A stretch of DNA of 64,000 nt, from NCBI RefSeq assembly GCF_000719555.1, contig NZ_JOGX01000010.1, positions 62,001 through 126,000 of the forward strand. The letters run 5' to 3'. This document shows, in pieces, positions 1 through 64,000 of the stretch; the stretch's first letter is position 1, and each line of letters opens with the position of its first letter. The position numbers were made by a program, and so were the translations under genes. Below the pieces are notes generated by a model. That model was given only the letters and a program-made list of their open reading frames with translations, ran no database searches and had not been told where the DNA came from. This DNA is from Streptomyces sp. NRRL F-5727. Its GTDB lineage: Bacteria; Actinomycetota; Actinomycetes; Streptomycetales; Streptomycetaceae.

Positions 1-213
1 GGCAGTGAGTATCCGGCCGTGGTGATCCCGGTCACCATGAGTGCGTGGATGATGCTCCAGCGGAACCTGCTCTACACGGCCGTGACCCGGGCGCGGAAGC
101 TCGTCGTCCTGGTCGGTTCGCGTCGCGCGATCGCCCAGGCGGTCCGTACGGTCTCGGCCGGCCGGCGCTTTACCGCACTGGCTCACCGGCTCACAGGGCC
201 TGCCCCCGTGTGA
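1..213 (+). CDS. RecD-like ATP-dependent DNA helicase, C-terminal fragment
   Basis: The reading frame is open from the first base and ends at TGA 211-213, so only the last 70 residues are present. The segment SEYPAVVIPVTMS followed by NLLYTAVTRAR is the C-terminal helicase signature (motifs V-VI) of superfamily 1 enzymes of the RecD/UvrD_C_2 type; the arginines of TRAR contact ATP. In Streptomyces a RecD-like helicase gene commonly sits just before citrate synthase, which matches the next gene. The upstream end lies outside the window, so domain order and start cannot be judged. Confidence 0.8.
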   Translation, partial: GSEYPAVVIPVTMSAWMMLQRNLLYTAVTRARKLVVLVGSRRAIAQAVRTVSAGRRFTALAHRLTGPAPV

Positions 214-391
214 AAGATCACGGAGGACTACCGGAACCGGGGCGAAGGGGGCAGGATGAGCAGGTTGGCGGCACTGAGTGCCGCCGATTGGCCCAATGGC
301 GACCCCGAGTGCACTCTCCTGAGCCAAGTGGGGGATGGTAGAGACAGTCAGGGCACCTCGAAGAAGAGGCACTACGTCGGTGAGGGATGAC

Positions 392-1681
392 GTGAGCGAC
401 AACTCTGTAGTACTGCGGTACGCGGACGGTGAATACACCTACCCGGTGGTCGAGAGCACCGTCGGCGACCAGGGCTTCGACATCGGGAAGCTGCGAGCCC
501 AGACGGGCCTGGTCACCCTGGACAGCGGATACGGCAACACCGCCGCCTACAAATCCGCGATCACCTACCTCGATGGTGAGCAGGGCATCCTGCGGTACCG
601 CGGTTACCCCATCGAGCAGCTGGCCGAGCAGTCCACCTTCCTGGAGGTGGCGTACCTGCTGATCAACGGCGAGCTGCCGAAGGCCGACGAGCTCGCCGTC
701 TTCCAGAACGAGATCACCCAGCACACGCTGGTCCACGAGGACGTCAAGAACTTCTTCCGCGGCTTCCCGCGGGACGCCCACCCGATGGCGATGCTGTCCT
801 CGGTGGTCTCCGCGCTGTCCACCTTCTACCAGGACAGCCACAACCCGTTCGACGAGCGTCAGCGTCACCTGTCGACGATCCGGCTGCTCGCGAAGCTGCC
901 GACGATCGCGGCGTACGCCTACAAGAAGTCGATCGGCCACCCGTTCGTCTACCCGCGGAACGACCTCGGCTACGTCGAGAACTTCCTGCGCATGACGTTC
1001 TCCGTCCCGGCCCAGGAGTACGAGCTCGACCCGGTCGTCGTGTCGGCGCTCGACAAGCTCCTCATCCTGCACGCGGACCACGAGCAGAACTGTTCGACCT
1101 CCACCGTGCGTCTGGTCGGCTCCTCGCAGGCGAACATGTTCGCCTCGATCTCGGCCGGCATCTCCGCGCTGTGGGGCCCCCTGCACGGCGGCGCCAACCA
1201 GTCCGTGCTGGAGATGCTGGAGGGCATCCAGGCCAACGGCGGCGATGTCGACTCCTTCATCCGCAAGGTGAAGAACAAGGAGGACGGCGTCCGCCTGATG
1301 GGCTTCGGCCACCGGGTGTACAAGTCCTTCGACCCGCGCGCCAAGATCATCAAGGCGGCGGCGCACGACGTCCTCTCGGCCCTCGGCAAGTCCGACGAGC
1401 TGCTGGACATCGCGCTCAAGCTGGAGGAGCACGCGCTCTCCGACGACTACTTCGTCTCGCGCAACCTCTACCCGAACGTGGACTTCTACACGGGCCTCAT
1501 CTACCGCGCGATGGGCTTCCCGACCGAGATGTTCACCGTGCTCTTCGCGCTCGGCCGCCTCCCCGGCTGGATCGCCCAGTGGCACGAGATGATCAAGGAG
1601 CCCGGCTCCCGCATCGGCCGTCCGCGCCAGATCTACACCGGCGAGGTCCTCCGCGACTTCGTCCCGGTCGACGAGCGCTGA
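392..1681 (+). CDS. citA: Citrate synthase (type II)
   Basis: Condenses oxaloacetate and acetyl-CoA to citrate in the cytoplasm, the entry step of the TCA cycle. The 429-residue product has the full catalytic set: HADHEQNCSTST, GPLHGGANQ with the first active-site His, and FGHRVYKSFDPRA with the second His and CoA/oxaloacetate contacts. Length is normal for the hexameric bacterial type. The frame extends upstream to 335, but GTG 392 is preferred because GAGGG lies 5 nt before it and the protein then begins VSDNSVVLRYADGEY, as usual for actinobacterial citrate synthases. It is monocistronic and ends before a strong hairpin. Confidence 0.95.
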   Translation: MSDNSVVLRYADGEYTYPVVESTVGDQGFDIGKLRAQTGLVTLDSGYGNTAAYKSAITYLDGEQGILRYRGYPIEQLAEQSTFLEVAYLLINGELPKADELAVFQNEITQHTLVHEDVKNFFRGFPRDAHPMAMLSSVVSALSTFYQDSHNPFDERQRHLSTIRLLAKLPTIAAYAYKKSIGHPFVYPRNDLGYVENFLRMTFSVPAQEYELDPVVVSALDKLLILHADHEQNCSTSTVRLVGSSQANMFASISAGISALWGPLHGGANQSVLEMLEGIQANGGDVDSFIRKVKNKEDGVRLMGFGHRVYKSFDPRAKIIKAAAHDVLSALGKSDELLDIALKLEEHALSDDYFVSRNLYPNVDFYTGLIYRAMGFPTEMFTVLFALGRLPGWIAQWHEMIKEPGSRIGRPRQIYTGEVLRDFVPVDER

Positions 1682-1716
1682 GCCGACCCCGCACAGGTCT
1701 GCTGAGAGCTCCGGAG

Positions 1717-1768
1717 CGCCCCGGAGGCGAACCGAGCCTCGAGAAACGCCCCGGAGGCGAACCGAGCC
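1717..1768. repeat. Two-copy direct repeat downstream of citA
   Basis: The 22-base unit CGCCCCGGAGGCGAACCGAG+CC occurs at 1717-1738 and again at 1747-1768, a 30-base period, and is immediately followed by the terminator stem. Each unit carries a short internal GCCCCGGAGGC dyad. Function is unknown; it may be replication slippage in 3' untranslated sequence. Confidence 0.7.
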
Positions 1769-1780
1769 CCGAAAACAAAG

Positions 1781-1828
1781 AAGCGCCCCGCTCTCCGATC
1801 CCCCCACGGGTCGGCGAGCGGGGCGCTT
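1781..1828 (+). terminator. citA terminator hairpin
   Basis: AAGCGCCCCGCTC (1781-1793) pairs perfectly with GAGCGGGGCGCTT (1816-1828), giving a 13-bp stem and a 22-base loop. There is no U-tract, as is usual in streptomycetes. Confidence 0.8.
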
Positions 1829-2104
1829 CCCATATCCCCGGTGCGGATTCCCCCCACGGGATCCGGGCCGGGCGTCCGGTGCGCGGTCTGCCGGGGTACG
1901 TACGGGAGGGCCGCTCAAGCTCCCCGCTGCACGTGCCCCGGCCGCGCTTGCCTGTCGGGACGTCCCCCAAGACATCCCGGCGAACGTCCCCCAAGACGTT
2001 CTGGCATCGCCCACTTAGACTCGCGAACAGCCCAGATGGTTACCCCCCAATATCTGTGATCTAGGTCTCTTTGTGAAGGACTTGTGCGTCACGTGTAGGT
2101 GAAA

Positions 2105-4309
2105 TCAACGGAACCGCCGCAGGCGCAGGCTGTTCGTCACGACGAACACGGACGAGAAAGCCATGGTCAGACCGGCGATCATCGGGTTGAGCAGACCGGC
2201 CGCGGCGAGCGGCAGCGCGGCCACGTTGTAGCCGAAGGCCCACGCCAGGTTTCCCTTGATCGTCGCCAGGGTGCGGCGGGAGAGCCGGATCGCGTCGGCG
2301 GCCACCCGCAGGTCGCCCCGGACCAGGGTGAGGTCGCTCGCCTCGATGGCGGCGTCCGTCCCGGTGCCCATCGCGAGCCCCAGGTCGGCGGTGGCGAGCG
2401 CGGCGGCGTCGTTGACGCCGTCGCCGACCATGGCGACGGTACGGCCCTCGGCCTGGAGCCGCCGGACCACGGCGGCCTTCTCCTCGGGCAGCACCTCGGC
2501 GATCACCTCGTCGATGCCGACCTGGGCCGCGACGGTCCCGGCGACGGTCCGGTGGTCGCCGGTGAGGAGCACCGGCCGCAGCCCGAGGGCGCGGAGCCGG
2601 GTGACGGCCTCGGCGCTGGTGTCCTTGACGGCGTCGGCGACGGTGAGGGAGCCGCGCAGCACCCCGTCCCAGGCGACGAGCACCGCCCCGGCCTCGACGC
2701 CGTCCGGCACCGGCACCTCCTCGGCGGCGAGCAGCGCGGCCCGCCCGGCGAGGACGAGCCGGCCGTCGACGGAGCCGCGGACGCCGAGCCCGGGGACGTT
2801 CTCGAAGCCCTTGGGGACGGGCAGCTCGCCGACGGGGATCCCGAGCCGTTCGGCGGCCCCGGCGGCGACGGCGCGGGCGACGGGGTGCTCGGAGGAGTGC
2901 TCCAGGGCCCCGGCGAGCCGCAGCAGCTCCCGCTCGTCGGTGGAGCCGGCCGGGTGGACGCCGGTGAGGGTCATCCGGCCGGTGGTGACGGTGCCGGTCT
3001 TGTCGAGGACGACGGTGTCGACGCGGCGGGTGGACTCCAGGACCTCGGGGCCCTTGATGAGGATGCCGAGCTGGGCGCCGCGGCCGGTGCCGACGAGCAG
3101 CGCGGTGGGGGTGGCGAGGCCGAGGGCGCAGGGGCAGGCGATGATCAGGACGGCGACGGCGGCGGTGAACGCGGCGGTCGCGCCGGCGCCGGAGCCGAGC
3201 CAGAAGCCGAGGGTGGCGAGGGCGATCAGCAGGACGACGGGGACGAAGACGGCGGAGACCCGGTCGGCGAGCCGCTGCACCTCGGCCTTGCCGCTCTGCG
3301 CCTCCTCGACGAGCTGTGCCATCCGGGCGAGCCGGGTGTCGGCGCCGACCCGGGTGGCCCGGACGACGAGCCGGCCGGAGACGTTGACGCAGCCGCCGCT
3401 GACGGGGGAGCCGGCGGTGACGTCGACGGGCAGCGACTCGCCGGTGAGCAGGGAGGCGTCGACGGCGGAGGCGCCCTCGGCGACGGTGCCGTCGGTGGCG
3501 ATCTTCTCGCCGGGGCGTACGACGAAGAGCTCGCCGGTCCGCAGGTCGGCCACCGGCACCCGTACCTCGCCGGCTTCCCTGAGGACGGCGACGTCCTTGG
3601 CGCCGAGGTCCATCAGAGCGCGGAGGGCGGCGCCGGCCTTCCGTTTGGCGCGGGCCTCCAGATAGCGGCCGAGGAGGATGAAGACGGTGACGCCGGCGGC
3701 GACCTCCAGGTAGATCGTGGAGGAGGCGTCGGCGCGGTCGACGGTGAGGTCGAAGCCGTGCCGCATCCCGGGCATGCCGGCGTCGCCGAGGAAGAGCGCC
3801 CACAGGGACCAGCCGTAGGCGGCGAGGGTGCCGACCGAGACGAGGGTGTCCATGGTGGCGGCGCCGTGCCGGAGGTTGGTCCAGGCGGCCCGGTGGAAGG
3901 GGAGGCCGCCCCAGACGACGACGGGGGAGGCGAGGACGAGGGAGAGCCACTGCCAGTTGTCGAACTGGAGGGCGGGGACCATGGCGAGCAGGACGACGGG
4001 GGCGGCGAGGACGGCGGAGACGGTGAGCCGGCCGCGCAGCGCGGCGAGCTCGGGGTCGGCGTCCGGTTCCGCGGGCGCCTCGGGCTCCGGCGGTGCGGGC
4101 TCCTCCGCGGTGTAGCCGGTCTTCACCACGGTGGCGATGAGCGCGTCGACGCCGACCTCGGGGGCGTGTTCGACGTGCGCCTTCTCGGTGGCGTAGTTGA
4201 CGGTCGCGGTGACGCCGTCCATCCGGTTGAGCTTCTTCTCGATGCGGGCCGCGCAGGAGGCGCAGGTCATTCCGCCGATGGTCAGCTCGGTGACGGTGGT
4301 GCTGGGCAT
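2105..4309 (-). CDS. copA: Copper-translocating P-type ATPase
   Basis: Membrane pump of the P1B-1 class that exports Cu(I). The 734-residue protein starts with a heavy-metal-associated domain (GMTCASC, about residues 12-17), then membrane segments, the TGES actuator motif, the CPC metal site in IACPCALGLATPTAL, the phosphorylation motif DKTGT and the hinge motif GDGVND. An upstream TTG (4321) is in frame, but ATG 4309 gives the normal MPSTTVTELTIGGMTC start. It follows copZ on the same strand, separated by a hairpin, so both likely respond to copper through the operator at 4647-4665. Confidence 0.95.
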   Translation of the reverse strand: MPSTTVTELTIGGMTCASCAARIEKKLNRMDGVTATVNYATEKAHVEHAPEVGVDALIATVVKTGYTAEEPAPPEPEAPAEPDADPELAALRGRLTVSAVLAAPVVLLAMVPALQFDNWQWLSLVLASPVVVWGGLPFHRAAWTNLRHGAATMDTLVSVGTLAAYGWSLWALFLGDAGMPGMRHGFDLTVDRADASSTIYLEVAAGVTVFILLGRYLEARAKRKAGAALRALMDLGAKDVAVLREAGEVRVPVADLRTGELFVVRPGEKIATDGTVAEGASAVDASLLTGESLPVDVTAGSPVSGGCVNVSGRLVVRATRVGADTRLARMAQLVEEAQSGKAEVQRLADRVSAVFVPVVLLIALATLGFWLGSGAGATAAFTAAVAVLIIACPCALGLATPTALLVGTGRGAQLGILIKGPEVLESTRRVDTVVLDKTGTVTTGRMTLTGVHPAGSTDERELLRLAGALEHSSEHPVARAVAAGAAERLGIPVGELPVPKGFENVPGLGVRGSVDGRLVLAGRAALLAAEEVPVPDGVEAGAVLVAWDGVLRGSLTVADAVKDTSAEAVTRLRALGLRPVLLTGDHRTVAGTVAAQVGIDEVIAEVLPEEKAAVVRRLQAEGRTVAMVGDGVNDAAALATADLGLAMGTGTDAAIEASDLTLVRGDLRVAADAIRLSRRTLATIKGNLAWAFGYNVAALPLAAAGLLNPMIAGLTMAFSSVFVVTNSLRLRRFR

Positions 4310-4326
4310 GTGCGGTTCCAAAGGGG

Positions 4327-4360
4327 AGCAGGGCCGTACCCGTAACGGTACGACCCTGCT
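4327..4360 (-). terminator. Hairpin between copZ and copA
   Basis: AGCAGGGCCGTACC (4327-4340) pairs with GGTACGACCCTGCT (4347-4360) with one mismatch. Placed after the copZ stop and just before copA, it may attenuate transcription so that the small chaperone is made in excess over the pump. Confidence 0.6.
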
Positions 4361-4381
4361 CGGACAGTCGGCGGCCGGCGG

Positions 4382-4606
4382 TCAGACCAGCTCGTAGCCG
4401 GCCTCGTCGACGGCGGCGGCGACGGCCTCGCGGTCCAGGGGGGCGGTGGAGACCACGGTGACCTCGCCGGTCTTGGCGACGGCGGTGACGGAGGAGACGC
4501 CGGGGATCGCGGAGATCTCGCCGGAGACGGCGCCCTCGCAGTGGCCGCAGGTCATGCCCTTGACCTGGTAGACGGTGGTGAGTTCGGTCTGCGTCTCGGC
4601 GGCCAT
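4382..4606 (-). CDS. copZ: Copper chaperone, heavy-metal-associated domain
   Basis: A 74-residue single HMA domain with the Cu(I)-binding motif GMTCGHC near residues 17-23 and the usual beta-alpha-beta-beta-alpha-beta length. It binds cytoplasmic Cu(I) and delivers it to CopA. GAGGAG lies 7-12 bases before the ATG on the minus strand. It is the first gene after the CsoR-like operator and is transcribed toward copA. Confidence 0.93.
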   Translation of the reverse strand: MAAETQTELTTVYQVKGMTCGHCEGAVSGEISAIPGVSSVTAVAKTGEVTVVSTAPLDREAVAAAVDEAGYELV

Positions 4607-4646
4607 GGTGGTCTCCTCGTTCGGTCGGAGTCGTACGACTCGATGC

Positions 4647-4665
4647 TATACCCCTAGGGGGTATA
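4647..4665 (-). promoter_or_regulatory. CsoR-like copper operator
   Basis: The palindrome TATACCCC-TAG-GGGGTATA has perfect 8-base arms and lies 41 bases upstream of the copZ start. TACCC...GGGTA cores are the known binding pattern of CsoR repressors, which release DNA on Cu(I) binding. The stop codon of the upstream prsW-like gene (4654-4656) sits inside it. No csoR gene is in the window. Confidence 0.8.
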
Positions 4666-5601
4666 AATTCCAGTCCGGTCGGGCTCGCGCCGCGCCAGCG
4701 ATCTCAGCCACGCCAGCCCCACCAGCGTCACCAGCACCAGGCCGCCCACCGAGAAGAGGGTGAAGAGGTGCTCCTGCTCGGAGGTGGGCCGCGGGATGTA
4801 GCCCTGGGCGAAGAGGGAGCGGTCCAGGTCCGTGGTGGTCAGCTGGAGGACGAGCCAGAGCGCGATCCCGTGCATCGAGTCCCAGAGCGCGTGCAGCACC
4901 GCCACCCCCAGGTAGGTGCCGACGACGGGGCCGGTGAGGCGGAAGCGGCCGTCGGGGCGGCGGTGGGAGAAGAGCACCGCGCCCGCGACGGCCGTCCACA
5001 GGCCGTGGCCGAAGGGGGCGAGCAGTCCGCGGAGGACCTCCGTCTCCAGGAGGGAGCGCAGGTCGATGCCGTCCATGGTGACCGCGGCGTTGAAGGCGTA
5101 CCCCGCGCTCTCGAAGGCGGCGAAGCCGAAGCCGACCGTGCCGCCGAGCACCAGACCGGCGCGCCGGCCGCGCAGATACGGGCGGTGCCGGACGACGAAC
5201 ATCAGGGCGGCCAGCTTCACCGCCTCCTCGATCAGCCCGACCCCGAGGAACATCCACAGGGAGGGGTGGAGGAGGTAGTACTCCATGACCGAGGCGCCGA
5301 GGACGCCCAGGACGCCGCCGGTGACGAAGCAGCCGAGGATCACCGGCAGCCCGAGGTCGCGGCCGTGCCGCTCGTACGCCCACAGGACGAAGACGCCCGG
5401 GACCAGGAAGCTGCCCAGCAGGATCAGGGTGGGCAGCAGGGTGGTGTTGGCGGTGGCGTACGTGACCACCGCGGTCAGCGCCCACAGGGCCAGGCCGCCC
5501 CCCAGGCACCGCTTCCACAGCCCGGGCCGCGGCCCGGCGGGCTCGGGGGGAGCCGGAGGCGGCGGGGGAGGGGTCTGGGGGGTGGACCGGTACTCGTACA
5601 T
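4654..5601 (-). CDS. PrsW-family intramembrane metalloprotease-like protein
   Basis: A 315-residue polytopic membrane protein with a proline-rich cytoplasmic N-terminus (residues ~8-28) and about eight hydrophobic segments. The PrsW signature is visible as GLIEEAVKLAAL, with the EE-x-x-K motif; later HALWDSMHG supplies a further conserved polar cluster. PrsW proteins cleave membrane anti-sigma factors or act as membrane peptidases; the substrate here is unknown. ATG 5601 is chosen because GGAGG precedes it; upstream in-frame sequence is not protein-like. It is divergent from the antiporter gene (64-bp gap) and its 3' end overlaps the copZ operator. Confidence 0.85.
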   Translation of the reverse strand: MYEYRSTPQTPPPPPPAPPEPAGPRPGLWKRCLGGGLALWALTAVVTYATANTTLLPTLILLGSFLVPGVFVLWAYERHGRDLGLPVILGCFVTGGVLGVLGASVMEYYLLHPSLWMFLGVGLIEEAVKLAALMFVVRHRPYLRGRRAGLVLGGTVGFGFAAFESAGYAFNAAVTMDGIDLRSLLETEVLRGLLAPFGHGLWTAVAGAVLFSHRRPDGRFRLTGPVVGTYLGVAVLHALWDSMHGIALWLVLQLTTTDLDRSLFAQGYIPRPTSEQEHLFTLFSVGGLVLVTLVGLAWLRSLARREPDRTGIYTP

Positions 5602-5665
5602 CCGCGGGCCTCCAAGTCCCTCCGCCGACAGGGCATCTGACCGGAGCTTATGGTAGATACCCGAT

Positions 5666-6874
5666 ATGTCGCATTCGGGGAGCACGCTCGTCCTGATCAT
5701 GGTGATCGCCGTCCTGGCGCCCCTGCTGGCGTACTGGGTGGGGCGCCGGATCCCCGTGCCGCTCGCCGTCTTCGAGATCCTCCTCGGCATCGTCATCGGC
5801 CCCGACGTCCTCGGCTGGGCCCACTCGGACGAGCTGATCGACGGCCTCTCGGAGCTCGGGCTCACCATGCTGATCTTCCTCGCCGGGTACGAGATCGAGT
5901 TCGGCAAGGTCCGCGGCGACACGCTCAGGCGCTCGGTGTGGGCGTGGCTGGCCGCGCTCGCCCTCGGGCTCACCGCCGGCGTCCTACTCGGCGGCGGCTA
6001 CTCCACCGGGGTCTTCATCGGCGTGGCCCTCACCAGCACCGCCCTCGGCACCGTCCTGCCCGTGCTGCGGGACTCCGGCGGGCTGCGCGGCCGCTTCGGC
6101 TCGGTCGTCATGGCCTTCGGCGCGGTCGGCGAGTTCGGGCCGATCATCGCCATGGCGCTGCTGCTCAGCGGGCGCACCGCCGCCGAGTCCACGGTGCTGC
6201 TCGCGGTCTTCGCCGCGCTCACCGCGGCCGCCGTCTCCTGGGCACTGCGGCCCCGCCCGCCGTGGTTCGCCGCCGTCATCGCCAGGACCCTGCACACCAG
6301 CGGCCAGTTCGCGGTCCGCTTCGTCTTCCTGCTGCTCGCCCTGATGCTCGGGGCCTCGACGGCGCTCGGCCTCGACGTCCTGCTCGGCGCCTTCGCCGCC
6401 GGGCTCATCACCCGGCTGGTGCTCACCGGGGCGGCGCCCGAGGCCGGCCCGGAGATCCTGGCGAAGGTCGAGGGGGTCGGCTTCGGCTTCCTCGTGCCGG
6501 TCTTCTTCGTCGTCACCGGCATCGAGTTCGATCTGGACTCGCTGCTCTCCGGCGGCCGGGCGCTGCTGCTCCTGCCGGTCTTCCTGCTGCTCTTCCTGGT
6601 GGTGCGCGGCGGTCCGATGTGGTTCCTCGCCCCGCGCGACCTCGACCGGACGGACCGCGGCGCGCTGGTGCTGTACGGCTCCACCGCGCTGCCGCTCGTC
6701 GTCGCCATCACCACCATCGGCCTGGACGACAGGGCCCTGTCGGCGGGCGAGGCGGCGGCGCTGGTGGGCGCCGGGATGGTCTCCGTCCTGGTCTTCCCGC
6801 TGCTCGCGATGCGGCTGCGGGCAGGCCGGGAGCCGGTGCCGGAGGAGGTGGTCAGTGAGTCGGAGCCGTGGTGA
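5666..6874 (+). CDS. Cation/proton antiporter (CPA2/Kef type)
   Basis: A 402-residue integral membrane protein with about 12 hydrophobic helices and no soluble C-terminal domain. Features of the sodium/hydrogen exchanger family are LGIVIGPDVLGW near the N-terminus, GYEIEFGKVR and the polar in-helix stretch ALTSTALGTVLPVLRD. It probably exchanges Na+ or K+ for protons. No Shine-Dalgarno precedes ATG 5666, but TAGATA lies six bases upstream (5654-5659), so the message may be leaderless. Its last 23 bases overlap the 3' end of the convergent TetR gene. Confidence 0.85.
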   Translation: MSHSGSTLVLIMVIAVLAPLLAYWVGRRIPVPLAVFEILLGIVIGPDVLGWAHSDELIDGLSELGLTMLIFLAGYEIEFGKVRGDTLRRSVWAWLAALALGLTAGVLLGGGYSTGVFIGVALTSTALGTVLPVLRDSGGLRGRFGSVVMAFGAVGEFGPIIAMALLLSGRTAAESTVLLAVFAALTAAAVSWALRPRPPWFAAVIARTLHTSGQFAVRFVFLLLALMLGASTALGLDVLLGAFAAGLITRLVLTGAAPEAGPEILAKVEGVGFGFLVPVFFVVTGIEFDLDSLLSGGRALLLLPVFLLLFLVVRGGPMWFLAPRDLDRTDRGALVLYGSTALPLVVAITTIGLDDRALSAGEAAALVGAGMVSVLVFPLLAMRLRAGREPVPEEVVSESEPW

Positions 6875-7511
6875 CCGCCGCGCCGGCCGGCGTCTCGCCG
6901 ACGATCGGGGCCAGATAGCGGAACAGCACCTTCTTCAGCTCGGCCACGGCCGCGTCCCGCACCGGGCCCTCGGGGGCGGCGACGATCAGCGCGAGCCCGC
7001 CCTTGAAGACGGCGAAGGCCATGTCGGCGACCCGGTCCAGCTCGGCGGCGCCGAGCGGCGGGACGGCCCGCGCGCCGATCGTCTCGCGGACCTGGGAGAG
7101 CAGCGAGGCGTGCAGCTCGTCGTGCTCCTCGGCGATCCGGCCGGGGACCTCGGAGCCGTGCATCAGGGCGAGGAAGGCCGGGTTGAGGCAGTTGAACTCG
7201 ATCATCGGGTCGAGCACCGCGTCGATCAGCTCCGGCAGCGGCAGCGCCATGTTGGCCGGGGTGAAGACCTGGCCGTGGGTCTCGCGCATCTGCTGGATGA
7301 GCCGGCCGCCGAGCTCGATCGCGATCGCTTCCTTGTTCGGGAAGTACTGGTAGAGCGTGCCCGGCGAGACCTGGGCCTCTCGGGCGATCGCGTTGGTGCT
7401 GGTGGCCGTGTAGCCGTTGGCGCAGAACACGTCGGCGGCCGCCTGGAGCAGCTGGGAGATGCGGCGCTCGCCGCGGGCCTGTCGGCGGCGCGGCTTCGGG
7501 TCCTCGGGCAT
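6852..7511 (-). CDS. TetR-family repressor of the adjacent MMPL exporter
   Basis: A 219-residue regulator. Residues ~15-60 form a TetR DNA-binding domain (QAAADVFCANGYTATSTNAIAREAQVSPGTLYQYFPNKEAI), and the remainder is an all-helical ligand domain. AGGAGG lies 13 bases before ATG 7511. It is divergent from the MMPL gene, and two matching dyads lie in the shared intergenic region, so autoregulation and control of the exporter are likely. The inducing ligand cannot be inferred. Confidence 0.9.
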   Translation of the reverse strand: MPEDPKPRRRQARGERRISQLLQAAADVFCANGYTATSTNAIAREAQVSPGTLYQYFPNKEAIAIELGGRLIQQMRETHGQVFTPANMALPLPELIDAVLDPMIEFNCLNPAFLALMHGSEVPGRIAEEHDELHASLLSQVRETIGARAVPPLGAAELDRVADMAFAVFKGGLALIVAAPEGPVRDAAVAELKKVLFRYLAPIVGETPAGAAVTTAPTH

Positions 7512-7545
7512 GGCTGTCCCCAGTCCTCCTCGATACGCGTTGACA

Positions 7546-7596
7546 AATGCGAGAGGTCGCTCGCATTCTTGGATAACGCGAGCGATCACTCGTGTT
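7546..7596. promoter_or_regulatory. Two tandem TetR operators
   Basis: AATGCGAG-N6-CTCGCATT (7546-7567, perfect) is followed by AACGCGAG-N6-CTCGTGTT (7575-7596, one mismatch). Both have the same architecture, with centres 29 bases apart, between the tetR and MMPL genes. Confidence 0.75.
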
Positions 7597-7673
7597 TGCC
7601 AGTCTATGGCAATGGGCGGCCCCCGCGACCTGCCGGGAAGCGAGAGCGGGGGCCACGGTGAAGGGGACACCGC

Positions 7674-9953
7674 GTGATGTCCGAAGTCAAGAAAACACCC
7701 CCCGCACCGGGCGGGGGAGCGGGGGAAAGCCCTGGTGGGCGCCGGGATCCGGGCGGGGGATGGACGCGGTTCGTGACCGCGCGGCCCCGGCTCACCCTGC
7801 TCGTCGCCCTCGTCCTCACCGCCCTCGCGGTCCTCGCCGGCGGCGGTGTCGCCGACCGGATGGGCAGCGGCGGCTGGGAGGACCCGGCCGCCGAGTCCAG
7901 CTACGCCACCGGGGCCCTGGAGCGGGAGTTCCCCGGCTCCCAACCGAACGTGCTGCTCCTCGTCGACGCCGGGAAGGCCGGGGTCGACGACCCCGCCGTG
8001 GCCGCCGAGGCCCGCCGGCTCACCGCACGGCTCGCCGCCGAGCCCGGCGTCGAGGGCGTCGGCTCCTACTGGGCCGGCGGCTCGCCCGCCCTCCGCTCCG
8101 AGGACGGCACCAAGGCCGTCGTCGCCGCCCGGATCGCCGGCGAGGAGAAGGCCGCCGGCGACATCCTCGACCGCATCGCCCCCGCCTACCGGGGCACCCA
8201 CGGGCCCGTCGAGGTCACCCTCGGCGGCGGCCTCGCCGTCCGCCACGAGATGCAGACGATCATCCAGGAGGACCTGCTGCGGGCCGAGCTGATCGCCCTG
8301 CCCGTCACCCTGGTCCTGCTCGTCATGGTCTTCGGCAGCGCCGTCGCCGCCCTGCTGCCGCTCGGCGTCGGCATCGTCGCCATCCTCGGCACCAACGCGG
8401 TGCTGCGCGGGATCACCGAGTTCACCGACGTCTCCGTCTTCGCGCAGAACCTCACCACCGCGCTCGGCCTCGGACTCGCCATCGACTACGCCCTCTTCGT
8501 CGTCCGCCGCTACCGCGAGGAACTGGCCGCCGGAGCCGAGCCGCCCGCCGCCGTCCGCACCACCCTGCGCACCGCCGGGCGGACCGTGCTCTTCTCCGCC
8601 CTCACCGTCGCCGTCTCGCTCGCCGCCATGCTCGTCTTCCCGCAGTACTTCCTGCGCTCCTTCGCCTACGCGGGCATCGCCGTCGTCCTGCTCGCCGCGG
8701 CCGCCGCCCTCACCCTGCTGCCGGCCGCCCTCGTGCTCCTCGGCCACCGCGTCGACGCCCTCGACCTGCGCCGGCTCCTCCGGCGCCGCCGGGCCCCCGC
8801 GCGGGACACCGGGGCGGCCACCGGCTGGTCCCGGGCGGCCGACCTGGTGATGCGCCGGGCCCCCGTCTTCGCCGTCCTCACCACCGCCGGCCTCGTCCTG
8901 CTCGGACTGCCCTTCCTCGGGGTGAAGTTCGGCACCGCCGACGACCGGCAGCTGCCCGCCACCGCCACCTCCCGGATCGTCCAGGAGGAGCTCCGCGCCG
9001 GCTTCCCCGGCGACCCCGGCGGCAGCCTCACCGTCCTCGCCGAGGGCCCCGCCACCCCCGCCGAGTACGGCGCCTACCGCGAGCGCGTCGCCGCCCTCGA
9101 CGGCATCGTGCGGGTCGACGGCCCCGTGGTCTCCGGCACCGGCGCGGACACCCACGCCTACTACAGCGTCGTCCCCGACGGCCCGGCCACCGGCGAAGGG
9201 GCCCAGCGCGCGGTCGGTGAACTGCGCGCCGCCGACGCCCCCTTCACCACCTCCGTCACCGGCCAGGCCGCCGTCCTCGTCGACTCCAAGGACGCCATCG
9301 CCGACCGGCTTCCCTGGGCCGCCGGCATCATCGTCCTCGTCACCCTGCTGCTGGTCTTCCTGCTCACCGGCAGCGTCCTCATCCCCGTCCAGGCCGTCGT
9401 CCTCAACGCGCTCAGCCTCACCGCCATGTTCGGCGCCGTCGTCTGGGTCTTCCAGGACGGACACCTCTCCGGCCTCCTCGGCTTCACCGCCACCGGCGAC
9501 ATCGAGACGACCCTGCCGGTCCTCATGTTCTGCGTCGCCTTCGGCCTCTCCATGGACTACGGCGTCTTCCTGCTCTCCCGCATCAAGGAGGAGTACGACA
9601 CCACCGGCGACCACGAGGGCGCCGTCCGCTTCGGCCTCGCCCGCACCGGCGGGCTCATCACCGCCGCCGCCGTCATCCTCGCCGTCGTCATGGTCGCCAT
9701 CGGCACCTCACGGGTCACCAACACCAAGATGCTCGGCCTCGGCGTCGCCCTCGCCGTCCTCATGGACGCCATGGTGGTCCGCAGCCTCCTCGTCCCCGCG
9801 GTCATGAAGCTCACCGGCCGGCTCACCTGGTGGGCCCCCGGCCCGCTGCGCCGCTTCCACGACCGCTTCGGCATCAGCGAGTCCGGGCAGCCGCCCGCCG
9901 CCGCGACCGACACCCCCGAGGAGAGACGCGAACCCGTCGGCGCCCGCGGCTAG
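7674..9953 (+). CDS. MMPL/RND-superfamily membrane transporter
   Basis: A 759-residue MMPL-type transporter with two similar halves. A short Gly/Pro-rich N-terminus leads to helix TARPRLTLLVALVLTALAVLAGGG, a large extracytoplasmic domain, a block of five or six helices, a second extracytoplasmic domain, and a second helix block containing FGLSMDYGVFLLSRIKEEY. The conserved GLGLAIDYALFVVRRYREE of the first half carries the proton-relay aspartate. AAGGGGAC precedes GTG 7674; an ATG follows directly at 7677. Substrates of such exporters include lipids and drugs; none can be named here. Likely repressed by the divergent TetR protein. Confidence 0.93.
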   Translation: MMSEVKKTPPAPGGGAGESPGGRRDPGGGWTRFVTARPRLTLLVALVLTALAVLAGGGVADRMGSGGWEDPAAESSYATGALEREFPGSQPNVLLLVDAGKAGVDDPAVAAEARRLTARLAAEPGVEGVGSYWAGGSPALRSEDGTKAVVAARIAGEEKAAGDILDRIAPAYRGTHGPVEVTLGGGLAVRHEMQTIIQEDLLRAELIALPVTLVLLVMVFGSAVAALLPLGVGIVAILGTNAVLRGITEFTDVSVFAQNLTTALGLGLAIDYALFVVRRYREELAAGAEPPAAVRTTLRTAGRTVLFSALTVAVSLAAMLVFPQYFLRSFAYAGIAVVLLAAAAALTLLPAALVLLGHRVDALDLRRLLRRRRAPARDTGAATGWSRAADLVMRRAPVFAVLTTAGLVLLGLPFLGVKFGTADDRQLPATATSRIVQEELRAGFPGDPGGSLTVLAEGPATPAEYGAYRERVAALDGIVRVDGPVVSGTGADTHAYYSVVPDGPATGEGAQRAVGELRAADAPFTTSVTGQAAVLVDSKDAIADRLPWAAGIIVLVTLLLVFLLTGSVLIPVQAVVLNALSLTAMFGAVVWVFQDGHLSGLLGFTATGDIETTLPVLMFCVAFGLSMDYGVFLLSRIKEEYDTTGDHEGAVRFGLARTGGLITAAAVILAVVMVAIGTSRVTNTKMLGLGVALAVLMDAMVVRSLLVPAVMKLTGRLTWWAPGPLRRFHDRFGISESGQPPAAATDTPEERREPVGARG

Positions 9954-9972
9954 CGCCCGTCCCGCACGCGAC

Positions 9973-10011
9973 GCGGCGCCGCCCCCGGGCTCCACCGGAG
10001 GACGGCGCCGC
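9973..10011. terminator. Bidirectional hairpin between MMPL gene and HTH gene
   Basis: GCGGCGCCG (9973-9981) pairs with CGGCGCCGC (10003-10011) between two convergent genes. Confidence 0.65.
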
Positions 10012-10030
10012 GCGCGGCGGACGGAGCGGA

Positions 10031-10228
10031 TCAGTCGCGGCGCGCCCGGTTGCCGGGACGGCTCGCGACCCAGGCACGGACGGTGTCCGCGTACCAGAAG
10101 GGCTTGCCCGACTCGACGTGATCGGGCGGCGGCAGCAGCCCGTGCTTCCGGTAGGACCGCACCGTGTCCGGCTGCACCCGGATGTGCGCGGCGATGTCCT
10201 TGTACGACCAGAGGCTTCTGTCCGTCAT
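10031..10228 (-). CDS. Small AlpA/MerR-like helix-turn-helix protein
   Basis: A 65-residue protein. WSYKDIAAHIRVQPDTVRSYRKHGLLPPPD is a compact winged HTH like that of excisionase/AlpA proteins, followed by a basic tail. ATG 10228 has GGGAGG about nine bases upstream; the longer frame is not protein-like. Such tiny HTH genes are common single genes in Streptomyces and need not indicate a prophage; no integrase is nearby. Confidence 0.75.
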   Translation of the reverse strand: MTDRSLWSYKDIAAHIRVQPDTVRSYRKHGLLPPPDHVESGKPFWYADTVRAWVASRPGNRARRD

Positions 10229-10503
10229 GCCTGTACCTCCCTCACGCCCCGTGCCGCGCAGCGGTGGCGGGGGTGCCGTTCGGGGGCGCTGCGGGCGGTG
10301 GCGTCGGTGATCACTGAGCCTGTGCCCCGAGAACGACCCGCCCGGACGGCCGGGCCGCGGCTGTCGAACGCCTGTGACGAGGAACCCGCGTAACCGCGAC
10401 ATGTGTGACCGGGTCGCGACCCCCGTGACGGAAGTGACGAACGGTCACGACGGCGCGCCCGCGTGCGCCGGAGCGCGCGAGGGGTCCGCGGCGGGCCGTG
10501 CGG

Positions 10504-11418
10504 CTACAGACCGCAGGAGCGGAGGTAGTCGCGGGTGCGCAGCGCGATCGGGAAGGGCGCGTCCGGCTCGCACGGGTACATGTCCTGCTCCACGATCGCG
10601 AAGAGCTCCACGTCCAGCGCCGCCGCGGCCGCGAGCACCGGCTCCAGGGCCGGCACCCCCGCCGGCGGCTCGCACATCACCCCCCGCGCCACCGCCGGGC
10701 CGAACGGCAGGCCCTCGGCCCGCACCGCCGCCAGCACCGCCGGATCCACCTGCTTCAGATGGAGGTAGCCGATGCGCTCCCCGTAGCTCTCGATCAGCTT
10801 GACGCTGTCCCCGCCCGCGTACGCGTAGTGCCCGGTGTCCAGACAGAGCGCCACCGCCTCCGGATCGGTGGCGTCCAGGAAACGGGTCACGCTCTCCTCG
10901 TCGTCGAGATGGGTGTCGGCGTGCGGATGGACCACGATCCGCAGCCCGTACCGCTCCCGCACCTCCCGGCCCAGGCGCTCCGTCAGCGCGGTCAGATCCC
11001 GCCACTGCCCCGCCGTCAGCACCCGGTCCTCCAGGACCTCGCCGGTCCTGTCGTCCCGCCAGAAGGACGGGATCACCACCAGATGCCCCGCGCCCATCGC
11101 CTGCGCCAGCGCCGCGTTCTCCGCGACGTGCGCCCAGGTCCGCTCCCACACGGCGGGACCGTGGTGCAGCCCGGTGAAGACCGTGCCGGCCGACACCCGC
11201 AGCCCCCGCCGCGAGGTCTCCTCGGCGAGCAGCGCCGGATCGGTGGGCAGATAGCCGTACGGACCCAGCTCGATCCACTCGTAGCCGGCCCCCGCCACCT
11301 CGTCCAGGAACCGCTGCCACGGCACCTGCCGGGGATCGTCGGGGAACCACACCCCCCAGGAGTCCGGGGCGGAACCGATCCGGATGCGGGCGGGCGACGG
11401 CGGCGACGGCTTCGTCAT
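10504..11418 (-). CDS. Sugar phosphate isomerase/epimerase (IolE/IolI-like)
   Basis: A 304-residue TIM-barrel protein of the xylose isomerase-like family. It begins IGSAPDSWGVWFPDDPRQVPW, and metal-binding residues are visible in VVHPHADTHLDDEE, LCLDTGHYAYAGGD and GYLHLKQVD. In inositol catabolism this family supplies inosose dehydratase (IolE) or inosose isomerase (IolI). The divergent position beside iolCBDA makes an inositol role likely, but which reaction is not decided by sequence alone. ATG 11418 follows AAGGTGG. Confidence 0.8.
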   Translation of the reverse strand: MTKPSPPSPARIRIGSAPDSWGVWFPDDPRQVPWQRFLDEVAGAGYEWIELGPYGYLPTDPALLAEETSRRGLRVSAGTVFTGLHHGPAVWERTWAHVAENAALAQAMGAGHLVVIPSFWRDDRTGEVLEDRVLTAGQWRDLTALTERLGREVRERYGLRIVVHPHADTHLDDEESVTRFLDATDPEAVALCLDTGHYAYAGGDSVKLIESYGERIGYLHLKQVDPAVLAAVRAEGLPFGPAVARGVMCEPPAGVPALEPVLAAAAALDVELFAIVEQDMYPCEPDAPFPIALRTRDYLRSCGL

Positions 11419-11487
11419 GCCAGCCACCTTGACCGCGCCCCGGAGCAGCGTCAAGACACCCGCCGGACCCACGGGGCATCCGTCCGA

Positions 11488-11533
11488 ATGTCCGGACATA
11501 TCGTTGACACGCCGCCCGGCGGAGGGCTAGACC
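11488..11533 (+). promoter_or_regulatory. iolC promoter with palindromic operator candidate
   Basis: The 12-base palindrome ATGTCCGGACAT (11488-11499) lies five bases before a TTGACA -35 hexamer (11504-11509); TAGACC (11528-11533) is a plausible -10 at 18-base spacing. The palindrome could bind the inositol-responsive regulator, which is not encoded in the window. Confidence 0.45.
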
Positions 11534-11567
11534 TGGGAAGGGACACCGGAGTCGAGAGGTGGCACGG

Positions 11568-12587
11568 GTGGAGTCGGAGCCGTACGACCTGATCACCATG
11601 GGGCGGCTCGGCGTGGACCTCTACCCCCTCCAGAGCGGCGTCGGACTCGACCGGGTCGAGACCTTCCGGCGCTTCCTCGGCGGCTCCCCGGCCAACGTGG
11701 CCGTCGCCGCCGCCCGCCTCGGCCGGCGCACCGCCCTCGTCAGCCGCACCGGAGCCGACGCCTTCGGCGGCTACCTCCGGCGCGAGCTCAAGGAGTTCGG
11801 GGTGGACGGCCGCTGGGTCACCGAGGTCCCCGACCTCCCCACCCCCGTCACCTTCTGCGCCCTCTTCCCGCCCGACGACTTCCCCCTCACCTTCTACCGC
11901 CGCCCCAAGGCCCCCGACCTGGAGATCCACCCGCACGAGCTCGACCTCGACGCGATCCGCGCCGCCCGCGTCCTGTGGACCACCGGCACCGGGCTCAGCG
12001 AGGAACCCAGCCGCGCCGCCACCCTCACCGCCCTGCGGGCCCGCGCCGGCCGCGCCCCCACCGTCCTCGACCTCGACTGGCGGCCCGCCTTCTGGTCCGA
12101 CCCGGCCACCGCCCGCCCCCACTACGCCGAGGCCCTGCGACACGCCACCGTCGCCGTCGGCAACGCCGAGGAGTGCGAGGTCGCCACCGGCGAACGCGAC
12201 CCGGAGGCCGCCGCCCGCGCCCTCCTCCGCCTGCTCGCCCCCGGCACCCCCGGCGACCCTGCCGGCGTCCCCCTCGCCGTCGTCAAACGCGGACCCGAAG
12301 GCGTCCTCGCGCTCGCCGCCGACGGGCGCCGCGCCGCCGTCCCCCCACTGCCCGTCGACGTCGTCAACGGCCTCGGCGCCGGGGACGCCTTCGGCGGCGC
12401 CCTCGTCCACGGCCTCCTCGCCGGCCTCCCCCTGGAGGACACCCTCCGCCGCGCCGGCGCCGCCGGCTCGATCGTCGCCGGCCGGCTGGCCTGCGCCCCC
12501 GCCATGCCCGACGCCGCCGAGATCGACCGCGCCCTCGCCGCCGGCTCGGGCACCCTCCCCCAGCGTCCGGAGGACGACCCCCGGTGA
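11568..12587 (+). CDS. iolC: 5-dehydro-2-deoxygluconokinase
   Basis: Phosphorylates 2-deoxy-5-keto-gluconate in myo-inositol catabolism. The ~339-residue protein is a PfkB-type sugar kinase with N-terminal FLGGSPANVAVAAARLGRRTALVSRTGADAFG and C-terminal catalytic GLGAGDAFGGALVHGL, where the Asp is the base. GTG 11568 is preferred because GAGAGG lies eight bases upstream; GTG 11559, also in frame, lacks a close ribosome site. It is the first gene of an operon and its stop overlaps the iolB start as GTGA. Confidence 0.93.
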   Translation: MESEPYDLITMGRLGVDLYPLQSGVGLDRVETFRRFLGGSPANVAVAAARLGRRTALVSRTGADAFGGYLRRELKEFGVDGRWVTEVPDLPTPVTFCALFPPDDFPLTFYRRPKAPDLEIHPHELDLDAIRAARVLWTTGTGLSEEPSRAATLTALRARAGRAPTVLDLDWRPAFWSDPATARPHYAEALRHATVAVGNAEECEVATGERDPEAAARALLRLLAPGTPGDPAGVPLAVVKRGPEGVLALAADGRRAAVPPLPVDVVNGLGAGDAFGGALVHGLLAGLPLEDTLRRAGAAGSIVAGRLACAPAMPDAAEIDRALAAGSGTLPQRPEDDPR

Positions 12588-13399
12588 CCACCCGCCGCCT
12601 CCACCTCCCCGCCGGGACCGCCGCGCGGGGGCCGTACGCCCTGGACATCGACCCCGGGACGGCCGGATGGAGCCGCTCCGCACTCCGCGTCCTCGACCTG
12701 CCGCCCGGCGCTACTCACAGCTTCGACAGCGCGGATGCCGAATGGGTGGTGCTTCCCCTCGCCGGGGGCGGTACCGTGCGCGTCGACGGGGAGTTCTTCG
12801 AACTCGGGGGCCGCGCCGACGTGTTCGCCTCCGTGACCGACTTCGTCTACGTACCGCGCGACGCCCACGCCCAGATCGCCTCCGGCGCGGGAGGCCGCTT
12901 CGCTTTGGCAGGAGCGAACTGCGAGCGACGACTCCCCGCCCGCTACGGCCCCGCGCCGGAGGTTCCCGTGGAGGACCGCGGCAGCGGCGACCGCGCCCGC
13001 CGGGTGCGGAACTTCGCCTCCGCCGACGCCTTCCCCTGCGACCGGCTGATCGCCGTCGAGGTGATCACCCCCGGCGGCCACTGGTCCTCCTACCCGCCGC
13101 ACAAGCACGACGAGCACCGCCCCGGGACCGAGTCCGTCCTGGAGGAGATCTACTACTACGAGATCGCGGACCCGCGCGGCTACGCCTACCAGCGGATCTC
13201 GCCCTCGCGGGCGGGCGGCGCCGACCTCCTCGCCGAGGTCCGGCACGGCGACGCCGTCCTCGTCCCCGACGGCTGGCACGGCCCCTCCATCGCCCAGCCG
13301 GGCCACGACCTCTACTACCTCAACGTCATGGCGGGCCCCGGCCCCGAACGGGAGTGGAAGATCAGTTTCCACCCCGACCACACGGAGGGATACGCATGA
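12584..13399 (+). CDS. iolB: 5-deoxy-glucuronate isomerase
   Basis: A 271-residue double-cupin enzyme converting 5-deoxy-glucuronate to 2-deoxy-5-keto-gluconate, the IolC substrate. Metal ligands are visible in YPPHKHDE and the downstream Glu of EEIYYYEI, with VLVPDGWHGPS in the second half. The start GTG 12584 overlaps the iolC stop by four bases, and the end overlaps iolD by ATGA, so translation is coupled throughout. Confidence 0.93.
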   Translation: MTTRRLHLPAGTAARGPYALDIDPGTAGWSRSALRVLDLPPGATHSFDSADAEWVVLPLAGGGTVRVDGEFFELGGRADVFASVTDFVYVPRDAHAQIASGAGGRFALAGANCERRLPARYGPAPEVPVEDRGSGDRARRVRNFASADAFPCDRLIAVEVITPGGHWSSYPPHKHDEHRPGTESVLEEIYYYEIADPRGYAYQRISPSRAGGADLLAEVRHGDAVLVPDGWHGPSIAQPGHDLYYLNVMAGPGPEREWKISFHPDHTEGYA

Positions 13400-15258
13400 G
13401 GCTCACCGTGGCCCAGGCCCTCGTCCGCTTCCTCGCCGCCCAGTACACCGAACGCGACGGCGAACGGCACCGGCTGATCGCCGCCACCTGGGGCGTCTTC
13501 GGCCACGGCAACGTCGCCGGGATCGGCCAGGCGCTGATCGAGGAAGACGGCATGCCCTTCCACCAGGGCCGCAACGAACAGGCCATGGTGCACGCCGCCG
13601 TCGGCTACGCCCGCCAGCGGAACCGGCTCTCCGCGCACGCCGTCACCACCTCCATCGGCCCCGGCGCCACCAACCTCGTCACCGGCGCCGCCCTCGCCAC
13701 GATCAACCACCTCCCGGTCCTGCTCCTGCCCGGCGACACCTTCGCCACCCGCCCCGCCGACCCCGTCCTCCAGCAGCTCCAGGTGCCGCACGCCGGCGAC
13801 GTCTCCGTCAACGACTGCCTGCGCCCCGTCTCCCGCTCCTTCGACCGGATCGTCCGCCCCGAGGCCCTGATCCCGGCCGCGCTGGAAGCCATGCGGGTCC
13901 TCGCCGACCCGGCCGCCACCGGCGCCGTCACCCTCGCCCTCCCGCAGGACGTGCAGGCCGAGGCGTACGACTGGCCCGCGAGGTTCTTCGCCGAGCGGAC
14001 CTGGCGGATCCGCCGGGCCTCGCCCGACGAGGCCGAACTCGACGCGGCCGTCGCGGCGATCGCCGGGGCCGCCCGGCCGCTGATCGTCGCCGGCGGCGGC
14101 GTCCGGCACAGCCGCGCCGAGGAGGCGCTCGCCGACCTCGCCTCGCTCACCGGCATCCCCGTCGCCTCCACCCAGGCGGGCAAGGGCGTCCTGCCCCACG
14201 GCCACCCCCAGGACGTCGGGGCCGTCGGCCACACCGGTACCGCCGTCGCGAACCACCTGGCCCGCACCGCCGACGTCGTCCTCGGCGTCGGCACCCGCTG
14301 GACCGACTTCACCACCGCCTCCGGAACCCTCTTCGGCCACCCCTCCGTCCGCTTCGTCAACCTCAACACCGCCGCCTTCGACGCGCACAAACAGACCGCC
14401 CTGCCGCTGGTCGCGGACGCCCGCGAGGGGATCGAACAGCTCCACGCGCTCCTCGACCCGCACCACGTGCCCGCCCACTACGTCCACGAGTACGCCGAGG
14501 AGAAGCTGCGCTGGGAGGCCCGCGTCACCGCCGCCTACGCCGCCCCCGACGAGGACGCCCGCCCCACCCAGACCCAGGTCCTCGGCGTGCTCGACACCCT
14601 GGTCGACGCCGACGACATCCTGATCAACGCCGCCGGCTCCCTCCCCGGCGACCTCCACAAGCTCTGGCGGACCCGCTCCCGCGACCAGTACCACGTCGAG
14701 TACGGCTACTCCTGCATGGGCTACGAGATCCCCGCCGCGATTGGCGTCCTCCTCGCCGCCCCCGGCCGGCCCGTCTGGGCCCTCGTCGGCGACGGCACGT
14801 ATCTGATGAACCCCACCGAGATCGTCACCGCGGTCCAGGAACGCCTCCCGCTGAAGCTGGTGATCCTCCAGAACCACGGCTACGCCTCCATCGGCGGCCT
14901 CTCCGAGGCCGTCGGCGCCGAGCGGTACGGCACCGACTACCGGCTGCGGGCCGCCGACGGAGGCTTCACCGGCCCCCCGCTCCCCGTCGACCTCGGGGCC
15001 AACGCGGCGTCCCTCGGGATGCGGGTGCTGCGCCCCCGCACCATCCGTGACCTGCGGGAAGCCCTCGCCGACGCCCGGGCCGCCACGGATCCCACATGTG
15101 TCTACGTCGAGACCGAAACGGCAGACAGTGTGTCGGGCCCGCCCCCGGCCCAGGCGTGGTGGGATGTGCCCGTGGCCGAGATCTCGACCCGCCCGTCGGC
15201 GGTCAAGGCCCGCGAGGAGTACGACCGGCACGTCACCGCCCGACGCCGCCATCTCTGA
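13396..15258 (+). CDS. iolD: 3D-(3,5/4)-trihydroxycyclohexane-1,2-dione acylhydrolase
   Basis: A 620-residue thiamine diphosphate-dependent enzyme that opens the ring of the inositol-derived diketone. It has the three-domain acetolactate synthase-like layout: PYR domain with FHQGRNEQAMVHAA containing the catalytic Glu, a central domain, and a PP domain with the ThDP/Mg motif GDGTYLMNPTEI. Its start overlaps iolB by four bases; iolA follows after 23 bases. Confidence 0.94.
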   Translation: MRLTVAQALVRFLAAQYTERDGERHRLIAATWGVFGHGNVAGIGQALIEEDGMPFHQGRNEQAMVHAAVGYARQRNRLSAHAVTTSIGPGATNLVTGAALATINHLPVLLLPGDTFATRPADPVLQQLQVPHAGDVSVNDCLRPVSRSFDRIVRPEALIPAALEAMRVLADPAATGAVTLALPQDVQAEAYDWPARFFAERTWRIRRASPDEAELDAAVAAIAGAARPLIVAGGGVRHSRAEEALADLASLTGIPVASTQAGKGVLPHGHPQDVGAVGHTGTAVANHLARTADVVLGVGTRWTDFTTASGTLFGHPSVRFVNLNTAAFDAHKQTALPLVADAREGIEQLHALLDPHHVPAHYVHEYAEEKLRWEARVTAAYAAPDEDARPTQTQVLGVLDTLVDADDILINAAGSLPGDLHKLWRTRSRDQYHVEYGYSCMGYEIPAAIGVLLAAPGRPVWALVGDGTYLMNPTEIVTAVQERLPLKLVILQNHGYASIGGLSEAVGAERYGTDYRLRAADGGFTGPPLPVDLGANAASLGMRVLRPRTIRDLREALADARAATDPTCVYVETETADSVSGPPPAQAWWDVPVAEISTRPSAVKAREEYDRHVTARRRHL

Positions 15259-15281
15259 AGGCCCCGAAGGAGTAACACGTC

Positions 15282-16784
15282 ATGACGAAGAGCGTCCACC
15301 ACTGGATCGGTGGCAAGACCGTCGAGGGCACGTCGGGCAACTGGGGCCCGGTCACCGACCCGGCCACCGGTGCCGTCACCACCCAGGTCGCCCTCGCCTC
15401 CGTGGAGGAGGTCGACGCGGCCGTCGCCGCCGCGAAGGACGCCTTCGCCACCTGGGGCACCTCCTCGCTGGCCCAGCGCACCACGATCCTCTTCAAGTTC
15501 CGCGCGCTGCTCGACGCCAACCGCGACGCGATCGCCGAGCTGATCGTCGCCGAGCACGGCAAGGTCCACTCCGACGCCCTCGGCGAGGTCGCCCGCGGCC
15601 TGGAGATCGTCGACCTGGCCTGCGGCATCACCACCCAGCTCAAGGGCGAGCTCTCCACCCAGGTGTCGAACCGGGTGGACGTGGCGTCGATCCGCCAGCC
15701 CGTCGGCGTCGTCGCCGGCATCACGCCCTTCAACTTCCCGGCCATGGTGCCGATGTGGATGTTCCCGATCGCCATCGCGACCGGCAACACCTTCGTCCTC
15801 AAGCCGAGCGAGAAGGACCCGTCGCCGTCCCTGAAGATCGCCGAGCTGCTCGCCGAGGCCGGCCTGCCGGACGGCGTCTTCAACGTCGTCCACGGCGACA
15901 AGGTCGCCGTCGACCGCCTCCTGGAGCACCCGGACGTCGCCGCGATCTCCTTCGTCGGCTCGACCCCGATCGCCCGGTACATCCACACCACCGCCTCCGC
16001 GAACGGCAAGCGCGTCCAGGCGCTCGGCGGCGCCAAGAACCACATGCTGGTCCTCCCGGACGCCGACCTCGACGCCGCCGCCGACGCCGCCGTCTCCGCC
16101 GCCTACGGCTCCGCCGGCGAGCGCTGCATGGCGATCTCCGCCGTCGTGGCCGTCGGCGCGATCGGCGACGAGCTGGTCGAGAAGATCCGCGAGCGCGCCG
16201 AGAAGATCAAGATCGGCCCCGGCACCGACCCGACCTCCGAGATGGGCCCGCTCATCACGGCCGTCCACCGCGACAAGGTCGCCTCCTACGTGCACGGCGC
16301 CGAGGCCGAGGGCTGCCGGGTCGTCCTCGACGGCACCGGCTACACCGTCGAGGGCCACGAGAACGGCCACTGGATCGGCCTCTCCCTCCTCGACCACGTG
16401 CCGACCACCGCCAAGGCGTACCAGGACGAGATCTTCGGCCCGGTCCTGTGCGTGCTGCGCGCCGAGACGTACGAGGAGGGCCTCGCCCTCATCAACGCCT
16501 CGAAGTTCGGCAACGGCACCGCGATCTTCACCCGCGACGGCGGCGCCGCCCGCCGCTTCCAGCTGGAGGTCGAGGCCGGCATGGTCGGCGTCAACGTGCC
16601 GATCCCGGTGCCCGTCGGCTACCACTCCTTCGGCGGCTGGAAGGACTCCCTCTTCGGCGACCACCACATCTACGGCAACGACGGGGTGCACTTCTACACC
16701 CGCGGCAAGGTTGTCACCACCCGCTGGCCCGACCCGGCCGACGCCCCCGCCGGCGTCGACCTGGGCTTCCCGCGCAACCACTGA
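15282..16784 (+). CDS. iolA: CoA-acylating methylmalonate-semialdehyde dehydrogenase
   Basis: A 500-residue aldehyde dehydrogenase that oxidises malonate or methylmalonate semialdehyde to acetyl- or propionyl-CoA with NAD, the last step of inositol catabolism and also valine breakdown (mmsA). Key sequences are TPFNFPAMVPMWMFPIA, FVGSTPIARYIHTTA and the catalytic Cys in GSAGERCMAIS. AAGGAG precedes ATG 15282 at normal spacing. Last gene of iolC-iolB-iolD-iolA, closed by a strong hairpin. Confidence 0.95.
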   Translation: MTKSVHHWIGGKTVEGTSGNWGPVTDPATGAVTTQVALASVEEVDAAVAAAKDAFATWGTSSLAQRTTILFKFRALLDANRDAIAELIVAEHGKVHSDALGEVARGLEIVDLACGITTQLKGELSTQVSNRVDVASIRQPVGVVAGITPFNFPAMVPMWMFPIAIATGNTFVLKPSEKDPSPSLKIAELLAEAGLPDGVFNVVHGDKVAVDRLLEHPDVAAISFVGSTPIARYIHTTASANGKRVQALGGAKNHMLVLPDADLDAAADAAVSAAYGSAGERCMAISAVVAVGAIGDELVEKIRERAEKIKIGPGTDPTSEMGPLITAVHRDKVASYVHGAEAEGCRVVLDGTGYTVEGHENGHWIGLSLLDHVPTTAKAYQDEIFGPVLCVLRAETYEEGLALINASKFGNGTAIFTRDGGAARRFQLEVEAGMVGVNVPIPVPVGYHSFGGWKDSLFGDHHIYGNDGVHFYTRGKVVTTRWPDPADAPAGVDLGFPRNH

Positions 16785-16801
16785 CCCCGCGCAGGACGTA
16801 C

Positions 16802-16838
16802 GGCGGCCCCCGGTGCGCACTCCGCACCGGGGGCCGCC
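16802..16838 (+). terminator. iol operon terminator
   Basis: GGCGGCCCCCGGTGCG (16802-16817) and CGCACCGGGGGCCGCC (16823-16838) form a perfect 16-bp stem with a 5-base loop. Confidence 0.85.
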
Positions 16839-16853
16839 GGCCCGACCGGGGGC

Positions 16854-17030
16854 TCAGCCCACGTGCCAGCAGGTGGCGTCGAAGTCCGACACGTGGACGC
16901 TGCCCGCCGAGGCTTCGACCGCGCTGAACCAGCAGCCGTCCACGTCACCGGCGTGCGCGGCCGCGGGGGAGGCGGCGATGAAGCCGACCGCGAGCAGACC
17001 GGCCAGAGCGATCGAGATGCGCCGAAGCAT
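16854..17030 (-). CDS. Small secreted protein of unknown function
   Basis: A 58-residue protein with a Sec signal peptide (MLRRISIALAGLLAVGFIAASPAAAHA) and cleavage probably after the second Ala-x-Ala. The mature part of about 31 residues is acidic and contains two Cys, in DGCWFSAVEAS and DATCWHVG, which may form a disulfide. GAAGGAGAG lies just before ATG 17030. It is divergent from the hydrolase-ABC fusion gene. No family is recognised; it is too short for an enzyme and may be a surface or developmental protein. Confidence 0.75.
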   Translation of the reverse strand: MLRRISIALAGLLAVGFIAASPAAAHAGDVDGCWFSAVEASAGSVHVSDFDATCWHVG

Positions 17031-17158
17031 GTTCTCTCCTTCGAGTGGGGGGGGACTCGCCACGACTCTTCGGTACTCTCCGGCCCGCCGCACCCCGGGG
17101 GGTGCGATCGGGTGGACCCCACCGCCCTGCGGCGGGTTTCCGGCGTACCGCGACCGCT

Positions 17159-17180
17159 GTACGCGGACCGTGCCGCGTAC
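17159..17180. promoter_or_regulatory. Inverted repeat in divergent intergenic region
   Basis: GTACGCGG-ACCGTG-CCGCGTAC is a perfect 8-base-arm dyad 74 bases before the hydrolase-ABC start and 129 bases before the small secreted gene. It is a plausible operator for either; no regulator is assigned. Confidence 0.4.
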
Positions 17181-17253
17181 GACTCCAGGAGGCGGCGGAT
17201 CTCCGCCCCGGGGCCGCAGCCCGTCCCCGGCCCGTCCGCCTAGGCTCGGGGGC

Positions 17254-19947
17254 ATGCGACTCCGACTTCCCCGGTGGGCCGCGGTCACCGCCGTCCTCAC
17301 CGTCCTCGCGGGCGCCGGCACCTTCACCGCCGTCGCCCAGGACGAACCCCCGCCCGTGCAGCGCGAGGACCGGGCCCTCGACCTCGACGGGGTGCGGATC
17401 GACACCTCGTACTTCACCGGCGCCGGTACCGGCCGCCGGCCCGCCGTGCTGCTCGCGCACGGCTTCGGCGGCTCCAAGGACGACGTCCGCCCGCAGGCCG
17501 AACGGCTCGCCCGCGACGGCTACGCGGTCCTCACCTGGTCCGCCCGCGGCTTCGGCGCCTCCGGCGGGAAGATCGGCCTCAACGACCCCGAGCACGAGGT
17601 CCGGGACGTCCGGAAGCTCCTCGACTGGCTCGCCGCCCGCCCCGAGGTCCTCCTCGACAAGCCCGGCGACCCGCGCGTCGGCGTCTCCGGCGCCTCCTAC
17701 GGCGGCGCGATCTCCCTCCTGGCCGCCGGACACGACCCCCGCGTCGACGCGATCGCCCCCGAGATCACCTACTGGAACCTGGCCGACGCCCTCTTCCCCC
17801 AGGGCGTCTACAAGAAGCTGTGGTCCGGCATCCTCTTCTCGATGGGCACCGGCCCCGGCGGCGACGCCTGCGGCCGCTTCGCCCCCGAGATCTGCGCCCT
17901 CAAGGAGCGCGTCGCCGTCTCCGGCCGGCCCGACGCCGCCGCCCGCGCCCTCCTGGAGGCCCGCAGCCCCTCCGCCGTCGGCGACCGCATCAAGGTCCCC
18001 ACCCTCATCGTCCAGGGCCAGACCGACTCCCTCTTCACCCTCGACCAGTCCGACGCCATGGCCCGCGCCGTCGCCGCCAACGGCGCCCCCGTCGCCGTCG
18101 ACTGGGCCGCCGGCGGACACGACGGCGGCGACCGCGAGACCGGCCGCGTCGAGGACCGCGTCGGCGCCTGGTTCGACCGCTGGCTGAAGCGGGACGCCTC
18201 CGTCGACACCGGCCCCGCCTTCCGGGTCAGCCGCACCGGCGGCGTCGACTCCACCGACGGCCGCGCCACCCTCCGCGCCGCCACCGCCGACCGCTACCCG
18301 GGCCTGCGCGCGGGCACCCGCGAGCTCGCCCTGGCCGGACCGTCGCAGCGCTTCACCAACCCGGCCGGCGGCGCCCCGCCCGCCGTCTCGGCCGTCCCCG
18401 GCCTCGGCGGCGGCCTCTCCGGCCTCTCCTCCTCCCTCGGCGTCGGCATCGCCCTCGACTTCCCCGGCCAGCACGCCCGCTTCGACGCGGCCCCGCAGAC
18501 CGCGCCGCTCCGCGTCACCGGCACCCCGACCGTCCGCGTCAGGGTCACCTCCACCGCCGCCGACGGCTCCGCCGTCCTCTTCGCCAAGGTGTACGACGTC
18601 GGGCCCGACGGACGGCAGCAGGTGCTGCCCGCCCAGCTGGTCACCCCGGTCCGCGTCGACGACGCCGCCGAGGGCCGCCCGGTCACCCTCACCCTGCCCG
18701 CGATCGACCACGAGGTGGAGGCCGGCCACCGGCTGCGGCTGGTCGTCTCGGCCACCGACCTCGGCTACGCCTCCCCGGTCACCACCGCCGGCTACACCGT
18801 CGCCGTCGAGGGCCCCCTCACCGTGCCCACCGCGCCCGCCGTCACCACCCAGGCCGCCGCCCTGCCCTGGTGGGTGTGGGGCCTGCCGCTCGCCGGCCTC
18901 GTCGTCGCCGCGGCCCTCCTGCTGACCGCCCGCCGCCGCACGGCGACCCCGGCCCCGGACCCGGAACTCGCCTCCGTGCCCCTCCAGATCACCGGCCTGT
19001 CGAAGAAGTACAAGGGCGGCGAACGGTACTCGGTCCGCGAGCTCTCCTTCCGGGTCGAACAGGGCCAGGTCCTCGGCCTCCTCGGCCCCAACGGGGCCGG
19101 GAAGACCACCACCCTGCGCATGCTGATGGGTCTGATCACCCCCGACGAGGGCGAGATCCGCGTCTTCGGCCAGGCCATCCGCCCCGGCGCCCCGGTCCTC
19201 TCCCGGGTCGGCTCCTTCGTCGAGGGCGCCGGCTTCCTGCCGCACCTCACCGGCCGGGAGAACCTGGAGCTGTACTGGAAGGCCACCGGCCGCCCCGCCG
19301 AGGACGCCCACCTGGACGAGGCCCTGCGCATCGCCAACCTGGGCGGCGCCCTCGAACGCGCCGTCCGCACCTACTCGCAGGGCATGCGGCAGCGCCTCGC
19401 CATCGCCCAGGCCATGCTCGGCCTGCCCGACCTCCTCATCCTCGACGAACCCACCAACGGCCTCGACCCGCCGCAGATCCGCGAGATGCGGGAGGTGATG
19501 ATCCGGTACGCCGCCGGCGGCCGTACCGTCATCGTCTCCAGCCACCTCCTCGCGGAGGTCGAGCAGTCCTGCACCCACCTCGTCGTCATGGACCGCGGAC
19601 AGCTCGTCCAGGCCGGCCCGGTCGCCGAGATCACCGGCGCCGGCGACTCCCTCCTGGTCTCCCTGGGCGCCCCCGTGTCCGACGCGCTCGTCGAGAAGAT
19701 CGCCGCCCTGCCCGGCGTCGGTTCGGCGGTCCGCGCCGACGGCGGCCTCCTGGTCCGCCTCGACAGCCGCGACGGCACCACCGACGACACCCCCGACGGC
19801 GTCCCCGTCGGCACGGCCGCCGACACGGCCGCCGGCACGACCGCGCTGATCGGCGAACTCGTCCGCCTGGACGTCCCGCTGACCGGCGTCGGGCCGCACC
19901 GCCGCCTGGAGGACGCCTTCCTCACCCTGATCGGAGGATCCGCATGA
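17254..19947 (+). CDS. Fusion of exported-type alpha/beta hydrolase and ABC transporter ATPase
   Basis: An 897-residue two-part protein. Residues 1-29 resemble a signal/anchor segment. Residues ~40-330 are an X-Pro dipeptidyl-peptidase/CocE-like alpha/beta hydrolase with nucleophile Ser148 in GASYGG and AAGGHDGG near the end. A beta-sandwich C-terminal domain (~390-525) follows, then a membrane helix WWVWGLPLAGLVVAAALLL (~539-557). Residues ~575-897 are a complete ABC ATPase: Walker A GPNGAGKTT at 611, signature YSQGMRQRLAIAQ near 707, Walker B LLILDEP near 728-734. It overlaps the downstream permease gene by ATGA. The hydrolase half would lie outside and the ATPase inside the membrane. Confidence 0.88.
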   Translation: MRLRLPRWAAVTAVLTVLAGAGTFTAVAQDEPPPVQREDRALDLDGVRIDTSYFTGAGTGRRPAVLLAHGFGGSKDDVRPQAERLARDGYAVLTWSARGFGASGGKIGLNDPEHEVRDVRKLLDWLAARPEVLLDKPGDPRVGVSGASYGGAISLLAAGHDPRVDAIAPEITYWNLADALFPQGVYKKLWSGILFSMGTGPGGDACGRFAPEICALKERVAVSGRPDAAARALLEARSPSAVGDRIKVPTLIVQGQTDSLFTLDQSDAMARAVAANGAPVAVDWAAGGHDGGDRETGRVEDRVGAWFDRWLKRDASVDTGPAFRVSRTGGVDSTDGRATLRAATADRYPGLRAGTRELALAGPSQRFTNPAGGAPPAVSAVPGLGGGLSGLSSSLGVGIALDFPGQHARFDAAPQTAPLRVTGTPTVRVRVTSTAADGSAVLFAKVYDVGPDGRQQVLPAQLVTPVRVDDAAEGRPVTLTLPAIDHEVEAGHRLRLVVSATDLGYASPVTTAGYTVAVEGPLTVPTAPAVTTQAAALPWWVWGLPLAGLVVAAALLLTARRRTATPAPDPELASVPLQITGLSKKYKGGERYSVRELSFRVEQGQVLGLLGPNGAGKTTTLRMLMGLITPDEGEIRVFGQAIRPGAPVLSRVGSFVEGAGFLPHLTGRENLELYWKATGRPAEDAHLDEALRIANLGGALERAVRTYSQGMRQRLAIAQAMLGLPDLLILDEPTNGLDPPQIREMREVMIRYAAGGRTVIVSSHLLAEVEQSCTHLVVMDRGQLVQAGPVAEITGAGDSLLVSLGAPVSDALVEKIAALPGVGSAVRADGGLLVRLDSRDGTTDDTPDGVPVGTAADTAAGTTALIGELVRLDVPLTGVGPHRRLEDAFLTLIGGSA

Positions 19948-20819
19948 CCGCGACGGCCACCGGCCCCGGCCCCGAGGCCCTCGCCCCCGGCTACCGCCCC
20001 GGGCGCACCCTGCCGCTGCGCGTCGAGGCCCTGCGCCAGTGGAAGCGCCGCCGCACCCTGGTGATGGCCGGGGTGCTCGCCGCCCTGCCCTTCGTGCTGA
20101 TCGTCGCCTTCGCCATCGGCGGCCCCGACGCCGACGACCGCGGCGGCCGGATCACCCTCATCGACACGGCGACCGCCTCGGGCGCCAACTTCGCGGCGAC
20201 CTGCCTGTTCGTCTCGGCCGGTTTCCTCCTCGTCATCCCCGTGGCGCTCTTCTGCGGCGACACCGTCGCCTCCGAGGCCGGCTGGTCCTCGCTCCGCTAT
20301 CTGCTGGCCGCGCCCGTGCCGCGCTCCCGGCTGCTCGCCGCCAAGCTGACGGTCGCGCTCGGCTACAGCGCCGCGGCGCTCTTCCTCCTTCCGCTGCTGG
20401 CCCTCGGCGCCGGCACGGTCGCCTATGGCTGGGGCCCGCTCCAGCTGCCCACCGGCGGCTCGCTCCCGGCGGGGGAGTCCGTCCTCCGGCTGCTCATCGC
20501 CACCTCCTTCGTCCTCGTCTCCCAACTGGTCACCGCGGGGCTCGCCTTCTGGCTGTCGACCCGCACCGACGCCCCGCTCGGCGCGGTCGGCGGCGCCGTC
20601 GGCCTGACCATCGTCGGCAACGTCCTGGACGCGATCACGGCCCTCGGCGACTGGCGCGACTTCCTGCCCGCGCACTGGCAGTTCGCCTGGATCGACGCGC
20701 TCCAGCCCCGCCTGGAGTGGGGCGGGATGGCGCAGGGCGCGGCGGTCTCCGTCACCTACGCCCTGGTCCTCTTCGCGCTCGCCTTCCGCGGCTTCGCCCG
20801 CAAGGACATCGTGTCCTGA
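19944..20819 (+). CDS. ABC transporter permease (ABC-2 type)
   Basis: A 291-residue membrane protein with about six helices: a basic N-terminus (RVEALRQWKRRRTLVMAGVLAALPFVLIVAF), then segments including FAATCLFVSAGFLLVIPVALFCGDTVASEAGWSSLRYLLAAPVPRSRLL, which is characteristic of ABC-2 permeases. Translationally coupled to the fusion ATPase, with which it should form one transporter. Substrate unknown. Confidence 0.85.
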   Translation: MTATATGPGPEALAPGYRPGRTLPLRVEALRQWKRRRTLVMAGVLAALPFVLIVAFAIGGPDADDRGGRITLIDTATASGANFAATCLFVSAGFLLVIPVALFCGDTVASEAGWSSLRYLLAAPVPRSRLLAAKLTVALGYSAAALFLLPLLALGAGTVAYGWGPLQLPTGGSLPAGESVLRLLIATSFVLVSQLVTAGLAFWLSTRTDAPLGAVGGAVGLTIVGNVLDAITALGDWRDFLPAHWQFAWIDALQPRLEWGGMAQGAAVSVTYALVLFALAFRGFARKDIVS

Positions 20820-20838
20820 GACGGGACCCCGGCCGGTC

Positions 20839-21591
20839 TCACAACCACCCCCTCCGAGCCGCTTCCGCGCCCGCGCGGAAGCGGCTCGTCGTCCCCAGGG
20901 CCGCCATCAGCTCGCCCACCCGCCGGCTGTACGTCCGCGCCGACATGCCGAGCCGGGCCGCGGCCGTCTCGTCCGTCAGCCCCGACAGCAGCGCCTCCAG
21001 GACCGGCCGCAGCTGTTCCGGCGGCCCGCCCGGAGGCCGCGGCGGCGGGAGGTGGCTCAGCTCCTCGGCCATCGTCCAGCAGGCGTGATGGGCCCGTACC
21101 AGGGCCTGCACCACCACCGGGTCCCGGATGAGCAGCAGCCCGTTGTAGAGCAGCTCCAGATCGAGCGGGACCGCCGCGACCGTCCGGTCCACCACGATCA
21201 GCTTGAACGGGATCGCGTCGGCGAACCGCGCCCGCCCCGGTATCGGCGGCCCGTCCTCCAGCCGGGGCAGCGCGTGCCGGGGCACGATCCTCCGCACCTC
21301 CCCGGCCCGCTCCGCCGCCGCGCGCATGCACGCTCCCGCCAGCTCCAGGAACGGCTCGGGGATCGCGCGGTCCGCCGAGGCCACCGGATCGTCGAAGGTC
21401 AGCAGCTCGTGCCGGGTCGAGGCGGCCAGCCCGGCGAGCGCCGCGCTGATGCGCCGCGCCCCCCGGACCGGGCGCCCCGCCGGCCGCTGTCCCTCGGTCG
21501 CGGCCCGGTTCATCGCCGAACGGGCGAGCACCACGGAGCCCGCGCTCTCTGCCACCGCTGACCACCCCCGCCCGATCGATGTCCACTCCAT
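20839..21591 (-). CDS. LuxR-type helix-turn-helix regulator
   Basis: A ~250-residue protein with a C-terminal HTH (LTDETAAARLGMSARTYSRRVGELMAALGTTSRFRAG, roughly the last 50 residues) of the LuxR/GerE kind and an N-terminal region like that of many Streptomyces regulators whose first domain resembles phospholipase D-like sensors. The start is uncertain: ATG 21591 is used, but no strong ribosome site is near, and GTG codons follow about 12-20 residues later. Convergent with the ABC permease; the shared hairpin 20855-20888 covers its last codons. Confidence 0.75.
   Translation of the reverse strand: MEWTSIGRGWSAVAESAGSVVLARSAMNRAATEGQRPAGRPVRGARRISAALAGLAASTRHELLTFDDPVASADRAIPEPFLELAGACMRAAAERAGEVRRIVPRHALPRLEDGPPIPGRARFADAIPFKLIVVDRTVAAVPLDLELLYNGLLLIRDPVVVQALVRAHHACWTMAEELSHLPPPRPPGGPPEQLRPVLEALLSGLTDETAAARLGMSARTYSRRVGELMAALGTTSRFRAGAEAARRGWL
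20855..20888. terminator. Terminator hairpin for the ABC permease gene
   Basis: CGAGCCGCTTCCGCGC (20855-20870) pairs with GCGCGGAAGCGGCTCG (20873-20888), a near-perfect palindrome located inside the last codons of the convergent regulator gene. Confidence 0.75.
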
Positions 21592-21845
21592 GTACGCATG
21601 TGACTCCGCACGGTGACAAGCCCTGTGGACAAACCTGGCGTCTCCATGCCATGACCCCCCTATCCGGCCCACTCTTCCCTTCCCCGTCCGCGTCCCGTTG
21701 CCACATCGAGATCCATCCGCAACTCCTTCGCGGGGTCCGCGCGCGCCTCCCGTTCGTCACAGTCGCAGGAGCCGGGCGCGGCTCCCGCCGCCCCGGCGGA
21801 TTCCCGCGCCCGGCACAAGGTCCGTACCGAAACGGGGAGTTGTCC

Positions 21846-23447
21846 ATGAACCGTGCTCACAGGAGAACCGGCGTCCTCGCCGCGGCGCTCGCCGCCGGGC
21901 TCCTCCTCGGCGGCTGCGCCGGCGGGGCGAAAGACGCGAGCGGCGACCACCGGAAGGCGGCCCCCGACGGCGGCCGCACCGCCGCGCCCGCCCCCTCGGC
22001 CGCCGCCCCCTCCGCCCCCGCCGACGGACGGCAGGCCGACGGGAGCGCCACCCGCGGCCCCGAGGGCGAGCAGCGGGCGCCCAGCCCCGCCCCCGACTAC
22101 CTCTCCACCTTCGCCCTGGACGTCGACACCGCCTCGTACGGCTACGTCCGCCGCGCGCTCGCCGACGGCCGGCTGCCCGACCCGTCCACCGTGCGGCCCG
22201 AGGAGTTCGTCAACAGCTTCCGCCCCGACTACCCGCGCCCGGCCGACGACGGCTTCAGCGTCACCGTCGACGGCGCCGACACCGGCGCCGAGGGCTGGTC
22301 GCTGGTCCGGGTCGGCCTCGCCACCCGGGCCGCGGACCGCGAGGGCGAACGCCCGCCCGCCGCGCTCACCTTCGTCGTCGACGTCTCCGGCTCGATGGGC
22401 GAGCCCGGCCGCCTCGGCCTCGTCCAGCACTCCCTGCGGCTCGCCGCCGACGAGCTCCGCGACGACGACTCGGTCGCCCTGGTCGCCTTCAGCGACGAGG
22501 CCGAGACCCTTCTGCCGATGACCCGGCTCGGCGAGGCCCGCCACCGTCTCCGCGAGGCCGTCGACTCGCTCGCCGTCCGCTCCTCCACCAACCTGGAGGC
22601 GGGTCTGCGCACCGGCTACGACGTGGCGTCCGAGGGGCGCCGCGAGGGCGCCACCAACCGGGTCGTGCTGCTCTCCGACGCCCTCGCCAACTCCGGCGAG
22701 ACATCGGCCGACGCCCTCCTCGCCCGCGTCGACGAACAGCGCAGGGAGCATGGCATCACCCTCTTCGGGGTGGGCGTCGGCAGCGACTACGGCGACGCGC
22801 TGATGGAGCGGCTCGCCGACCGGGGCGACGGCCAGACCGCGTACGTCTCCACCCAGGAGCAGGCCCGCAAGGTCTTCGTCGACCAGCTGCCCGCCCAGGT
22901 CGAGCTGCGCGCCCGGGACGCCAAGGCGCAGGTCGCCTTCGACCGGGCGACCGTGGAGCGGTTCCGGCTGATCGGCTACGAGAACCGCGAGGTCGCCGAC
23001 GAGGACTTCCGGGACGACCGGACCGACGGCGGCGAGGTCGGCGCCGGCCACACCGTGACCGCCCTGTACGTGGTGAAGACCCGGCCCGGCGCGAGCGGCC
23101 GGATCGCCACCGCCACCGTCCGCTGGCTGGACCCCGACTCCCGCTCCCCGCGGGAGCGTTCGGGCACCGTCGAGGCCGCCGCGCTGCGCGCCGGGCTCTG
23201 GGGCCCCGGCCACGACAGCCTGCAACTCTCCGCGATCTCCGCCTACTTCGCGGAGCAGCTGCGCGGCGGCTCGCTGCCCGGGGCCCCGCGCCTCGGTGAA
23301 CTGGCCGCGCACGCGGACGGCATCCGGGACCGGTCGGGCTCGGCGGTGGTGGGGGAGCTGGCCGAGGCGGTGCGCCAGGCGGACCGGCTGATCGGCGAAC
23401 GTCCTTCGGAGGAAGGGGAGTTCCGGTCCTCGGACCCGTACGCCTGA
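21846..23447 (+). CDS. Von Willebrand factor type A domain lipoprotein (YfbK-like)
   Basis: A 533-residue lipoprotein: the signal peptide ends LLLGGC, the lipobox Cys being about residue 24. A Pro/Ala-rich linker follows, then a VWA N-terminal segment (STFALDVDTASYGYVRRAL), the VWA domain with MIDAS motif DVSGSMG (~residue 180) and a C-terminal DUF3520-type region. VWA domains bind divalent metal and protein ligands on the cell surface. The partner is unknown. ATG 21846 follows GGGGAG at suitable distance. Confidence 0.88.
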   Translation: MNRAHRRTGVLAAALAAGLLLGGCAGGAKDASGDHRKAAPDGGRTAAPAPSAAAPSAPADGRQADGSATRGPEGEQRAPSPAPDYLSTFALDVDTASYGYVRRALADGRLPDPSTVRPEEFVNSFRPDYPRPADDGFSVTVDGADTGAEGWSLVRVGLATRAADREGERPPAALTFVVDVSGSMGEPGRLGLVQHSLRLAADELRDDDSVALVAFSDEAETLLPMTRLGEARHRLREAVDSLAVRSSTNLEAGLRTGYDVASEGRREGATNRVVLLSDALANSGETSADALLARVDEQRREHGITLFGVGVGSDYGDALMERLADRGDGQTAYVSTQEQARKVFVDQLPAQVELRARDAKAQVAFDRATVERFRLIGYENREVADEDFRDDRTDGGEVGAGHTVTALYVVKTRPGASGRIATATVRWLDPDSRSPRERSGTVEAAALRAGLWGPGHDSLQLSAISAYFAEQLRGGSLPGAPRLGELAAHADGIRDRSGSAVVGELAEAVRQADRLIGERPSEEGEFRSSDPYA

Positions 23448-23533
23448 GCGTCGGGGCGGCTCCTCACGCGCGCGTGGGCGAGCCGCCCGGAGGGGAACGG
23501 GCGGCTCCGCCCGAGGGGCGGCATCATGAGCCC

Positions 23534-24001
23534 ATGGCCACCCTGCTGCTCGCCCTCGCCGTCGGAAGCACCGGCCTCTACGCCGGATTCATGCTCATCT
23601 TCCTCACCGGGATCATGCCCGCCCTGGCCCGCCTCACGGACGCCGCGTTCGTCACCGCGATGCGCCGGGTGAACGAGGCGGTGCCCCGGGCCGTCTTCCT
23701 GGCCGTCTTCGCCGGGGTCGCGGTGCTGCCCCTCGCCGCCTATCTCGTCCCGGTGGACGGCCGGACCGGTACGCAGCGCTGGCTGGTCCTGGCCGGCTTC
23801 GTCTGCGCGGTCCTCAACCACCTGGTCACCGTCGTCGGCAACGTCCCCCTCAACACCGCGCTCGCCGCAGCCGAGGGGCCCGACGAGGACCCGGCCGCGT
23901 CCCGCGCCGCCTTCGAACCGCGCTGGAACGCCTTCCACCGGGTGCGCACGGCCCTGATCGTCGTGGCCTTCGGCCTGCTCACGGCCGCCGCCGTCGGCTG
24001 A
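23534..24001 (+). CDS. DUF1772 membrane protein
   Basis: A 155-residue protein with four hydrophobic helices and the DUF1772 pattern: FMLIFLTGIMPAL, then NVPLNTAL and FEPRWNAFHRVRTAL. The family includes anthrone oxygenase-like proteins, but most members are uncharacterised membrane proteins. ATG 23534 is preferred over an upstream in-frame start that would add a non-hydrophobic tail. Confidence 0.8.
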   Translation: MATLLLALAVGSTGLYAGFMLIFLTGIMPALARLTDAAFVTAMRRVNEAVPRAVFLAVFAGVAVLPLAAYLVPVDGRTGTQRWLVLAGFVCAVLNHLVTVVGNVPLNTALAAAEGPDEDPAASRAAFEPRWNAFHRVRTALIVVAFGLLTAAAVG

Positions 24002-24305
24002 GCCGGAGGAGGCACCGGCCCGGCGGAGGGGAAACCGACCGCCGGGTCCGCTTGCCCTCCCGGATGGCGCGATCTCGTCCAAGATCGCCTTCCGCGCATC
24101 CACAGGGACCCTTCAAAACCAAACTACCGAGTCCGAAAGCTGCCTCTGACACGCATCGACTTTCAGCCCCTGGCGGGAAGGTGGCGTCCTTATATCCCGG
24201 CAAAGAGGGTGAATCACCCCGATTTCAGGGACCCGGATTCCATACCTTCCGGTTTCTTATTGACATGACCGGGGGGGTCTTTTTTTAATCAACCCGAGGA
24301 TCCGC
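24002..24305. other. Relatively AT-rich intergenic region before the SARP gene
   Basis: About 300 bases with no gene. It is notably richer in A and T than its surroundings, especially 24105-24290, and carries a consensus-like promoter close to the SARP start. A short GACC-GGGGG-GGTC stem followed by seven T (24267-24286) overlaps the promoter spacer. Confidence 0.5.
24260..24289 (+). promoter_or_regulatory. Putative promoter of the SARP gene
   Basis: TTGACA (24260-24265) is followed at 18 bases by TTTAAT (24284-24289), 17 bases before the GTG start. A GAGG ribosome site lies at 24296-24299, so the leader would be very short. Confidence 0.45.
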
Positions 24306-25394
24306 GTGCGCAGACACCGAGGGGGCATAGTGGACGTCCACATCCTGGGGGGACTGTCGGTCCGTGAGGGCGGGGTATCGATCACCCCGACCGCCGCCGC
24401 GCCACGCCAGGTGCTGGCCCTGCTCACCGCCTTCGCCGGGCAGGTCGTCCCCGTCACCGTCCTCACCGAGGAGCTCTGGCCCTCCGGGGCCCCGCGCGGC
24501 GCGCGTGCCGAACTCGCCGCCCACATAGCCGAGCTGCGCGGGCTCATCGCCCGCGCCCTGCACGCGTCCGAGGGCGGCGACGCGCCGGGCGGCTGGACCG
24601 AGGAGCGCACGGCCGAGGCGGTCCTCGTCTCGCTCCCCGGCGGCTACCGCCTCGACACCGGCGTCGGCGTCCACGACATCGGGCAGTTCGAGCGCGCGGC
24701 CGGCGCAGGCTACCGCGCCATGGACGCCGGCGACCTGACCCGCGCCTCGATGCGGCTCGGCGAGGCCCTCGCCCTCTGGCGCGGCGACCCGTACGCGGGC
24801 GTGGCCGCGGGCCCGTGCCTGCGCCGCGAGATCGAACGGCTGGAGACCGCCCGCCTCAGCGTCCTCGACCAGTGGGTCGAGGCCCAGCTCGGCCTCGGCC
24901 GGCACGAGGAGATCCTCTCCGAACTCCCCGGCCTCGCCGCCCGCTACGCCACCAACGAACCGCTCCACGCCCACCTCATGGTCGCCCTGCTCCGCTGCGG
25001 CCGCCACGAGGAGGCCCTCGCCGTCTACGAGCGGCTGCGCACGGTCCTCCACCGGGAGACCGGCATGGAGCCCTCCGCGCGGCTCCGCCGCCTCCAGCAC
25101 TCGGTCCTCGCCGTCCGCCACACGCGCGTGGGCGCCGGAACCGGCGGCCCGACCCCTCGCGCCGAGGTCCGCGCCGCCGACGTCTTCGGCCCCGGACGCG
25201 CGCCCGCCGCCGTGTCCACCGTGACCACCGCAGTGGCCACCGCGCCCGCCGTCGCGGCCGCCGTCACGGCCACCGCGCGCGCCGAGGGGACACCGCCGGT
25301 CATCTGGTACGGTCCGGCCGTCCCTCGCGTCCCCGTCCAGCCCCAGACCGGCCGTGCCGAGGCCGCCATCAAGGGTGTGGCGATCGCCGTCTGA
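24306..25394 (+). CDS. SARP/AfsR-type regulator with BTAD domain
   Basis: A 362-residue protein. The N-terminus (~10-100) resembles the OmpR-like winged helix of SARPs (VDVHILGGLSVREGG...VLTEELWP). Residues ~115-265 are the bacterial transcriptional activator domain (GYRLDTGVGVHDIGQFERAAGAGYRAMDAGD through ETGMEPSARLRRLQHSVL). The last ~85 residues are Ala/Thr-rich and probably disordered. There is no ATPase domain. GTG 24306 has GAGG upstream; GTG 24330 is an alternative giving VDVHILGG. Groups with the next two genes as a regulatory cluster. Confidence 0.8.
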   Translation: MRRHRGGIVDVHILGGLSVREGGVSITPTAAAPRQVLALLTAFAGQVVPVTVLTEELWPSGAPRGARAELAAHIAELRGLIARALHASEGGDAPGGWTEERTAEAVLVSLPGGYRLDTGVGVHDIGQFERAAGAGYRAMDAGDLTRASMRLGEALALWRGDPYAGVAAGPCLRREIERLETARLSVLDQWVEAQLGLGRHEEILSELPGLAARYATNEPLHAHLMVALLRCGRHEEALAVYERLRTVLHRETGMEPSARLRRLQHSVLAVRHTRVGAGTGGPTPRAEVRAADVFGPGRAPAAVSTVTTAVATAPAVAAAVTATARAEGTPPVIWYGPAVPRVPVQPQTGRAEAAIKGVAIAV

Positions 25395-25551
25395 CGGCGC
25401 CTCGCCTCCGCCCTCGGAGGGAATCGGGACCGCGGGGAACGAAGTGCCGCACGTCACCGTTGACCCACTCCCGGGGCCGAATTAGTTTCGGCCGCCAGGA
25501 CGGGTTTCCGCCGAGGTGCCCGATTTAAGCTCGACGACGGGGGTGGGGGCC

Positions 25552-27591
25552 ATGGACACGTACGGCGTGGACGGGGGCGCGGGCGCCGACGCGCTGCTCG
25601 CCGTCCTGGAGCTGCTCGCCGGAGAGGGACTGCCCGGCCAGTTCGAGGCCCTCCTCGACGAGGCCCGCATCGCCGGGCTCGACGGAGCCGGACTCGCCCG
25701 ACTGGAGCGGGCCGTCACCCTCGCCCGCACCCTCCACACCGAGCGCGCCGTCGGCCGCGCCCGCGCCGACCAGCGGGGCGCCTCCCTCGCCGCGCTCACC
25801 GACACCGCGCGGGATCTGACGCTCAGCTACGACCTCGACGGCCTGCTCCGGATCGTCACCCGCCGCGCCCGCCGCCTCCTCGACCTCGACATGGCGTACG
25901 TGACCCTGCGCGGCCCCCAGGGCGCCTGCTACATCCGCGTCACCGAGGGCTCCCGCACCGGCGGCGACACCGGCGAGGCCACCGGGCCCGGGCTCAGCGT
26001 CGGACTGCGGATCGGCGCCGGCAACTGCCTCGGCGGTGTCGTCCAGCGCTCCGGCGAACCCGTCTGGACCCCCGACTATCCGGCCGACGAGCGGTTCACC
26101 AGCGGCCAGGCACCCGACCCGGCCGCCGCCCTCGACGACGCCGAGGTCGTCGACCCCGGCGACGAGGCCGTCCGCGCCGAAGGACTGCGCGCCATCGTCG
26201 CCGTCCCGCTCCGCAGCGGCGACTCCGTCATCGGCGCCCTCTTCGGCGCCGACCGCCGGGTCCGCGAGCACACCCCGCAGGAGATCGCCCTCCTCGGCGC
26301 CCTCGCCGACCTGGCCGCCCTCGCCGTCGAGAAGGCCGGCCTCCTCGACCGCACCCGCGCCGAACTCACCGAACTGGAGCGGGACAGCGCCCGCGTGCGC
26401 ACCAGCCTCACCCGGATGCGGCACGTCAGCGAGGCCCACGGCCGGATCATGAACCTGGTCCTCGCCGGCGGCGACCTCCCGCACGTCGCCAAGGCCGCCG
26501 GCGACGCCCTCGACGCCACCGTGATGGTCTGCGACCCCGGCGGCCGCCGCCTCGCCGCCAGCGGCGACTTCCCCGGCCTCGACGAGGACGCCGTCGCCAA
26601 GGCGTCCCTCGACGCCCACGCGCTGCGCCGGCCCGTCCTCGCCGCCGACGCCGTCTGGGTCGCCCCCGTCATCGCCGGCTCCGAGGACCTCGGCGGCCTG
26701 GTGGTCCGCGCCGAGGGCGGCCTCACCGAGGAGGACGAACGGCTCCTCGAACTCGTCGCCCAGTCCGTCGCCCTGCTCCTGCTCATGCAGCGCTCCAGCG
26801 CCGTCGCCGAGGGCCCCGTCCGCGACGAACTCCTCGACGACCTCATCGCCGACCCGCCGCACGCCCCGCAGCAGAGCGCCCGGCGCGCCCGCCGCCTCGG
26901 AGTGGACCTGCGCAAACCGCACGTCCTCGTGGTCGCCCGGCCGGAGGGCGGCGAACAGGGCCGGGCGGTCGTCTGGGCGTCCTCGTACGCGTACCGGCTC
27001 GCCGGCCTCAAGACCGTGCAGGGCGGCTGCATCGTGCTGCTGCTCCCCGGCGTGGACGCCTCCGCCGCCGCCGCGGCCGTCTCCGAGGAGCTCACCCCGC
27101 TCCTCGGCCACCCGGTCTCGGTCGCCGCCGCGGGACCCGGCGGCAGCCCCGACGCCGTCGGACCGCTGTACGCGGAGGCGCTGCGCTGCCTGGACGCGAT
27201 GAGCGCCCTCGGCGGTACGGGCTCCGCCGCGGCCGTCACCGACCTCGGCTTCCTCGGCATGCTGCTCTCCGACGACCACGACGTGGACGGCTTCGTGGAG
27301 AACGCGATCGGGCCCGTCCTCGACTACGACGCCGAGCGGCTCACCGACCTGACCCGCACCCTGGAGGCGTACTTCGCCTCCGGCGCCAGCCCCACCAACG
27401 CGGCCGAGGCGCTGCACGTCCACCCCAACACGGTCTCCCGCCGGCTGGAGCGGATCGGCGAACTCCTCGGCCCCGAATGGCAGAAGCCCGGCCAGGTCCT
27501 GGAGGTGCAGCTCGCCCTGCGGCTCCAGCGCACCCGCGAGGTGCTGGCCCGCCGCAGGGCCGCCACGGCCCCGGTCCGCCCGGCCGACTGA
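25552..27591 (+). CDS. PucR-family regulator with GAF domain
   Basis: A ~679-residue cytoplasmic regulator. Residues ~80-280 form a GAF sensory domain (LRIVTRRARRLLDLDMAYVTLRGPQGACYIRVTEGS...LRAIVAVPLRSGDSVIGALFGADRR). A central region and the C-terminal PucR HTH (LTRTLEAYFASGASPTNAAEALHVHPNTVSRRLERIGELLG) follow. ATG 25552, preceded by a G-rich ribosome site, is chosen over GTG 25516. Regulators of this kind often control secondary metabolism or purine and amino-acid catabolism; the target is not evident. Confidence 0.85.
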   Translation: MDTYGVDGGAGADALLAVLELLAGEGLPGQFEALLDEARIAGLDGAGLARLERAVTLARTLHTERAVGRARADQRGASLAALTDTARDLTLSYDLDGLLRIVTRRARRLLDLDMAYVTLRGPQGACYIRVTEGSRTGGDTGEATGPGLSVGLRIGAGNCLGGVVQRSGEPVWTPDYPADERFTSGQAPDPAAALDDAEVVDPGDEAVRAEGLRAIVAVPLRSGDSVIGALFGADRRVREHTPQEIALLGALADLAALAVEKAGLLDRTRAELTELERDSARVRTSLTRMRHVSEAHGRIMNLVLAGGDLPHVAKAAGDALDATVMVCDPGGRRLAASGDFPGLDEDAVAKASLDAHALRRPVLAADAVWVAPVIAGSEDLGGLVVRAEGGLTEEDERLLELVAQSVALLLLMQRSSAVAEGPVRDELLDDLIADPPHAPQQSARRARRLGVDLRKPHVLVVARPEGGEQGRAVVWASSYAYRLAGLKTVQGGCIVLLLPGVDASAAAAAVSEELTPLLGHPVSVAAAGPGGSPDAVGPLYAEALRCLDAMSALGGTGSAAAVTDLGFLGMLLSDDHDVDGFVENAIGPVLDYDAERLTDLTRTLEAYFASGASPTNAAEALHVHPNTVSRRLERIGELLGPEWQKPGQVLEVQLALRLQRTREVLARRRAATAPVRPAD

Positions 27592-27620
27592 CCCGCGCCC
27601 GACGCGCGGTCAGCCGGCCG
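27581..27620. terminator. Bidirectional hairpin at convergent stops
   Basis: An imperfect long dyad: CGGCCGACTGACCCGCGC and its near-complement GCGCGGTCAGCCGGCCG, spanning the stop codons of both convergent genes. Confidence 0.6.
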
Positions 27621-28938
27621 CGCGGCGCGTGCCGTAGCCCGTTCCGTACCCCGCCGCCTCCCACGCCGACCCGAGCACCGTCGCCGTGTGCGCGGCCGAG
27701 GCCAGCGTGATGTGCCGGTGCCAGCCCCGGTACGAGCGGCCCACGAAGTCCCGCAGCCCCGCCTCCTCGCCGACCGCGGCGAAGTCCCGGTCCACCCGCT
27801 GCGCCAGCTTCGTCAGCCGCAGCAGCGAACCGACCGTCGCCTGCGTCAGATCGCTGATCCACACCCGGGCCGGGCCCCGGCGCGGGTCGTCCCACTCGCC
27901 GAGCAGCATCAGCGGCCGCATCCGCTCCCCGCCGGGGGACGGCAGCGCCACCCGCACGGCGGTGGCCAGCGAGGTGCGCGAGGTCCGCGCGCCGCCGACC
28001 GTGTCCACCCAGCTCACCGGCCTGCGCAGTCCCTTCAGGGACTCCAGTATCTGGGCCGCCGGCAGCGGGCCCGCGCCGAAACCGGGCAGCGAGCGGTCCG
28101 CGATCGCCAGCCGCGAACCGGCCCCGATCCGCGCCACCACCGGCACCCCGGCGGCCGCGAGCCGGGTCAGCGCCGACCGGCCCGCGCCGCCCCGGATGTC
28201 CAGCAGCACCGGCTTGCGGGTGATGTCCGTCCAGCGGGCGGTGTCGAGGGCGGCGGCCACCGCGCACTCCTCCAGCGTCTCCTCGCCGGCCTCGTCGGGA
28301 ACCTCCGCGCGGTCGCGCCGCGTGCGGTCCTTCACCCACGGGTCCGGCAGGAACAGCCGCCAGTTGACCGGCGCGCTCAGCTCCTCGCCGGCGAACCACA
28401 CGCCGAACGCCTGCTGACCCTGGAAGACCTGCCCGCGCTCCGGGTCGAAGCGCCGGTCCACGCCCACCGAGTGCTCGCCGGCCTTCGGGATCGGCATCGG
28501 CCGCACCACCCACGCCTGCGGATGCCCGGCGCGCTCCAGGAACCGCCCGAGGGAGGCGCGCATCGGCTGCCAGTCCCAGGTGGAGCTGGAGATGAAGTGG
28601 TGCAGGCTCTGCTCGGCGGCCGGGCCGCCGATCTGCGCGGCGATGTTCCGGATCGACTTGCGGCCCTGCGCGGTGAGCAGCCCGTGCAGGTACTGCTCCG
28701 CCTTCAGCCGCTGGTCGCGGCGGGCGAAGCCGGAGAAGAGCGCGGTGGACAGCTCGGCGAAGACGTCATCGCCGGGACGGGGCGCGGCGGCCCGGGGGAC
28801 GGCGCGGACCCGGGGCCGCGGCACGGTCAGCGGCGCGGCCGCGGCGGCGGTCCCGTACTTGATGGCGACGGATGTACTTACGACACTCCTGCCCGTCCTG
28901 TCCGAAGGATGCGCAGCTGCCTCCTGCTGCTCCTCCAC
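27610..28938 (-). CDS. IS701-like transposase homologue, probably domesticated
   Basis: A ~442-residue protein matching the IS701-type DDE transposase fold: helical N-terminus (GRKSIRNIAAQIGGPAAEQSLHHFISSSTWDWQPMR), core with PKAGEHSVGVDRRF, and the C-terminal GRSYRGWHRHITLASAAHT block. In true IS701 enzymes the segment before PK-G-HSVGV reads about VIDDTGF; here it is VVRPMPI, so the first catalytic Asp is lost. No terminal inverted repeats or target duplication flank the gene. Such proteins occur in conserved positions beside regulators in Streptomyces and may act as DNA-binding proteins. GTG 28938 is the best start, but its ribosome site is 12 bases away. Confidence 0.75.
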   Translation of the reverse strand: MEEQQEAAAHPSDRTGRSVVSTSVAIKYGTAAAAAPLTVPRPRVRAVPRAAAPRPGDDVFAELSTALFSGFARRDQRLKAEQYLHGLLTAQGRKSIRNIAAQIGGPAAEQSLHHFISSSTWDWQPMRASLGRFLERAGHPQAWVVRPMPIPKAGEHSVGVDRRFDPERGQVFQGQQAFGVWFAGEELSAPVNWRLFLPDPWVKDRTRRDRAEVPDEAGEETLEECAVAAALDTARWTDITRKPVLLDIRGGAGRSALTRLAAAGVPVVARIGAGSRLAIADRSLPGFGAGPLPAAQILESLKGLRRPVSWVDTVGGARTSRTSLATAVRVALPSPGGERMRPLMLLGEWDDPRRGPARVWISDLTQATVGSLLRLTKLAQRVDRDFAAVGEEAGLRDFVGRSYRGWHRHITLASAAHTATVLGSAWEAAGYGTGYGTRRAAG

Positions 28939-29372
28939 CGTCGCCCGGTCACCCCCTCGCCGACGAGGTGGACCCGGCACCCGATTCGGCCGCCGGATGG
29001 TGGCCGGACCACCGTCCCGCCCCTGACCTGCGCTTCCGCCGCTCCAGCGGGGCCGTCACGGACACGTGAACGGCCCCGGGAGGTGCCCGTTCACCACTCC
29101 GTCACCCGGCGACGGTGGTCCGGCCACCACCCCCTGGCCGCCGCCTCCGATGGCCGGTACCCACCCGCCGGCGGCGGGTTCCGGACAGCTCCCGGGCGCG
29201 CCACGGGGTGAGCTGACAGACTCCGCGGACGGGCTTTGACCGGTCGCTCTCCGTCGCCGGACCATCGCAGAGCGAGGCGACACGGGCCCCGGTTAATGCC
29301 CCAGGCCGGCAGCGCCCGTGGCGCCTCGCACCATGCCGCGTCCACGCCCGCGCGCCCCTCTAACCTGGGGGT
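28939..29372. other. Intergenic region between the transposase homologue and crcB
   Basis: No gene is supported. The region holds a long-range perfect inverted repeat (28998-29016 with 29111-29129), an inner dyad GTGAACGG/CCGTTCAC, and TCGCTCT/AGAGCGA (29247-29278). Confidence 0.5.
28998..29129. repeat. Perfect 19-base inverted repeat, 132 bases end to end
   Basis: TGGTGGCCGGACCACCGTC (28998-29016) reappears as its exact reverse complement at 29111-29129. The intervening 94 bases contain the inner dyad GTGAACGG...CCGTTCAC. There are no coding features inside. This may be a non-autonomous element remnant or a long regulatory structure. Confidence 0.7.
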
Positions 29373-29786
29373 ATGGGAACGCGTGAGCAGGCACCGGTGG
29401 TCGCCGCGGTCGCGGCCGGCGGGGTGCTCGGCGCGTCCGCCCGCTACGCGGCCACCCTCCTCTGGCCCACCGCGCCCGGCACCTTCCCCTGGACGATCCT
29501 CCTGGTGAACGCGCTCGGCTGCGCCGCGATCGGCCTGCTGACGGTCTTCGCCACGGAGGCCCCGACCGCACCGCACCCGCTCCTGAGACCCTTCCTCGGC
29601 ACCGGGTTCTGCGGCGGCTTCACCACCTTCTCGACGTACGCGCTCGACACCCGGGTCCTGTTCGGCGCGGGCAGCCCCGTCGCGGGCGTCCTCTACCTCG
29701 GCGGGACCCTGCTCACCGCGCTCGCCGCCGTCGTCGCTGGCGTCGCCGCGGGCCGGGCCCTGTGGGTGCGGAGGGAGACGGCATGA
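29373..29786 (+). CDS. crcB: Fluoride channel subunit CrcB (first copy)
   Basis: A 137-residue, four-helix membrane protein of the Fluc family that exports fluoride passively as a dual-topology dimer. Hallmarks are [31 protein letters not shown] and [19 protein letters not shown], which lines the pore. Its stop overlaps the next start as ATGA; a second crcB follows after the DUF190 gene, so a heterodimer is likely. Confidence 0.93.
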
Positions 29787-30151
29787 CACCGCCGCACACC
29801 GGTCCGGCGCTCCGGCTCACGGTCGTCGTCGGCGAGAACGACACCTGGCACCACCGCCCGCTCTCCACCGAGATCGTGCACCGCGCCCACGCGGCCGGAC
29901 TCGCCGGCGCCTCCGTCTTCCGGGGTGTCGAGGGCTTCGGCGCCTCCTCCCGCATCCACACCGCGCGGATCCTCTCGCTCAGCGAGAACCTGCCGGTGGC
30001 GATCCTGATCGTCGACGAGGAGGAGCGGATCCGCGCCTTCCTGCCGGAGCTCGACGAGCTGGTGACGGACGGTCTGGTGGTCCTCGACGCCTGCGAGGTG
30101 GTGCGCCGGCCGGGCTCCGCCGGCCCCCCGGAAGGGACACCGGCGGAGTGA
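29783..30151 (+). CDS. DUF190 protein between the two crcB genes
   Basis: A 122-residue soluble protein with the DUF190 pattern ([44 protein letters not shown]) and PII-like alpha/beta ferredoxin size. DUF190 genes are repeatedly found with crcB and may regulate the fluoride channel. Overlaps both neighbours (ATGA and GTGA), so the three genes are translationally coupled. Confidence 0.85.
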
Positions 30152-30501
30152 ACTGGCTGTTCGTGGCCCTCGGCGCCGCCGTGGGCGCGCCGCTGCGCTA
30201 CCTCACCGACCGGGCCGTGCAGGCCCGCCACGACTCGGTCCTCCCCTGGGGGACCCTCGTCGTGAACGTCGTGGGCTCGTTCGTGCTCGGGCTGCTCACC
30301 GGCGTCACCTCGGCGCAGGCACAGCTGCTGCTCGGCACCGGTCTGTGCGGCGCCCTCACCACGTACTCGACCTTCTCGTACGAGACGCTGAAGCTGTACG
30401 AGGGCGGCGCGAAGGGGTACGCGGTGCTGAACGTGGCGGTCAGCCTGGCCGCCGGGCTCGGGGCCGTATGGCTCGGAACCGGGGCGGCCGGGCTGTTCTG
30501 A
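30148..30501 (+). CDS. crcB: Fluoride channel subunit CrcB (second copy)
   Basis: A 117-residue, four-helix Fluc protein with [31 protein letters not shown] and [16 protein letters not shown]. It starts at GTG 30148, overlapping the DUF190 stop. Paired with the first copy it probably forms a heterodimeric fluoride channel. No fluoride riboswitch is apparent upstream of the operon. Confidence 0.92.
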
Positions 30502-30579
30502 CCCTCCGTCATCCCGGTCCGTAGGTTGCGGCTCGAAGACAAGGGCCTCCAGGGAACCGGCAAGGGGGGCCGCGCGCCG

Positions 30580-31752
30580 TCAGCGGGGCAGCACCCGCGT
30601 CTCCACCGCGGGCAGGCCCTTCGCCCACCAGTGGTCGTACCGCCCGTACACCCGCGGATCGCGGGCGGCGAGCAGCCGTCCCAGGGACGCCGCCTCGGCC
30701 GCGAGGCCGTCCCAGTCGGCGGCCGTCAGCGGGTGGAAGGCGGCCGCCTCGATCCCGCCCTCGACCGGCCGCCAGGCGCCGGCCACGTATCCGTCGACCA
30801 GCAGCGTGGGCAGCACGTCGCCGTTGATCCGTATGACGTGCTTGCGGTACGCGGCCGGCACGATCCGGCTCCGGTCCGCGTACGCCAGCAGCGTGCTGTC
30901 CCACATCGCCATCAGGCGCGGCGGGGCCGGCGCGTCCCCGTCCGGGCGGACCGCGCCCGGCAGGTCGTACAGCACCGCCCCGGCCGGGCCCGCCAGGAGC
31001 TCGGCCGCGCCCTGCCGGACCAGCGCGTCGAGCGCCGCCCGGGCCCGGCCGCGCTGCACCAGGCCGAACTGGGCCAGGTCCGCCGCCGACGCGGGCCCGA
31101 AGCCCGCCAGATAGCGGCGGGCCAGCGTCTCCAGGCCCTCGGCCGCCGCCTCCGGCCCCGTCCGCACCGGCTCGGGCCCCGCCGCGACGAAGCCGGGCGA
31201 GGCGGTGTACTGCCACGGCGGGCCGCTCGGCACGTGCCACAGCGGCGCGTACTGCCGCAGCAGCCGTCCGGCCGCCGGGGTGAGGCTCCCGCCGCCCCAC
31301 GACTCCTCGGCCCGGGCCCGCAGTTCGTCGCCGGTGCGGGGCCGGGCCGCGTAGGCGAGGAGCCCGGGCAGCAGCGCGTCCGCGTCCTCCGGGGTGATCC
31401 CGGTGTCCGTGAACCGCCGGTCGCGCAGCCGGCTGCCGCGCAGCGTCGGCTCGACCGCCTCCCGGAAGGGCCGGTAGTCGTCGGCGTGGACGAGGTGCAG
31501 GGTGATCCGCATCAGGGTCGAGCGGACCAGCCGGAACCCCTCGGCGGCCGCGTCGAGTCCGGCCGGGTCGAAGTCCGCCACCCGGTTCCACAGCGCCACG
31601 TACGGCGAGCCGGGCTGCTGCGCCTGGAGCGCCACCGCCCGCCGGACCGCCTCCTCGACGCCGACGCGCTCCCGGGCCAGCAGCGACTGGCGGGCGAGCG
31701 TGGCCCGGTTGAGGGCGCGGGCGGTGAGGGCGGGCGGCGCGGTCGCGGTCAT
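30580..31752 (-). CDS. Winged helix DNA-binding domain protein (HTH_42/AlkX type)
   Basis: A 390-residue protein of the family formerly DUF1006. Typical sequence includes LARQSLLARERVGVEEAVRRAVALQAQQPGSPYVALWNRV, the LVHADDYRPFR block, and a C-terminal HPLTAADWDGLAAEA. Members bind DNA and include interstrand-crosslink glycosylases (AlkX/YcaQ) that protect producers of DNA-damaging antibiotics. GGAG lies five bases before ATG 31752. Likely its own transcription unit. Confidence 0.82.
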   Translation of the reverse strand: MTATAPPALTARALNRATLARQSLLARERVGVEEAVRRAVALQAQQPGSPYVALWNRVADFDPAGLDAAAEGFRLVRSTLMRITLHLVHADDYRPFREAVEPTLRGSRLRDRRFTDTGITPEDADALLPGLLAYAARPRTGDELRARAEESWGGGSLTPAAGRLLRQYAPLWHVPSGPPWQYTASPGFVAAGPEPVRTGPEAAAEGLETLARRYLAGFGPASAADLAQFGLVQRGRARAALDALVRQGAAELLAGPAGAVLYDLPGAVRPDGDAPAPPRLMAMWDSTLLAYADRSRIVPAAYRKHVIRINGDVLPTLLVDGYVAGAWRPVEGGIEAAAFHPLTAADWDGLAAEAASLGRLLAARDPRVYGRYDHWWAKGLPAVETRVLPR

Positions 31753-31797
31753 GGCTCCGATTGTGGCGCGTGGCACCGACAGTCCCGGTGCGGCGCC

Positions 31798-33012
31798 CTA
31801 CTGCTCGCGCAGCCCCCAGGGGGACCCGTACTCCGTGAGGAGGTCCAGGAAGGGGCGCGGGTCGAGGGCCTCGGCGCCGAGCACGCCCGAGCCGGTCCAG
31901 ACGCCGGTGGCCAGCAGTTCGAGCGCGACGACCGGGTTGACGGCGGTCTGCCAGACGACGGCCTGGGAGCCGTACTCGCGCATCGACCACTCGTTGTCGA
32001 CGACGTGGTAGAGGTACACCTCGCGCGGCGCCCCGTCCTTCACGCCCTTCACCCAGGTGCCGGCGCAGGTCTTGCCGCGCATCCGGTCGCCGAGCGTGGC
32101 CGGGTCGGGCAGGCAGGCCGCGACGACGTCGCGGGGGGAGACCCGGGTGCCGTCCGGGAGCGTCACCGGCTCGGTGCGGTCGAGCCCCACCCGGTGCAGT
32201 TCCTTCAGCGTCCGGATGAACTCCTCGCCCAGGCCGTACTTGAAGGTGACGCGGCGGGCGTCGACCCAGCGGGGGATCAGCAGCACCTCCTCGTGCTCCA
32301 CGTTCACGCACTCCACCGGGCCGATGCCCTCCGGGAAGTCGAAGACCTCCGGTTCGCTGAACGGCGGGGTGGTGAACCAGCCGCGGTCCGCCTCCCACAC
32401 CACCGGCGGGTTCAGGCACTCCTCGATGGTCGTCCAGATGGAGAACGACGGTGCGAAGTCGTAGCCGTCGACGGTCAGGTTGGCGCCGTCGCGGACCCCG
32501 ATCTCCTCGACGGAGTCGAAGAGCTCCTCGGCGGCGTAGCGGGCGAAGACGTCCGAGAGGCCCGGCTCCACGCCGAGGCCGACGAGCGCGAGCCGGCCCG
32601 CCTTCTCCCACTCCGCGGCCCGCTCGAACTGGGCGTCGCCGAGCTTCACCCCGCACTCCTCGTAGGGGCGCTCCGGGTGCGGCCGGGACAGCGACATCGC
32701 CATGTCCAGGTAGTGCGCGCCGGCCGCCAGCGCGGCCTCGAAGAGCGGCAGCACGAAGCGCGGGTCGGTCGCGTTCAGCAGGACGTCGCAGCGCTCGCGC
32801 TCCAGGAGGGCGGTGACCGCGGCCTGGTCGGAGGCGTCGATCCGGGCGGCGCTGAACCGGCCGCCGCCCTCGTCGCCGAGCGCGGCGACGGCCGCCTCGG
32901 CGCGGGACAGGTCGTAGTCGGCCACCACCATGTGCCCGAGGAAGGAGCGGCGGGCGGCGATCCGGGTGACGGCGGTCCCCACCCCACCGGCACCGACGAG
33001 CAGGACGCGCAT
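31798..33012 (-). CDS. Saccharopine dehydrogenase-like oxidoreductase
   Basis: A 404-residue Rossmann-fold oxidoreductase. It starts MRVLLVGAGGVGTAVTRIAARR with the dinucleotide-binding GAGGVG and has LERERCDVLLNATDPRFVLPLFEAALAAG and a catalytic domain with VEPGLSDVFARYAAEELFD. The family covers saccharopine reductases and carboxynorspermidine synthase-like enzymes; the substrate is not defined. AGGTGG precedes ATG 33012. Divergent from a TetR gene, which may control it. Confidence 0.85.
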   Translation of the reverse strand: MRVLLVGAGGVGTAVTRIAARRSFLGHMVVADYDLSRAEAAVAALGDEGGGRFSAARIDASDQAAVTALLERERCDVLLNATDPRFVLPLFEAALAAGAHYLDMAMSLSRPHPERPYEECGVKLGDAQFERAAEWEKAGRLALVGLGVEPGLSDVFARYAAEELFDSVEEIGVRDGANLTVDGYDFAPSFSIWTTIEECLNPPVVWEADRGWFTTPPFSEPEVFDFPEGIGPVECVNVEHEEVLLIPRWVDARRVTFKYGLGEEFIRTLKELHRVGLDRTEPVTLPDGTRVSPRDVVAACLPDPATLGDRMRGKTCAGTWVKGVKDGAPREVYLYHVVDNEWSMREYGSQAVVWQTAVNPVVALELLATGVWTGSGVLGAEALDPRPFLDLLTEYGSPWGLREQ

Positions 33013-33138
33013 ATCGACAAACCACCTCTCATCGTGATGAAAAGACAGGTCCCGGGAGTGCGCCCATGAAAGCCGTCCGCCCGGAGACGGGTCAACGGCG
33101 TTGGCATAACCTGAGAAGAAGAGGGGAGAGGGGCTCCT

Positions 33139-33858
33139 ATGCCTAAGAAAGTGGTGCCAGAGGAGGAGCGGCGCCGTCGAAAGCCGGTCAGGGCGGGAGG
33201 TGTCGTCCTCTCCGAGCGGCTCTACATCGAGACAGCCCTGCGCATGCTCCAGGAGCACGGCAGGGAGGGGCTGACCGTGCGCAGGCTCGGCGCGGCCCTC
33301 GGCGCCGACCCCAGCAGCCTCTACCGCTACTTCCGCGGCACCGACGACCTCCTGCTCGCCGTCGGCGACGAACTCGCCGGCCGCGCCCTGCGCGGCTGGG
33401 CGCCCACCGGGGACTGGCGGACCGATCTGCGCGAGCTCGGCCTGCGCGTCCACGCCGCCTATCTCGCCCACCCGCAGGCGGCGATCCTCACCGCCAGCCG
33501 GGTCAGCGGCCGGTCCCACGAGATCGCCGTCGACGAGGCCGTCCTCGGTGTGCTGCGCACCGCCGGGCTCCCCGACGCCGAAGCGGCCCGCGTCTACCAC
33601 GCCTTCATCGACCAGGCCCTCGCCTTCGCCGCCCTCGACGCGGCGGCCCTCGCGCTCCCGCACACCGCCCGCGCCGCGGACGAGGCCGTCTGGCAGGCCA
33701 CGTACGCGCGTCTCCCCGCCACCACCCACCCGCACATCGCCGCCACCGCCCCCCGGCTGGTCGCCCGCATGAACACCAGCGCCTACCCGACGGCGCTGGA
33801 GATGCTGCTGGACAGTGCGGCGGCGACCCTGGCGCGGACGGCGGGCCCCGCGGAGTGA
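33139..33858 (+). CDS. TetR-family regulator
   Basis: A 239-residue protein with a basic N-terminus, HTH at ~25-75 (YIETALRMLQEHGREGLTVRRLGAALGADPSSLYRYFRGTDDLL) and a TetR_C-type ligand domain with TASRVSGRSHE. GAGGGGAGAGGGG lies before ATG 33139. The 126-bp divergent spacing from the saccharopine dehydrogenase-like gene suggests that gene as target. Confidence 0.87.
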   Translation: MPKKVVPEEERRRRKPVRAGGVVLSERLYIETALRMLQEHGREGLTVRRLGAALGADPSSLYRYFRGTDDLLLAVGDELAGRALRGWAPTGDWRTDLRELGLRVHAAYLAHPQAAILTASRVSGRSHEIAVDEAVLGVLRTAGLPDAEAARVYHAFIDQALAFAALDAAALALPHTARAADEAVWQATYARLPATTHPHIAATAPRLVARMNTSAYPTALEMLLDSAAATLARTAGPAE

Positions 33859-33925
33859 CGGACGTGGGCGAGCCCACGGAAACACGTCTTGTCGATGCAG
33901 GGGTCTTCCCACTAACGTCGTTGAC

Positions 33926-34861
33926 GTGTTATCAGACGCGCATGACCCGGGGCGGCGGCCGGACGGAACGCCGAGTGGACACGGCGAGCGGCTCCACCGC
34001 CCCTCGCCCGTGCGCTCCCTCGACTTCGGCGAGCACCGTCTGACCTACCTCGCCGACGGCTTCGTCCAGCTCGCGCCGCGGGCCTGGTTCCCTGGCACCA
34101 CCGGGGAGACCTGGGAGCGGTACGCGGCCCATCTCGACGGCGACGGGCATCTGATGGCGTCCGTGGGCGGCCTGCTGGTGGAGTACCGCGGCCGAGCCCT
34201 GCTCATCGACACCGGGTACGGCCGACGGCGGACCGAGTCCGCCGACAGCTACCCGTTCCTCGGCGTCGAGGAGGGCGGCCGGCTGCCCGCGAACCTGGCC
34301 GGGTGCGGGGTGGACGTCGAGGCGATCGACACGGTCGCCTTCACCCACCTCCACGAGGACCACGTCGGCTGGGCCTTCAGCCCGGCCGCCGACGGTCCCG
34401 GACTCCACTTCCCCCGGGCGCGGTACGTCACCTCCCGGTACGAGTGGGCGCACTGGCGCGGCACCTTCTCGGACGCCCTCGCCCAGGAGCTGCGGGGCAA
34501 GGCCGTCGGTGTCGTGGACGGCGAGGAGATCTTCCCGGGCGTCACGGCCTGGGCGACCCCCGGACACACGGACGGGCACACCTCGTACGTGATCACCTCG
34601 GGCGACCGCCGGATGCTGGTCCTCGGCGACGCGCTGCACAGCGCCGTGCAGATCGAGCGCCCCGAGTGGCGGGTGCTCGTCGACGCGGGCCGCGACATCG
34701 CCGTGGAGACGCGGCTGCGGATCCTGAAGGAGCTGACCCGGCCTGACACGGTGGGGTTCGCGGGACACTTCGCCGACGTCGTCTTCGGACGGGTCGTCAC
34801 CGACGGCGGCCGGCACCGCTGGGAGCCGCTGGCGACCACCGCCGGCGGGGACTGTTGCTGA
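33926..34861 (+). CDS. Metallo-beta-lactamase fold hydrolase
   Basis: A 311-residue hydrolase of the quorum-quenching lactonase/MBL group. The zinc motif is THLHEDHVGW; other ligands are in TPGHTDGHTSY, LGDALHSAVQ and AGHFADV. GTG 33926 is the most upstream start that avoids the previous gene. No Shine-Dalgarno is present, but TTGTCG (33889-33894) and TAACGT (33913-33918) are spaced 18 bases and would place transcription start at the GTG, so a leaderless message is plausible. Substrate unknown. Confidence 0.8.
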   Translation: MLSDAHDPGRRPDGTPSGHGERLHRPSPVRSLDFGEHRLTYLADGFVQLAPRAWFPGTTGETWERYAAHLDGDGHLMASVGGLLVEYRGRALLIDTGYGRRRTESADSYPFLGVEEGGRLPANLAGCGVDVEAIDTVAFTHLHEDHVGWAFSPAADGPGLHFPRARYVTSRYEWAHWRGTFSDALAQELRGKAVGVVDGEEIFPGVTAWATPGHTDGHTSYVITSGDRRMLVLGDALHSAVQIERPEWRVLVDAGRDIAVETRLRILKELTRPDTVGFAGHFADVVFGRVVTDGGRHRWEPLATTAGGDCC

Positions 34862-35255
34862 CGCACACGTCACTCTGAGCGCATCGACGCCTCGCGACCC
34901 GCCGCAAGCGGGGCCCCCGGAGTCCTCCGGTGTCCCTTCTCACGTCCGCGGCGGTGAACCGGGAGGTCCCCGGTGGCGTCTCTCCGCGCGGTGGGGCAAG
35001 GGGGCCCGGACCGCTTCGGGAGGAGTCCCGTCCGGCCCGGCCGGACGGGCCGCCGTCGTACCCGCAGCACGCCCATGACCTGCGAACTAACGGGGTTGTC
35101 CGGGGAGATCGGCGCATGTAACCGTAGGGCTATGCATTCGTGGAGTGACTGACACACATCTATATGATGATCAGTCGACCAACCATGTGTTCGGAGGGCC
35201 GCACAGCCTCCCGGGACCATGGCCGGTCGCGGATAGCGCTGAGGGGGAAGCTGTC
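34862..35255. other. Intergenic region before the two-component system
   Basis: No gene recognised. A 9-bp stem hairpin CCCGTCCGG-N5-CCGGACGGG (35027-35049) may terminate the MBL gene. Between 35085 and 35200 the sequence is relatively AT-rich, with a dyad GACTGA (35147-35152) / TCAGTC (35171-35176), and probably holds the kinase promoter. Confidence 0.5.
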
Positions 35256-36356
35256 ATGACCGCAATGAGATGTGGCGTCTGCTCGCCAGAAGTCACGAAC
35301 GCAATCATCGCCGAATACGCCGATCGCCTCCGGGCCGTCGGCAGTGTCCTCGTCTCGGACGAGAACGTCTGGTCGGAGTGCGCGCAGCAGGCCCGGCACA
35401 TCGTGGCGGAGTGCCAGCGCACCCTCCACGACGACTGCGCGGAGCTGCCCGCCGGACAGGTCGACGCCGAGTTCGCCTCGCTGGAACTCGGCGCCCGGCG
35501 CGCCGTCCAGCACATCCCCGCCCGGGAGTCGCTCAGAGCCGCCCGCATCCTGCGGGACGTCGTCCTCGACGCGCTGCCCGGCATGCTCGCCGGACTGAGC
35601 CCCGCCGAGGCCCTGCCCCGCGGCCTCGCCGCCGTCCGGGCGCTCACCCACGCCATCGACGCCCGGGTGACCGCGGCCGAGATCGGCTACGACGCCTTCC
35701 TCATGCGCGGCACCGACCTGCCCTCCGTCGACCGCGGAACCCGGCTGGCCCGCGAGGTCCACGACCGGATCGGCAGCAACCTCGGCCTCGCCCTGAGGTA
35801 TCTGGAGCTCCACGAGCTGGAACAGGACCGCCCGGACGACGCCCAGGACCGGATCGACTCCGCGAAGGCCGCCCTCCTGGACACCTTCGGCTTCGTCCGC
35901 GAACTCGTCAGCGGCCTCCGGGTGCCGCAGCAGGGCGGAGCGGGGCTGCGCAGCCACCTGATGAACTACGCGGCCGTCACCCGGCCGGCCGGCACCGAGG
36001 TCGACATCCAGGTGAGCGGCCCCGTCGACCGGCTGCCCCCGCTCCACCAGGACGAGGTCTTCCTCGTCCTGCGGGAGTGCCTGCGCAACAGCTTCGCCCA
36101 CTCCGGCGCCGCCGAGGTGCGCGTCCGGGTCACCGTGGACCGCCACGGCCTGGAGGCCCGGGTCACCGACGACGGCAAGGGGATCGGCGCCCCGGCGGCG
36201 GCGCTGCTCCGGGGCAACGGCCTGGCGTCCATGCGGGAGCGGATCGCCGCGCTCGGCGGCACCCTGACGCTCAGCGGCCCGCCCGGCCGGGGCACCCGCG
36301 TCGTCTTCCGCGTCCCGCTGCGCAGTACCGAGGGCGCGCTGGGGATCAGCGCATGA
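35256..36356 (+). CDS. Cytoplasmic sensor histidine kinase (NarL/LuxR system)
   Basis: A 366-residue HisKA_3-type kinase without membrane helices. The phospho-accepting His is in LAREVHDRIGSNLGLALRYLE; the ATPase domain has VFLVLRECLRNSFAHSGA (N box), DDGKGI (G1) and GNGLASMRERIAALGG (G2). The N-terminal half is helical and contains an early Cys pair (MRCGVC). GAGGGGGAAG directly precedes ATG 35256; an upstream GTG at 35145 would need an odd leader. Overlaps its response regulator by ATGA. Confidence 0.88.
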   Translation: MTAMRCGVCSPEVTNAIIAEYADRLRAVGSVLVSDENVWSECAQQARHIVAECQRTLHDDCAELPAGQVDAEFASLELGARRAVQHIPARESLRAARILRDVVLDALPGMLAGLSPAEALPRGLAAVRALTHAIDARVTAAEIGYDAFLMRGTDLPSVDRGTRLAREVHDRIGSNLGLALRYLELHELEQDRPDDAQDRIDSAKAALLDTFGFVRELVSGLRVPQQGGAGLRSHLMNYAAVTRPAGTEVDIQVSGPVDRLPPLHQDEVFLVLRECLRNSFAHSGAAEVRVRVTVDRHGLEARVTDDGKGIGAPAAALLRGNGLASMRERIAALGGTLTLSGPPGRGTRVVFRVPLRSTEGALGISA

Positions 36357-37000
36357 GCGAGGACGCCCCCGGGGTGGTGCGGATCCTCGCCGCCGACGAC
36401 CACACGCTGCTGCGCAGCGCGCTCTGCACCATGCTCGCCAAGGAGCCGGACATCGAGGTGGTCGGGCAGGCCGTGGACGGCCCGACCACCGTCCGGCTCG
36501 CCACCCGGCTGCAGCCCGACATCGTCCTGCTCGACCTGGAGATGCCGGGCCCCGGCCCGCAGGCCACCCTGCGCCAGCTCCGGGCCGTCGCGCCCGGGGC
36601 CCGCGTCGTCGTGCTCACCATGCACGACGACGGGGACCTGGTGCAGACCCTGCTCGCCGACGGCGCCTCCGGCTACCTCCACAAGTCGGCCAGCCGCGAC
36701 ATGCTGCTCTCGGCCATCCACAGCACGGTGGCCGGCGGCACCACCGTCTTCACGCCCCGGAGGCCGGCCGTCCCGCGCCGGACCGCGGACGCCCCGGAGG
36801 CGCCCGTCCTCACCTCGCGCGAGCGCGAGGTGCTCCAGTGCGTGGCGCAGGCCATGAGCAACCGTCAGATCGGGCGCCGGCTCGGCATCACCGAGGGGAC
36901 GGTCAAGCGCCACCTGCGCAACATCTTCGCCAAGCTGGAGGCCACCACCCGGCTCGACGCGGTCAACCGGGCGCTCGCCGCCCGTCTCATCGGCTGGTGA
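36353..37000 (+). CDS. NarL/FixJ-family response regulator
   Basis: A 215-residue protein: receiver domain with acidic pair ADDH, phospho-acceptor Asp in VLLDLEMPG and Lys in GYLHKSA; then a C-terminal LuxR HTH (LTSREREVLQCVAQAMSNRQIGRRLGITEGTVKRHLRNIFAKL). Translationally coupled to the kinase. Target genes are not shown; UbiA and MFS genes next door are candidates. Confidence 0.92.
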   Translation: MSEDAPGVVRILAADDHTLLRSALCTMLAKEPDIEVVGQAVDGPTTVRLATRLQPDIVLLDLEMPGPGPQATLRQLRAVAPGARVVVLTMHDDGDLVQTLLADGASGYLHKSASRDMLLSAIHSTVAGGTTVFTPRRPAVPRRTADAPEAPVLTSREREVLQCVAQAMSNRQIGRRLGITEGTVKRHLRNIFAKLEATTRLDAVNRALAARLIGW

Positions 37001-37006
37001 GACGGG
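36981..37006 (+). terminator. Hairpin overlapping the response regulator stop codon
   Basis: CCCGTCTCA (36981-36989) pairs with TGAGACGGG (36998-37006); the second arm contains the TGA stop. A further copy of GTGAGACGGGCG follows at 37017-37028. Confidence 0.6.
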
Positions 37007-37038
37007 CGCACCGGCCGTGAGACGGGCGGGGCCGTCCG

Positions 37039-37974
37039 TCAGGAGCACCCCACGACCAGCAGGCCCGCGGCGAGCCCGGCGTTGGCCGCGTACTGCGTGA
37101 CCATGAACGCCTGGTACGGGGCCCGGGCCCGGTCCGGCCGGGGGTGGAGGCAGCGCCACACCACCCAGCCGGAGCCCGCCGCCAGCGGCACCGCGCCCGC
37201 GAACACCACCGGGTCGCCCAGGGCGGCGACCGCGAGGCCGGCCGCCCCGAGGACGGGCGCGGCGACCGCCACGAAGCGGCGCGCCGCCCGCTCGCCGCGG
37301 ACCACGGCGAAGGTGACCCGGCCGGCCAGCGCGTCGCCGCGGACGTCGCTCAGGTCCTTGGAGACGGCGCCGACCGCGCCCATCCACAGGGCGAGCACCC
37401 CGCACAGGGCGAGCGGGCCGGCCGCCAGGGACCCGTGGACGGCGACGGCGCCCGCGAGATAGGCGGCGAGGCCCGCCACCGTCACCACGAACGCGCCGGC
37501 CCAGGTCCGGCGCTTCGCGGTGAACGGGGGCATCGAGTAGGCCCAGCCGAGCAGCAGCAGGACGGCGACCGGCGCGGCGAGGCCGGGGACCGTGGCCGTG
37601 AGCAGCAGCGAGACCACCGCGCTGCCGGCCACCACCAGGGCGCCGGTGCGGGCCGGCAGGTCGCCGCGCGCGATGGGCCGCCGCGAGCCGTTGGCCCGGT
37701 CCTCGGCGATGTCCATCACGCCGTTGAGCAGGTACGTGGCCAGCACCGCCAGGTAGAGGGCGGCCGCGCCGGCCAGGACGTCCGGTACCGCCGGGCGGGC
37801 GCCGCCCGCGATGGTGGCGCAGAGCGCGCCGAGCAGGAAGCGGGTGAGGAAGACGAGCTGGACGACGGGCCGGGCCTCCGCGACACAGTGACGGGCGACG
37901 GTGAACAGACGTCCGGGGAGGGAAACGGCCGGCAGGGCGCCGGCGGATGGGCCGGGGTGGGGGGTGACGGTCAC
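37039..37974 (-). CDS. UbiA-family prenyltransferase
   Basis: A 311-residue membrane prenyltransferase with about eight helices. The first Asp-rich motif is NGVMDIAEDRANGSRRPI, which binds the prenyl diphosphate magnesium ions; the second is SKDLSDVRGD. UbiA enzymes attach isoprenoid chains to aromatic or other acceptors in quinone, lipid or natural-product pathways. GTG 37974 follows GGAG at eight bases. It shares strand with the MFS gene, but a hairpin separates them. Confidence 0.88.
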   Translation of the reverse strand: MTVTPHPGPSAGALPAVSLPGRLFTVARHCVAEARPVVQLVFLTRFLLGALCATIAGGARPAVPDVLAGAAALYLAVLATYLLNGVMDIAEDRANGSRRPIARGDLPARTGALVVAGSAVVSLLLTATVPGLAAPVAVLLLLGWAYSMPPFTAKRRTWAGAFVVTVAGLAAYLAGAVAVHGSLAAGPLALCGVLALWMGAVGAVSKDLSDVRGDALAGRVTFAVVRGERAARRFVAVAAPVLGAAGLAVAALGDPVVFAGAVPLAAGSGWVVWRCLHPRPDRARAPYQAFMVTQYAANAGLAAGLLVVGCS

Positions 37975-38007
37975 GGGTCGGCTCCAGGGGACGGGGGCAT
38001 TCGCCGA

Positions 38008-38036
38008 GAGGCGCCTCTGCCGTACAGAGGCGCCTC
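38008..38036 (-). terminator. Terminator of the MFS exporter gene
   Basis: GAGGCGCCTCTG (38008-38019) and CAGAGGCGCCTC (38025-38036) form a perfect 12-bp stem with a 5-base loop, downstream of the minus-strand MFS gene. Confidence 0.8.
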
Positions 38037-38097
38037 GGGGTGCGCGGGTTCCTTTCGGGGGACGCCGGCGCGGGTGGGCGGGGGACCGGCGGCGCGG

Positions 38098-39684
38098 TCA
38101 GCTCGCCGAGGGGGACGCGGACTTGCCGCCCCGCAGCAGGAGGGCGATGACCGCGAGCAGCACCAGGCAGGTCGCGGCGAGCACCCAGAGGACGGTGTGG
38201 AAGGAGCCGTCGTACGCCTCGACCAGGAAGTCGACGAAGCCGTCGCGCTCGGACGCGGCGACCGCCTCGGCCGGGCCGCTGATGTTGCCGCCGGCCGCGG
38301 TGCCGGCCACCGTGGCCGCGTCTCCGGCGCCCGGGAAGGCGGCGATGCCGTCGCTGGTGCGGCCGGTGAGGAGGGTGGCGAGCAGCGAGCCGTAGACGGC
38401 GACCGCGATGGCCTCGCTGCCGAGGCGCAGGGTGTTGAGGAAGCCCGCGGCCATGCCGGCCCGCTCCGGGGCGATCAGGCTCAGGGCCTCGCCGTCGACG
38501 AGACCGGCGGCCAGCGCGTACCCGGCGCCGGTGATGAGCATCGGCAGGGCGACCAGCGCGAGGTTCACGTCCGGGGAGAAGAGGGAGAGGCCGGCGACGC
38601 CGACCACCAGGCAGACCAGGCTGACGAAGATGATGGTCATCGCGGAGATGCCCTTGGCCACCAGCTTGGCGGCGATCAGCGGGAAGACCAGCATCGGGAA
38701 GGTGAGCAGCACCATGATCAGACCGGCCGAGCCGCTGGAGTAGCCGCCGGCCGCGGTGAGGTAGCTGGGCAGGTACGTCAGCATGGTGACGAAGGCGAAG
38801 GAGCCGGCCACCGGCACCAGGCACAGGGCGAGGAAGCGGCGGTTGGCGACGGCGCCCAGGTCGAGCATGGGGTGCGGGTGGCGCTTCTCCACGGCGGCGA
38901 AGGCGATCAGCGCCACGATCGTGCCGGCGAAGAGGCCGAGCACGCCGGGGCTGGCCCAGCCCCACTGCGAGCCCTGGGCGATGCCGGTGGTGAGCAGCAG
39001 CATCGCGACGACGAAGAGGGCGGTGCCGGGGACGTCGACGCGGGCGTCCGGGTTGCGGGTCTCGGTGACGCCCTTGCTCATCGCGGGGATGGCGAGCAGC
39101 ACCAGGCCGAGGACGACGGCGTGCAGGGCGAAGACCCAGCGCCAGCCGGCGGTCTCGATGAGCAGGCCGGAGAGGGAGGGGCCGAAGGAGACGCCGAGTC
39201 CGGCGACGGTGCCGAAGAGGGCGAACGCCCGGCCGCGGGCGGGGCCTTCGAAGACGGTGGAGAGCAGGGCCGCGCCGCAGGCGAAGATCGCCGCGCCGCC
39301 GATTCCGGCGAGGGCGCGGGCCGCGTCCAGGACGTAGACGTTGGCGGCGAAGACGCTGACGAGCGAGGCGACCGCGTAGACGGCGGCGCCGATGGTGAAG
39401 GCGCGGATGCGGCCGATGATGTCGGCGATCGAGCCCCAGGCGAGGGTCAGGCAGGCGAAGGCCACGTTGAAGGCGTTCACCACCCACTGCAGCGGCACCA
39501 GGCTCGCGTCGGTGTCGGCGCCGATGTAGGGCAGGGCCACGCCGGTGCCGGAGATCGAGGTGGGGACGACGAAGATCGCCAGCAGCACCGCGGTGAGGAT
39601 CAGCGTCTGCCGCTGGGGGGCGGCCTGACCCGGAGCGGGTGAGGCGGTCTCGCCCCCGGCGGGGACGGACTCGGTCTGTGTCAT
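38098..39684 (-). CDS. MFS drug-efflux transporter (DHA2, 14-helix type)
   Basis: A 528-residue EmrB/QacA-like exporter. Visible landmarks are LQWVVNAFNVAFACLTLAWGSIADIIGRIRAF (motif A region), ARALAGIGGAAIFACGAALLS, and VSFGPSLSGLLIETAGWRWVF (motif C), with 14 hydrophobic segments. ATG 39684 has AGGAG upstream. It is divergent from an ArsR-type regulator across a region with a clear palindrome, suggesting regulated drug efflux. Confidence 0.9.
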   Translation of the reverse strand: MTQTESVPAGGETASPAPGQAAPQRQTLILTAVLLAIFVVPTSISGTGVALPYIGADTDASLVPLQWVVNAFNVAFACLTLAWGSIADIIGRIRAFTIGAAVYAVASLVSVFAANVYVLDAARALAGIGGAAIFACGAALLSTVFEGPARGRAFALFGTVAGLGVSFGPSLSGLLIETAGWRWVFALHAVVLGLVLLAIPAMSKGVTETRNPDARVDVPGTALFVVAMLLLTTGIAQGSQWGWASPGVLGLFAGTIVALIAFAAVEKRHPHPMLDLGAVANRRFLALCLVPVAGSFAFVTMLTYLPSYLTAAGGYSSGSAGLIMVLLTFPMLVFPLIAAKLVAKGISAMTIIFVSLVCLVVGVAGLSLFSPDVNLALVALPMLITGAGYALAAGLVDGEALSLIAPERAGMAAGFLNTLRLGSEAIAVAVYGSLLATLLTGRTSDGIAAFPGAGDAATVAGTAAGGNISGPAEAVAASERDGFVDFLVEAYDGSFHTVLWVLAATCLVLLAVIALLLRGGKSASPSAS

Positions 39685-39720
39685 GGGAGGAAACTCCTGT
39701 AGTTCCAGCGGCGTTGGGGG

Positions 39721-39742
39721 AGGTTCGGAATTTTTCGAACCT
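39721..39742. promoter_or_regulatory. Operator palindrome between MFS and ArsR genes
   Basis: AGGTTCG-GAATTTTT-CGAACCT: perfect 7-base arms in an AT-rich core, 37 bases from the MFS start, in the divergent promoter region. Confidence 0.6.
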
Positions 39743-39852
39743 AGGTTGGCAGAGGCGGAGGTACGATGCAAGTGAAACCTGACAACGGCGGCGGCTTCCG
39801 GACGAGACGCCTCCGCCGGCCGGTGGCGGACCCGAGCGAAGGAGCCGAAGCG

Positions 39853-40254
39853 ATGCCCGACGAGGAAGGCCATCCGACCCGGAGCGAGATGGACCTGCTG
39901 ACGGTCCTGAACGCGCTCTCCGACCCCCTCCGGTACGAGGTGATCCAGACCTTCCTGACGCTCCCGGAGGGAACCGAGCGGACCTGCCTGTCCTTCGGCT
40001 TCCCGGTGTCCAAGTCGACGCTCAGCCACCACTTCCGGATCCTGCGCGAGTCCGGCCTGGTGCAGCAGGTCAACCGGGGCAACAGCCGCAAGGCGCACCT
40101 GCGCAGGGAGGACCTGGAGGCCCGCTTCCCGGGCCTGCTGGAGCTGCTGGCGGACAACCCGCCGGCCCCTCCGGCCGGGTCGGACCCCGGGCCGGACGCC
40201 ACAGCACCAGCGCCGTCACGAGCAGCCCGTCCCGGGCGAGCCACCGGCCGCTGA
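39853..40254 (+). CDS. ArsR-type HTH regulator
   Basis: A 133-residue regulator: winged HTH at ~10-100 (LLTVLNALSDPLRYEVIQTFL...SKSTLSHHFRILRESGLVQQVNRGNSRKAHLRREDLEARFPGLLELL) with no obvious metal-binding Cys cluster, so probably a ligand-type repressor of the MFS exporter. AAGGAG lies nine bases before ATG 39853. Its Pro/Ala-rich tail, beyond ~105, lies antisense to the last 185 bases of the phosphopantetheinyl transferase gene. Confidence 0.82.
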   Translation: MPDEEGHPTRSEMDLLTVLNALSDPLRYEVIQTFLTLPEGTERTCLSFGFPVSKSTLSHHFRILRESGLVQQVNRGNSRKAHLRREDLEARFPGLLELLADNPPAPPAGSDPGPDATAPAPSRAARPGRATGR

Positions 40255-40840
40255 CCACCGGGCACCGGCGGCCGCGCCCCGGCGCGGCGACCCGGGCCCG
40301 GAAGGTGCCCGCCGCCGCGTCCACCGTGATCAGCGCGTCCGCGAAGCCCAGTTCGCCGAAGACCGGCGAACACGCCTTGTAGACGCACTCCTTGGCGCTG
40401 AACAGCAGCCGGTCCCAGCTCACCCCGGGCCGCTCGGCGGCCAGCCGCGCCACCCAGGCCCGCTCCGCGGCCAGCGACACCCGGGGCAGCATCCCCGGGT
40501 GCCGCAGCGGCTCGTCCGGTTCGGCGTCCACCCCGAGCGACAGCACCTCGCCGGAGCGGGCGACCGCGGCCGCGTGGTAGCCGCGCGTGTGGGTCATGCT
40601 GCCGGTCAGACCGGCGGGCCACAGCGGCGCGCCGCGCGGCCCGCGCGGGACGGCCGCGGGCGGCTCCCCGAGCCGGCGCATGCCCCGGCGGGCACAGTCG
40701 CGGACCGCGGCGAAGCGGGCCCGCCGCACCGCCGACATGCCGGCCGCCGCGGCCTCCTCCCCGGGGAGGAGCCGGATCTCCTCGGGCAGCCGGACGCCGT
40801 CGAAGGCCGCCACCGGCGCCGGGAACAGTTCCTGGATCAC
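40070..40840 (-). CDS. Sfp-type 4'-phosphopantetheinyl transferase
   Basis: A 256-residue enzyme that converts apo carrier proteins to holo form by transferring phosphopantetheine from CoA. The Mg/CoA motifs are LSLGVDAEPDEPL and LLFSAKECVYKACSP, and GSMTHTRGYHAAAVA precedes. The last ~40 residues are Pro/Gly/Cys-rich and unusual. GTG 40840 overlaps the SARP stop as GTGA. It presumably activates the ACP encoded at 47327-47599. Its end overlaps the convergent regulator gene. Confidence 0.9.
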   Translation of the reverse strand: MIQELFPAPVAAFDGVRLPEEIRLLPGEEAAAAGMSAVRRARFAAVRDCARRGMRRLGEPPAAVPRGPRGAPLWPAGLTGSMTHTRGYHAAAVARSGEVLSLGVDAEPDEPLRHPGMLPRVSLAAERAWVARLAAERPGVSWDRLLFSAKECVYKACSPVFGELGFADALITVDAAAGTFRARVAAPGRGRRCPVVSGRWLARDGLLVTALVLWRPARGPTRPEGPAGCPPAAPAGPGSGPPGPPCAGAPCGCCPG

Positions 40841-41643
40841 GGCCGCGCCGGGCTTCCGGTCGCCGGCTCCGCGCCGCTGAGCAGCCGGTCCCGCAGCAGC
40901 AGGACCTCCCGGGACGGCTCCATCCCGAGCTCCCGCCGCAGCAGGACGCGCAGCTCCTCGTACGCGGCGAGCGCCTCGGCCCGCCGGCCCGAGCCGTGCA
41001 GCGCGCTGATCAGCCGCGCGTGCCGCCACTCGTCGAACGGATGGCGCGCGACCAGGGCCCGCAGCTCGTCCACGATCTCCCGGTGCCGGCCGCGCCGCAG
41101 GTCCGCCTCCAGGCGGGCCTCCAGCGCCTGCTCCCGCAGCGCCGTCAGCCCGGCGGCCAGCGGCTCCAGGACCGGACCCGGCGGTACGTCGGACAGGACC
41201 GGCCCGCGCCACAGCGCGAGGGCGCCGCGTAACTCGCGGGCCGCCTCCTCCACCCGCCCCTCGGCGAGCAGCCGGCCGCCGCGCAGATGCGCCGCCCGGA
41301 ACAGACCGGCGTCCACACCGCCCGCCGGGGTTTCCAGGAGGTAGCCGTGCGGGCGGCCGGCGAGCCGGGGCCTCAGCTCCTCCTCGACCGGCAGCGAGGC
41401 GAACCACTTCCGCAGGTGGTACACGTGCGTCCGGGCCGTCATGACGGCGCTGCCCGGCGGAGCGCCCGCCCACAGCTCGGCGACCAGGTCGTCGAGGCTC
41501 ACCAGCTCGTCCGCCCGGACGGCGAGGAGCGCGAACACCTTCCGCAGCTTCGGCCCGCGGAGCGTGAACTCCCGGTCGCCCACCGACAGGCGCAGGGCGC
41601 CGAGGACGCCGAACCGTACCGTTCCGGTCCCGTTCTCCGTCAT
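40837..41643 (-). CDS. SARP-family pathway activator
   Basis: A 268-residue protein with OmpR-like DNA-binding domain (VRFGVLGALRLSVGDREFTLRGPKLRKVFALLAVRADELVSLDDLVAELW) and BTAD domain (VDAGLFRAAHLRGGRLLAEGR...ELGMEPSREVLLLRDRLL). This is the short form that typically switches on polyketide clusters by binding heptamer repeats. Translationally coupled to the phosphopantetheinyl transferase gene. Confidence 0.92.
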   Translation of the reverse strand: MTENGTGTVRFGVLGALRLSVGDREFTLRGPKLRKVFALLAVRADELVSLDDLVAELWAGAPPGSAVMTARTHVYHLRKWFASLPVEEELRPRLAGRPHGYLLETPAGGVDAGLFRAAHLRGGRLLAEGRVEEAARELRGALALWRGPVLSDVPPGPVLEPLAAGLTALREQALEARLEADLRRGRHREIVDELRALVARHPFDEWRHARLISALHGSGRRAEALAAYEELRVLLRRELGMEPSREVLLLRDRLLSGAEPATGSPARP

Positions 41644-41783
41644 GCCCCCGCGCCCCCGAATCCGCTCCGCGCCCGCTCCGAAGCCCTTCCGGAGGCGCCT
41701 TCCGACGCTAACGAGACCGCCGGCGGGAACTCCATGCCTCTACCGCCCAGGAGACATCGGGAGTACGTCCAAAGGAACATGCC

Positions 41784-41816
41784 GGGCGGTGCCCCGGCCA
41801 GGCCGGGGCACCGCCC
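41784..41816 (-). terminator. Terminator after the P450 gene
   Basis: GGGCGGTGCCCCGG (41784-41797) pairs with CCGGGGCACCGCCC (41803-41816), a perfect 14-bp stem just downstream of the P450 stop, closing the ACP-to-P450 gene string. Confidence 0.85.
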
Positions 41817-41834
41817 GAGGAAGCGCGCGCGGAG

Positions 41835-43055
41835 CTACCAGCGCACCGGCAGCGAGACGGGCCGGCGCAGCAGCGCGCCCTCGTCCCACGGCAGCGCGGC
41901 CGGGTCGGCGTCGAGGGTCAGCCCCGGGAACTCGCGGACCAGCCGGGTCAGGATCCCGCCGATCTCCAGCCGGGCCAGGGCGGCGCCCAGGCAGTGGTGC
42001 ATGCCGTAGCCGAACTGGAGGTGCCGCTTGCCCTTGCGGTCCGGGTCGATGACCAGCGGACGCTCGTACACCGACGGGTCCCGGTTGGCGGCGAACGCGT
42101 CCGCGTAGACGACGTCGCCCGGCAGGATCGTCCCCTCGCTGGTCACCACCTCGCGGTGCGCGACCCGCGGGAAGGTCGACATGGTGCCCAGCGGGACCAG
42201 CCGGATCACCTCCTCGACCAGCTGCGGCACCACGTCCGGGTCCGCCACCGCCCGCTGCCACAGCGAGGGCGCGCTCAGCAGCACCAGGGCCGCCTTCGAG
42301 AGCACCGACAGCACGTTCTGGTCGATCGCCACCAGCGCGGCGAAGACCAGCCCGACCAGCTCCTTGTCCTCCAGCGGGGGCTCCGCCTCGTCCCGGGTGG
42401 CGAGGAACCGCTCGATCAGCCCGCCGGGCACCACCGGCCGCTTCCCCGTCACCAGGTCGGTGACATAACCGTACGAGGTGAAGAACTCCTCCATCAGGCC
42501 CGGCACGTCGTCGTGCAGCGCCTTCTGGATGGTGGGGGAGTGCGGGCGGAAGTACGCCACGTCCTCCTCCGGGATGCCGAGGAAGCGGCAGGTCACCTCG
42601 ATCGGGATCGGGTCGAGCACCGCCGTGTACAGGTCGGGGCGCTCCTGGGCCCGCAGGTCGGCGAAGCGCCGGGTGACGAGCTCGTCGAGGAACGGGGCCA
42701 GCCGGGCCACCGCGTTGGCGCTGTAGTCCGCCGTCACGAACCGCCGCATCCGCGAGTGGTCCGGGCCGTCCAGGTTGATCAGCATCTCGGGCGGCAGCGT
42801 GGTCGGGAAGAACGTCGGCCCGCCCTCGACGTTGGTCTCGGCGCGGCCGAAGGTCGAGTCGGTCAGCACCTTGTGCACGTCGGCGTACCGGGTCAGGTGC
42901 ACCACGTGGTGCCCGCTCGGCAGCTTCACCTGCGGCAGGCCGCCGGCCGAGCGCTCGGGGACCGGGACGTACGGCGGCAGGGGGTCGAGGTGGGGGACGT
43001 CGGCGACGGTGACGCCGTCCTCGCGCTCCTCCACCGCTTCCAGCGAGGTGGTCAT
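41835..43055 (-). CDS. Cytochrome P450 with non-canonical I helix
   Basis: A 406-residue soluble bacterial P450. Cys355 in FGYGMHHCLGAALAR is the heme ligand; ExxR is EVIRLVP. The I-helix, normally A/G-G-x-D/E-T, reads AALVAIDQNVLS, so both the acidic residue and the oxygen-activating Thr are replaced. AAGGAG precedes ATG 43055. Position in the cluster suggests late oxidation of the cluster product, possibly by unusual chemistry. Confidence 0.93.
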   Translation of the reverse strand: MTTSLEAVEEREDGVTVADVPHLDPLPPYVPVPERSAGGLPQVKLPSGHHVVHLTRYADVHKVLTDSTFGRAETNVEGGPTFFPTTLPPEMLINLDGPDHSRMRRFVTADYSANAVARLAPFLDELVTRRFADLRAQERPDLYTAVLDPIPIEVTCRFLGIPEEDVAYFRPHSPTIQKALHDDVPGLMEEFFTSYGYVTDLVTGKRPVVPGGLIERFLATRDEAEPPLEDKELVGLVFAALVAIDQNVLSVLSKAALVLLSAPSLWQRAVADPDVVPQLVEEVIRLVPLGTMSTFPRVAHREVVTSEGTILPGDVVYADAFAANRDPSVYERPLVIDPDRKGKRHLQFGYGMHHCLGAALARLEIGGILTRLVREFPGLTLDADPAALPWDEGALLRRPVSLPVRW

Positions 43056-43089
43056 GTCAGGCTCCTTCGGCCGTCCGGGCGGATGGGGG

Positions 43090-43758
43090 TCACAGCAGGC
43101 CGGACAGGCCGGCCAGGCCCGTCACGGACCGCAGGTCGGCCAGCGTCTGCTCGTCGTCGCGGAACAGCACCGTCTGCCAGCCCTGGGCGCGGGCCGCGAC
43201 GAGGTTCTCCTCGACGTCGTCGATGAGGAGGCAGTCGGCCGGGGCGACACCGGCGGCCTTCGCGGCGATCTCGAAGATCTCCGCGTCGGGCTTGCGGCAG
43301 CCGACGTCCGAGGAGTCGATGAGGACGTCGACCTCGCCGACCGGCGCGATGATCGCCTTCCAGTACGGGCCCCACTCGACGACGTTGTTGGAGAGGACGC
43401 CGGTGCGGAAGCCGTTCTCCTGCAGGTGCAGGTAGGCGCGGACCATCACCGGGTTGGCGACCACGCCGTCGAACCACTGCTCGCCGAAGGTCTGCAGCCG
43501 GGCCCGGGAGAGGTCGATGCCGGGGTTCTGGGCGGCCAGCACCCGCGCCAGCCGGGTGCCCCACTCGGGCTCGGTGAGCGCGCCGATCTCGACGGGCGCC
43601 ATGGTGGGCATGCCGAGTTCGTCGGCCACGCCCTTGATGGCGGCCTTGAGCTGGGACGGCGTGATCCCGGTCTTGACCTCGTACGCCTCGTAGATGCGCT
43701 CCAGCGGCGGGGACAGGACGCCGCCGAAGTCGAACCAGATCATGGAGGGCTGAGCCAT
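43090..43758 (-). CDS. HAD-superfamily phosphatase
   Basis: A 222-residue HAD-IA hydrolase. Motif I is WFDFGGVLSPP with the nucleophile Asp; motif II is VLSNNV; Lys is in GCRKPDAEIF; motif IV is CLLIDDVEENL. In A-factor and methylenomycin-furan type pathways a phosphatase follows the AfsA-family condensation, and this gene sits directly after the afsA-like gene on the same strand, so removal of phosphate from the condensed intermediate is a reasonable role. AAAGG precedes ATG 43758. Confidence 0.88.
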   Translation of the reverse strand: MAQPSMIWFDFGGVLSPPLERIYEAYEVKTGITPSQLKAAIKGVADELGMPTMAPVEIGALTEPEWGTRLARVLAAQNPGIDLSRARLQTFGEQWFDGVVANPVMVRAYLHLQENGFRTGVLSNNVVEWGPYWKAIIAPVGEVDVLIDSSDVGCRKPDAEIFEIAAKAAGVAPADCLLIDDVEENLVAARAQGWQTVLFRDDEQTLADLRSVTGLAGLSGLL

Positions 43759-43817
43759 GGAAGTGCCTTTCAGGGGGGAGGGGTTCAGGGAGAGCCGGGG
43801 CGGGGCCGGCGGGACGG

Positions 43818-44807
43818 TCAGGCGAGGGTGAGCGAGACGGACGCGACGGTCTGGCCGTCCTGCTCCGCCCGCATCAGCCAGGAGCCGGCGCCGTGTTCCG
43901 GCGCGGCCGCGGCCGACAGCCGTACGGGCCGGTCGAGTTCGGCGAACCGGTCGAAGGAGCCGTCCAGGCGCACCACCCGCGCCGGACCGGCGGCGCCGTC
44001 CGCGAGGAGCAGCCCGCACTGCCGGGCCGCCTCGCTGAACACCATCGCCGGGACGTGGTCGTAGGGGTGGTCGTACATGCTGCGGTTGCGGAAGCTGCGG
44101 GGGCTGAGCGCGGCCGTCACGGCCCCGTCCGCCGTCCGTACGTCGTCGAGGACGGCGTTCACCGGGTCCAGCCGGCCGACCGCGGCGGGCGCGACCGGCT
44201 CGCCGGCCGGCTCGGCGGGCAGCCCGAACGCGGTCGGCACCTCGCCGCCCCGCTGCATGTACCGCAGGTCGTGGTACTGGTCCGTCGGCGTGGACCGGAC
44301 GTCCATGGTGAGCCGGCCCAGCGGCCGGCCGTCGAGGGCCAGGTCCATCGCGAACTCCAGCCGCCGCAGCCGCCCGCCGCGTTCGTGCCGGCCGGTGACG
44401 TCGCCGGCGATGGCCAGCTCGCCCGGCCGGGTGCCGCAGGCCAGTGCCTCCGGGTCGGTGATCTCCAGGGACCACGCCGTCACCATGAAGGTCGTCGCGG
44501 CCGGGACGCCCTGGTGGAGATGGGCGGCGCAGGTCACGGACTGCCGGCACGCCTCCAGCACCAGCAGCACGTCATGGTGCTCGCCGCGCCCCACGTGGTC
44601 CCGGAAGTAGGCGTGTGACAGCGGCAGTTGGGCGGCGGCCTCGAAGCGCCGCTCGTCCAGGCCGCGTGAACCGGTCAGGAAGACCTCGGACAGCGACCAC
44701 CGGTGGACCAGGCCGCGCGGCACGGTCTGCTCGTAGCTGAGCGCGGGCCGCTCCTCGGCCTCCGCGGCCTCCCCGCCCTGCGGGTCGAGGAGGGAGCTGC
44801 TCTTCAC
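43818..44807 (-). CDS. AfsA-family (A-factor biosynthesis hotdog) protein
   Basis: A 329-residue protein with two AfsA hotdog repeats: YEQTVPRGLVHRWSLSEVFLTG...LPLSHAYFRDHVGRGEHHDVLLVLEACRQSVTCAAHLHQGVP and the C-terminal LSPRSFRNRSMYDHPYDHVPAMVFSEAARQCGLLL. AfsA joins a beta-ketoacyl-ACP to dihydroxyacetone phosphate in gamma-butyrolactone synthesis. Here it lies among ketosynthase, ACP and phosphatase genes. GTG 44807 is preceded by TGGAGA. It could alternatively act as a dehydratase-like hotdog enzyme. Confidence 0.88.
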   Translation of the reverse strand: MKSSSLLDPQGGEAAEAEERPALSYEQTVPRGLVHRWSLSEVFLTGSRGLDERRFEAAAQLPLSHAYFRDHVGRGEHHDVLLVLEACRQSVTCAAHLHQGVPAATTFMVTAWSLEITDPEALACGTRPGELAIAGDVTGRHERGGRLRRLEFAMDLALDGRPLGRLTMDVRSTPTDQYHDLRYMQRGGEVPTAFGLPAEPAGEPVAPAAVGRLDPVNAVLDDVRTADGAVTAALSPRSFRNRSMYDHPYDHVPAMVFSEAARQCGLLLADGAAGPARVVRLDGSFDRFAELDRPVRLSAAAAPEHGAGSWLMRAEQDGQTVASVSLTLA

Positions 44808-44908
44808 GTCGGAATCTCCAGTCGTTTCGGTGCGAGGGGGCGGACAGTGAGCGGACATCGAGCGGACAGGTGGTGAGGGGACGGGACGGTGAGGGGCCGG
44901 GCGGCGGG

Positions 44909-46099
44909 TCAGCTGTGCGCCGGCCGGGTGACGACGGCCGCGCCGACCGAGCCGTCCTGGCCGACGGCGGTCAGCACGGCGGCCCGCTCGTCGCCGGCGC
45001 CGGCCTGCCAGCGGGCGAGCACGGCCGCCAGCCGGAGCGCGCCGGACGCCGCGTGCGTCTCGCCGAGGGCGCCGTCGACGCGCAGCACCCGGGAGGCCGA
45101 CAGCGGCCCGAACACCTCGCGCAGCGCGCGGAGTTCCACCGCCGCCCAGCCGCGCCGGGCCCCCGCGCCGGGAACGACGAGCGGACGCTCGTCGTCGCCG
45201 GTGAGACCGCTGCGCAGCAGCGCCGTACGGACGCACTCCGCGAGCCGCCCCGCCACCCCGAGCGGGCCCTCGGCCACGGGATCGGCGTAACCGGTCTCGC
45301 AGGCGAGCAGCCGCCCGAGCGGCTCCCCGCCCCCGGCGTGCCCGTCCGTGCCGCCGCGCGTCCCGTCCCGCAGGACGAGGACCGCGCAGCCCTCGCCGAG
45401 CGCGGCCCCGGGCCGGAGCGCGCCGGCGCGGTGCCAGGCCCAGGCGCCCGCGGCGGACGCCTCCTCGACGCCGCCCACGAGCAGCCGGTCGGCGTGCCCG
45501 TTGACCAGCGCGTTCCGGGCGTACCGCAGGGCGTGCAGGGAGGCGAGCGCGCCGCCCGACACCGTCGCGTTCAGCCCGGTGAGGCCCAGCCGGATCGCGG
45601 TCCGGCCGGCCGCCGAGTTCATCAGCGTGCCCGGGAACGCCGAGGGGTTGACCAGGTACGGCCGTTCCCGCGTGAACGTGTCGCGGAAGAAGTCCGCCTG
45701 CGCGGCGGTGCTGCCGACGTCGGTGCCGAGCACGATCCCGGTCCGCTCCCCGGCGTCGGCGGGGGCGGCCGTGGCGGCCGCCAGACAGGCGGCCATCGCC
45801 AGCCGGTCGGTGCGGGACAGCCCCCGCAGCCCCTTCCGGCCGAGGACGGCCTCCGCGTCGAAGCCGGTGACGCCGAGGACCGGCAGCGGCGGCCAGGAGC
45901 CGTCCGCGTCCGGCGCCGCCCCGGCGCTCGCCACGCCCGGACCGGCGAGGGCGGCCAGACCGGGGCCCGCCGCGCTGAACACGCCGGCGCCGACGATGTC
46001 GAGGGGGACGGCCCCGGGGAGCGGCGCCGCGCCGGCCGCCACCGCGGCTGCCGCGCCGGTCGCCGCGTCCGTCGGTCCGGTGACTGCGAGGGTGGTCAT
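44909..46099 (-). CDS. Chain-length-factor-like ketosynthase homologue (no active-site Cys)
   Basis: A 396-residue thiolase-fold protein of the KS-beta type. The nucleophile region reads NATVSGGALASLHALRYA, with Gly where KS has Cys and typical CLFs have Gln. The usual His motifs are not retained. It starts at ATG 46099, overlapping the KS stop by ATGA, the standard KS-CLF arrangement, and probably forms a heterodimer with it. The long Ala/Gly-rich N-terminus is unusual. Confidence 0.88.
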   Translation of the reverse strand: MTTLAVTGPTDAATGAAAAVAAGAAPLPGAVPLDIVGAGVFSAAGPGLAALAGPGVASAGAAPDADGSWPPLPVLGVTGFDAEAVLGRKGLRGLSRTDRLAMAACLAAATAAPADAGERTGIVLGTDVGSTAAQADFFRDTFTRERPYLVNPSAFPGTLMNSAAGRTAIRLGLTGLNATVSGGALASLHALRYARNALVNGHADRLLVGGVEEASAAGAWAWHRAGALRPGAALGEGCAVLVLRDGTRGGTDGHAGGGEPLGRLLACETGYADPVAEGPLGVAGRLAECVRTALLRSGLTGDDERPLVVPGAGARRGWAAVELRALREVFGPLSASRVLRVDGALGETHAASGALRLAAVLARWQAGAGDERAAVLTAVGQDGSVGAAVVTRPAHS

Positions 46100-47334
46100 G
46101 TCCCGGCCTTCCCGAAGAGCACGACGGCGTTGTTGCCGCCGAAGGCGAATCCGTGGTTCTGCACGATCCGGGGGCTCTCGGCCCGGCCGACGCCGGGCAC
46201 CACGTCCACCGCTCCGAGCTCCGGGTCCACCGTCCGCACCGTCGCGGTCGGCGGCAGGAACCCGTCGTGCAGCGCCGCGCAGGACACCAGGGCCCCGAAG
46301 GCGGCGGCCGCGCCCATGGTGTGGCCGAGCATCGACTTGACGGAGGAGATCGGCGGCAGGTCGTCGCCGAACACCTCCCGCACGGCGGTGACCTCGGTGA
46401 TGTCGTTGGCCCGGGTCCCGGTGCCGTGGGCGCAGATGTAGTCCACGTCGGCGGGCGTGATCCCGGCCCGCTCGTGCGCGGCGCGCACACAGGCGGCGAT
46501 CGTGCCGGCGTACGGGTTGGTCATGTGCCGGGCGTCGCAGGTCATGCCGTGGCCGAGGACCTCGGCGTAGATCCGGGCGCCGCGGGCGACCGCCCCGTCG
46601 AGCGGTTCGAGGACCAGCGCGGCGCCGCCCTCGGCCGTGACGATCCCGTCGCGGTGCTCGTCGAAGGGGCGCGGCACGTCCTCGGCGAGGGCGCCGAGGG
46701 CGTGGAAGCCGGCGTGGGTCGCGCGGTTGGAGGCGTCGGCGCCGCCGCAGACGGCCAGGTCGGCCTCGCCGGAGGCGATCAGGTCGAAGGCGTAGCCGAC
46801 GGCGTAGTTGCCGGCCGCGCACGCGGTGCCGAAGGTCATGGTCTCGCCGGTGAGCCCCAGTTCGGCGGCGGCCGCCCCGGCGATGTTCCCCGGCGAGGTG
46901 CGGCCGAGGAGGGCCGGGTCCACGCTGCCGGGCCCCCGGTCGACCGACTGGGCGACGACCCGCTCGACCTCCTGGGACTCGCCGTTGGTCGTGCCGAAGA
47001 CGCTGACGCCCCGGTGGCCGGCCAGGCTCTCCTCGCCCAGGCCGGCGTCCTCGGCGGCGAACCGGGCGGCGACGGCCGCGAACTGCCCGCTGCGGCCCCA
47101 GCGTTCCGGGGCGGTACGCCGCAGATGGGCCCCGGGCCGGAAGCCGCGGACCTCTCCGGCCAGGGTGTGTTCGAAGCCCGTCACGTCGAACTGCTCGGCG
47201 GGCCCGATGCCGTGCCGCCCGTACCGGACGGCGTCGACCAGCTCCCGGGCACCGAGCCCGAGGCTGCTCACGGCGCCGAGACCGGTGACGACGACCCGGC
47301 GGGAGGAGCGGGACGCGGTGGGCTGACTAGGCAC
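46096..47334 (-). CDS. Beta-ketoacyl-ACP synthase (KS alpha, type II)
   Basis: A 412-residue KAS II-like enzyme with intact catalysis: Cys in FGTACAAGNYAVGYA, His in CAHGTGTRANDITE and SVKSMLGHTMGAA, and GFAFGGNNAVVLF at the end. It extends acyl-ACP with malonyl-ACP. GTG 47334 overlaps the ACP gene by eight bases and its end overlaps the CLF-like gene. Confidence 0.94.
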   Translation of the reverse strand: MPSQPTASRSSRRVVVTGLGAVSSLGLGARELVDAVRYGRHGIGPAEQFDVTGFEHTLAGEVRGFRPGAHLRRTAPERWGRSGQFAAVAARFAAEDAGLGEESLAGHRGVSVFGTTNGESQEVERVVAQSVDRGPGSVDPALLGRTSPGNIAGAAAAELGLTGETMTFGTACAAGNYAVGYAFDLIASGEADLAVCGGADASNRATHAGFHALGALAEDVPRPFDEHRDGIVTAEGGAALVLEPLDGAVARGARIYAEVLGHGMTCDARHMTNPYAGTIAACVRAAHERAGITPADVDYICAHGTGTRANDITEVTAVREVFGDDLPPISSVKSMLGHTMGAAAAFGALVSCAALHDGFLPPTATVRTVDPELGAVDVVPGVGRAESPRIVQNHGFAFGGNNAVVLFGKAGT

Positions 47335-47599
47335 CCACGACCCCCGCGGCGTAGTGCTTGCCCACGAGCTCGTACGCCTCCGGCAGGGTGTCCAGCTCGG
47401 CGAGCTCGTCCTTCGGGATCCTGATGTGCAGGTCGCGCTCGAAGCGGGAGATGATCTCGATCACCAGCAGCGAGTCGGCGTCGAAGTCGTTCACGAAGCT
47501 GCTGTCCTCGGTGAGGTCGGAGGCGTCCACCTCCAGCACCTCGGCGACGATCTCGCGGATGCCCGCCCGGACGTCCTCGGGAAGCTGAGTGCCGGCCAT
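47327..47599 (-). CDS. Acyl carrier protein
   Basis: A 90-residue ACP with the phosphopantetheine-attachment serine in NDFDADSLLVIEI. It carries the chain for the adjacent KS/CLF pair and is the likely substrate of the Sfp-type transferase. AAGGGG lies before ATG 47599. First gene of the minus-strand string ACP-KS-CLF-AfsA-HAD-P450. Confidence 0.94.
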   Translation of the reverse strand: MAGTQLPEDVRAGIREIVAEVLEVDASDLTEDSSFVNDFDADSLLVIEIISRFERDLHIRIPKDELAELDTLPEAYELVGKHYAAGVVGA

Positions 47600-47917
47600 G
47601 TCTTTTCCCCTTCGCACTGGTCGCCGCGGCCGGTCCGCCCCCGCGGGGCATTCCGGCACCACCGGAATTCCGGCGACCCCGGAATTCCGGGGTCCGGCGC
47701 TTCGGGTTTCTTCTGCCGTGAGGAATGAAAGTCGCCGTGAACGCCTTCGGGCAAGGTTTCGATAGTGGTAGCGGACTGTGTCTCTAAGGAGGTACGCACC
47801 CCTCCCCACCTGCATGGACGCTGATCCGGGAGGGGGATTTACGAGCAACTTCCACGGCGCTTCTATATCGGCCCGGCATACTCCTCCAGCGAATCCCTCA
47901 GGAAAGGCGGAGCGGAG
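47600..47917. other. Divergent control region of the biosynthetic cluster
   Basis: About 318 bases between the ACP gene and the KAS III-like gene. It contains two CCGGAATTCCGG palindromes (47662-47693), two TTCGGG-related repeats near 47700 and 47747, an AAGGAGG at 47786-47792 not placed before any recognised gene, and a 35-codon open frame (47814-47921) ending ATGA on the KAS III start. Confidence 0.55.
47662..47693. promoter_or_regulatory. Twin palindromes CCGGAATTCCGG
   Basis: Perfect copies at 47662-47673 and 47679-47690; the second extends to an 18-base palindrome ACCCCGGAATTCCGGGGT (47676-47693). Centres are 17 bases apart. Likely a dimeric regulator site, for example for a butyrolactone-receptor-type repressor, although the match to known ARE sequences is not close. 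Confidence 0.55.
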
Positions 47918-48970
47918 ATGAAGCTGGCGGAACCGGTCGGTATTTCGGCCGCCGCGCTGTGGCTTCCGCGCGGACGGGACCAGGTCGAGGACGCGGTCGT
48001 GGAGGGCCGGCTGACCCGGCGCCACGCACAGGACCTCGGCCACACGGCCGTCCCCGCGGCCCTCGACGAGTCGGCCCCCGACATGGCCGTCTCCGCCGCG
48101 TCCGACGTCCTGGACGCGGCCGGGATCGAGCCCAAGGAACTCGACCTGACCTTCCACGCGAGCATGTACTACCAGGGCCACGACCTGTGGTCGCCCGCCC
48201 ACTACGTCGCCCACCGCATCGGGGCCGAACGCGCCCTGCCCATCGGCATCCAGCAGGTGTGCAACGGCGGCAGCAGCGCCGTCCAGCTCGCCTCGGCCTA
48301 TCTCACCGCCGCCCGGACCACCGGCTCGCCGCGGTCCCGCCGCGCCCTCGTCACCACCGCCGACCGCTTCGTCGCCCCCGGCTTCGACCGCTGGGCCAGC
48401 GACTACGGCGTGGCGTACGGGGACGGCGGCACGGCCCTCGTGCTCACCGCGCCCGCCGCCGACGAGGACCCGCTGCTGCTCCTCTCGGTGGCCAGCACCG
48501 CCGCGCCCGAACTGGAGGAGATGCACCGCGGCGCCGACCCCTTCGCGCCGGTCCCGCGCGGCGTCCGCGACCGCGTCGACATGCGCGTCACCAAACGCGC
48601 CTACCTGCGGGAGCACGGCAACGAGGGCTTCGTCGCCGCCAATCTGCGCGGCATCCGCACGGTCGTCGGCGAAGCCCTCGTCGACGCCGGCATGCACCCG
48701 TACGACCTGCGGCTGCGCTACGCGGTCCTGCCCCGCTTCGGCCGCAAGACCCTGCGCGACTCCTGGCGGGCCGTGCTCGCCGAACACACCTCCGCGGAAC
48801 CGCTGGAGTACGGCCTGGCCACCGGGCACCTCGGCGCCGGCGACGCCGTCGCCGGCATCGCCGACCTGATGCGCGAGCGGGCGCTCGCGCCGGGGGAGGC
48901 GGCGCTGGTCTTCAGCGCGGGCGCCGGCTTCACCTGGTCCTGCCTGGTCGTCCAGGCGCCGGACCGCTGA
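47918..48970 (+). CDS. KAS III-like acyltransferase/ketosynthase
   Basis: A 350-residue FabH-fold protein. The nucleophile Cys is kept in GIQQVCNGGSSAVQLA, but the usual HQAN motif is replaced by LPRFGRKTL and the Asn of GNTSAAS by GHLGAGD. Loss of the decarboxylation His/Asn pair suggests acyl transfer or starter loading rather than classic Claisen condensation, as seen in natural-product KAS III relatives. GGAG precedes ATG 47918. Divergent from the ACP operon and followed by the ketoreductase. Confidence 0.87.
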   Translation: MKLAEPVGISAAALWLPRGRDQVEDAVVEGRLTRRHAQDLGHTAVPAALDESAPDMAVSAASDVLDAAGIEPKELDLTFHASMYYQGHDLWSPAHYVAHRIGAERALPIGIQQVCNGGSSAVQLASAYLTAARTTGSPRSRRALVTTADRFVAPGFDRWASDYGVAYGDGGTALVLTAPAADEDPLLLLSVASTAAPELEEMHRGADPFAPVPRGVRDRVDMRVTKRAYLREHGNEGFVAANLRGIRTVVGEALVDAGMHPYDLRLRYAVLPRFGRKTLRDSWRAVLAEHTSAEPLEYGLATGHLGAGDAVAGIADLMRERALAPGEAALVFSAGAGFTWSCLVVQAPDR

Positions 48971-49041
48971 ACCGCCACCCCCGCCTCATCCCACCTCACC
49001 TCACCGCACCGCACGTACCAGGAAAGGACGGCCGGACAGCC

Positions 49042-49746
49042 GTGTCACGATCAGTGTTCATCACCGGAGCCAACCGGGGCATCGGACTCGCGGTGGCCCG
49101 CATGATGGCCGCCGACGGCGACCGGGTGGCCGTCGGCCACCGCGGCGGCGACGTCCCCGAGGGCTTCCTCGGGGTGCGCTGCGAGGTCACCGACCAGAGC
49201 TCCGTCGACGAGGCGTTCGAGACGGTCGCCCGCGAGCAGGGCCCCGTCGAGGTGCTCGTCGCCAACGCCGGCATCACCCGTGACACGCTGCTGCTGCGCA
49301 TGGACGACGACACCTTCGACGAGGTGCTCGACACGAACCTGCGGGGCGTGTTCCGTACGGTGCGGGCGGCGGCCTCGGTGATGCTGGCCGAGCGGCGCGG
49401 CCGGATCGTGCTCCTCTCCTCCGCGCTCGGCTTCCTCGGCTCGCCCGGCCAGACCAACTACGCGGCCACCAAGACCGCCCTGCTCGGCTTCGCCCGCTCG
49501 CTGGCCTGGGAGCTCGGCCCCCGGGGCATCACGGTCAACCTGGTGGCGCCCGGCATCATCGAGACGGACATGACGAAGGACCTCAGCGACCGGCGCATGC
49601 GGGACACCATGCGGATGACCCCGGTCGGCCGCCCCGGCACCGACCGCGAGGTCGCCGCCGCCGTCCGCTTCCTCGCCTCCGAGGACGCCGGCTACATCAC
49701 CGGGGCGGTGCTCCCGGTGGGCGGCGGCATCGGCATGGGCATCTGA
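49042..49746 (+). CDS. FabG-type 3-oxoacyl-ACP reductase (SDR)
   Basis: A 234-residue short-chain dehydrogenase: TGANRGIGLAVARMM (NADPH binding), NAGITRDTLLLRMDDD, the Ser-Tyr-Lys catalytic set in LSSALGFLGSPGQTNYAATKTALLGF, and GYITGAVLPVGGGIGMGI. It probably reduces the beta-keto group on the ACP-bound intermediate. Start GTG 49042; the AAAGGACGG site is 12 bases away. Follows the KAS III-like gene after 71 bases. Confidence 0.92.
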   Translation: MSRSVFITGANRGIGLAVARMMAADGDRVAVGHRGGDVPEGFLGVRCEVTDQSSVDEAFETVAREQGPVEVLVANAGITRDTLLLRMDDDTFDEVLDTNLRGVFRTVRAAASVMLAERRGRIVLLSSALGFLGSPGQTNYAATKTALLGFARSLAWELGPRGITVNLVAPGIIETDMTKDLSDRRMRDTMRMTPVGRPGTDREVAAAVRFLASEDAGYITGAVLPVGGGIGMGI

Positions 49747-49808
49747 CCCGACTGTCCTCCGCACCCCCCAACTCCCGGCCAGAGCAAGTGTGTCGGGGGG
49801 CGTACTCA

Positions 49809-49865
49809 CGAACTCCCGGTCCGCGCAGGCGTACCAGGGGCTCGTTCCTTCGAACTCCCGGTCCG
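49809..49865. repeat. Short tandem repeat after the ketoreductase gene
   Basis: CGAACTCCCGGTCCG occurs at 49809-49823 and 49851-49865, a 42-base period, and a degenerate AACTCCCGGCC occurs near 49770. Intervening segments are also partly alike (GTACCAGGGGCTCG versus TTACCGGGGGTCGG). No function is evident. Confidence 0.55.
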
Positions 49866-49944
49866 GGCGGCCTTACCGGGGGTCGGCGTCCGCCGTCCCC
49901 CGGGTCGGTGCCCACCCGTGCCCGCTCGGACCGGGCGCCCGCCG

Positions 49945-51990
49945 TCAGCGTGCCGCGGGGCGCGGCCAGGCCGCCGACCGCAGCAGGCGGAGGCCGTTGA
50001 GGCCGACGAGGACCGTGGAGCCCTCGTGACCGGCGACGCCGAGCGGCAGCGGGAGCGTGCCGATCAGGTCCCAGGCGACCAGCACGGCGATGAAGACGCC
50101 CGCGATCACCAGGTTCTGCACGACCAGCCGGTGCGCGGTGCGGGAGAGCGCGACGACCGCGGGGACGGCGGCCAGTTCGTCGCGTACGACCACCGCGTCG
50201 GCCGTCTCCAGGGCGAGGTCGGAACCGGCCCGGCCCATCGCGACCCCGCAGTGCGCGGCGGCCAGCGCCGGCGCGTCGTTGACCCCGTCGCCGACGACCA
50301 GCACCCGGCGCCCCTCCGCCTCCCAGGCCCGTACGGCCGCCACCTTCTCCTCGGGCAGCAGCCCGGCGCGTACGTCGGTGATGCCGACGCGCTCGGCCAC
50401 CTGCCGCGCGGCCCGCTCGTTGTCGCCGGTCAACAGGGCCGGGGCGCGGCCCGTCAGCCGGGTGAGGGCGGCGACGGTCGCGGCGGCGTCGGGGCGGAGC
50501 CGGTCGGCGACGCCGAGGACGCCCACGGGCTCCCCGTCGCGCAGCACGGCCACCGCCGTCCGCCCCGCCTCCTCCAACTCCCGCACCACGCGCGCGTGCT
50601 CACCGCCGGCACCCCCGGTGAGCAGCCTCGCCGGGGAGCCGACCTCGATCCGTCGGCCCTCGACGGTGGCGGTGACGCCCCGCCCGGGCGCGGCGGTGAA
50701 GCCCTCCGCGGCGGCCAGGGCGAGACCGCGCTCCCGCGCCGCGCCGACGACGGCCCGGGCCAGCGGGTGCTCGCTCTCGTGCTCGGCCGAGGCGGTGAGC
50801 CGGAGCAGGGCGTCGGCGTCGAGGCCGGCGCCGGCCAGCGGGCGCACGTCGGTGAGGCGCGGTGTGCCCTCGGTGAGGGTGCCCGTCTTGTCGAGGGCCA
50901 CGGCGTCGACCTGTCCGAGGCGCTCCATGACGACGGCGGACTTGGCGAGGACGCCGTGCCGGCCGGCGTTGGCGATGGCGGAGAGCAGCGGCGGCATGGT
51001 GGAGAGCACCACCGCGCACGGCGAGGCGACGATCATGAAGGTCATCGCGCGGAGGAGGGCGGAGGTCAGGTCGTCGCCGAAGGCGAGCGGGACGCCGAAG
51101 ACGGCGAGGGTCGCGAGGACCATCGACACCGAGTACCGCTGCTCGACCTTCTCGATGAACAGCTGGGTCGGCGCCTTGGTCCGGGACGCCTCCTCGACCA
51201 TCCGCACGATCCGGGCGATCACCGAGTCCGAGGGGTCGCGCCCGACCCGTACGCGCAGGGCGCCGGTGCCGTTGACGGTCCCGGCGAACACCTCGTCGCC
51301 CGCCTCCTTGACCACCGGCAGCGGCTCGCCGGTGATCGTGGCCTGGTCGACCTCGCTCGCCCCGCCGACGACCCGCCCGTCCGCGCCGATCCGCTCCCCG
51401 GGCCGGACGAGGACGGTGTCGCCGACCGCGAGCGCCTCCGCCTCGACGGTCTCCTCGGAGCCGTCGGGGAGCAGCCGGGTCGCGGTGGCGGGCGCGAGGT
51501 CGAGCAGTCCGCGCACCGAGTCCGCGGTCCGGGCGGTCGCGACCGCCTCCAGGGCGCCGGAGGTCGCGAAGATGACGATGAGCAGCGCGCCGTCGAGGAC
51601 CTGGCCGAGCGCGGCGGCGCCGAGCGCGGCGACGACCATCAGCAGGTCCACGTCGAGGGTCCGCTCCCGGAGCGCCTTCAGCCCCTCCCAGCCGGGCTCC
51701 CAGCCGCCGGTGGCGTAGGCGGCGGCGAAGAGCGTCCCCCACAGCCACGCGGGACCGTCCAGGAGGTAGGGGGTGAGGGCGAGGAGGAAGAGCGCGAGCG
51801 AGGCCAGCGCCCAGCGCACCTCGGGAAGCGCGAGGGCACGGGTGCGGGTGCGGGAGGGCGGCGCGGCGTCGGGGCGCGCGGGCCGCCGGGCGTCCGGGTG
51901 TGGCGCGTCCCGGTCGCCCCGCGGCCCGCGCGGGTCGCGGGGGTCGCTCGGGTCGCGACGCTGGTCGCGCTGGTCCAGGGAAGAAGGCAT
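49945..51990 (-). CDS. P1B-4-type metal-transporting ATPase (Ni/Co/Zn/Fe efflux)
   Basis: A 681-residue pump without an N-terminal HMA domain. A charged, disordered N-terminus (~50 residues) precedes six or more membrane helices; TITGEP (actuator), the SPC metal site in IVASPCAVVLST, DKTGT, and GDGVNDAPAL are present. The last helix has HEGSTVLVGLNGLRLL, the P1B-4 signature. CtpD/CtpJ/CoaT relatives export Co2+, Ni2+ or Fe2+. Divergent from an NmtR-like sensor, which strengthens a nickel/cobalt assignment. Confidence 0.92.
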   Translation of the reverse strand: MPSSLDQRDQRRDPSDPRDPRGPRGDRDAPHPDARRPARPDAAPPSRTRTRALALPEVRWALASLALFLLALTPYLLDGPAWLWGTLFAAAYATGGWEPGWEGLKALRERTLDVDLLMVVAALGAAALGQVLDGALLIVIFATSGALEAVATARTADSVRGLLDLAPATATRLLPDGSEETVEAEALAVGDTVLVRPGERIGADGRVVGGASEVDQATITGEPLPVVKEAGDEVFAGTVNGTGALRVRVGRDPSDSVIARIVRMVEEASRTKAPTQLFIEKVEQRYSVSMVLATLAVFGVPLAFGDDLTSALLRAMTFMIVASPCAVVLSTMPPLLSAIANAGRHGVLAKSAVVMERLGQVDAVALDKTGTLTEGTPRLTDVRPLAGAGLDADALLRLTASAEHESEHPLARAVVGAARERGLALAAAEGFTAAPGRGVTATVEGRRIEVGSPARLLTGGAGGEHARVVRELEEAGRTAVAVLRDGEPVGVLGVADRLRPDAAATVAALTRLTGRAPALLTGDNERAARQVAERVGITDVRAGLLPEEKVAAVRAWEAEGRRVLVVGDGVNDAPALAAAHCGVAMGRAGSDLALETADAVVVRDELAAVPAVVALSRTAHRLVVQNLVIAGVFIAVLVAWDLIGTLPLPLGVAGHEGSTVLVGLNGLRLLRSAAWPRPAAR

Positions 51991-52042
51991 GGCGGAGCGA
52001 CCCTTCGCGGGCAGGCGGCATCGACCCCCTCACCATACCGGA

Positions 52043-52066
52043 ACACCTGAACACCTATTCATGTGT
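52043..52066. promoter_or_regulatory. NmtR-type operator
   Basis: A 24-base imperfect palindrome of the form ACAC-N-TGAA-N6-TTCA-N-GTGT in the 94-bp region between ATPase and regulator, matching the 12-2-12 style of SmtB/ArsR metal sensors. Confidence 0.65.
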
Positions 52067-52084
52067 CATCCGTATGATGGGCGC

Positions 52085-52459
52085 ATGGGCCACGGAATCG
52101 ACACCGTCACCGGCGCGACCCCCCGCGAACGGCTCGACGCCGTCGGCACCGCGGACGTCGCCGCCACGCTCCAGGCCCTCGCCACCCCCTCCCGCCTGTA
52201 CATCCTCGCCAGGCTGCAGGAAGGCCCCTGCTCGGTCGGCGACCTCGCCGAGGCCGTCGGCATGGAACCCTCCGCCTGCTCCCACCAGTTGCGCCTGCTG
52301 CGCAACCTCGGACTGGTCACCGGCGAACGTCACGGCCGCTCGATCGTCTACGCCCTGTACGACAACCACGTCGCCGAACTCCTCGACCAGGCGCTCTACC
52401 ACGTGGAGCACCTCCGCCTCGGCGTCCGCGACGCGACCGCGGAGCCGTCGGCCTCCTGA
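52085..52459 (+). CDS. nmtR: NmtR-type Ni(II)/Co(II)-sensing ArsR/SmtB repressor
   Basis: A 124-residue repressor. HTH: LATPSRLYILARLQEGPCSVGDLAEAVGMEPSACSHQLRLLRNLGLV. The alpha5 metal site is Asp93, His95, His106, His109 (YDNHVAELLDQALYHVEHLRLG), and the N-terminus MGHG supplies the extra His of mycobacterial NmtR. It should derepress the divergent P1B-4 ATPase when nickel or cobalt binds. Its stop codon lies inside the first unit of the downstream tandem repeat. Confidence 0.9.
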   Translation: MGHGIDTVTGATPRERLDAVGTADVAATLQALATPSRLYILARLQEGPCSVGDLAEAVGMEPSACSHQLRLLRNLGLVTGERHGRSIVYALYDNHVAELLDQALYHVEHLRLGVRDATAEPSAS

Positions 52460-52635
52460 CGGGCCCCGGCGCGTCGGACGGGCAGAGCCGGACGCCCGAC
52501 CCCTGACGGGCCCCGGCGCGTCGGACAGACAGAGCCGGACGCCCGCCCCCCGACGGGTCCCGGCGCGCCGGACAGACAGAGCCGGACGCCCGACCTCCCT
52601 GACGGGCCCCGGCGCGTCGGACCGGGCCGGGCGCC
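52456..52635. repeat. Four-copy ~47-bp tandem repeat
   Basis: Units start at 52456, 52503, 52550 and 52599 (periods 47, 47, 49), each with GACGGGCCCCGGCGCGTCGG-like sequence followed by AGAGCCGGACGCCCG; the last copy is partial and divergent. Unit 1 covers the nmtR stop. The GGCCCCGGCGCGTCG core occurs again near 53873. It may be a slippage-prone 3' region or a repeated hairpin array. Confidence 0.8.
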
Positions 52636-52695
52636 CCCTCCCGTACGAAGAATGGGGTGGAACCGTACGAACCACCCCGCGGGAGACGCCCGTCC

Positions 52696-53808
52696 ATGAG
52701 CACGACGCCCCCACCCCCCGTCCGGATCGGCGCCCTCGCCCCGCTCACCCGCCCCGGCTGGACCGAGGCCGGCCGGCATCTGCTCGCCGGCCTCGAACTG
52801 GCCGCGCGGGAGGCCAACGCCGGCGGCGGGATCGACGGCCGGCCGCTGGAACTCCTGGTCAGGGACACCGCCGCCGACCCGCACCGGGCCGAGGCGGCCG
52901 TGGACGACCTGGCCGGGCTCGGCGTGACCGCCCTGGCCGGCGAGTACCACAGCGTCGCCGCCCGCGCGGCGGCCGCCCGGGCCGACGCCCTCGGCCTGCC
53001 GTTCCTCTGCTCCTCGGCGGTCCTCGACGCGCTGACCGAGCGGCCGACGGACCGGGTCGCGCGGCTGGCCCCGGCGCAGTCCCACGGCTGGCGCGTCTAC
53101 GCCGACTTCCTCCTCGCCGCCGGCCACACCCGCGTCGCGGTCGCCGCCGAACCGAGCCTCTACTGGGCGGCCGGCACCCGCGTCCTCCGCGACCACCTGG
53201 CCCCCCGCGGCGGCACCGTCACCGAACTCGACGCGCGCACCCTGCCCCCCGAGGCGCTCTGCGACGAACTGGCCACCGGCTCCCGGGACGTGACGGCCCT
53301 TCTGCTCCTGACCGGCTTCCCGGACCCGGCGGTCCCGATCGTCCGGGCGGCCCGCCGGGACCCCCGCCTGGCCCACGTCCTCATCGGCGCGCCGGCCGGC
53401 CAGCCGGAGTTCCCTGCCTGGGAGTCCCTCCTCGGCGAGGCCGGCGCCGCGATCCCGTTCCTCCGCTACCTCCCCGTACGCCCCACCCCGCTGGGCGCGC
53501 GCGTGGAGTCCGCCCTCCGCGCCCGGCTCGGCGCCGCCCCCTCGTTCGTGGCGTTCGAGGGGTACGACACGATCACCGTCCTCGCGGAGACCCTCCGCGC
53601 CCACGGCACGGACCGCGCGGCCGTCGCCGGGGCCTGGCCCCGCGTGACCGTCGAGGGCACCCGGGGCGCCATCCGCTTCACCCGCCCCGCCGACACGCCC
53701 GTCCAGCAGTGGGCCTGGCCCCCCGTCCAGGTGGCCGACCGCGACCCGGCCGCCCCGACCCGCTTCCGCACCCTCCACACGGCGACCGCCGGAACGCCCG
53801 GGCGGTGA
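52696..53808 (+). CDS. Periplasmic-binding-fold protein (LivK-like) without signal peptide
   Basis: A 370-residue protein of the leucine/branched-chain binding fold: VRIGALAPLTRPGWTEAGRHLLAGLELAAREANAGGGIDGRPLELLVRDTAADPHRAEAAVDDLAG, LVRDT, and a second lobe with TSFVAFEGYDTITVLAETLR-like sequence. Unlike transporter binding proteins it has no signal peptide or lipobox at the chosen ATG 52696 or the upstream GTG 52657, so it may act in the cytoplasm as a sensor or ligand-binding protein. No ABC genes are adjacent. Confidence 0.78.
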   Translation: MSTTPPPPVRIGALAPLTRPGWTEAGRHLLAGLELAAREANAGGGIDGRPLELLVRDTAADPHRAEAAVDDLAGLGVTALAGEYHSVAARAAAARADALGLPFLCSSAVLDALTERPTDRVARLAPAQSHGWRVYADFLLAAGHTRVAVAAEPSLYWAAGTRVLRDHLAPRGGTVTELDARTLPPEALCDELATGSRDVTALLLLTGFPDPAVPIVRAARRDPRLAHVLIGAPAGQPEFPAWESLLGEAGAAIPFLRYLPVRPTPLGARVESALRARLGAAPSFVAFEGYDTITVLAETLRAHGTDRAAVAGAWPRVTVEGTRGAIRFTRPADTPVQQWAWPPVQVADRDPAAPTRFRTLHTATAGTPGR

Positions 53809-53840
53809 GAGCGGGGCACCGCGCCGGCCCGCCCAGGGCC

Positions 53841-53871
53841 CGAGGGGCAGTTCCCGGCCGACTGCCCCTCG
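53841..53871 (+). terminator. Terminator after the binding-protein-like gene
   Basis: CGAGGGGCAGT (53841-53851) pairs with ACTGCCCCTCG (53861-53871). Confidence 0.75.
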
Positions 53872-53940
53872 CGGCCCCGGCGCGTCGCTAGCTTCTCCTC
53901 CGGAGCGAGACACGCTCCAGAACAGGGAGACGGAACGAGA

Positions 53941-54270
53941 ATGAAGCGATCCTCAGTACGTCTGGCTCTCGCCTTCGCCGCGGTGCTCGGCCTGACGGGC
54001 CTCGGCGGCGTGGGCACGGCCGCGGCCGACCCGGCGGCGGCCGACACGGTGGCGGTCGGCACGGCGGCCGTCACGACCGAGTACTTCACCGGCTTCGGCA
54101 CCGGCTCGACCGCGTGGACGGCCGAGTCCTCCGCCTACAACGACGCTTACGTGAAGGCGTCGTTCGCCGGCTACGCCCGCTACACGTGCTTCCCGTCCGG
54201 CATCCCGTACACGCGGCAGATCAGCCAGTACATGTACTGGTCGAACGCCACGGTCCGCTGCACGAAGTGA
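53941..54270 (+). CDS. Small secreted protein of unknown function
   Basis: A 109-residue protein with a clear Sec signal (MKRSSVRLALAFAAVLGLTGLGGVGTAAA, cleavage ~29-30). The mature ~80 residues are rich in Tyr, Thr and Ser, with one probable disulfide (YTCFPSG and ATVRCTK). GGGAG lies shortly before the ATG. No known domain is recognised; perhaps an extracellular structural or binding peptide. Confidence 0.78.
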   Translation: MKRSSVRLALAFAAVLGLTGLGGVGTAAADPAAADTVAVGTAAVTTEYFTGFGTGSTAWTAESSAYNDAYVKASFAGYARYTCFPSGIPYTRQISQYMYWSNATVRCTK

Positions 54271-54324
54271 ACCCGGAGCCCCTGAGCTCCTGAACCTCCG
54301 CGGCATCAGCCGGGTGCGGCCGGC

Positions 54325-54350
54325 CCCGTCCCCGACTCGTCAGGGACGGG
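54325..54350 (+). terminator. Terminator after the small secreted protein gene
   Basis: CCCGTCCC (54325-54332) and GGGACGGG (54343-54350), extended by flanking GGCC bases on both sides. Confidence 0.7.
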
Positions 54351-54376
54351 TCCGGCCCCCACCGGACCGGGTCCCG

Positions 54377-54501
54377 GCGATGCTCCGGGCCGCGTCGCGG
54401 GCGGGGCGGCCGACGCCGATGAGGGTGGCGGAGGCGGGGCGGAAGCCGGTGCACCAGATGATCGCGTCGGCCTCGGCCGTGGTGCCGGCGGGCCATTCCA
54501 C
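54377..54501 (-). pseudogene. arsO-like monooxygenase fragment
   Basis: Two blocks match the intact arsO gene in the same order and strand: 54377-54440 corresponds to 59811-59874 and the following part to 54501 corresponds to ~59991-60058, each with only a few mismatches. The 123 bases between the blocks in arsO are missing, and both deletion borders carry GCGGGGC, so slippage at a 7-base repeat probably removed them. Only about 40 codons remain; no start or stop. Confidence 0.85.
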
Positions 54502-54836
54502 TTGTAGTGGTCCGCGATGCCATGACCCTCGTCGGTGAGGCCGACGGCTGGGTCAGGGCCCGGAGCACTTCTTCGGTCGGCTTCGTCAGCTCTCCCTCAC
54601 GGCGTGCGCGGGCGGTTCACCATCGGCCGGACCGTACGGAGGGGGAGGGCGGCGCGCGCACGTGCGCAGGGGCGCGTGAGCTGCACCGTGGTCCGTGCGA
54701 CCGGCAGGACGGTGCCAGGGGTGGTTCATGCCAGCGGGTGCGGGTTCCGCGCGGGCGGGTGGGTGTCGAGACTCGACGGTGACCGCAGTGTGCGCCGGCA
54801 TGGGCGGCGTACGCGTCCCGTCGAAAGAGAGCGCAC

Positions 54837-55448
54837 GTGTCCCCAGTACCCCGGGCCAAGCTGCTGAGTCGGGCGATCCTCACGGGGACGTCCGTCTATC
54901 TCGCCGGCCAGGTGGTGCACACGGTCCTGAACACCAACCGGTGGCCGTTCTGCACCTTCAACATGTTCGCGTACCACAAGCGTGACCAGGCGCTGCAGAT
55001 GCGCGTCCGGCTCTTCACGGACGACGGCGAGGCCGTCGGGCCCACCGATCCGTGGTCGCTGCTGCCGCTGGAGTTCTTCCGGGTGGTGTCCGTCCTGGAA
55101 CGGGTCTTCCACGCGCAGGACGACGTGGAGGTCCGGGACCGGTTCTGCCGACAGGCACTGGAGCGGTTGAACCGGCGCGGGTGGCGGGCCTGGGACGAGG
55201 TGAAGGCGTCGTTCTCGGCGGGGGCCGGGCGGCGGTTCGTCGCGATGGAGCTGTACTTCGTCGAGGTCGACTTCCGGACCTGCTCGCCCTTCGACCGCAC
55301 GGAGGTGACGTCGGCCGAGCTCGTGCACCGGTACGACCCCGAAGGCGTCGTGGCCGATCAGCCGGAGGCGCCCCTGTGGCGGTTCGTCGAACCCCTCGTC
55401 GAAGAGACCGAGGAAGGGAAGAAGGAGGAGGCGGGGCATGCTGCCTGA
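54837..55448 (+). CDS. Membrane-anchored protein paired with an HTTM gene
   Basis: A 203-residue protein of no recognised family. An N-terminal hydrophobic segment (ILTGTSVYLAGQVVHTVL) is followed by a soluble part: NTNRWPFCTFNMFAYHKRDQALQMRVRLFTDDGE, then an alpha/beta-looking region with AMELYFVEVDFRT, and a charged Glu/Lys tail. GTG 54837 follows GAAAGAGAG. Its end overlaps the HTTM gene by 11 bases, so the two are likely made and act together. Confidence 0.75.
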   Translation: MSPVPRAKLLSRAILTGTSVYLAGQVVHTVLNTNRWPFCTFNMFAYHKRDQALQMRVRLFTDDGEAVGPTDPWSLLPLEFFRVVSVLERVFHAQDDVEVRDRFCRQALERLNRRGWRAWDEVKASFSAGAGRRFVAMELYFVEVDFRTCSPFDRTEVTSAELVHRYDPEGVVADQPEAPLWRFVEPLVEETEEGKKEEAGHAA

Positions 55449-56313
55449 GATCACCGGGGCGCGTCAGCGCCTCGCACTGGCCCGGCTCACCACCGGCCTG
55501 GCGATCCTGAACACCCTCTGGCACCTCCCGCCCGGCGACGCCCTCGTCGACGAGTGGAGCCGTAAGGAGGAGGGCCAGGACGGCCGGCCCTCCGGGCGGC
55601 TGAGCGCCGAGCAGTACGAGGCCCTGCGACGGCTCGCGTTCGTGTCGACGGCCGCCTGGACGCTCGGTGCCGAGAGCAAGGCCCTCAAGTTCGCGGCCAA
55701 TGCCTCGTTCGCCGCCGTGCAGCGGCATGTCGCGCAGTTCGACCAGCGGGCCTGGAACTACAACTCCAACCTCAACGTCTACCTGCTTCTGCTCTCCCTG
55801 ACCGACTCGCGCGGCAGTCTCGCCGAAGCCGTCGGCGAGGGAGCGGACGACGGCACGGGCGACGGCGCGGACGGCGGGGGACCGTCGCCCGACGTCGCCA
55901 CCGCCGTGCTGCTCGCCATGCGGCTGTACTACGGCTGCCTCTACTTCCAGTCGGGGCTCTCCAAGGTGCTGCTGAGCGGGCCCGCCTGGGCCGACGGCCG
56001 TACCCTGCGCGGCAGCTGGGCCGAGCTGGGCAACCGTGCGGGCAAGTGGCTCAGCAGGCGGCCGATGACCGTGGCGGCCGCCGCCAGTGCCGCCACGCTC
56101 GCCTTCGAACTCCTCTTCCCCGCCGCACAGATCGCGCTGCGCAAGCACCCCCGTGCCGTGGGGCTGTCCTCCGTCGCCTTCCACGCCTCCATCAAGGCGA
56201 CGATGGGCATCTCCTTCTGGCATCACGCCGTCCACGCCCTGCCGCTGTTCGTCCTCGACCCGGGTGCCGAACGGCACACGGCACGCCTCCTGCGTCCCTT
56301 CCGGAAGCGCTGA
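55438..56313 (+). CDS. HTTM-domain (vitamin K carboxylase-related) membrane protein
   Basis: A 291-residue protein with about six hydrophobic segments. LRLYYGCLYFQSGLSKVLLSGPAWADGRTLRGSW is typical of the HTTM domain, related to the membrane part of vitamin K-dependent gamma-carboxylase; ELLFPAAQIALRKHPRAVGLSSVAFHASIKATMGISFWHH fits the same family. Bacterial HTTM proteins are largely uncharacterised. Translationally coupled to the preceding gene and separated from the microcin-like genes by a terminator. Confidence 0.8.
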   Translation: MLPEITGARQRLALARLTTGLAILNTLWHLPPGDALVDEWSRKEEGQDGRPSGRLSAEQYEALRRLAFVSTAAWTLGAESKALKFAANASFAAVQRHVAQFDQRAWNYNSNLNVYLLLLSLTDSRGSLAEAVGEGADDGTGDGADGGGPSPDVATAVLLAMRLYYGCLYFQSGLSKVLLSGPAWADGRTLRGSWAELGNRAGKWLSRRPMTVAAAASAATLAFELLFPAAQIALRKHPRAVGLSSVAFHASIKATMGISFWHHAVHALPLFVLDPGAERHTARLLRPFRKR

Positions 56314-56376
56314 ACGGAGACCTCGACAGAGCGCTGACAGAGCGTTCACAGAGCGCCTTACCCGCCCTCCGCCGGC

Positions 56377-56401
56377 CCCCCCGAGCCTTCCGCTCGGGGG
56401 G
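56377..56401 (+). terminator. Terminator between the HTTM gene and the microcin C-like operon
   Basis: CCCCCCGAGC (56377-56386) pairs with GCTCGGGGGG (56392-56401) over a 5-base loop; CTTTCGCGTTT follows. Confidence 0.85.
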
Positions 56402-56551
56402 CTTTCGCGTTTCCAGGACGGCTTTTCCAGTGTTATCCGATTTCACCTCCGGGCAGCTTCCTGCCGGGTGCAATTGCTGCCAACCGGAGGGGCTTCCGCG
56501 AGCTCCGGCCACAGGACATCATTAACTCGTCGCCAACAAACGGAGGCGACA

Positions 56552-56568
56552 CCGGGAGGAAATCCCGG
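56552..56568 (+). promoter_or_regulatory. Small hairpin in the leader of the 19-codon gene
   Basis: CCGGGA-GGAAA-TCCCGG, 29 bases before the mccA-like start; it may protect or regulate the mRNA leader. Confidence 0.45.
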
Positions 56569-56597
56569 GAAACCTCGAAATCACTCAGGGAGTCATC

Positions 56598-56657
56598 ATG
56601 CTGAAGATCATCAAGGTTGTCGCCGCCCGCGCCGTCTCCGGCCGCGCCTTCAACTAG
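56598..56657 (+). CDS. mccA: Microcin C-like precursor peptide, 19 residues ending in Asn
   Basis: The gene encodes MLKIIKVVAARAVSGRAFN and ends in tandem TAG TAG codons. AGGGAG lies five bases upstream of the ATG, so it is well placed for translation. In microcin C systems the precursor is a short unmodified peptide whose C-terminal asparagine is adenylated (or cytidylated) by MccB; the final Asn is invariant. The MLKI start, basic Lys/Arg residues and 19-residue length fit the longer precursors known from Gram-positive bacteria. It is followed by a stem-loop, an MFS exporter and a ThiF/MccB-like enzyme. Too short for usual gene finders. Confidence 0.85.
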   Translation: MLKIIKVVAARAVSGRAFN

Positions 56658-56669
56658 TAGTCGTCGCCT

Positions 56670-56704
56670 CGCGGGCCGGGAGCGACCCCGGTTCCCGGCC
56701 CGCG
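56670..56704 (+). terminator. Stem-loop between mccA-like and exporter genes
   Basis: CGCGGGCCGGGA (56670-56681) and TCCCGGCCCGCG (56693-56704) form a perfect 12-bp stem with an 11-base loop, 13 bases after the first TAG. In Escherichia coli a similar stem-loop after mccA causes partial termination, so that far more precursor message than enzyme message is made. Confidence 0.8.
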
Positions 56705-56797
56705 GCAGCGGCGGCTCCCCGCAGTGCCCCTGCTTCATCCAGCTTTCCCCCAGCTTCCCTCCCCAGGTTCAGAGTTCGTCCGGAGGCGGAACGGCCC

Positions 56798-58114
56798 ATG
56801 GTGCATACGGAAAAGAAGAACGCGGAACCGTCCGATGTGAAATCCATCTGGCGTGACTCCAGATTCCGCCGCCATTTCGCCGGAATGTGGGTCAACGCCT
56901 TCGGGAACGGCGTCTTCAACATCGTCCTTCCCCTCCTCGTCTTCGACCGGACCCATTCCTTCGCCGCGATGGGCGGCGTGGCCCTCGCCACCCAGCTGCC
57001 CAAGGCGTTTCCCGGACCCCTCGTCGGCGTGCTCGCCGACCGCCGGTCGCCCCGCGCGATGATGCTGTGGGCCTATCTCCTCCAGGCCGTCCTCGTCCTG
57101 ACGATCCCGCTCGCCGCCGGCGCGTCCGTCGCCGCCGTCTGGCTGATCGGCCTCATCGCGTACGCGATGAACACCATCGACCTGTTCGCCCGCACGGCCA
57201 CCTTCGTCACCATCCCCCGCGTGTACGGAGACCGCCGCAGCAAGGTGAACGCGGCCTTCGCCAGCGCCTGGACGTCCGCCTCGGTACTCGGCCCCGCCGC
57301 CGGCGGGTTCCTGCTGCAGGTCACCTCGGCGGACGTGCTGATGCTGCTCGACAGCCTCACGTTCCTGGCCATCGCCGCCGTCGTCCTCACCATCGGTGTC
57401 CCGACCACGCCGGGGAACGCCTCCACCGCCCCGATCCGGAAGAGCCTCCTCGAAGGCCTCACCTGGTTCCGCAGGGCCGAGGGCGCCGGGCGGTTCATGA
57501 GCTCGATCGCCGCCGTGGCCGTCGTGTACGCGCCCCTCGGCACGCTGGCCGTCTTCGCCGTACGGGACGTGTACGGCGACGGGCCCACCGAGGCAGGCAT
57601 CGTGACGAGCGCCGCGGGCGCCGGCCTCTTCCTCGGCACCCTGATCTGCCAGCGCCTCGCCGACCGGCCCAAGGAACCCGTGATGCGGCGGGCCGCCCTG
57701 TGGATGGCCTTCGGCGCGGCCCTCTTCGCCGTCCCCTCCTGGATCGGTGCCACGGCGGCGATGCTCGTCGTGAACCTCTGCGGCATGGTCTACGCGGTCT
57801 CCCGCTCCAACCTCATCCAGGAGCGCGTCCCGACGGAGCACCTGGGCCAGACGATGACCGCCGTGCAGTCCCTGGAATCCGCCGTCCAGCCGGTCTCCGT
57901 CGCCGTGGTGAGCGCCGTGCTCGCCCTGGCCGGACCGCCCGGAGCGGCTGTCTTCCTCACCGTCTTCTCGGTCGTCGCGGCCCTGCTCGTCCTCGGTGGC
58001 GGCCGGCTGCTGGCGCCCCGTACCGAGACCGCCGCCCCCGCTCCGACCACCTCCCGCTCCCCGTCCACCCTGAACGCGACCGCCTCCGCGGCGGCCCACG
58101 GAGGCACCCGATGA
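56798..58114 (+). CDS. mccC: MFS exporter (MccC-like)
   Basis: A 438-residue, 12-helix MFS protein of the MDR type: WVNAFGNGVFNIVLPLLVFDRTHSFAAMGGVALATQLPKAFPGPLVGVLADRRSPRAMMLWAY, then FVTIPRVYGDRRSKVNAAFASAWTSASVLGPAAGGFLL (motif C). It has a short charged N-terminus and an Ala/Thr/Ser-rich C-terminus. In microcin C clusters MccC is an MFS exporter that secretes the mature drug. GGAGG lies upstream of ATG 56798; its end overlaps the MccB-like gene by ATGA. Confidence 0.87.
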   Translation: MVHTEKKNAEPSDVKSIWRDSRFRRHFAGMWVNAFGNGVFNIVLPLLVFDRTHSFAAMGGVALATQLPKAFPGPLVGVLADRRSPRAMMLWAYLLQAVLVLTIPLAAGASVAAVWLIGLIAYAMNTIDLFARTATFVTIPRVYGDRRSKVNAAFASAWTSASVLGPAAGGFLLQVTSADVLMLLDSLTFLAIAAVVLTIGVPTTPGNASTAPIRKSLLEGLTWFRRAEGAGRFMSSIAAVAVVYAPLGTLAVFAVRDVYGDGPTEAGIVTSAAGAGLFLGTLICQRLADRPKEPVMRRAALWMAFGAALFAVPSWIGATAAMLVVNLCGMVYAVSRSNLIQERVPTEHLGQTMTAVQSLESAVQPVSVAVVSAVLALAGPPGAAVFLTVFSVVAALLVLGGGRLLAPRTETAAPAPTTSRSPSTLNATASAAAHGGTR

Positions 58115-59193
58115 CTTCGATCAACCTGCGGCAGGGACTCTCCGTCCTGCAGCCGGGCAAGGACCTCATGATCGGCCTCATGCCGCCCGCGGCGCTGGCC
58201 ATCGAGGACGCCCCCGACTACCTGCGGCACGTCCTGTCCGCCTTCTCCCGGCCCGTCCCCGAGGCGGAGGCGCTCGCCACCGTGACCGCCCACTCCGACC
58301 TGGGCGTCGAGGAGGCCGGGCAGCTGCTCCACGAGCTCCGCTGCGCCGGCGTGCTCACCACGCACTGGGTCGACCGGGAGGAGCGCTACAGCCGCCACCG
58401 CCTCTACTTCGGCGTCGCGGGCTTCGAGGGCGACCCGATGGCCGTCATCCGGAACAGCACCGTCGGCCTCATCGGCGCGGGTGGCATCGGCAGCAACGTG
58501 GCGATGATGCTGGCCGCGGCGGGCGTCGGCCGGCTGGTGGTCGCCGACGCGGACGTCGTGGAGACCACGAACCTCACCCGCCAGTTCCTCTACACCGAGG
58601 GCGACGTCGGCACCCCGAAGGTCGAGGCGCTGGCCCGCCGCGTCGCCGAACGCAACACCGAGGTCCGCGTCGACGTCGTCAACGACGTCTTCGACGGCCC
58701 CGACTTCGCCGTCCGGCACTTCGCCGACTGCGACCTCGTCATCCTCTCCGCCGACACCCCGCAGGACGTCCACCGCTGGCTGAACGAGGCGTCGGTCCGC
58801 ACCGGCGTCCCCTACACCTGCGCCGGCTACCTCGACACGATGGGCATCGTCGGCCCGCTCGTCGTGCCCGGCCGCACCGCCTGCCTGGAGTGCCACTTCG
58901 CCGACACCGGCCTGGCCTCGTTCAACGGCGGCGACCTGGAGGCCACCGACTTCACCGACTACAACCAGGCCTACCAGGCCCCGAGCTACGGCCCCCTCAA
59001 CGCCATGGTCTCGGCCGCCGCCGTCAACGACACCCTGCGCTTCCTCCTCGGCCTGCCGGCCAGGTCCCTGGGCACCAAGCTGCTCCTCGACTCCATCGAG
59101 TACGGCGTCCAGACGGAGGAGTACGAGCGGAACACCGCCTGCGGCTCGTGCGGCACGGGCGCGCGCGAGGGGGCCTTGAGCGGCGTGGCCTAG
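58111..59193 (+). CDS. mccB: ThiF/E1-like adenylating enzyme (MccB-like)
   Basis: A 360-residue E1-superfamily enzyme, close to the 350 residues of MccB. The N-terminal ~100 residues (LRQGLSVLQPGKDLMIG...LLHELRCAGVLTTHWVDREERYSRHRLYFGV) resemble the MccB peptide-clamp winged-helix domain. The adenylation domain has GLIGAGGIGSN (122-127), DADVVETTNLTRQFLYTEGDVG, and four Cys for structural zinc: C258LEC261 and C344GSC347. MccB joins ATP to the precursor Asn to form a nitrogen-phosphorus linked peptidyl-AMP. Coupled to the exporter and 1.5 kb downstream of the precursor gene. Confidence 0.9.
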   Translation: MTSINLRQGLSVLQPGKDLMIGLMPPAALAIEDAPDYLRHVLSAFSRPVPEAEALATVTAHSDLGVEEAGQLLHELRCAGVLTTHWVDREERYSRHRLYFGVAGFEGDPMAVIRNSTVGLIGAGGIGSNVAMMLAAAGVGRLVVADADVVETTNLTRQFLYTEGDVGTPKVEALARRVAERNTEVRVDVVNDVFDGPDFAVRHFADCDLVILSADTPQDVHRWLNEASVRTGVPYTCAGYLDTMGIVGPLVVPGRTACLECHFADTGLASFNGGDLEATDFTDYNQAYQAPSYGPLNAMVSAAAVNDTLRFLLGLPARSLGTKLLLDSIEYGVQTEEYERNTACGSCGTGAREGALSGVA

Positions 59194-59197
59194 CGCT

Positions 59198-59237
59198 CTG
59201 AGGGCCCGTGGCCGCCGACGGGGCCACGGGCCCTCAG
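59198..59237. terminator. Bidirectional terminator between mccB-like and GNAT genes
   Basis: CTGAGGGCCCGTGGCC (59198-59213) pairs perfectly with GGCCACGGGCCCTCAG (59222-59237), covering the GNAT stop codon (59234-59236). Confidence 0.85.
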
Positions 59238-59743
59238 CCGCGCAGCGGAAGCGCCATCTCCAGTTCGCGCTGGCTCTGGTTCAGCGGGTACGGCTTCTTT
59301 TGGCCGGTCGGCACGAAGCCGCGACGCCGGTAGAAGGCGATGGCCCGGCGGTTCTCCTCGTGGACGAGAAGGACGAGGCGCTCGGCCGCCGTCTCCTCGC
59401 GTGCCCAGCGCACGATCTCGTCCAGCATGAGCGTCGCCACGCCACCGACCGGGCCTCGGTGGTCCGGACGCAGCCAGACGCCGACCAGCTTGGCCGTGTC
59501 CGGCGCGGGCAGGAATCCGTTCATGACCCCGACCCATTCCCCTTCGGAGCCGACGGCCGCGACACCGATGTTGCCGGGGCTCGCGGCCCGCGTCGTGCGG
59601 AACTGCCACTCGGAGTCGGGGTGGGCGAGCGCCTCGTCGATCGTCTCCAGGTAGGCGAGCGGGGTGTCCCGGATCATCTCCAGGCGTATCGCCCGGTACG
59701 CCGGCCAGTCCTCCGCCTGTACGCGGTGCAGGGTGTAGTCCAT
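59234..59743 (-). CDS. GNAT N-acetyltransferase (possible MccE-like immunity)
   Basis: A 169-residue GNAT protein. The acetyl-CoA-binding loop region is KLVGVWLRPDHRGPVGGVATLMLDEIV, and LVHEENRRAIAFYRRRGFVPTGQ is the typical C-terminal motif. In microcin C producers, MccE or RimL acetylates the amino group of the processed aminoacyl-nucleotide and gives self-immunity. Position beside the mccB-like gene makes such a role plausible, but the gene is convergent and could be cotranscribed with arsO, and generic GNATs are common. Confidence 0.85.
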   Translation of the reverse strand: MDYTLHRVQAEDWPAYRAIRLEMIRDTPLAYLETIDEALAHPDSEWQFRTTRAASPGNIGVAAVGSEGEWVGVMNGFLPAPDTAKLVGVWLRPDHRGPVGGVATLMLDEIVRWAREETAAERLVLLVHEENRRAIAFYRRRGFVPTGQKKPYPLNQSQRELEMALPLRG

Positions 59744-59794
59744 GGCGGGCGATCTTCGCAGGAAGCCGCAGCTCTGGCCAGGCTTGTTCTCTGT

Positions 59795-60868
59795 TCAGCG
59801 CAGGAGTTCGGCGATCGCGCGGGCGGCGTCGCGGGCGGGGCGGCCGACACCGATGAGGGTGGCGGAGGCGGGGCCGGTCCAGTCGCCGTAGCCGAGCAGG
59901 TGGAGGCGGGGTTCGCCGAGCGCCTGGGTGCCGGTGGTGGGGATGTGGCCGCGGGGGCCGCGCAGTCCGAGCGGGGCGAGGAGGGACAGGGCGGGGCGGA
60001 AGCCGGTGCACCAGATGATCGCGTCGGCGTCCGCCGTCGTGCCGTCGGGCCATTCCACGCCGGTCGCGGTGAGGCGGGTGAACATGGGCTGGGGTTTGAG
60101 GAGGCCGGCGTCGCGGGCCGCGCGGACCGGGGGGACGGCGACGATGTCGCCGAGGGAGGCGACGCCGCCGGTGTCGGTGCGGCCTTCGTCGAGGGCCTTG
60201 CGGCGGGCGGTGGCGTGGTCGAAGAGGGCGCGGCCGTCGATGTCGTCGGCGAGGTAGACCGGTTCGCGGAGGGTGACCCAGGTCAGGTCGGCGTCGTACG
60301 CGAGGTCGGCGGCGATCTGGGCGCCGGAGTTGCCGCCGCCGACCACGATCACGCGCTGTCCGGCGAAGTCGGAGGGGCGCTGGTACTCCACGGTGTGGAG
60401 CTGGGTGCCCCGGAACTCCGTGCGGCCGGGGACGGCCGGGACGAAGGGGCGGGACCAGGTGCCCGTCGCGCTGACGACCGCCCGGGCCCGCCACGTACCG
60501 GAGTCGGTCGCGACGCGGAGGCGTGCGCCGTCGCGGTGGACGCCCGAGACGCGGACGGGGCGGTGGACCGGGAGGTCGTAGCGCCGCTCGTAGTCGGCGA
60601 GGTACGTGACGACGTGGGCGGCGTCGGGGTACGTCTCGCCCGGCTGCGGGGGCATCATGCGGCCGGGGAGGGACGAGTACGCGGCGGGGGAGAAGAGATG
60701 GAGGGAGTCCCAGGTGTGCCGCCAGGCGCCGCCGGGGGCCGTACCGGCGTCCAGGATCACGAAGTCCAGGCCGGCCCGGCGCAGGTGGTAGCCGGCGGCG
60801 AGGCCCGCCTGGCCTCCGCCGATGACGACCACGTCGATGCCGACTTCGGCGGTCTGGTGCTGGGCCAT
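59795..60868 (-). CDS. arsO: ArsO-type flavin-dependent monooxygenase
   Basis: A 357-residue FAD/NADPH monooxygenase: FAD site VVVIGGGQAGLAAGYHLRRAG, NADPH site VIVVGGGNSGAQIAADLAYD, and TGFRPALSLLAPLGL. ArsO genes accompany arsB in the arsRBOCT operons described in Streptomyces arsenic resistance; their chemistry is not settled. Follows acr3 on the minus strand after an 80-base gap containing a hairpin. A degenerate copy lies at 54377-54501. Confidence 0.88.
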   Translation of the reverse strand: MAQHQTAEVGIDVVVIGGGQAGLAAGYHLRRAGLDFVILDAGTAPGGAWRHTWDSLHLFSPAAYSSLPGRMMPPQPGETYPDAAHVVTYLADYERRYDLPVHRPVRVSGVHRDGARLRVATDSGTWRARAVVSATGTWSRPFVPAVPGRTEFRGTQLHTVEYQRPSDFAGQRVIVVGGGNSGAQIAADLAYDADLTWVTLREPVYLADDIDGRALFDHATARRKALDEGRTDTGGVASLGDIVAVPPVRAARDAGLLKPQPMFTRLTATGVEWPDGTTADADAIIWCTGFRPALSLLAPLGLRGPRGHIPTTGTQALGEPRLHLLGYGDWTGPASATLIGVGRPARDAARAIAELLR

Positions 60869-60892
60869 GCCCGGGATTCCCTTCTCGACGAC

Positions 60893-60925
60893 GGTGCCCC
60901 GGCCCGCACGGCGGGGCGGGGCACC
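60893..60925 (-). terminator. Hairpin between acr3 and arsO
   Basis: GGTGCCCCG (60893-60901) pairs with CGGGGCACC (60917-60925) in the spacer between the two genes, possibly reducing read-through to arsO. Confidence 0.55.
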
Positions 60926-60947
60926 TGGGGGTGACGCGTGACGACGC

Positions 60948-62033
60948 CTACCGCTGAGCCGGGGCGAACTTCCTGCGCCAGGCCAGCGACACGTAGACGA
61001 GCGCGACCAGGACCGGGACCTCGATCAGCGGGCCGACGACGCCGGAGAGGGCCTGGCCGGAGGTGACGCCGAAGGTGGCGATCGCGACGGCGATGGCCAG
61101 CTCGAAGTTGTTGCCGGCCGCCGTGAAGGCGAGCGTGGCCGTCCGGTCGTAGTGCAGGCCGATCGCCTTGCCGAGCAGGAAGGTGCCGAACCACATGACG
61201 GCGAAGTAGACGAGCAGCGGGAGCGCGATCCGCGCCACGTCCAGCGGCTGCGAGGTGATCGTCTTCCCCTGCAGGGCGAAGAGGATCACGATGGTGAAGA
61301 GGAGGCCGTAGAGGGCCCACGGGCCGATCTTCGGCAGGAACTTCGCCTCGTACGACTCCCGGCCCAGCTTCCTCTCGCCGATGCGGCGGGTGAGGAACCC
61401 GGCGACGAGCGGGACGCCGAGGAAGATGACGACGTTCAGCGCGATCTTCCACATCGAGATGTCCAGCGTCTCGCCCTCGCCCAGGCCGAGCCATCCGGGG
61501 AGGATGTCGAGGTAGAACCAGCCCAGCAGGCCGAAGGCCAGGACCTGGAAGACCGAGTTCAGGGCGACCAGGACGGCTGCGGCCTCGCGGTCGCCGCAGG
61601 CCAGGTCGTTCCAGATGATCACCATGGCGATGCATCGGGCCAGGCCGACGATGATCAGGCCGGTGCGGTACTCGGGCAGGTCCGGCAGGAAGATCCAGGC
61701 GAGCGCGAACATGAGCGCCGGGCCGAGGATCCAGTTGATGACGAGCGACGAGACCATGAGCTTCTTGTCGCCGGTGACGGCGTCGAGCCTGTCGTAGCGG
61801 ACCTTGGCCAGGACCGGGTACATCATGATCAGCAGGCCGACGGCGATGGGGAGCGAGATGCCGCCGATCTCGACCTTCGCGAGCGCGTCGTCCATGCCGG
61901 GGATCAGGCGCCCGAGTCCGAGGCCGAGGCCCATGGCGAGGAGGATCCAGACGGCGAGGAAGCGGTCGAGCGTCGACAGCTTCGCGACCACCGACTTCTC
62001 GGGGCTCGTGGTCGTGGGGGCGGCGGGGGTCAC
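60948..62033 (-). CDS. arsB: Arsenite efflux transporter (ACR3 family)
   Basis: A 361-residue, ten-helix arsenite permease. ACR3 markers include GLARCIAMVIIWNDLACGD with the essential Cys, NSVFQVLAFGLLGWFYL and TAAGNNFELAIAVAIATFG. Exports As(III) using the proton gradient. GTG 62033 overlaps the arsR stop as GTGA. Confidence 0.94.
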   Translation of the reverse strand: MTPAAPTTTSPEKSVVAKLSTLDRFLAVWILLAMGLGLGLGRLIPGMDDALAKVEIGGISLPIAVGLLIMMYPVLAKVRYDRLDAVTGDKKLMVSSLVINWILGPALMFALAWIFLPDLPEYRTGLIIVGLARCIAMVIIWNDLACGDREAAAVLVALNSVFQVLAFGLLGWFYLDILPGWLGLGEGETLDISMWKIALNVVIFLGVPLVAGFLTRRIGERKLGRESYEAKFLPKIGPWALYGLLFTIVILFALQGKTITSQPLDVARIALPLLVYFAVMWFGTFLLGKAIGLHYDRTATLAFTAAGNNFELAIAVAIATFGVTSGQALSGVVGPLIEVPVLVALVYVSLAWRRKFAPAQR

Positions 62034-62338
62034 GGGCAGGACCTCTTGGTGTCGGCGTGGGCGCGGGCGGTGGCGGCGAGGCCGGCGAACTGCTCGGCGA
62101 GCGTGTCGAGGACCTCGGGCTTCAGTCGGTAGTACGTGAACCGGCCGCAGGGCTCGGTCTCCACCACGCCCGCCTCGCGCAGCACCTTGAGGTGGTTGGA
62201 GAGGTTGGTCTGTCTGGCCCCTGTCTCCTCCACCAGGTGCGTGGTGCACAGCGTCTCGCGGGCGAGCAGGGTCACGATCTGGAGCCGGAGCGGGTCGGCG
62301 AGGACCTTCAACAGCTCAGTGTCGACTGACGTCAGCAT
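62030..62338 (-). CDS. arsR: Arsenical-resistance repressor
   Basis: A 102-residue ArsR repressor: winged HTH LLKVLADPLRLQIVTLLARETLCTTHLVEETGARQTNLSNHLKVLREAGVVETEPCGRFTYYRLKP. Cys residues near 30, 71 and at the C-terminus (KRSCP) are candidates for arsenite binding; the classical ELCVCDL cluster is absent. Controls the divergent ars promoters in the 62339-62412 region. Confidence 0.92.
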   Translation of the reverse strand: MLTSVDTELLKVLADPLRLQIVTLLARETLCTTHLVEETGARQTNLSNHLKVLREAGVVETEPCGRFTYYRLKPEVLDTLAEQFAGLAATARAHADTKRSCP

Positions 62339-62340
62339 GG

Positions 62341-62386
62341 ACTGATACTCTCACATCATTGAGGGCTGATGCCAGCCCGGGCTGAT
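62341..62386. promoter_or_regulatory. Putative ArsR operator region
   Basis: The divergent arsR/arsC intergenic has CATCA (62354-62358) / TGATG (62367-62371) as an inverted repeat and three copies of CTGAT (62342, 62365, 62381). Confidence 0.5.
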
Positions 62387-62412
62387 ACCTGCCTGCTGTG
62401 AAGGAAGAACCG

Positions 62413-62844
62413 ATGTCCGAGTCCCCGCTCGCGTCCGTACTGTTCGTCTGCGTCCACAACGCGGGGCGTTCCCAGATGGCCGCCGGCTTCCTCCGCCACC
62501 TGGCGGGCGACCGCGTCGAGGTCCGCTCGGCAGGCTCCCTCCCGGGCGACCGGGTCAACCCGGCCGCCGTGGCCGCCATGGCCGAGCTCGGCATCGACAT
62601 CTCCGACCAGAAGCCGAAGGTGCTCACCGTCGAGGCCGCCCAGGCGTCGGACTACATCATCACCATGGGCTGCGGCGACGCCTGCCCGTACTTCCCCGGC
62701 AAGACCTACCTCGACTGGGTCCTGGAGGACCCGGCCGGCCAGGGGGTCGAGGCCGTCCGTCCCATCCGGGACGAGATCAAGGGGCTCATCGAGGGCCTCA
62801 TCGCGGAGATCGACTCCAAGAACGCCGAGAAGCAGGAGAACTGA
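62413..62844 (+). CDS. arsC: Thioredoxin-coupled arsenate reductase
   Basis: A 143-residue low-molecular-weight phosphatase-fold reductase: catalytic CVHNAGRSQ loop near residues 12-20, the redox relay Cys in MGCGDACPYFPGK. Reduces As(V) to As(III) for ArsB export. AAGGAAG precedes ATG 62413. Seven bases before trxB, which should recycle it. Confidence 0.94.
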   Translation: MSESPLASVLFVCVHNAGRSQMAAGFLRHLAGDRVEVRSAGSLPGDRVNPAAVAAMAELGIDISDQKPKVLTVEAAQASDYIITMGCGDACPYFPGKTYLDWVLEDPAGQGVEAVRPIRDEIKGLIEGLIAEIDSKNAEKQEN

Positions 62845-62851
62845 CCTCACC

Positions 62852-63859
62852 ATGACGACCGCCACGACCCCGACCGGCGCCCAGGACGACGTCCGCGAGG
62901 TCATCATCATCGGCTCCGGCCCCGCCGGGTACACCGCCGCGCTCTACACGGCCCGCGCCCAGCTCAAGCCGCTGCTGTTCGGCAGCTCCATATTCGTCGG
63001 CGGCTCGCTCACCACCACCACCGAGGTCGAGAACTTCCCTGGCTTCCCCACCGGCATCGACGGCCCGGACCTCATGGACAACATGCGGGCGCAGGCCGAG
63101 AAGTTCGGCGCCGAGATGATCGACGACGACATCGTCTCCGTGGACCTCGCCGGTGACATCAAGCTCCTCACCGACTCCGCCGGCACCGTCCACCGCGCCA
63201 AGGCCGTGATCATCGCCACCGGCTCCGGCTACCGCAAGCTCGGCCTCCCCCAGGAGGACGAGCTGTCGGGTCGCGGCGTCTCCTGGTGCGCCACCTGCGA
63301 CGGCTTCTTCTTCCGCGACCGCGACATCGTCGTGGTCGGCGGCGGCGACACCGCCATGGAGGAGGCCACCTTCCTCACCCGCTTCGCCCGCTCGGTCACC
63401 GTCGTCCACCGCCGCTCCACCCTGCGGGCGTCCAAGACCATGCAGAACCGCGCCTTCGCCGACGACAAGATCTCCTTCGCCTTCGACAGCGAGGTCGCCG
63501 AGATCAAGTCCGAGAACGGCATGCTGTCCGGCGTCGTTCTGCGGGACGTCCTCTCCGGCGAGACCCGCGAGCTGGACGCGACCGGCCTGTTCATCGCCAT
63601 CGGCCACGACCCGCGCACCGAGCTCTTCGCCGACCAGCTCGAACTCGACGAGGAGGGCTACCTGAAGACCGAGGCCCCCTCGACCCGTACGAGCCTGCCG
63701 GGTGTCTTCGGCGCCGGTGACGTCGTCGACCACATCTACCGCCAGGCCATCACGGCCGCTGGCTCCGGCTGCGCCGCCGCCCTCGACGCCGAGCGCTATC
63801 TCGCGGCCCGCCGCGACGCGGAGCCGGCCGCCGCGACCGGGCTCGTCACCGCCGGATGA
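62852..63859 (+). CDS. trxB: Thioredoxin reductase (ars-linked)
   Basis: A 335-residue FAD/NADPH disulfide reductase: IIGSGPAGYTAALYTARA, redox CATC in VSWCATCDGFFF, NADPH site VVGGGDTAMEEA, GVFGAGDVVD. Corresponds to ArsT of streptomycete ars operons, regenerating thioredoxin for ArsC. Closed by a long hairpin. Confidence 0.94.
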   Translation: MTTATTPTGAQDDVREVIIIGSGPAGYTAALYTARAQLKPLLFGSSIFVGGSLTTTTEVENFPGFPTGIDGPDLMDNMRAQAEKFGAEMIDDDIVSVDLAGDIKLLTDSAGTVHRAKAVIIATGSGYRKLGLPQEDELSGRGVSWCATCDGFFFRDRDIVVVGGGDTAMEEATFLTRFARSVTVVHRRSTLRASKTMQNRAFADDKISFAFDSEVAEIKSENGMLSGVVLRDVLSGETRELDATGLFIAIGHDPRTELFADQLELDEEGYLKTEAPSTRTSLPGVFGAGDVVDHIYRQAITAAGSGCAAALDAERYLAARRDAEPAAATGLVTAG

Positions 63860-63864
63860 AAAGC

Positions 63865-63911
63865 GTCGGGCCCGGCCCGTCGTGCTTTCCTCACGACGGA
63901 CCGGGCCCGAC
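63865..63911 (+). terminator. Terminator after trxB
   Basis: GTCGGGCCCGG (63865-63875) and CCGGGCCCGAC (63901-63911), with CCGTCGTG/CACGACGG inside the same stem. Confidence 0.85.
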
Positions 63912-63935
63912 CACCGGGACCCGCTGATGCGGGGT

Positions 63936-64000
63936 TCAGGAGGCGGCCACCAGCGCGGCCGTCTCCGGCAGCTCCAGCTTGACCGTGCGGTCGCAGAGCC
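63936..64000 (-). CDS. Partial minus-strand gene, C-terminus only
   Basis: The last ~20 codons of a gene entering from the right: the end reads CDRTVKLELPETAALVAAS followed by TGA. No function can be assigned. Confidence 0.55.
   Translation of the reverse strand, partial: LCDRTVKLELPETAALVAAS

Follow-up and report, generated by a model that had tools for sequence, protein, structure and literature searches.

A six-gene unit at positions 54,837-59,743 of the window (the 64,000-nucleotide stretch of Streptomyces sp. NRRL F-5727 DNA analyzed here) is conserved as one. This cassette probably makes a microcin C-type peptidyl-nucleotide, wherein an upstream gene pair is likely to tailor the warhead, a GNAT acetyltransferase would protect the producer and an MFS protein would export the product. 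From sequence, it reads as a variant of microcin C whose tailoring or immunity module is undescribed. Antibiotics of the peptidyl-nucleotide class act as Trojan horses against an essential tRNA synthetase, and the cassette supplies a defined precursor, a defined enzyme and expected product masses that are directly testable.

Extent and layout of the cassette

A preliminary description of this DNA, covering 56,598-59,743, proposed a 19-codon gene ending in Asn, an MFS gene and a 360-residue MccB-type enzyme; reading of the ORFs bears out this gene set and places it at 56,598-59,193. The cassette starts farther upstream than described, near 54,829, where two genes that overlap each other had been overlooked (Table 1). 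The MFS and ThiF-like ORFs overlap at ATGA. When S. phyllanthi (L007) is compared to the window, all blastn pieces fall within 54,829-59,762 and none outside, and the conserved block extends from the upstream pair through the GNAT gene. Compared with the relatives L004-L006, the left flank of the window yields no blastn piece longer than 120 bases, and the left flanks of L004-L006 have only 54- and 47-base pieces in common among themselves.

Table 1. Features of the cassette in window coordinates
Feature	Position	Strand	Basis or remark
Partner gene of the pair, 203 aa	54837..55448	+	No Pfam or NCBIfam family
Membrane-protein gene of the pair, 291 aa	55438..56313	+	GGCX/HTTM-type fold by predicted model; overlaps partner ORF
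Terminator-like GC-rich hairpin, gap between pair and mccA	56376..56410	+	Alignment and fold
mccA, precursor MLKIIKVVAARAVSGRAFN, C-terminal Asn, own Shine-Dalgarno	56598..56657	+	ORF reading, conservation
Strong conserved hairpin directly 3′ of mccA	56660..56712	+	Alignment, fold
MFS exporter gene, predicted MccC role	56798..58114	+	PF07690, 7.2e-31
mccB, 360 aa, single-domain MccB-type nucleotidyltransferase, N-terminal RRE-like region, two CxxC pairs	58111..59193	+	Structures, profile, tree
GNAT acetyltransferase gene, mcc-linked copy, predicted self-immunity	59234..59743	-	PF00583, 4.5e-14

It could be argued that mccA, the MFS gene and mccB alone produce a plain peptide-AMP or peptide-CMP conjugate, and that the pair is an uninvolved neighbor. 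Three-gene mcc clusters do exist, according to the accessible text of PMC12250964, and the hairpin in the interval between the pair and mccA, found by alignment and fold and absent from the output of a consensus scan, means that the pair and mccA need not share one transcript. Nevertheless, we find this explanation improbable, because the block conserved in L007 begins at the pair and because homologues of the pair lie inside the mcc operon of Arthrobacter, between mccB and mccC.

The MccB-type enzyme, its precursor and accessory genes

Among solved structures, the best match to the window enzyme is MccB (3e-41), followed by ubiquitin E1 (6.5e-18) and MoeB (2.3e-17), so that MccB leads by some 23 orders of magnitude in E value. 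E. coli MccB aligns to it over 342 columns in a profile alignment that includes the N-terminal region. In our tree, the enzyme belongs to a clade of eight rows (100/100) nested in a clade of 19 (96/97), with E. coli-type MccB on a separate branch (100/100) and four MoeB/ThiF rows on a branch of their own (100/100). Hence, structures, tree and profile identify a MccB-type ThiF enzyme with an N-terminal peptide-recognition region, and the proposed kinship with MccB rather than MoeB/ThiF is upheld by each of them. Residues R157, K170, D215, C258, C261, C344 and C347 are invariant in 28 rows, and we take these, with the help of an alignment to 3h5a, to be the catalytic Arg/Lys/Asp and zinc cysteines of E. 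coli MccB. The enzyme is 35-48% identical to fused MccB enzymes and ends at 360 residues, without the C-terminal carboxymethyltransferase domain. Two MccB branches are described in the available part of PMC6495379, and the tree places the window enzyme in the long-precursor branch, as had been suspected.

The precursor gene has an ATG at 56,598, a TAG at 56,655-56,657 and the ribosome site CAGGGAG. In five Streptomyces-type loci (the window and four others) the peptide is found at the same position with 16 of its 19 residues unchanged, and this recurrence in four other loci speaks against a chance reading of the small ORF. Because the scan of Streptomyces-type loci reported Asn-ended ORFs only, it is conservation and not the Asn ending that constitutes evidence there. 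For Arthrobacter/Paenarthrobacter, where an Asn ending was not a search criterion, a 19-codon Asn-ended ORF precedes mccB in all six loci (two with ATG from a pattern scan, four with GTG read off the DNA). The anticipated conserved, Asn-ended precursor is thus present in both groups. A hairpin lies 3′ of the precursor gene in all 11 of these loci; the one that follows mccA shows a base-pair change on both sides in L007 and is positioned as in the Arthrobacter loci. A scan of more distant loci for small ORFs that start with ATG behind a Shine-Dalgarno site and end in Asn gave candidates, some surely due to chance, in 16 of the 39 loci printed. It gave none in N. vaccinii, whose precursor has been published (PMC9239234, in the text accessible), and therefore misses real precursors.

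These results bear on two other explanations. A housekeeping MoeB/ThiF sulfur-carrier enzyme beside a chance ORF would have the ThiF domain in common with the window enzyme, and the best NCBIfam matches are ThiF/MoeB models, all below cut-off among the matches listed. However, the tree and the solved-structure ranking led us to reject such an enzyme, and with the profile results and the conserved precursor also against it, we assign this explanation almost no probability. Alternatively, the cassette might encode a ThiF-type RiPP of other chemistry, in which the enzyme would activate the peptide but then form an imide, an amide or a ring and no P-N bond, and ThiF-like RiPP enzymes of other chemistry are known (PMC12250964 and PMC12150305, in the portions available). 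This is very unlikely, given that MccB leads the solved matches so clearly, that the tree groups the enzyme with MccBs, and that the Arthrobacter counterparts end in Asn without this ending having been sought.

By analogy with known systems, we expect the 19-residue peptide to receive a nucleotide, likely CMP, on its C-terminal Asn through the action of the MccB-family enzyme. We infer from characterized relatives that the bond to Asn would be a phosphoramidate, and that export and processing in the target would lead to a block of aspartyl-tRNA synthetase. CMP is weakly favored over AMP, as cytidylation is the reaction of the long-precursor enzymes from B. amyloliquefaciens, Y. pseudotuberculosis and N. 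vaccinii. For the formylated peptide, the calculated monoisotopic mass would be 2376.25 with CMP and 2400.26 with AMP. Against this guess, long precursors of Hyalangium minutum are adenylated, according to the accessible part of PMC7157772.

The cluster contains an exporter gene, whose MFS product is akin to the MFS proteins of Arthrobacter mcc operons (37-43% identity), gave no BLAST match to E. coli MccC, and is predicted by analogy to export the conjugate. The window GNAT is 71-88% identical to its counterparts in L004-L007, and other GNAT copies in the genus sample reach at most 48% among the matches listed. Again among the matches listed, the mcc-linked GNAT (87-100%) occurs only in the two sampled genomes with this mcc type. 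The gene is therefore conserved together with the cassette, and we predict that it confers self-immunity on the producer. A BLAST comparison of the GNAT with E. coli MccE gave no match.

The upstream pair and its proposed role

Each of the 10 related single-domain mcc loci from actinobacteria has the pair, and none of eight fused, carboxymethyl-type loci does, by HMMs partly trained on scored loci (the Streptomyces and Arthrobacter rows); identity comparisons, hhalign and structure matches outside the HMM scoring serve as independent tests. Conversely, all eight fused loci and none of the 10 single-domain ones have a carboxymethyltransferase domain and MccS (the MccS HMM being trained on L014, L016 and L018). 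The single-domain branch thus has the pair instead of the carboxymethyl genes. One locus of the same MccB clade, L019, is without the pair. Gene content was scored in 37 loci, apart from the weaker relatives L041-L071. L019, L040, L102, the 7-residue loci and the Nocardiopsis-type loci belong to neither the 10 nor the eight; L072, L076, L090, L093 (same genome as L005), L113 and L118 (on a contig as long as that of L004) were dropped or not counted; L073 and L074 were counted once, as L091; and the single-domain relatives P0010, P0013 and P0015-P0017, which have no gene context, are outside the pair counts. L040 is a fragmentary Bartonella mcc locus with pieces of carboxymethyl genes.

As the preliminary description held, there are no MccD, MccS or carboxymethyltransferase genes in the cassette, and the same is true of L004-L007. 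The plain AMP or CMP conjugate that this absence suggested to it is not supported, as the overlooked pair belongs to the cassette. Elsewhere in the genome, MccS was not found by a search that recovered MccS in N. vaccinii and G193 as a control, and candidates for a carboxymethyltransferase were only weak generic matches (best 1.2e-6 over 120 residues). MccF is likewise absent from the cassette, and two S66 genes are located on other contigs.

Both proteins of the pair are predicted to be membrane-linked. The partner is 82-96% identical to its counterparts in L004-L007 and 28-36% identical to those inside the Arthrobacter mcc operon, with hhalign giving 98.8% for the family comparison. Its predicted model (pLDDT 76) has one N-terminal helix followed by a soluble domain, for which the best PDB match had an E of 0.61, with nothing under 0.6. 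The 291-residue protein is predicted, from a structural model, to share the membrane fold of GGCX, the vitamin K gamma-carboxylase, although a fold by itself shows no function. Its sequence is below every Pfam cut-off (LMF1, 17 bits of 27), and a search that allowed E values as high as 1 did not list it for HTTM (PF05090). Of the 29 members of its family, 10 match HTTM (best 5.7e-6). A typical HTTM-like protein from the source genome gave no alignment to the family (hhalign 0.2%). Across 29 rows, K176 does not vary, and it lies near the place of the GGCX catalytic lysine, which we take to be K218, by end-to-end offsets and not by residue alignment. Attempts to reach this lysine through sequence bridges gave two chance matches in one case and no GGCX match in the others.

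The pair also occurs in nine MccB-less loci, eight of which have MccF-, MccD- or AsnRS-like genes according to HMMs trained partly on members of L084 and L086-L089, with L085, L119, L120 and L121 as independent test loci. In the ninth locus, L120, all of these Mcc-type genes are missing. For the S66 peptidase of L088 the top solved matches are MccF (9e-46), and the MccD-like transferases of L084, L086 and L087 match E. coli MccD at 1e-23 to 1e-32. No MccB is present in the stretches read of these clusters, where AsnRS-like, HisRS/AlaRS-like and ATP-grasp enzymes are found in its place.

A tailoring role is favored because the pair occupies the place of the cytidine-carboxymethylating genes in sister loci, and because clusters that lack MccB but carry MccD-like and MccF-like genes contain it as well. 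The protein of predicted GGCX fold and its 203-residue partner would thus likely tailor the warhead, and we favor, as the least certain element of the proposal, a quinone-using membrane enzyme that would alter the nucleotide or isoasparagine part. Alternatively, the pair might provide immunity, membrane retention or export and leave the structure of the compound unchanged. The membrane linkage of both proteins would fit this role, as would the S66/MccF-type and class II aaRS-like genes that often accompany the pair in MccB-less loci. We nonetheless consider it unlikely, though deserving of attention, because a likely exporter and a GNAT are present in the cassette in any case, because it is tailoring and not immunity genes that the pair replaces across sister loci, and because the fold predicted for the membrane protein belongs to an enzyme.

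Returning to tailoring, a more specific version is that the pair might be a quinone-driven, GGCX-like carboxylase that adds a carboxyl group to the isoasparaginyl-nucleotide warhead without SAM, in the role of MccS and the carboxymethyltransferase. The same module would then also serve a second, ribosome-free warhead route in the AsnRS-like/MccD-like/MccF-like clusters of Streptomycetaceae. We regard this version as speculative and rather doubtful. If the pair is an enzyme, a GGCX-like reaction would enter bacterial peptide-antibiotic tailoring. More broadly, an undescribed membrane module, one part of which has a predicted vitamin K carboxylase fold, is tied to the microcin C chemotype and links it to MccB-less MccF-/MccD-type clusters, which could yield further aminoacyl-nucleotide antibiotics.

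Relation to known systems

Actinobacterial mcc clusters as such are not new, since those of Nocardia vaccinii, Mycobacteroides abscessus and Nocardiopsis have been published (PMC9239234 and PMC7157772, in the parts available). The Streptomyces cassette and the pair are not named in the accessible portions of PMC6495379, PMC12250964, PMC7136475, PMC9239234, PMC7157772 and PMC6429109, and single MccB members may be listed in Table S1 of PMC6495379, Serebryakova 2016 and Bantysh 2014. No paper on a bacterial HTTM/gamma-carboxylase-type module of this sort was found in a literature search that left most subscription papers outside. In a phylum sample of 396 genomes, the source genome alone was recovered at 1e-35; mcc was found in 29 plasmid records, from Escherichia and Salmonella only and at 31-32%, and in no viral contigs.

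The cassette resembles E. coli microcin C (mccABCDEF) in having an Asn-ended precursor followed by a hairpin, a MccB with a recognition region, an MFS exporter and a GNAT. It differs in that the precursor has 19 and not 7 residues, MccB is of the other branch (100/100), MccD, the MccE decarboxylase and MccF are absent, and the exporter and GNAT have no BLAST similarity to their E. coli counterparts. The MccF-, MccD- and AsnRS-like clusters have the pair in common with the cassette. As for GGCX/HTTM proteins, the 291-residue protein shows 12% identity and a sequence below the Pfam cut-off, and the likeness is one of predicted fold alone. The long-precursor systems of B. amyloliquefaciens, Y. 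pseudotuberculosis and N. vaccinii, which make peptide-carboxymethyl-cytidine, share the MccB branch of the window. Precursors of 19 residues in B. amyloliquefaciens, the length given in the preliminary description, and 21 in N. vaccinii are given in the available text of PMC12250964 and PMC9239234, compared to 19 in the window. Unlike these carboxymethyl-cytidine systems, the cassette is without the carboxymethyltransferase domain and MccS, and has instead the predicted GGCX-fold protein and its partner.

Extent and distribution of the cassette

The source genome is assembled into 187 contigs (7.95 Mb), with the window corresponding to bases 62,001-126,000 of contig C10. All blastn pieces longer than 120 bases that the window has in common with the S. 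phyllanthi locus (L007) fall within 54,829-59,762. Arsenic genes to the right of the cassette are common to the window and to three further Streptomyces-type loci (L004, L005 and L006, the last from S. roseicoloratus). To the left, beyond 54,542, no blastn piece exceeding 120 bases was found against L004-L006, and the common pieces among the left flanks of these three measure just 54 and 47 bases. The match limits with L007 and the unlike left flanks therefore define a cassette that spans the 203-aa gene to the GNAT gene.

Features of the cassette, in window positions
Feature	Position	Strand	Remark
203-aa gene	54,837-55,448	+	
291-aa membrane-protein gene	55,438-56,313	+	overlaps 203-aa gene
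GC-rich hairpin			between membrane-protein gene and 19-codon gene
19-codon gene MLKIIKVVAARAVSGRAFN	56,598-56,657	+	preceded by CAGGGAG
Second hairpin, very strong			between 19-codon gene and MFS gene
MFS gene	56,798-58,114	+	
ThiF-family gene (mccB)	58,111-59,193	+	ATGA overlap with MFS gene
GNAT gene	59,234-59,743	-	

A 69-base arsO fragment left of the cassette (54433-54501) is a direct copy, at 94% identity, of 59990-60058, a part of the arsO gene on the right, and may be a trace of cassette arrival. The L006 locus carries approximately 2.5 kb (11080-13613) separating mccB from the GNAT gene that is absent in the window.

Among 392 Streptomyces genomes, single-domain mcc of the window type, in which MccB lacks a C-terminal carboxymethyltransferase domain, occurs in two (the source genome and G076), and the third mcc match (G193) is of the fused type, with that domain. 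A phylum-wide sample of 396 genomes yielded the window type in the source genome only. The fused-type cluster of G193 is present in two copies of equal score (L073 and L074), each about 18 kb from a chromosome end, an arrangement that would fit terminal inverted repeats. The L005 record, JOFO01000027.1, is labelled Microtetraspora glauca; a genome search places its G076 counterpart (contig C27) in the window's own genus, and the label looks like a misassigned name.

The MccB-type enzyme and its precursor gene

The best solved match of the window enzyme is MccB (3h5a, 3e-41), followed by ubiquitin E1 (6.5e-18) and MoeB (2.3e-17), and the NCBIfam models listed for it, ThiF/MoeB and other E1-like families, all score below cut-off. 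A profile of 28 relatives aligned with E. coli MccB over 342 columns, including the N-terminal recognition region (100%, 3.4e-48). In a tree of 57 rows, for which the program warned of long branches, L019 (a gammaproteobacterial MAG locus) included, the window enzyme and seven close enzymes form one group (support 100/100). Together with enzymes from Arthrobacter and of Tetrasphaera type, plus a single gammaproteobacterial one, it makes up a clade of 19 rows (96/97), separate from the E. coli/7-residue type (100/100) and from MoeB/ThiF rows (100/100). Two MccB clades have been described, one with precursors of 7-8 residues and the other with precursors of 17-56 residues (PMC6495379), and the window enzyme belongs with the latter. 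The assignment of the cassette to the long-precursor branch of microcin C-type systems is well supported.

The 19-codon ORF recurs at the same position in L004, L005, L006 and L007, with 16 of 19 residues invariant and three variable. All six Arthrobacter/Paenarthrobacter loci have a 19-codon ORF, (M/V)LKLKRL(A/T)KRRSKLNFVFN, immediately 5' of mccB; two were recovered by a script pattern, and four, with a GTG start, were read off the DNA by eye. For the fused enzyme of Streptacidiphilus, MLKIVKKPVVKTDSIMVHN is a candidate precursor. A hairpin lies immediately 3' of the small gene in 11/11 single-domain loci, the window counted, with energies, computed on hand-chosen stretches, of -29.6 to -41.7 kcal/mol (z-scores from -2.8 to -7.4 relative to mononucleotide-shuffled sequences). 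The L007 hairpin shows one base-pair change affecting both sides. In E. coli, a terminator separates mccA from mccB (PMC6495379). One Arthrobacter locus (L023, 9866-11488) has mccB split across two frames while keeping mccA and the pair described below, and its mcc operon may be broken.

A gene pair with and without MccB

The 203-aa protein and the membrane protein form a pair, which is what is new about the cassette and whose role is a predicted one. Pair and carboxymethyl genes were scored in 37 loci by HMMs on six-frame translations, the pair HMMs having been trained partly on scored Arthrobacter and Streptomyces rows and that for MccS, the carboxymethyl-pathway companion, on L014, L016 and L018. 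The pair was present in 10/10 single-domain actinobacterial mcc loci besides the window and in 0/8 fused-MccB loci, whereas the carboxymethyltransferase domain and MccS were present in 8/8 fused and 0/10 single-domain loci. A 1e-5 match in the carboxymethyl-gene scan of L013 (6,673-8,031), 2 kb distant and on the opposite strand, was not counted. The HMM scan found neither pair nor carboxymethyl genes in L019, the 7-residue type or the Nocardiopsis 366-aa type, and a fragmentary Bartonella locus (L040) holds bits of carboxymethyl genes. The window cassette tested negative for membership of the carboxymethyl subtype and is therefore left out of it.

Separate searches of relatives, including tblastn and profile comparisons of the pair, are independent of HMM training. 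In Arthrobacter, where the order is mccA, mccB, 203-type gene, membrane-protein gene, MFS gene, tblastn detected the 203-type protein in 6/6 loci (6e-14 to 5e-8); plain tblastn gave no match for the membrane protein, and profile comparison of the window-type and Arthrobacter pairs showed homology for both proteins (98.8% and 95.8%). The membrane protein occurs in 8/295 Streptomyces genomes and the 203-type protein in 5/297 family and 1/306 class genomes, own genome included each time.

Nine distinct pair loci lack MccB in the 11-19 kb read. An S66 gene (MccF-like HMM) and an AsnRS-like catalytic core each occur in seven of the nine, an MccD-like transferase in five, and at least one of the three in eight; the HMM scan detected none in L120. 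Members of L084 and L086-L089 supplied the training sequences for these HMMs; of the four loci outside training (L085, L119, L120, L121), three fit the pattern. Pfam found PF00152 in five and S66 in four of the training loci. Solved MccF is the top match of the L088 S66 protein (9e-46; E. coli MccF, 7e-41), and the leading matches of the L088 AsnRS-like protein are AsnRS chains of known structure (best 4.6e-23). Three loci, L084, L086 and L087, encode transferases that match E. coli MccD across its length (1e-23 to 1e-32), and two other methyltransferases (L088, L089) gave no such match. We infer that these loci are clusters for microcin C-like aminoacyl-nucleotides built without MccB.

The eight loci other than L120 (L084-L089, L119, L121) combine the pair with varying sets of the three genes and also of HisRS/AlaRS-like proteins and ATP-grasp ligases. 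L084 has a full-length AlaRS too, L089 and L119 carry genes that are PheRS-like by eye, and L121 (8574-10019) joins the membrane and 203-type proteins in a single fused 481-aa ORF. The L120 pair (9736-11156) lies near genes resembling, by eye, S-adenosylmethionine synthetase, PfkB-type kinase and condensation-domain genes.

Probable self-immunity and comparison with known systems

The mcc-linked GNAT shows 71-88% similarity between the window and L004-L007. Some GNAT copy is found at 1e-20 in 192/295 Streptomyces genomes, the top two being those of the source genome and G076 (87%), both adjoining mcc, with other copies at most 48% among the matches listed; the source genome holds a second, at 40%. 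The L019 locus (9992-14983) comprises MccB with a GNAT-like C-terminal stretch (4.1e-6, below cut-off), two downstream genes and an MFS gene. These two are 41% and 44% homologues of the two genes 3' of N. vaccinii mccB, which are probably mccD and mccE1. No sequence similarity was found between the window GNAT and MccE. By analogy with the GNAT-like fusion of L019 and with MccE, an acetyltransferase in both E. coli and Y. pseudotuberculosis (PMC9239234, PMC7157772), the cassette GNAT likely serves self-immunity.

The nucleotide of the predicted product is inferred from characterised systems. Cytidylation has been reported for B. amyloliquefaciens, N. vaccinii and Y. pseudotuberculosis, and the long peptides of H. 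minutum (Hyalangium minutum) carry AMP. We regard our explanation of the cassette as a whole as fairly probable, a judgement that this adenylation in H. minutum lowers slightly.
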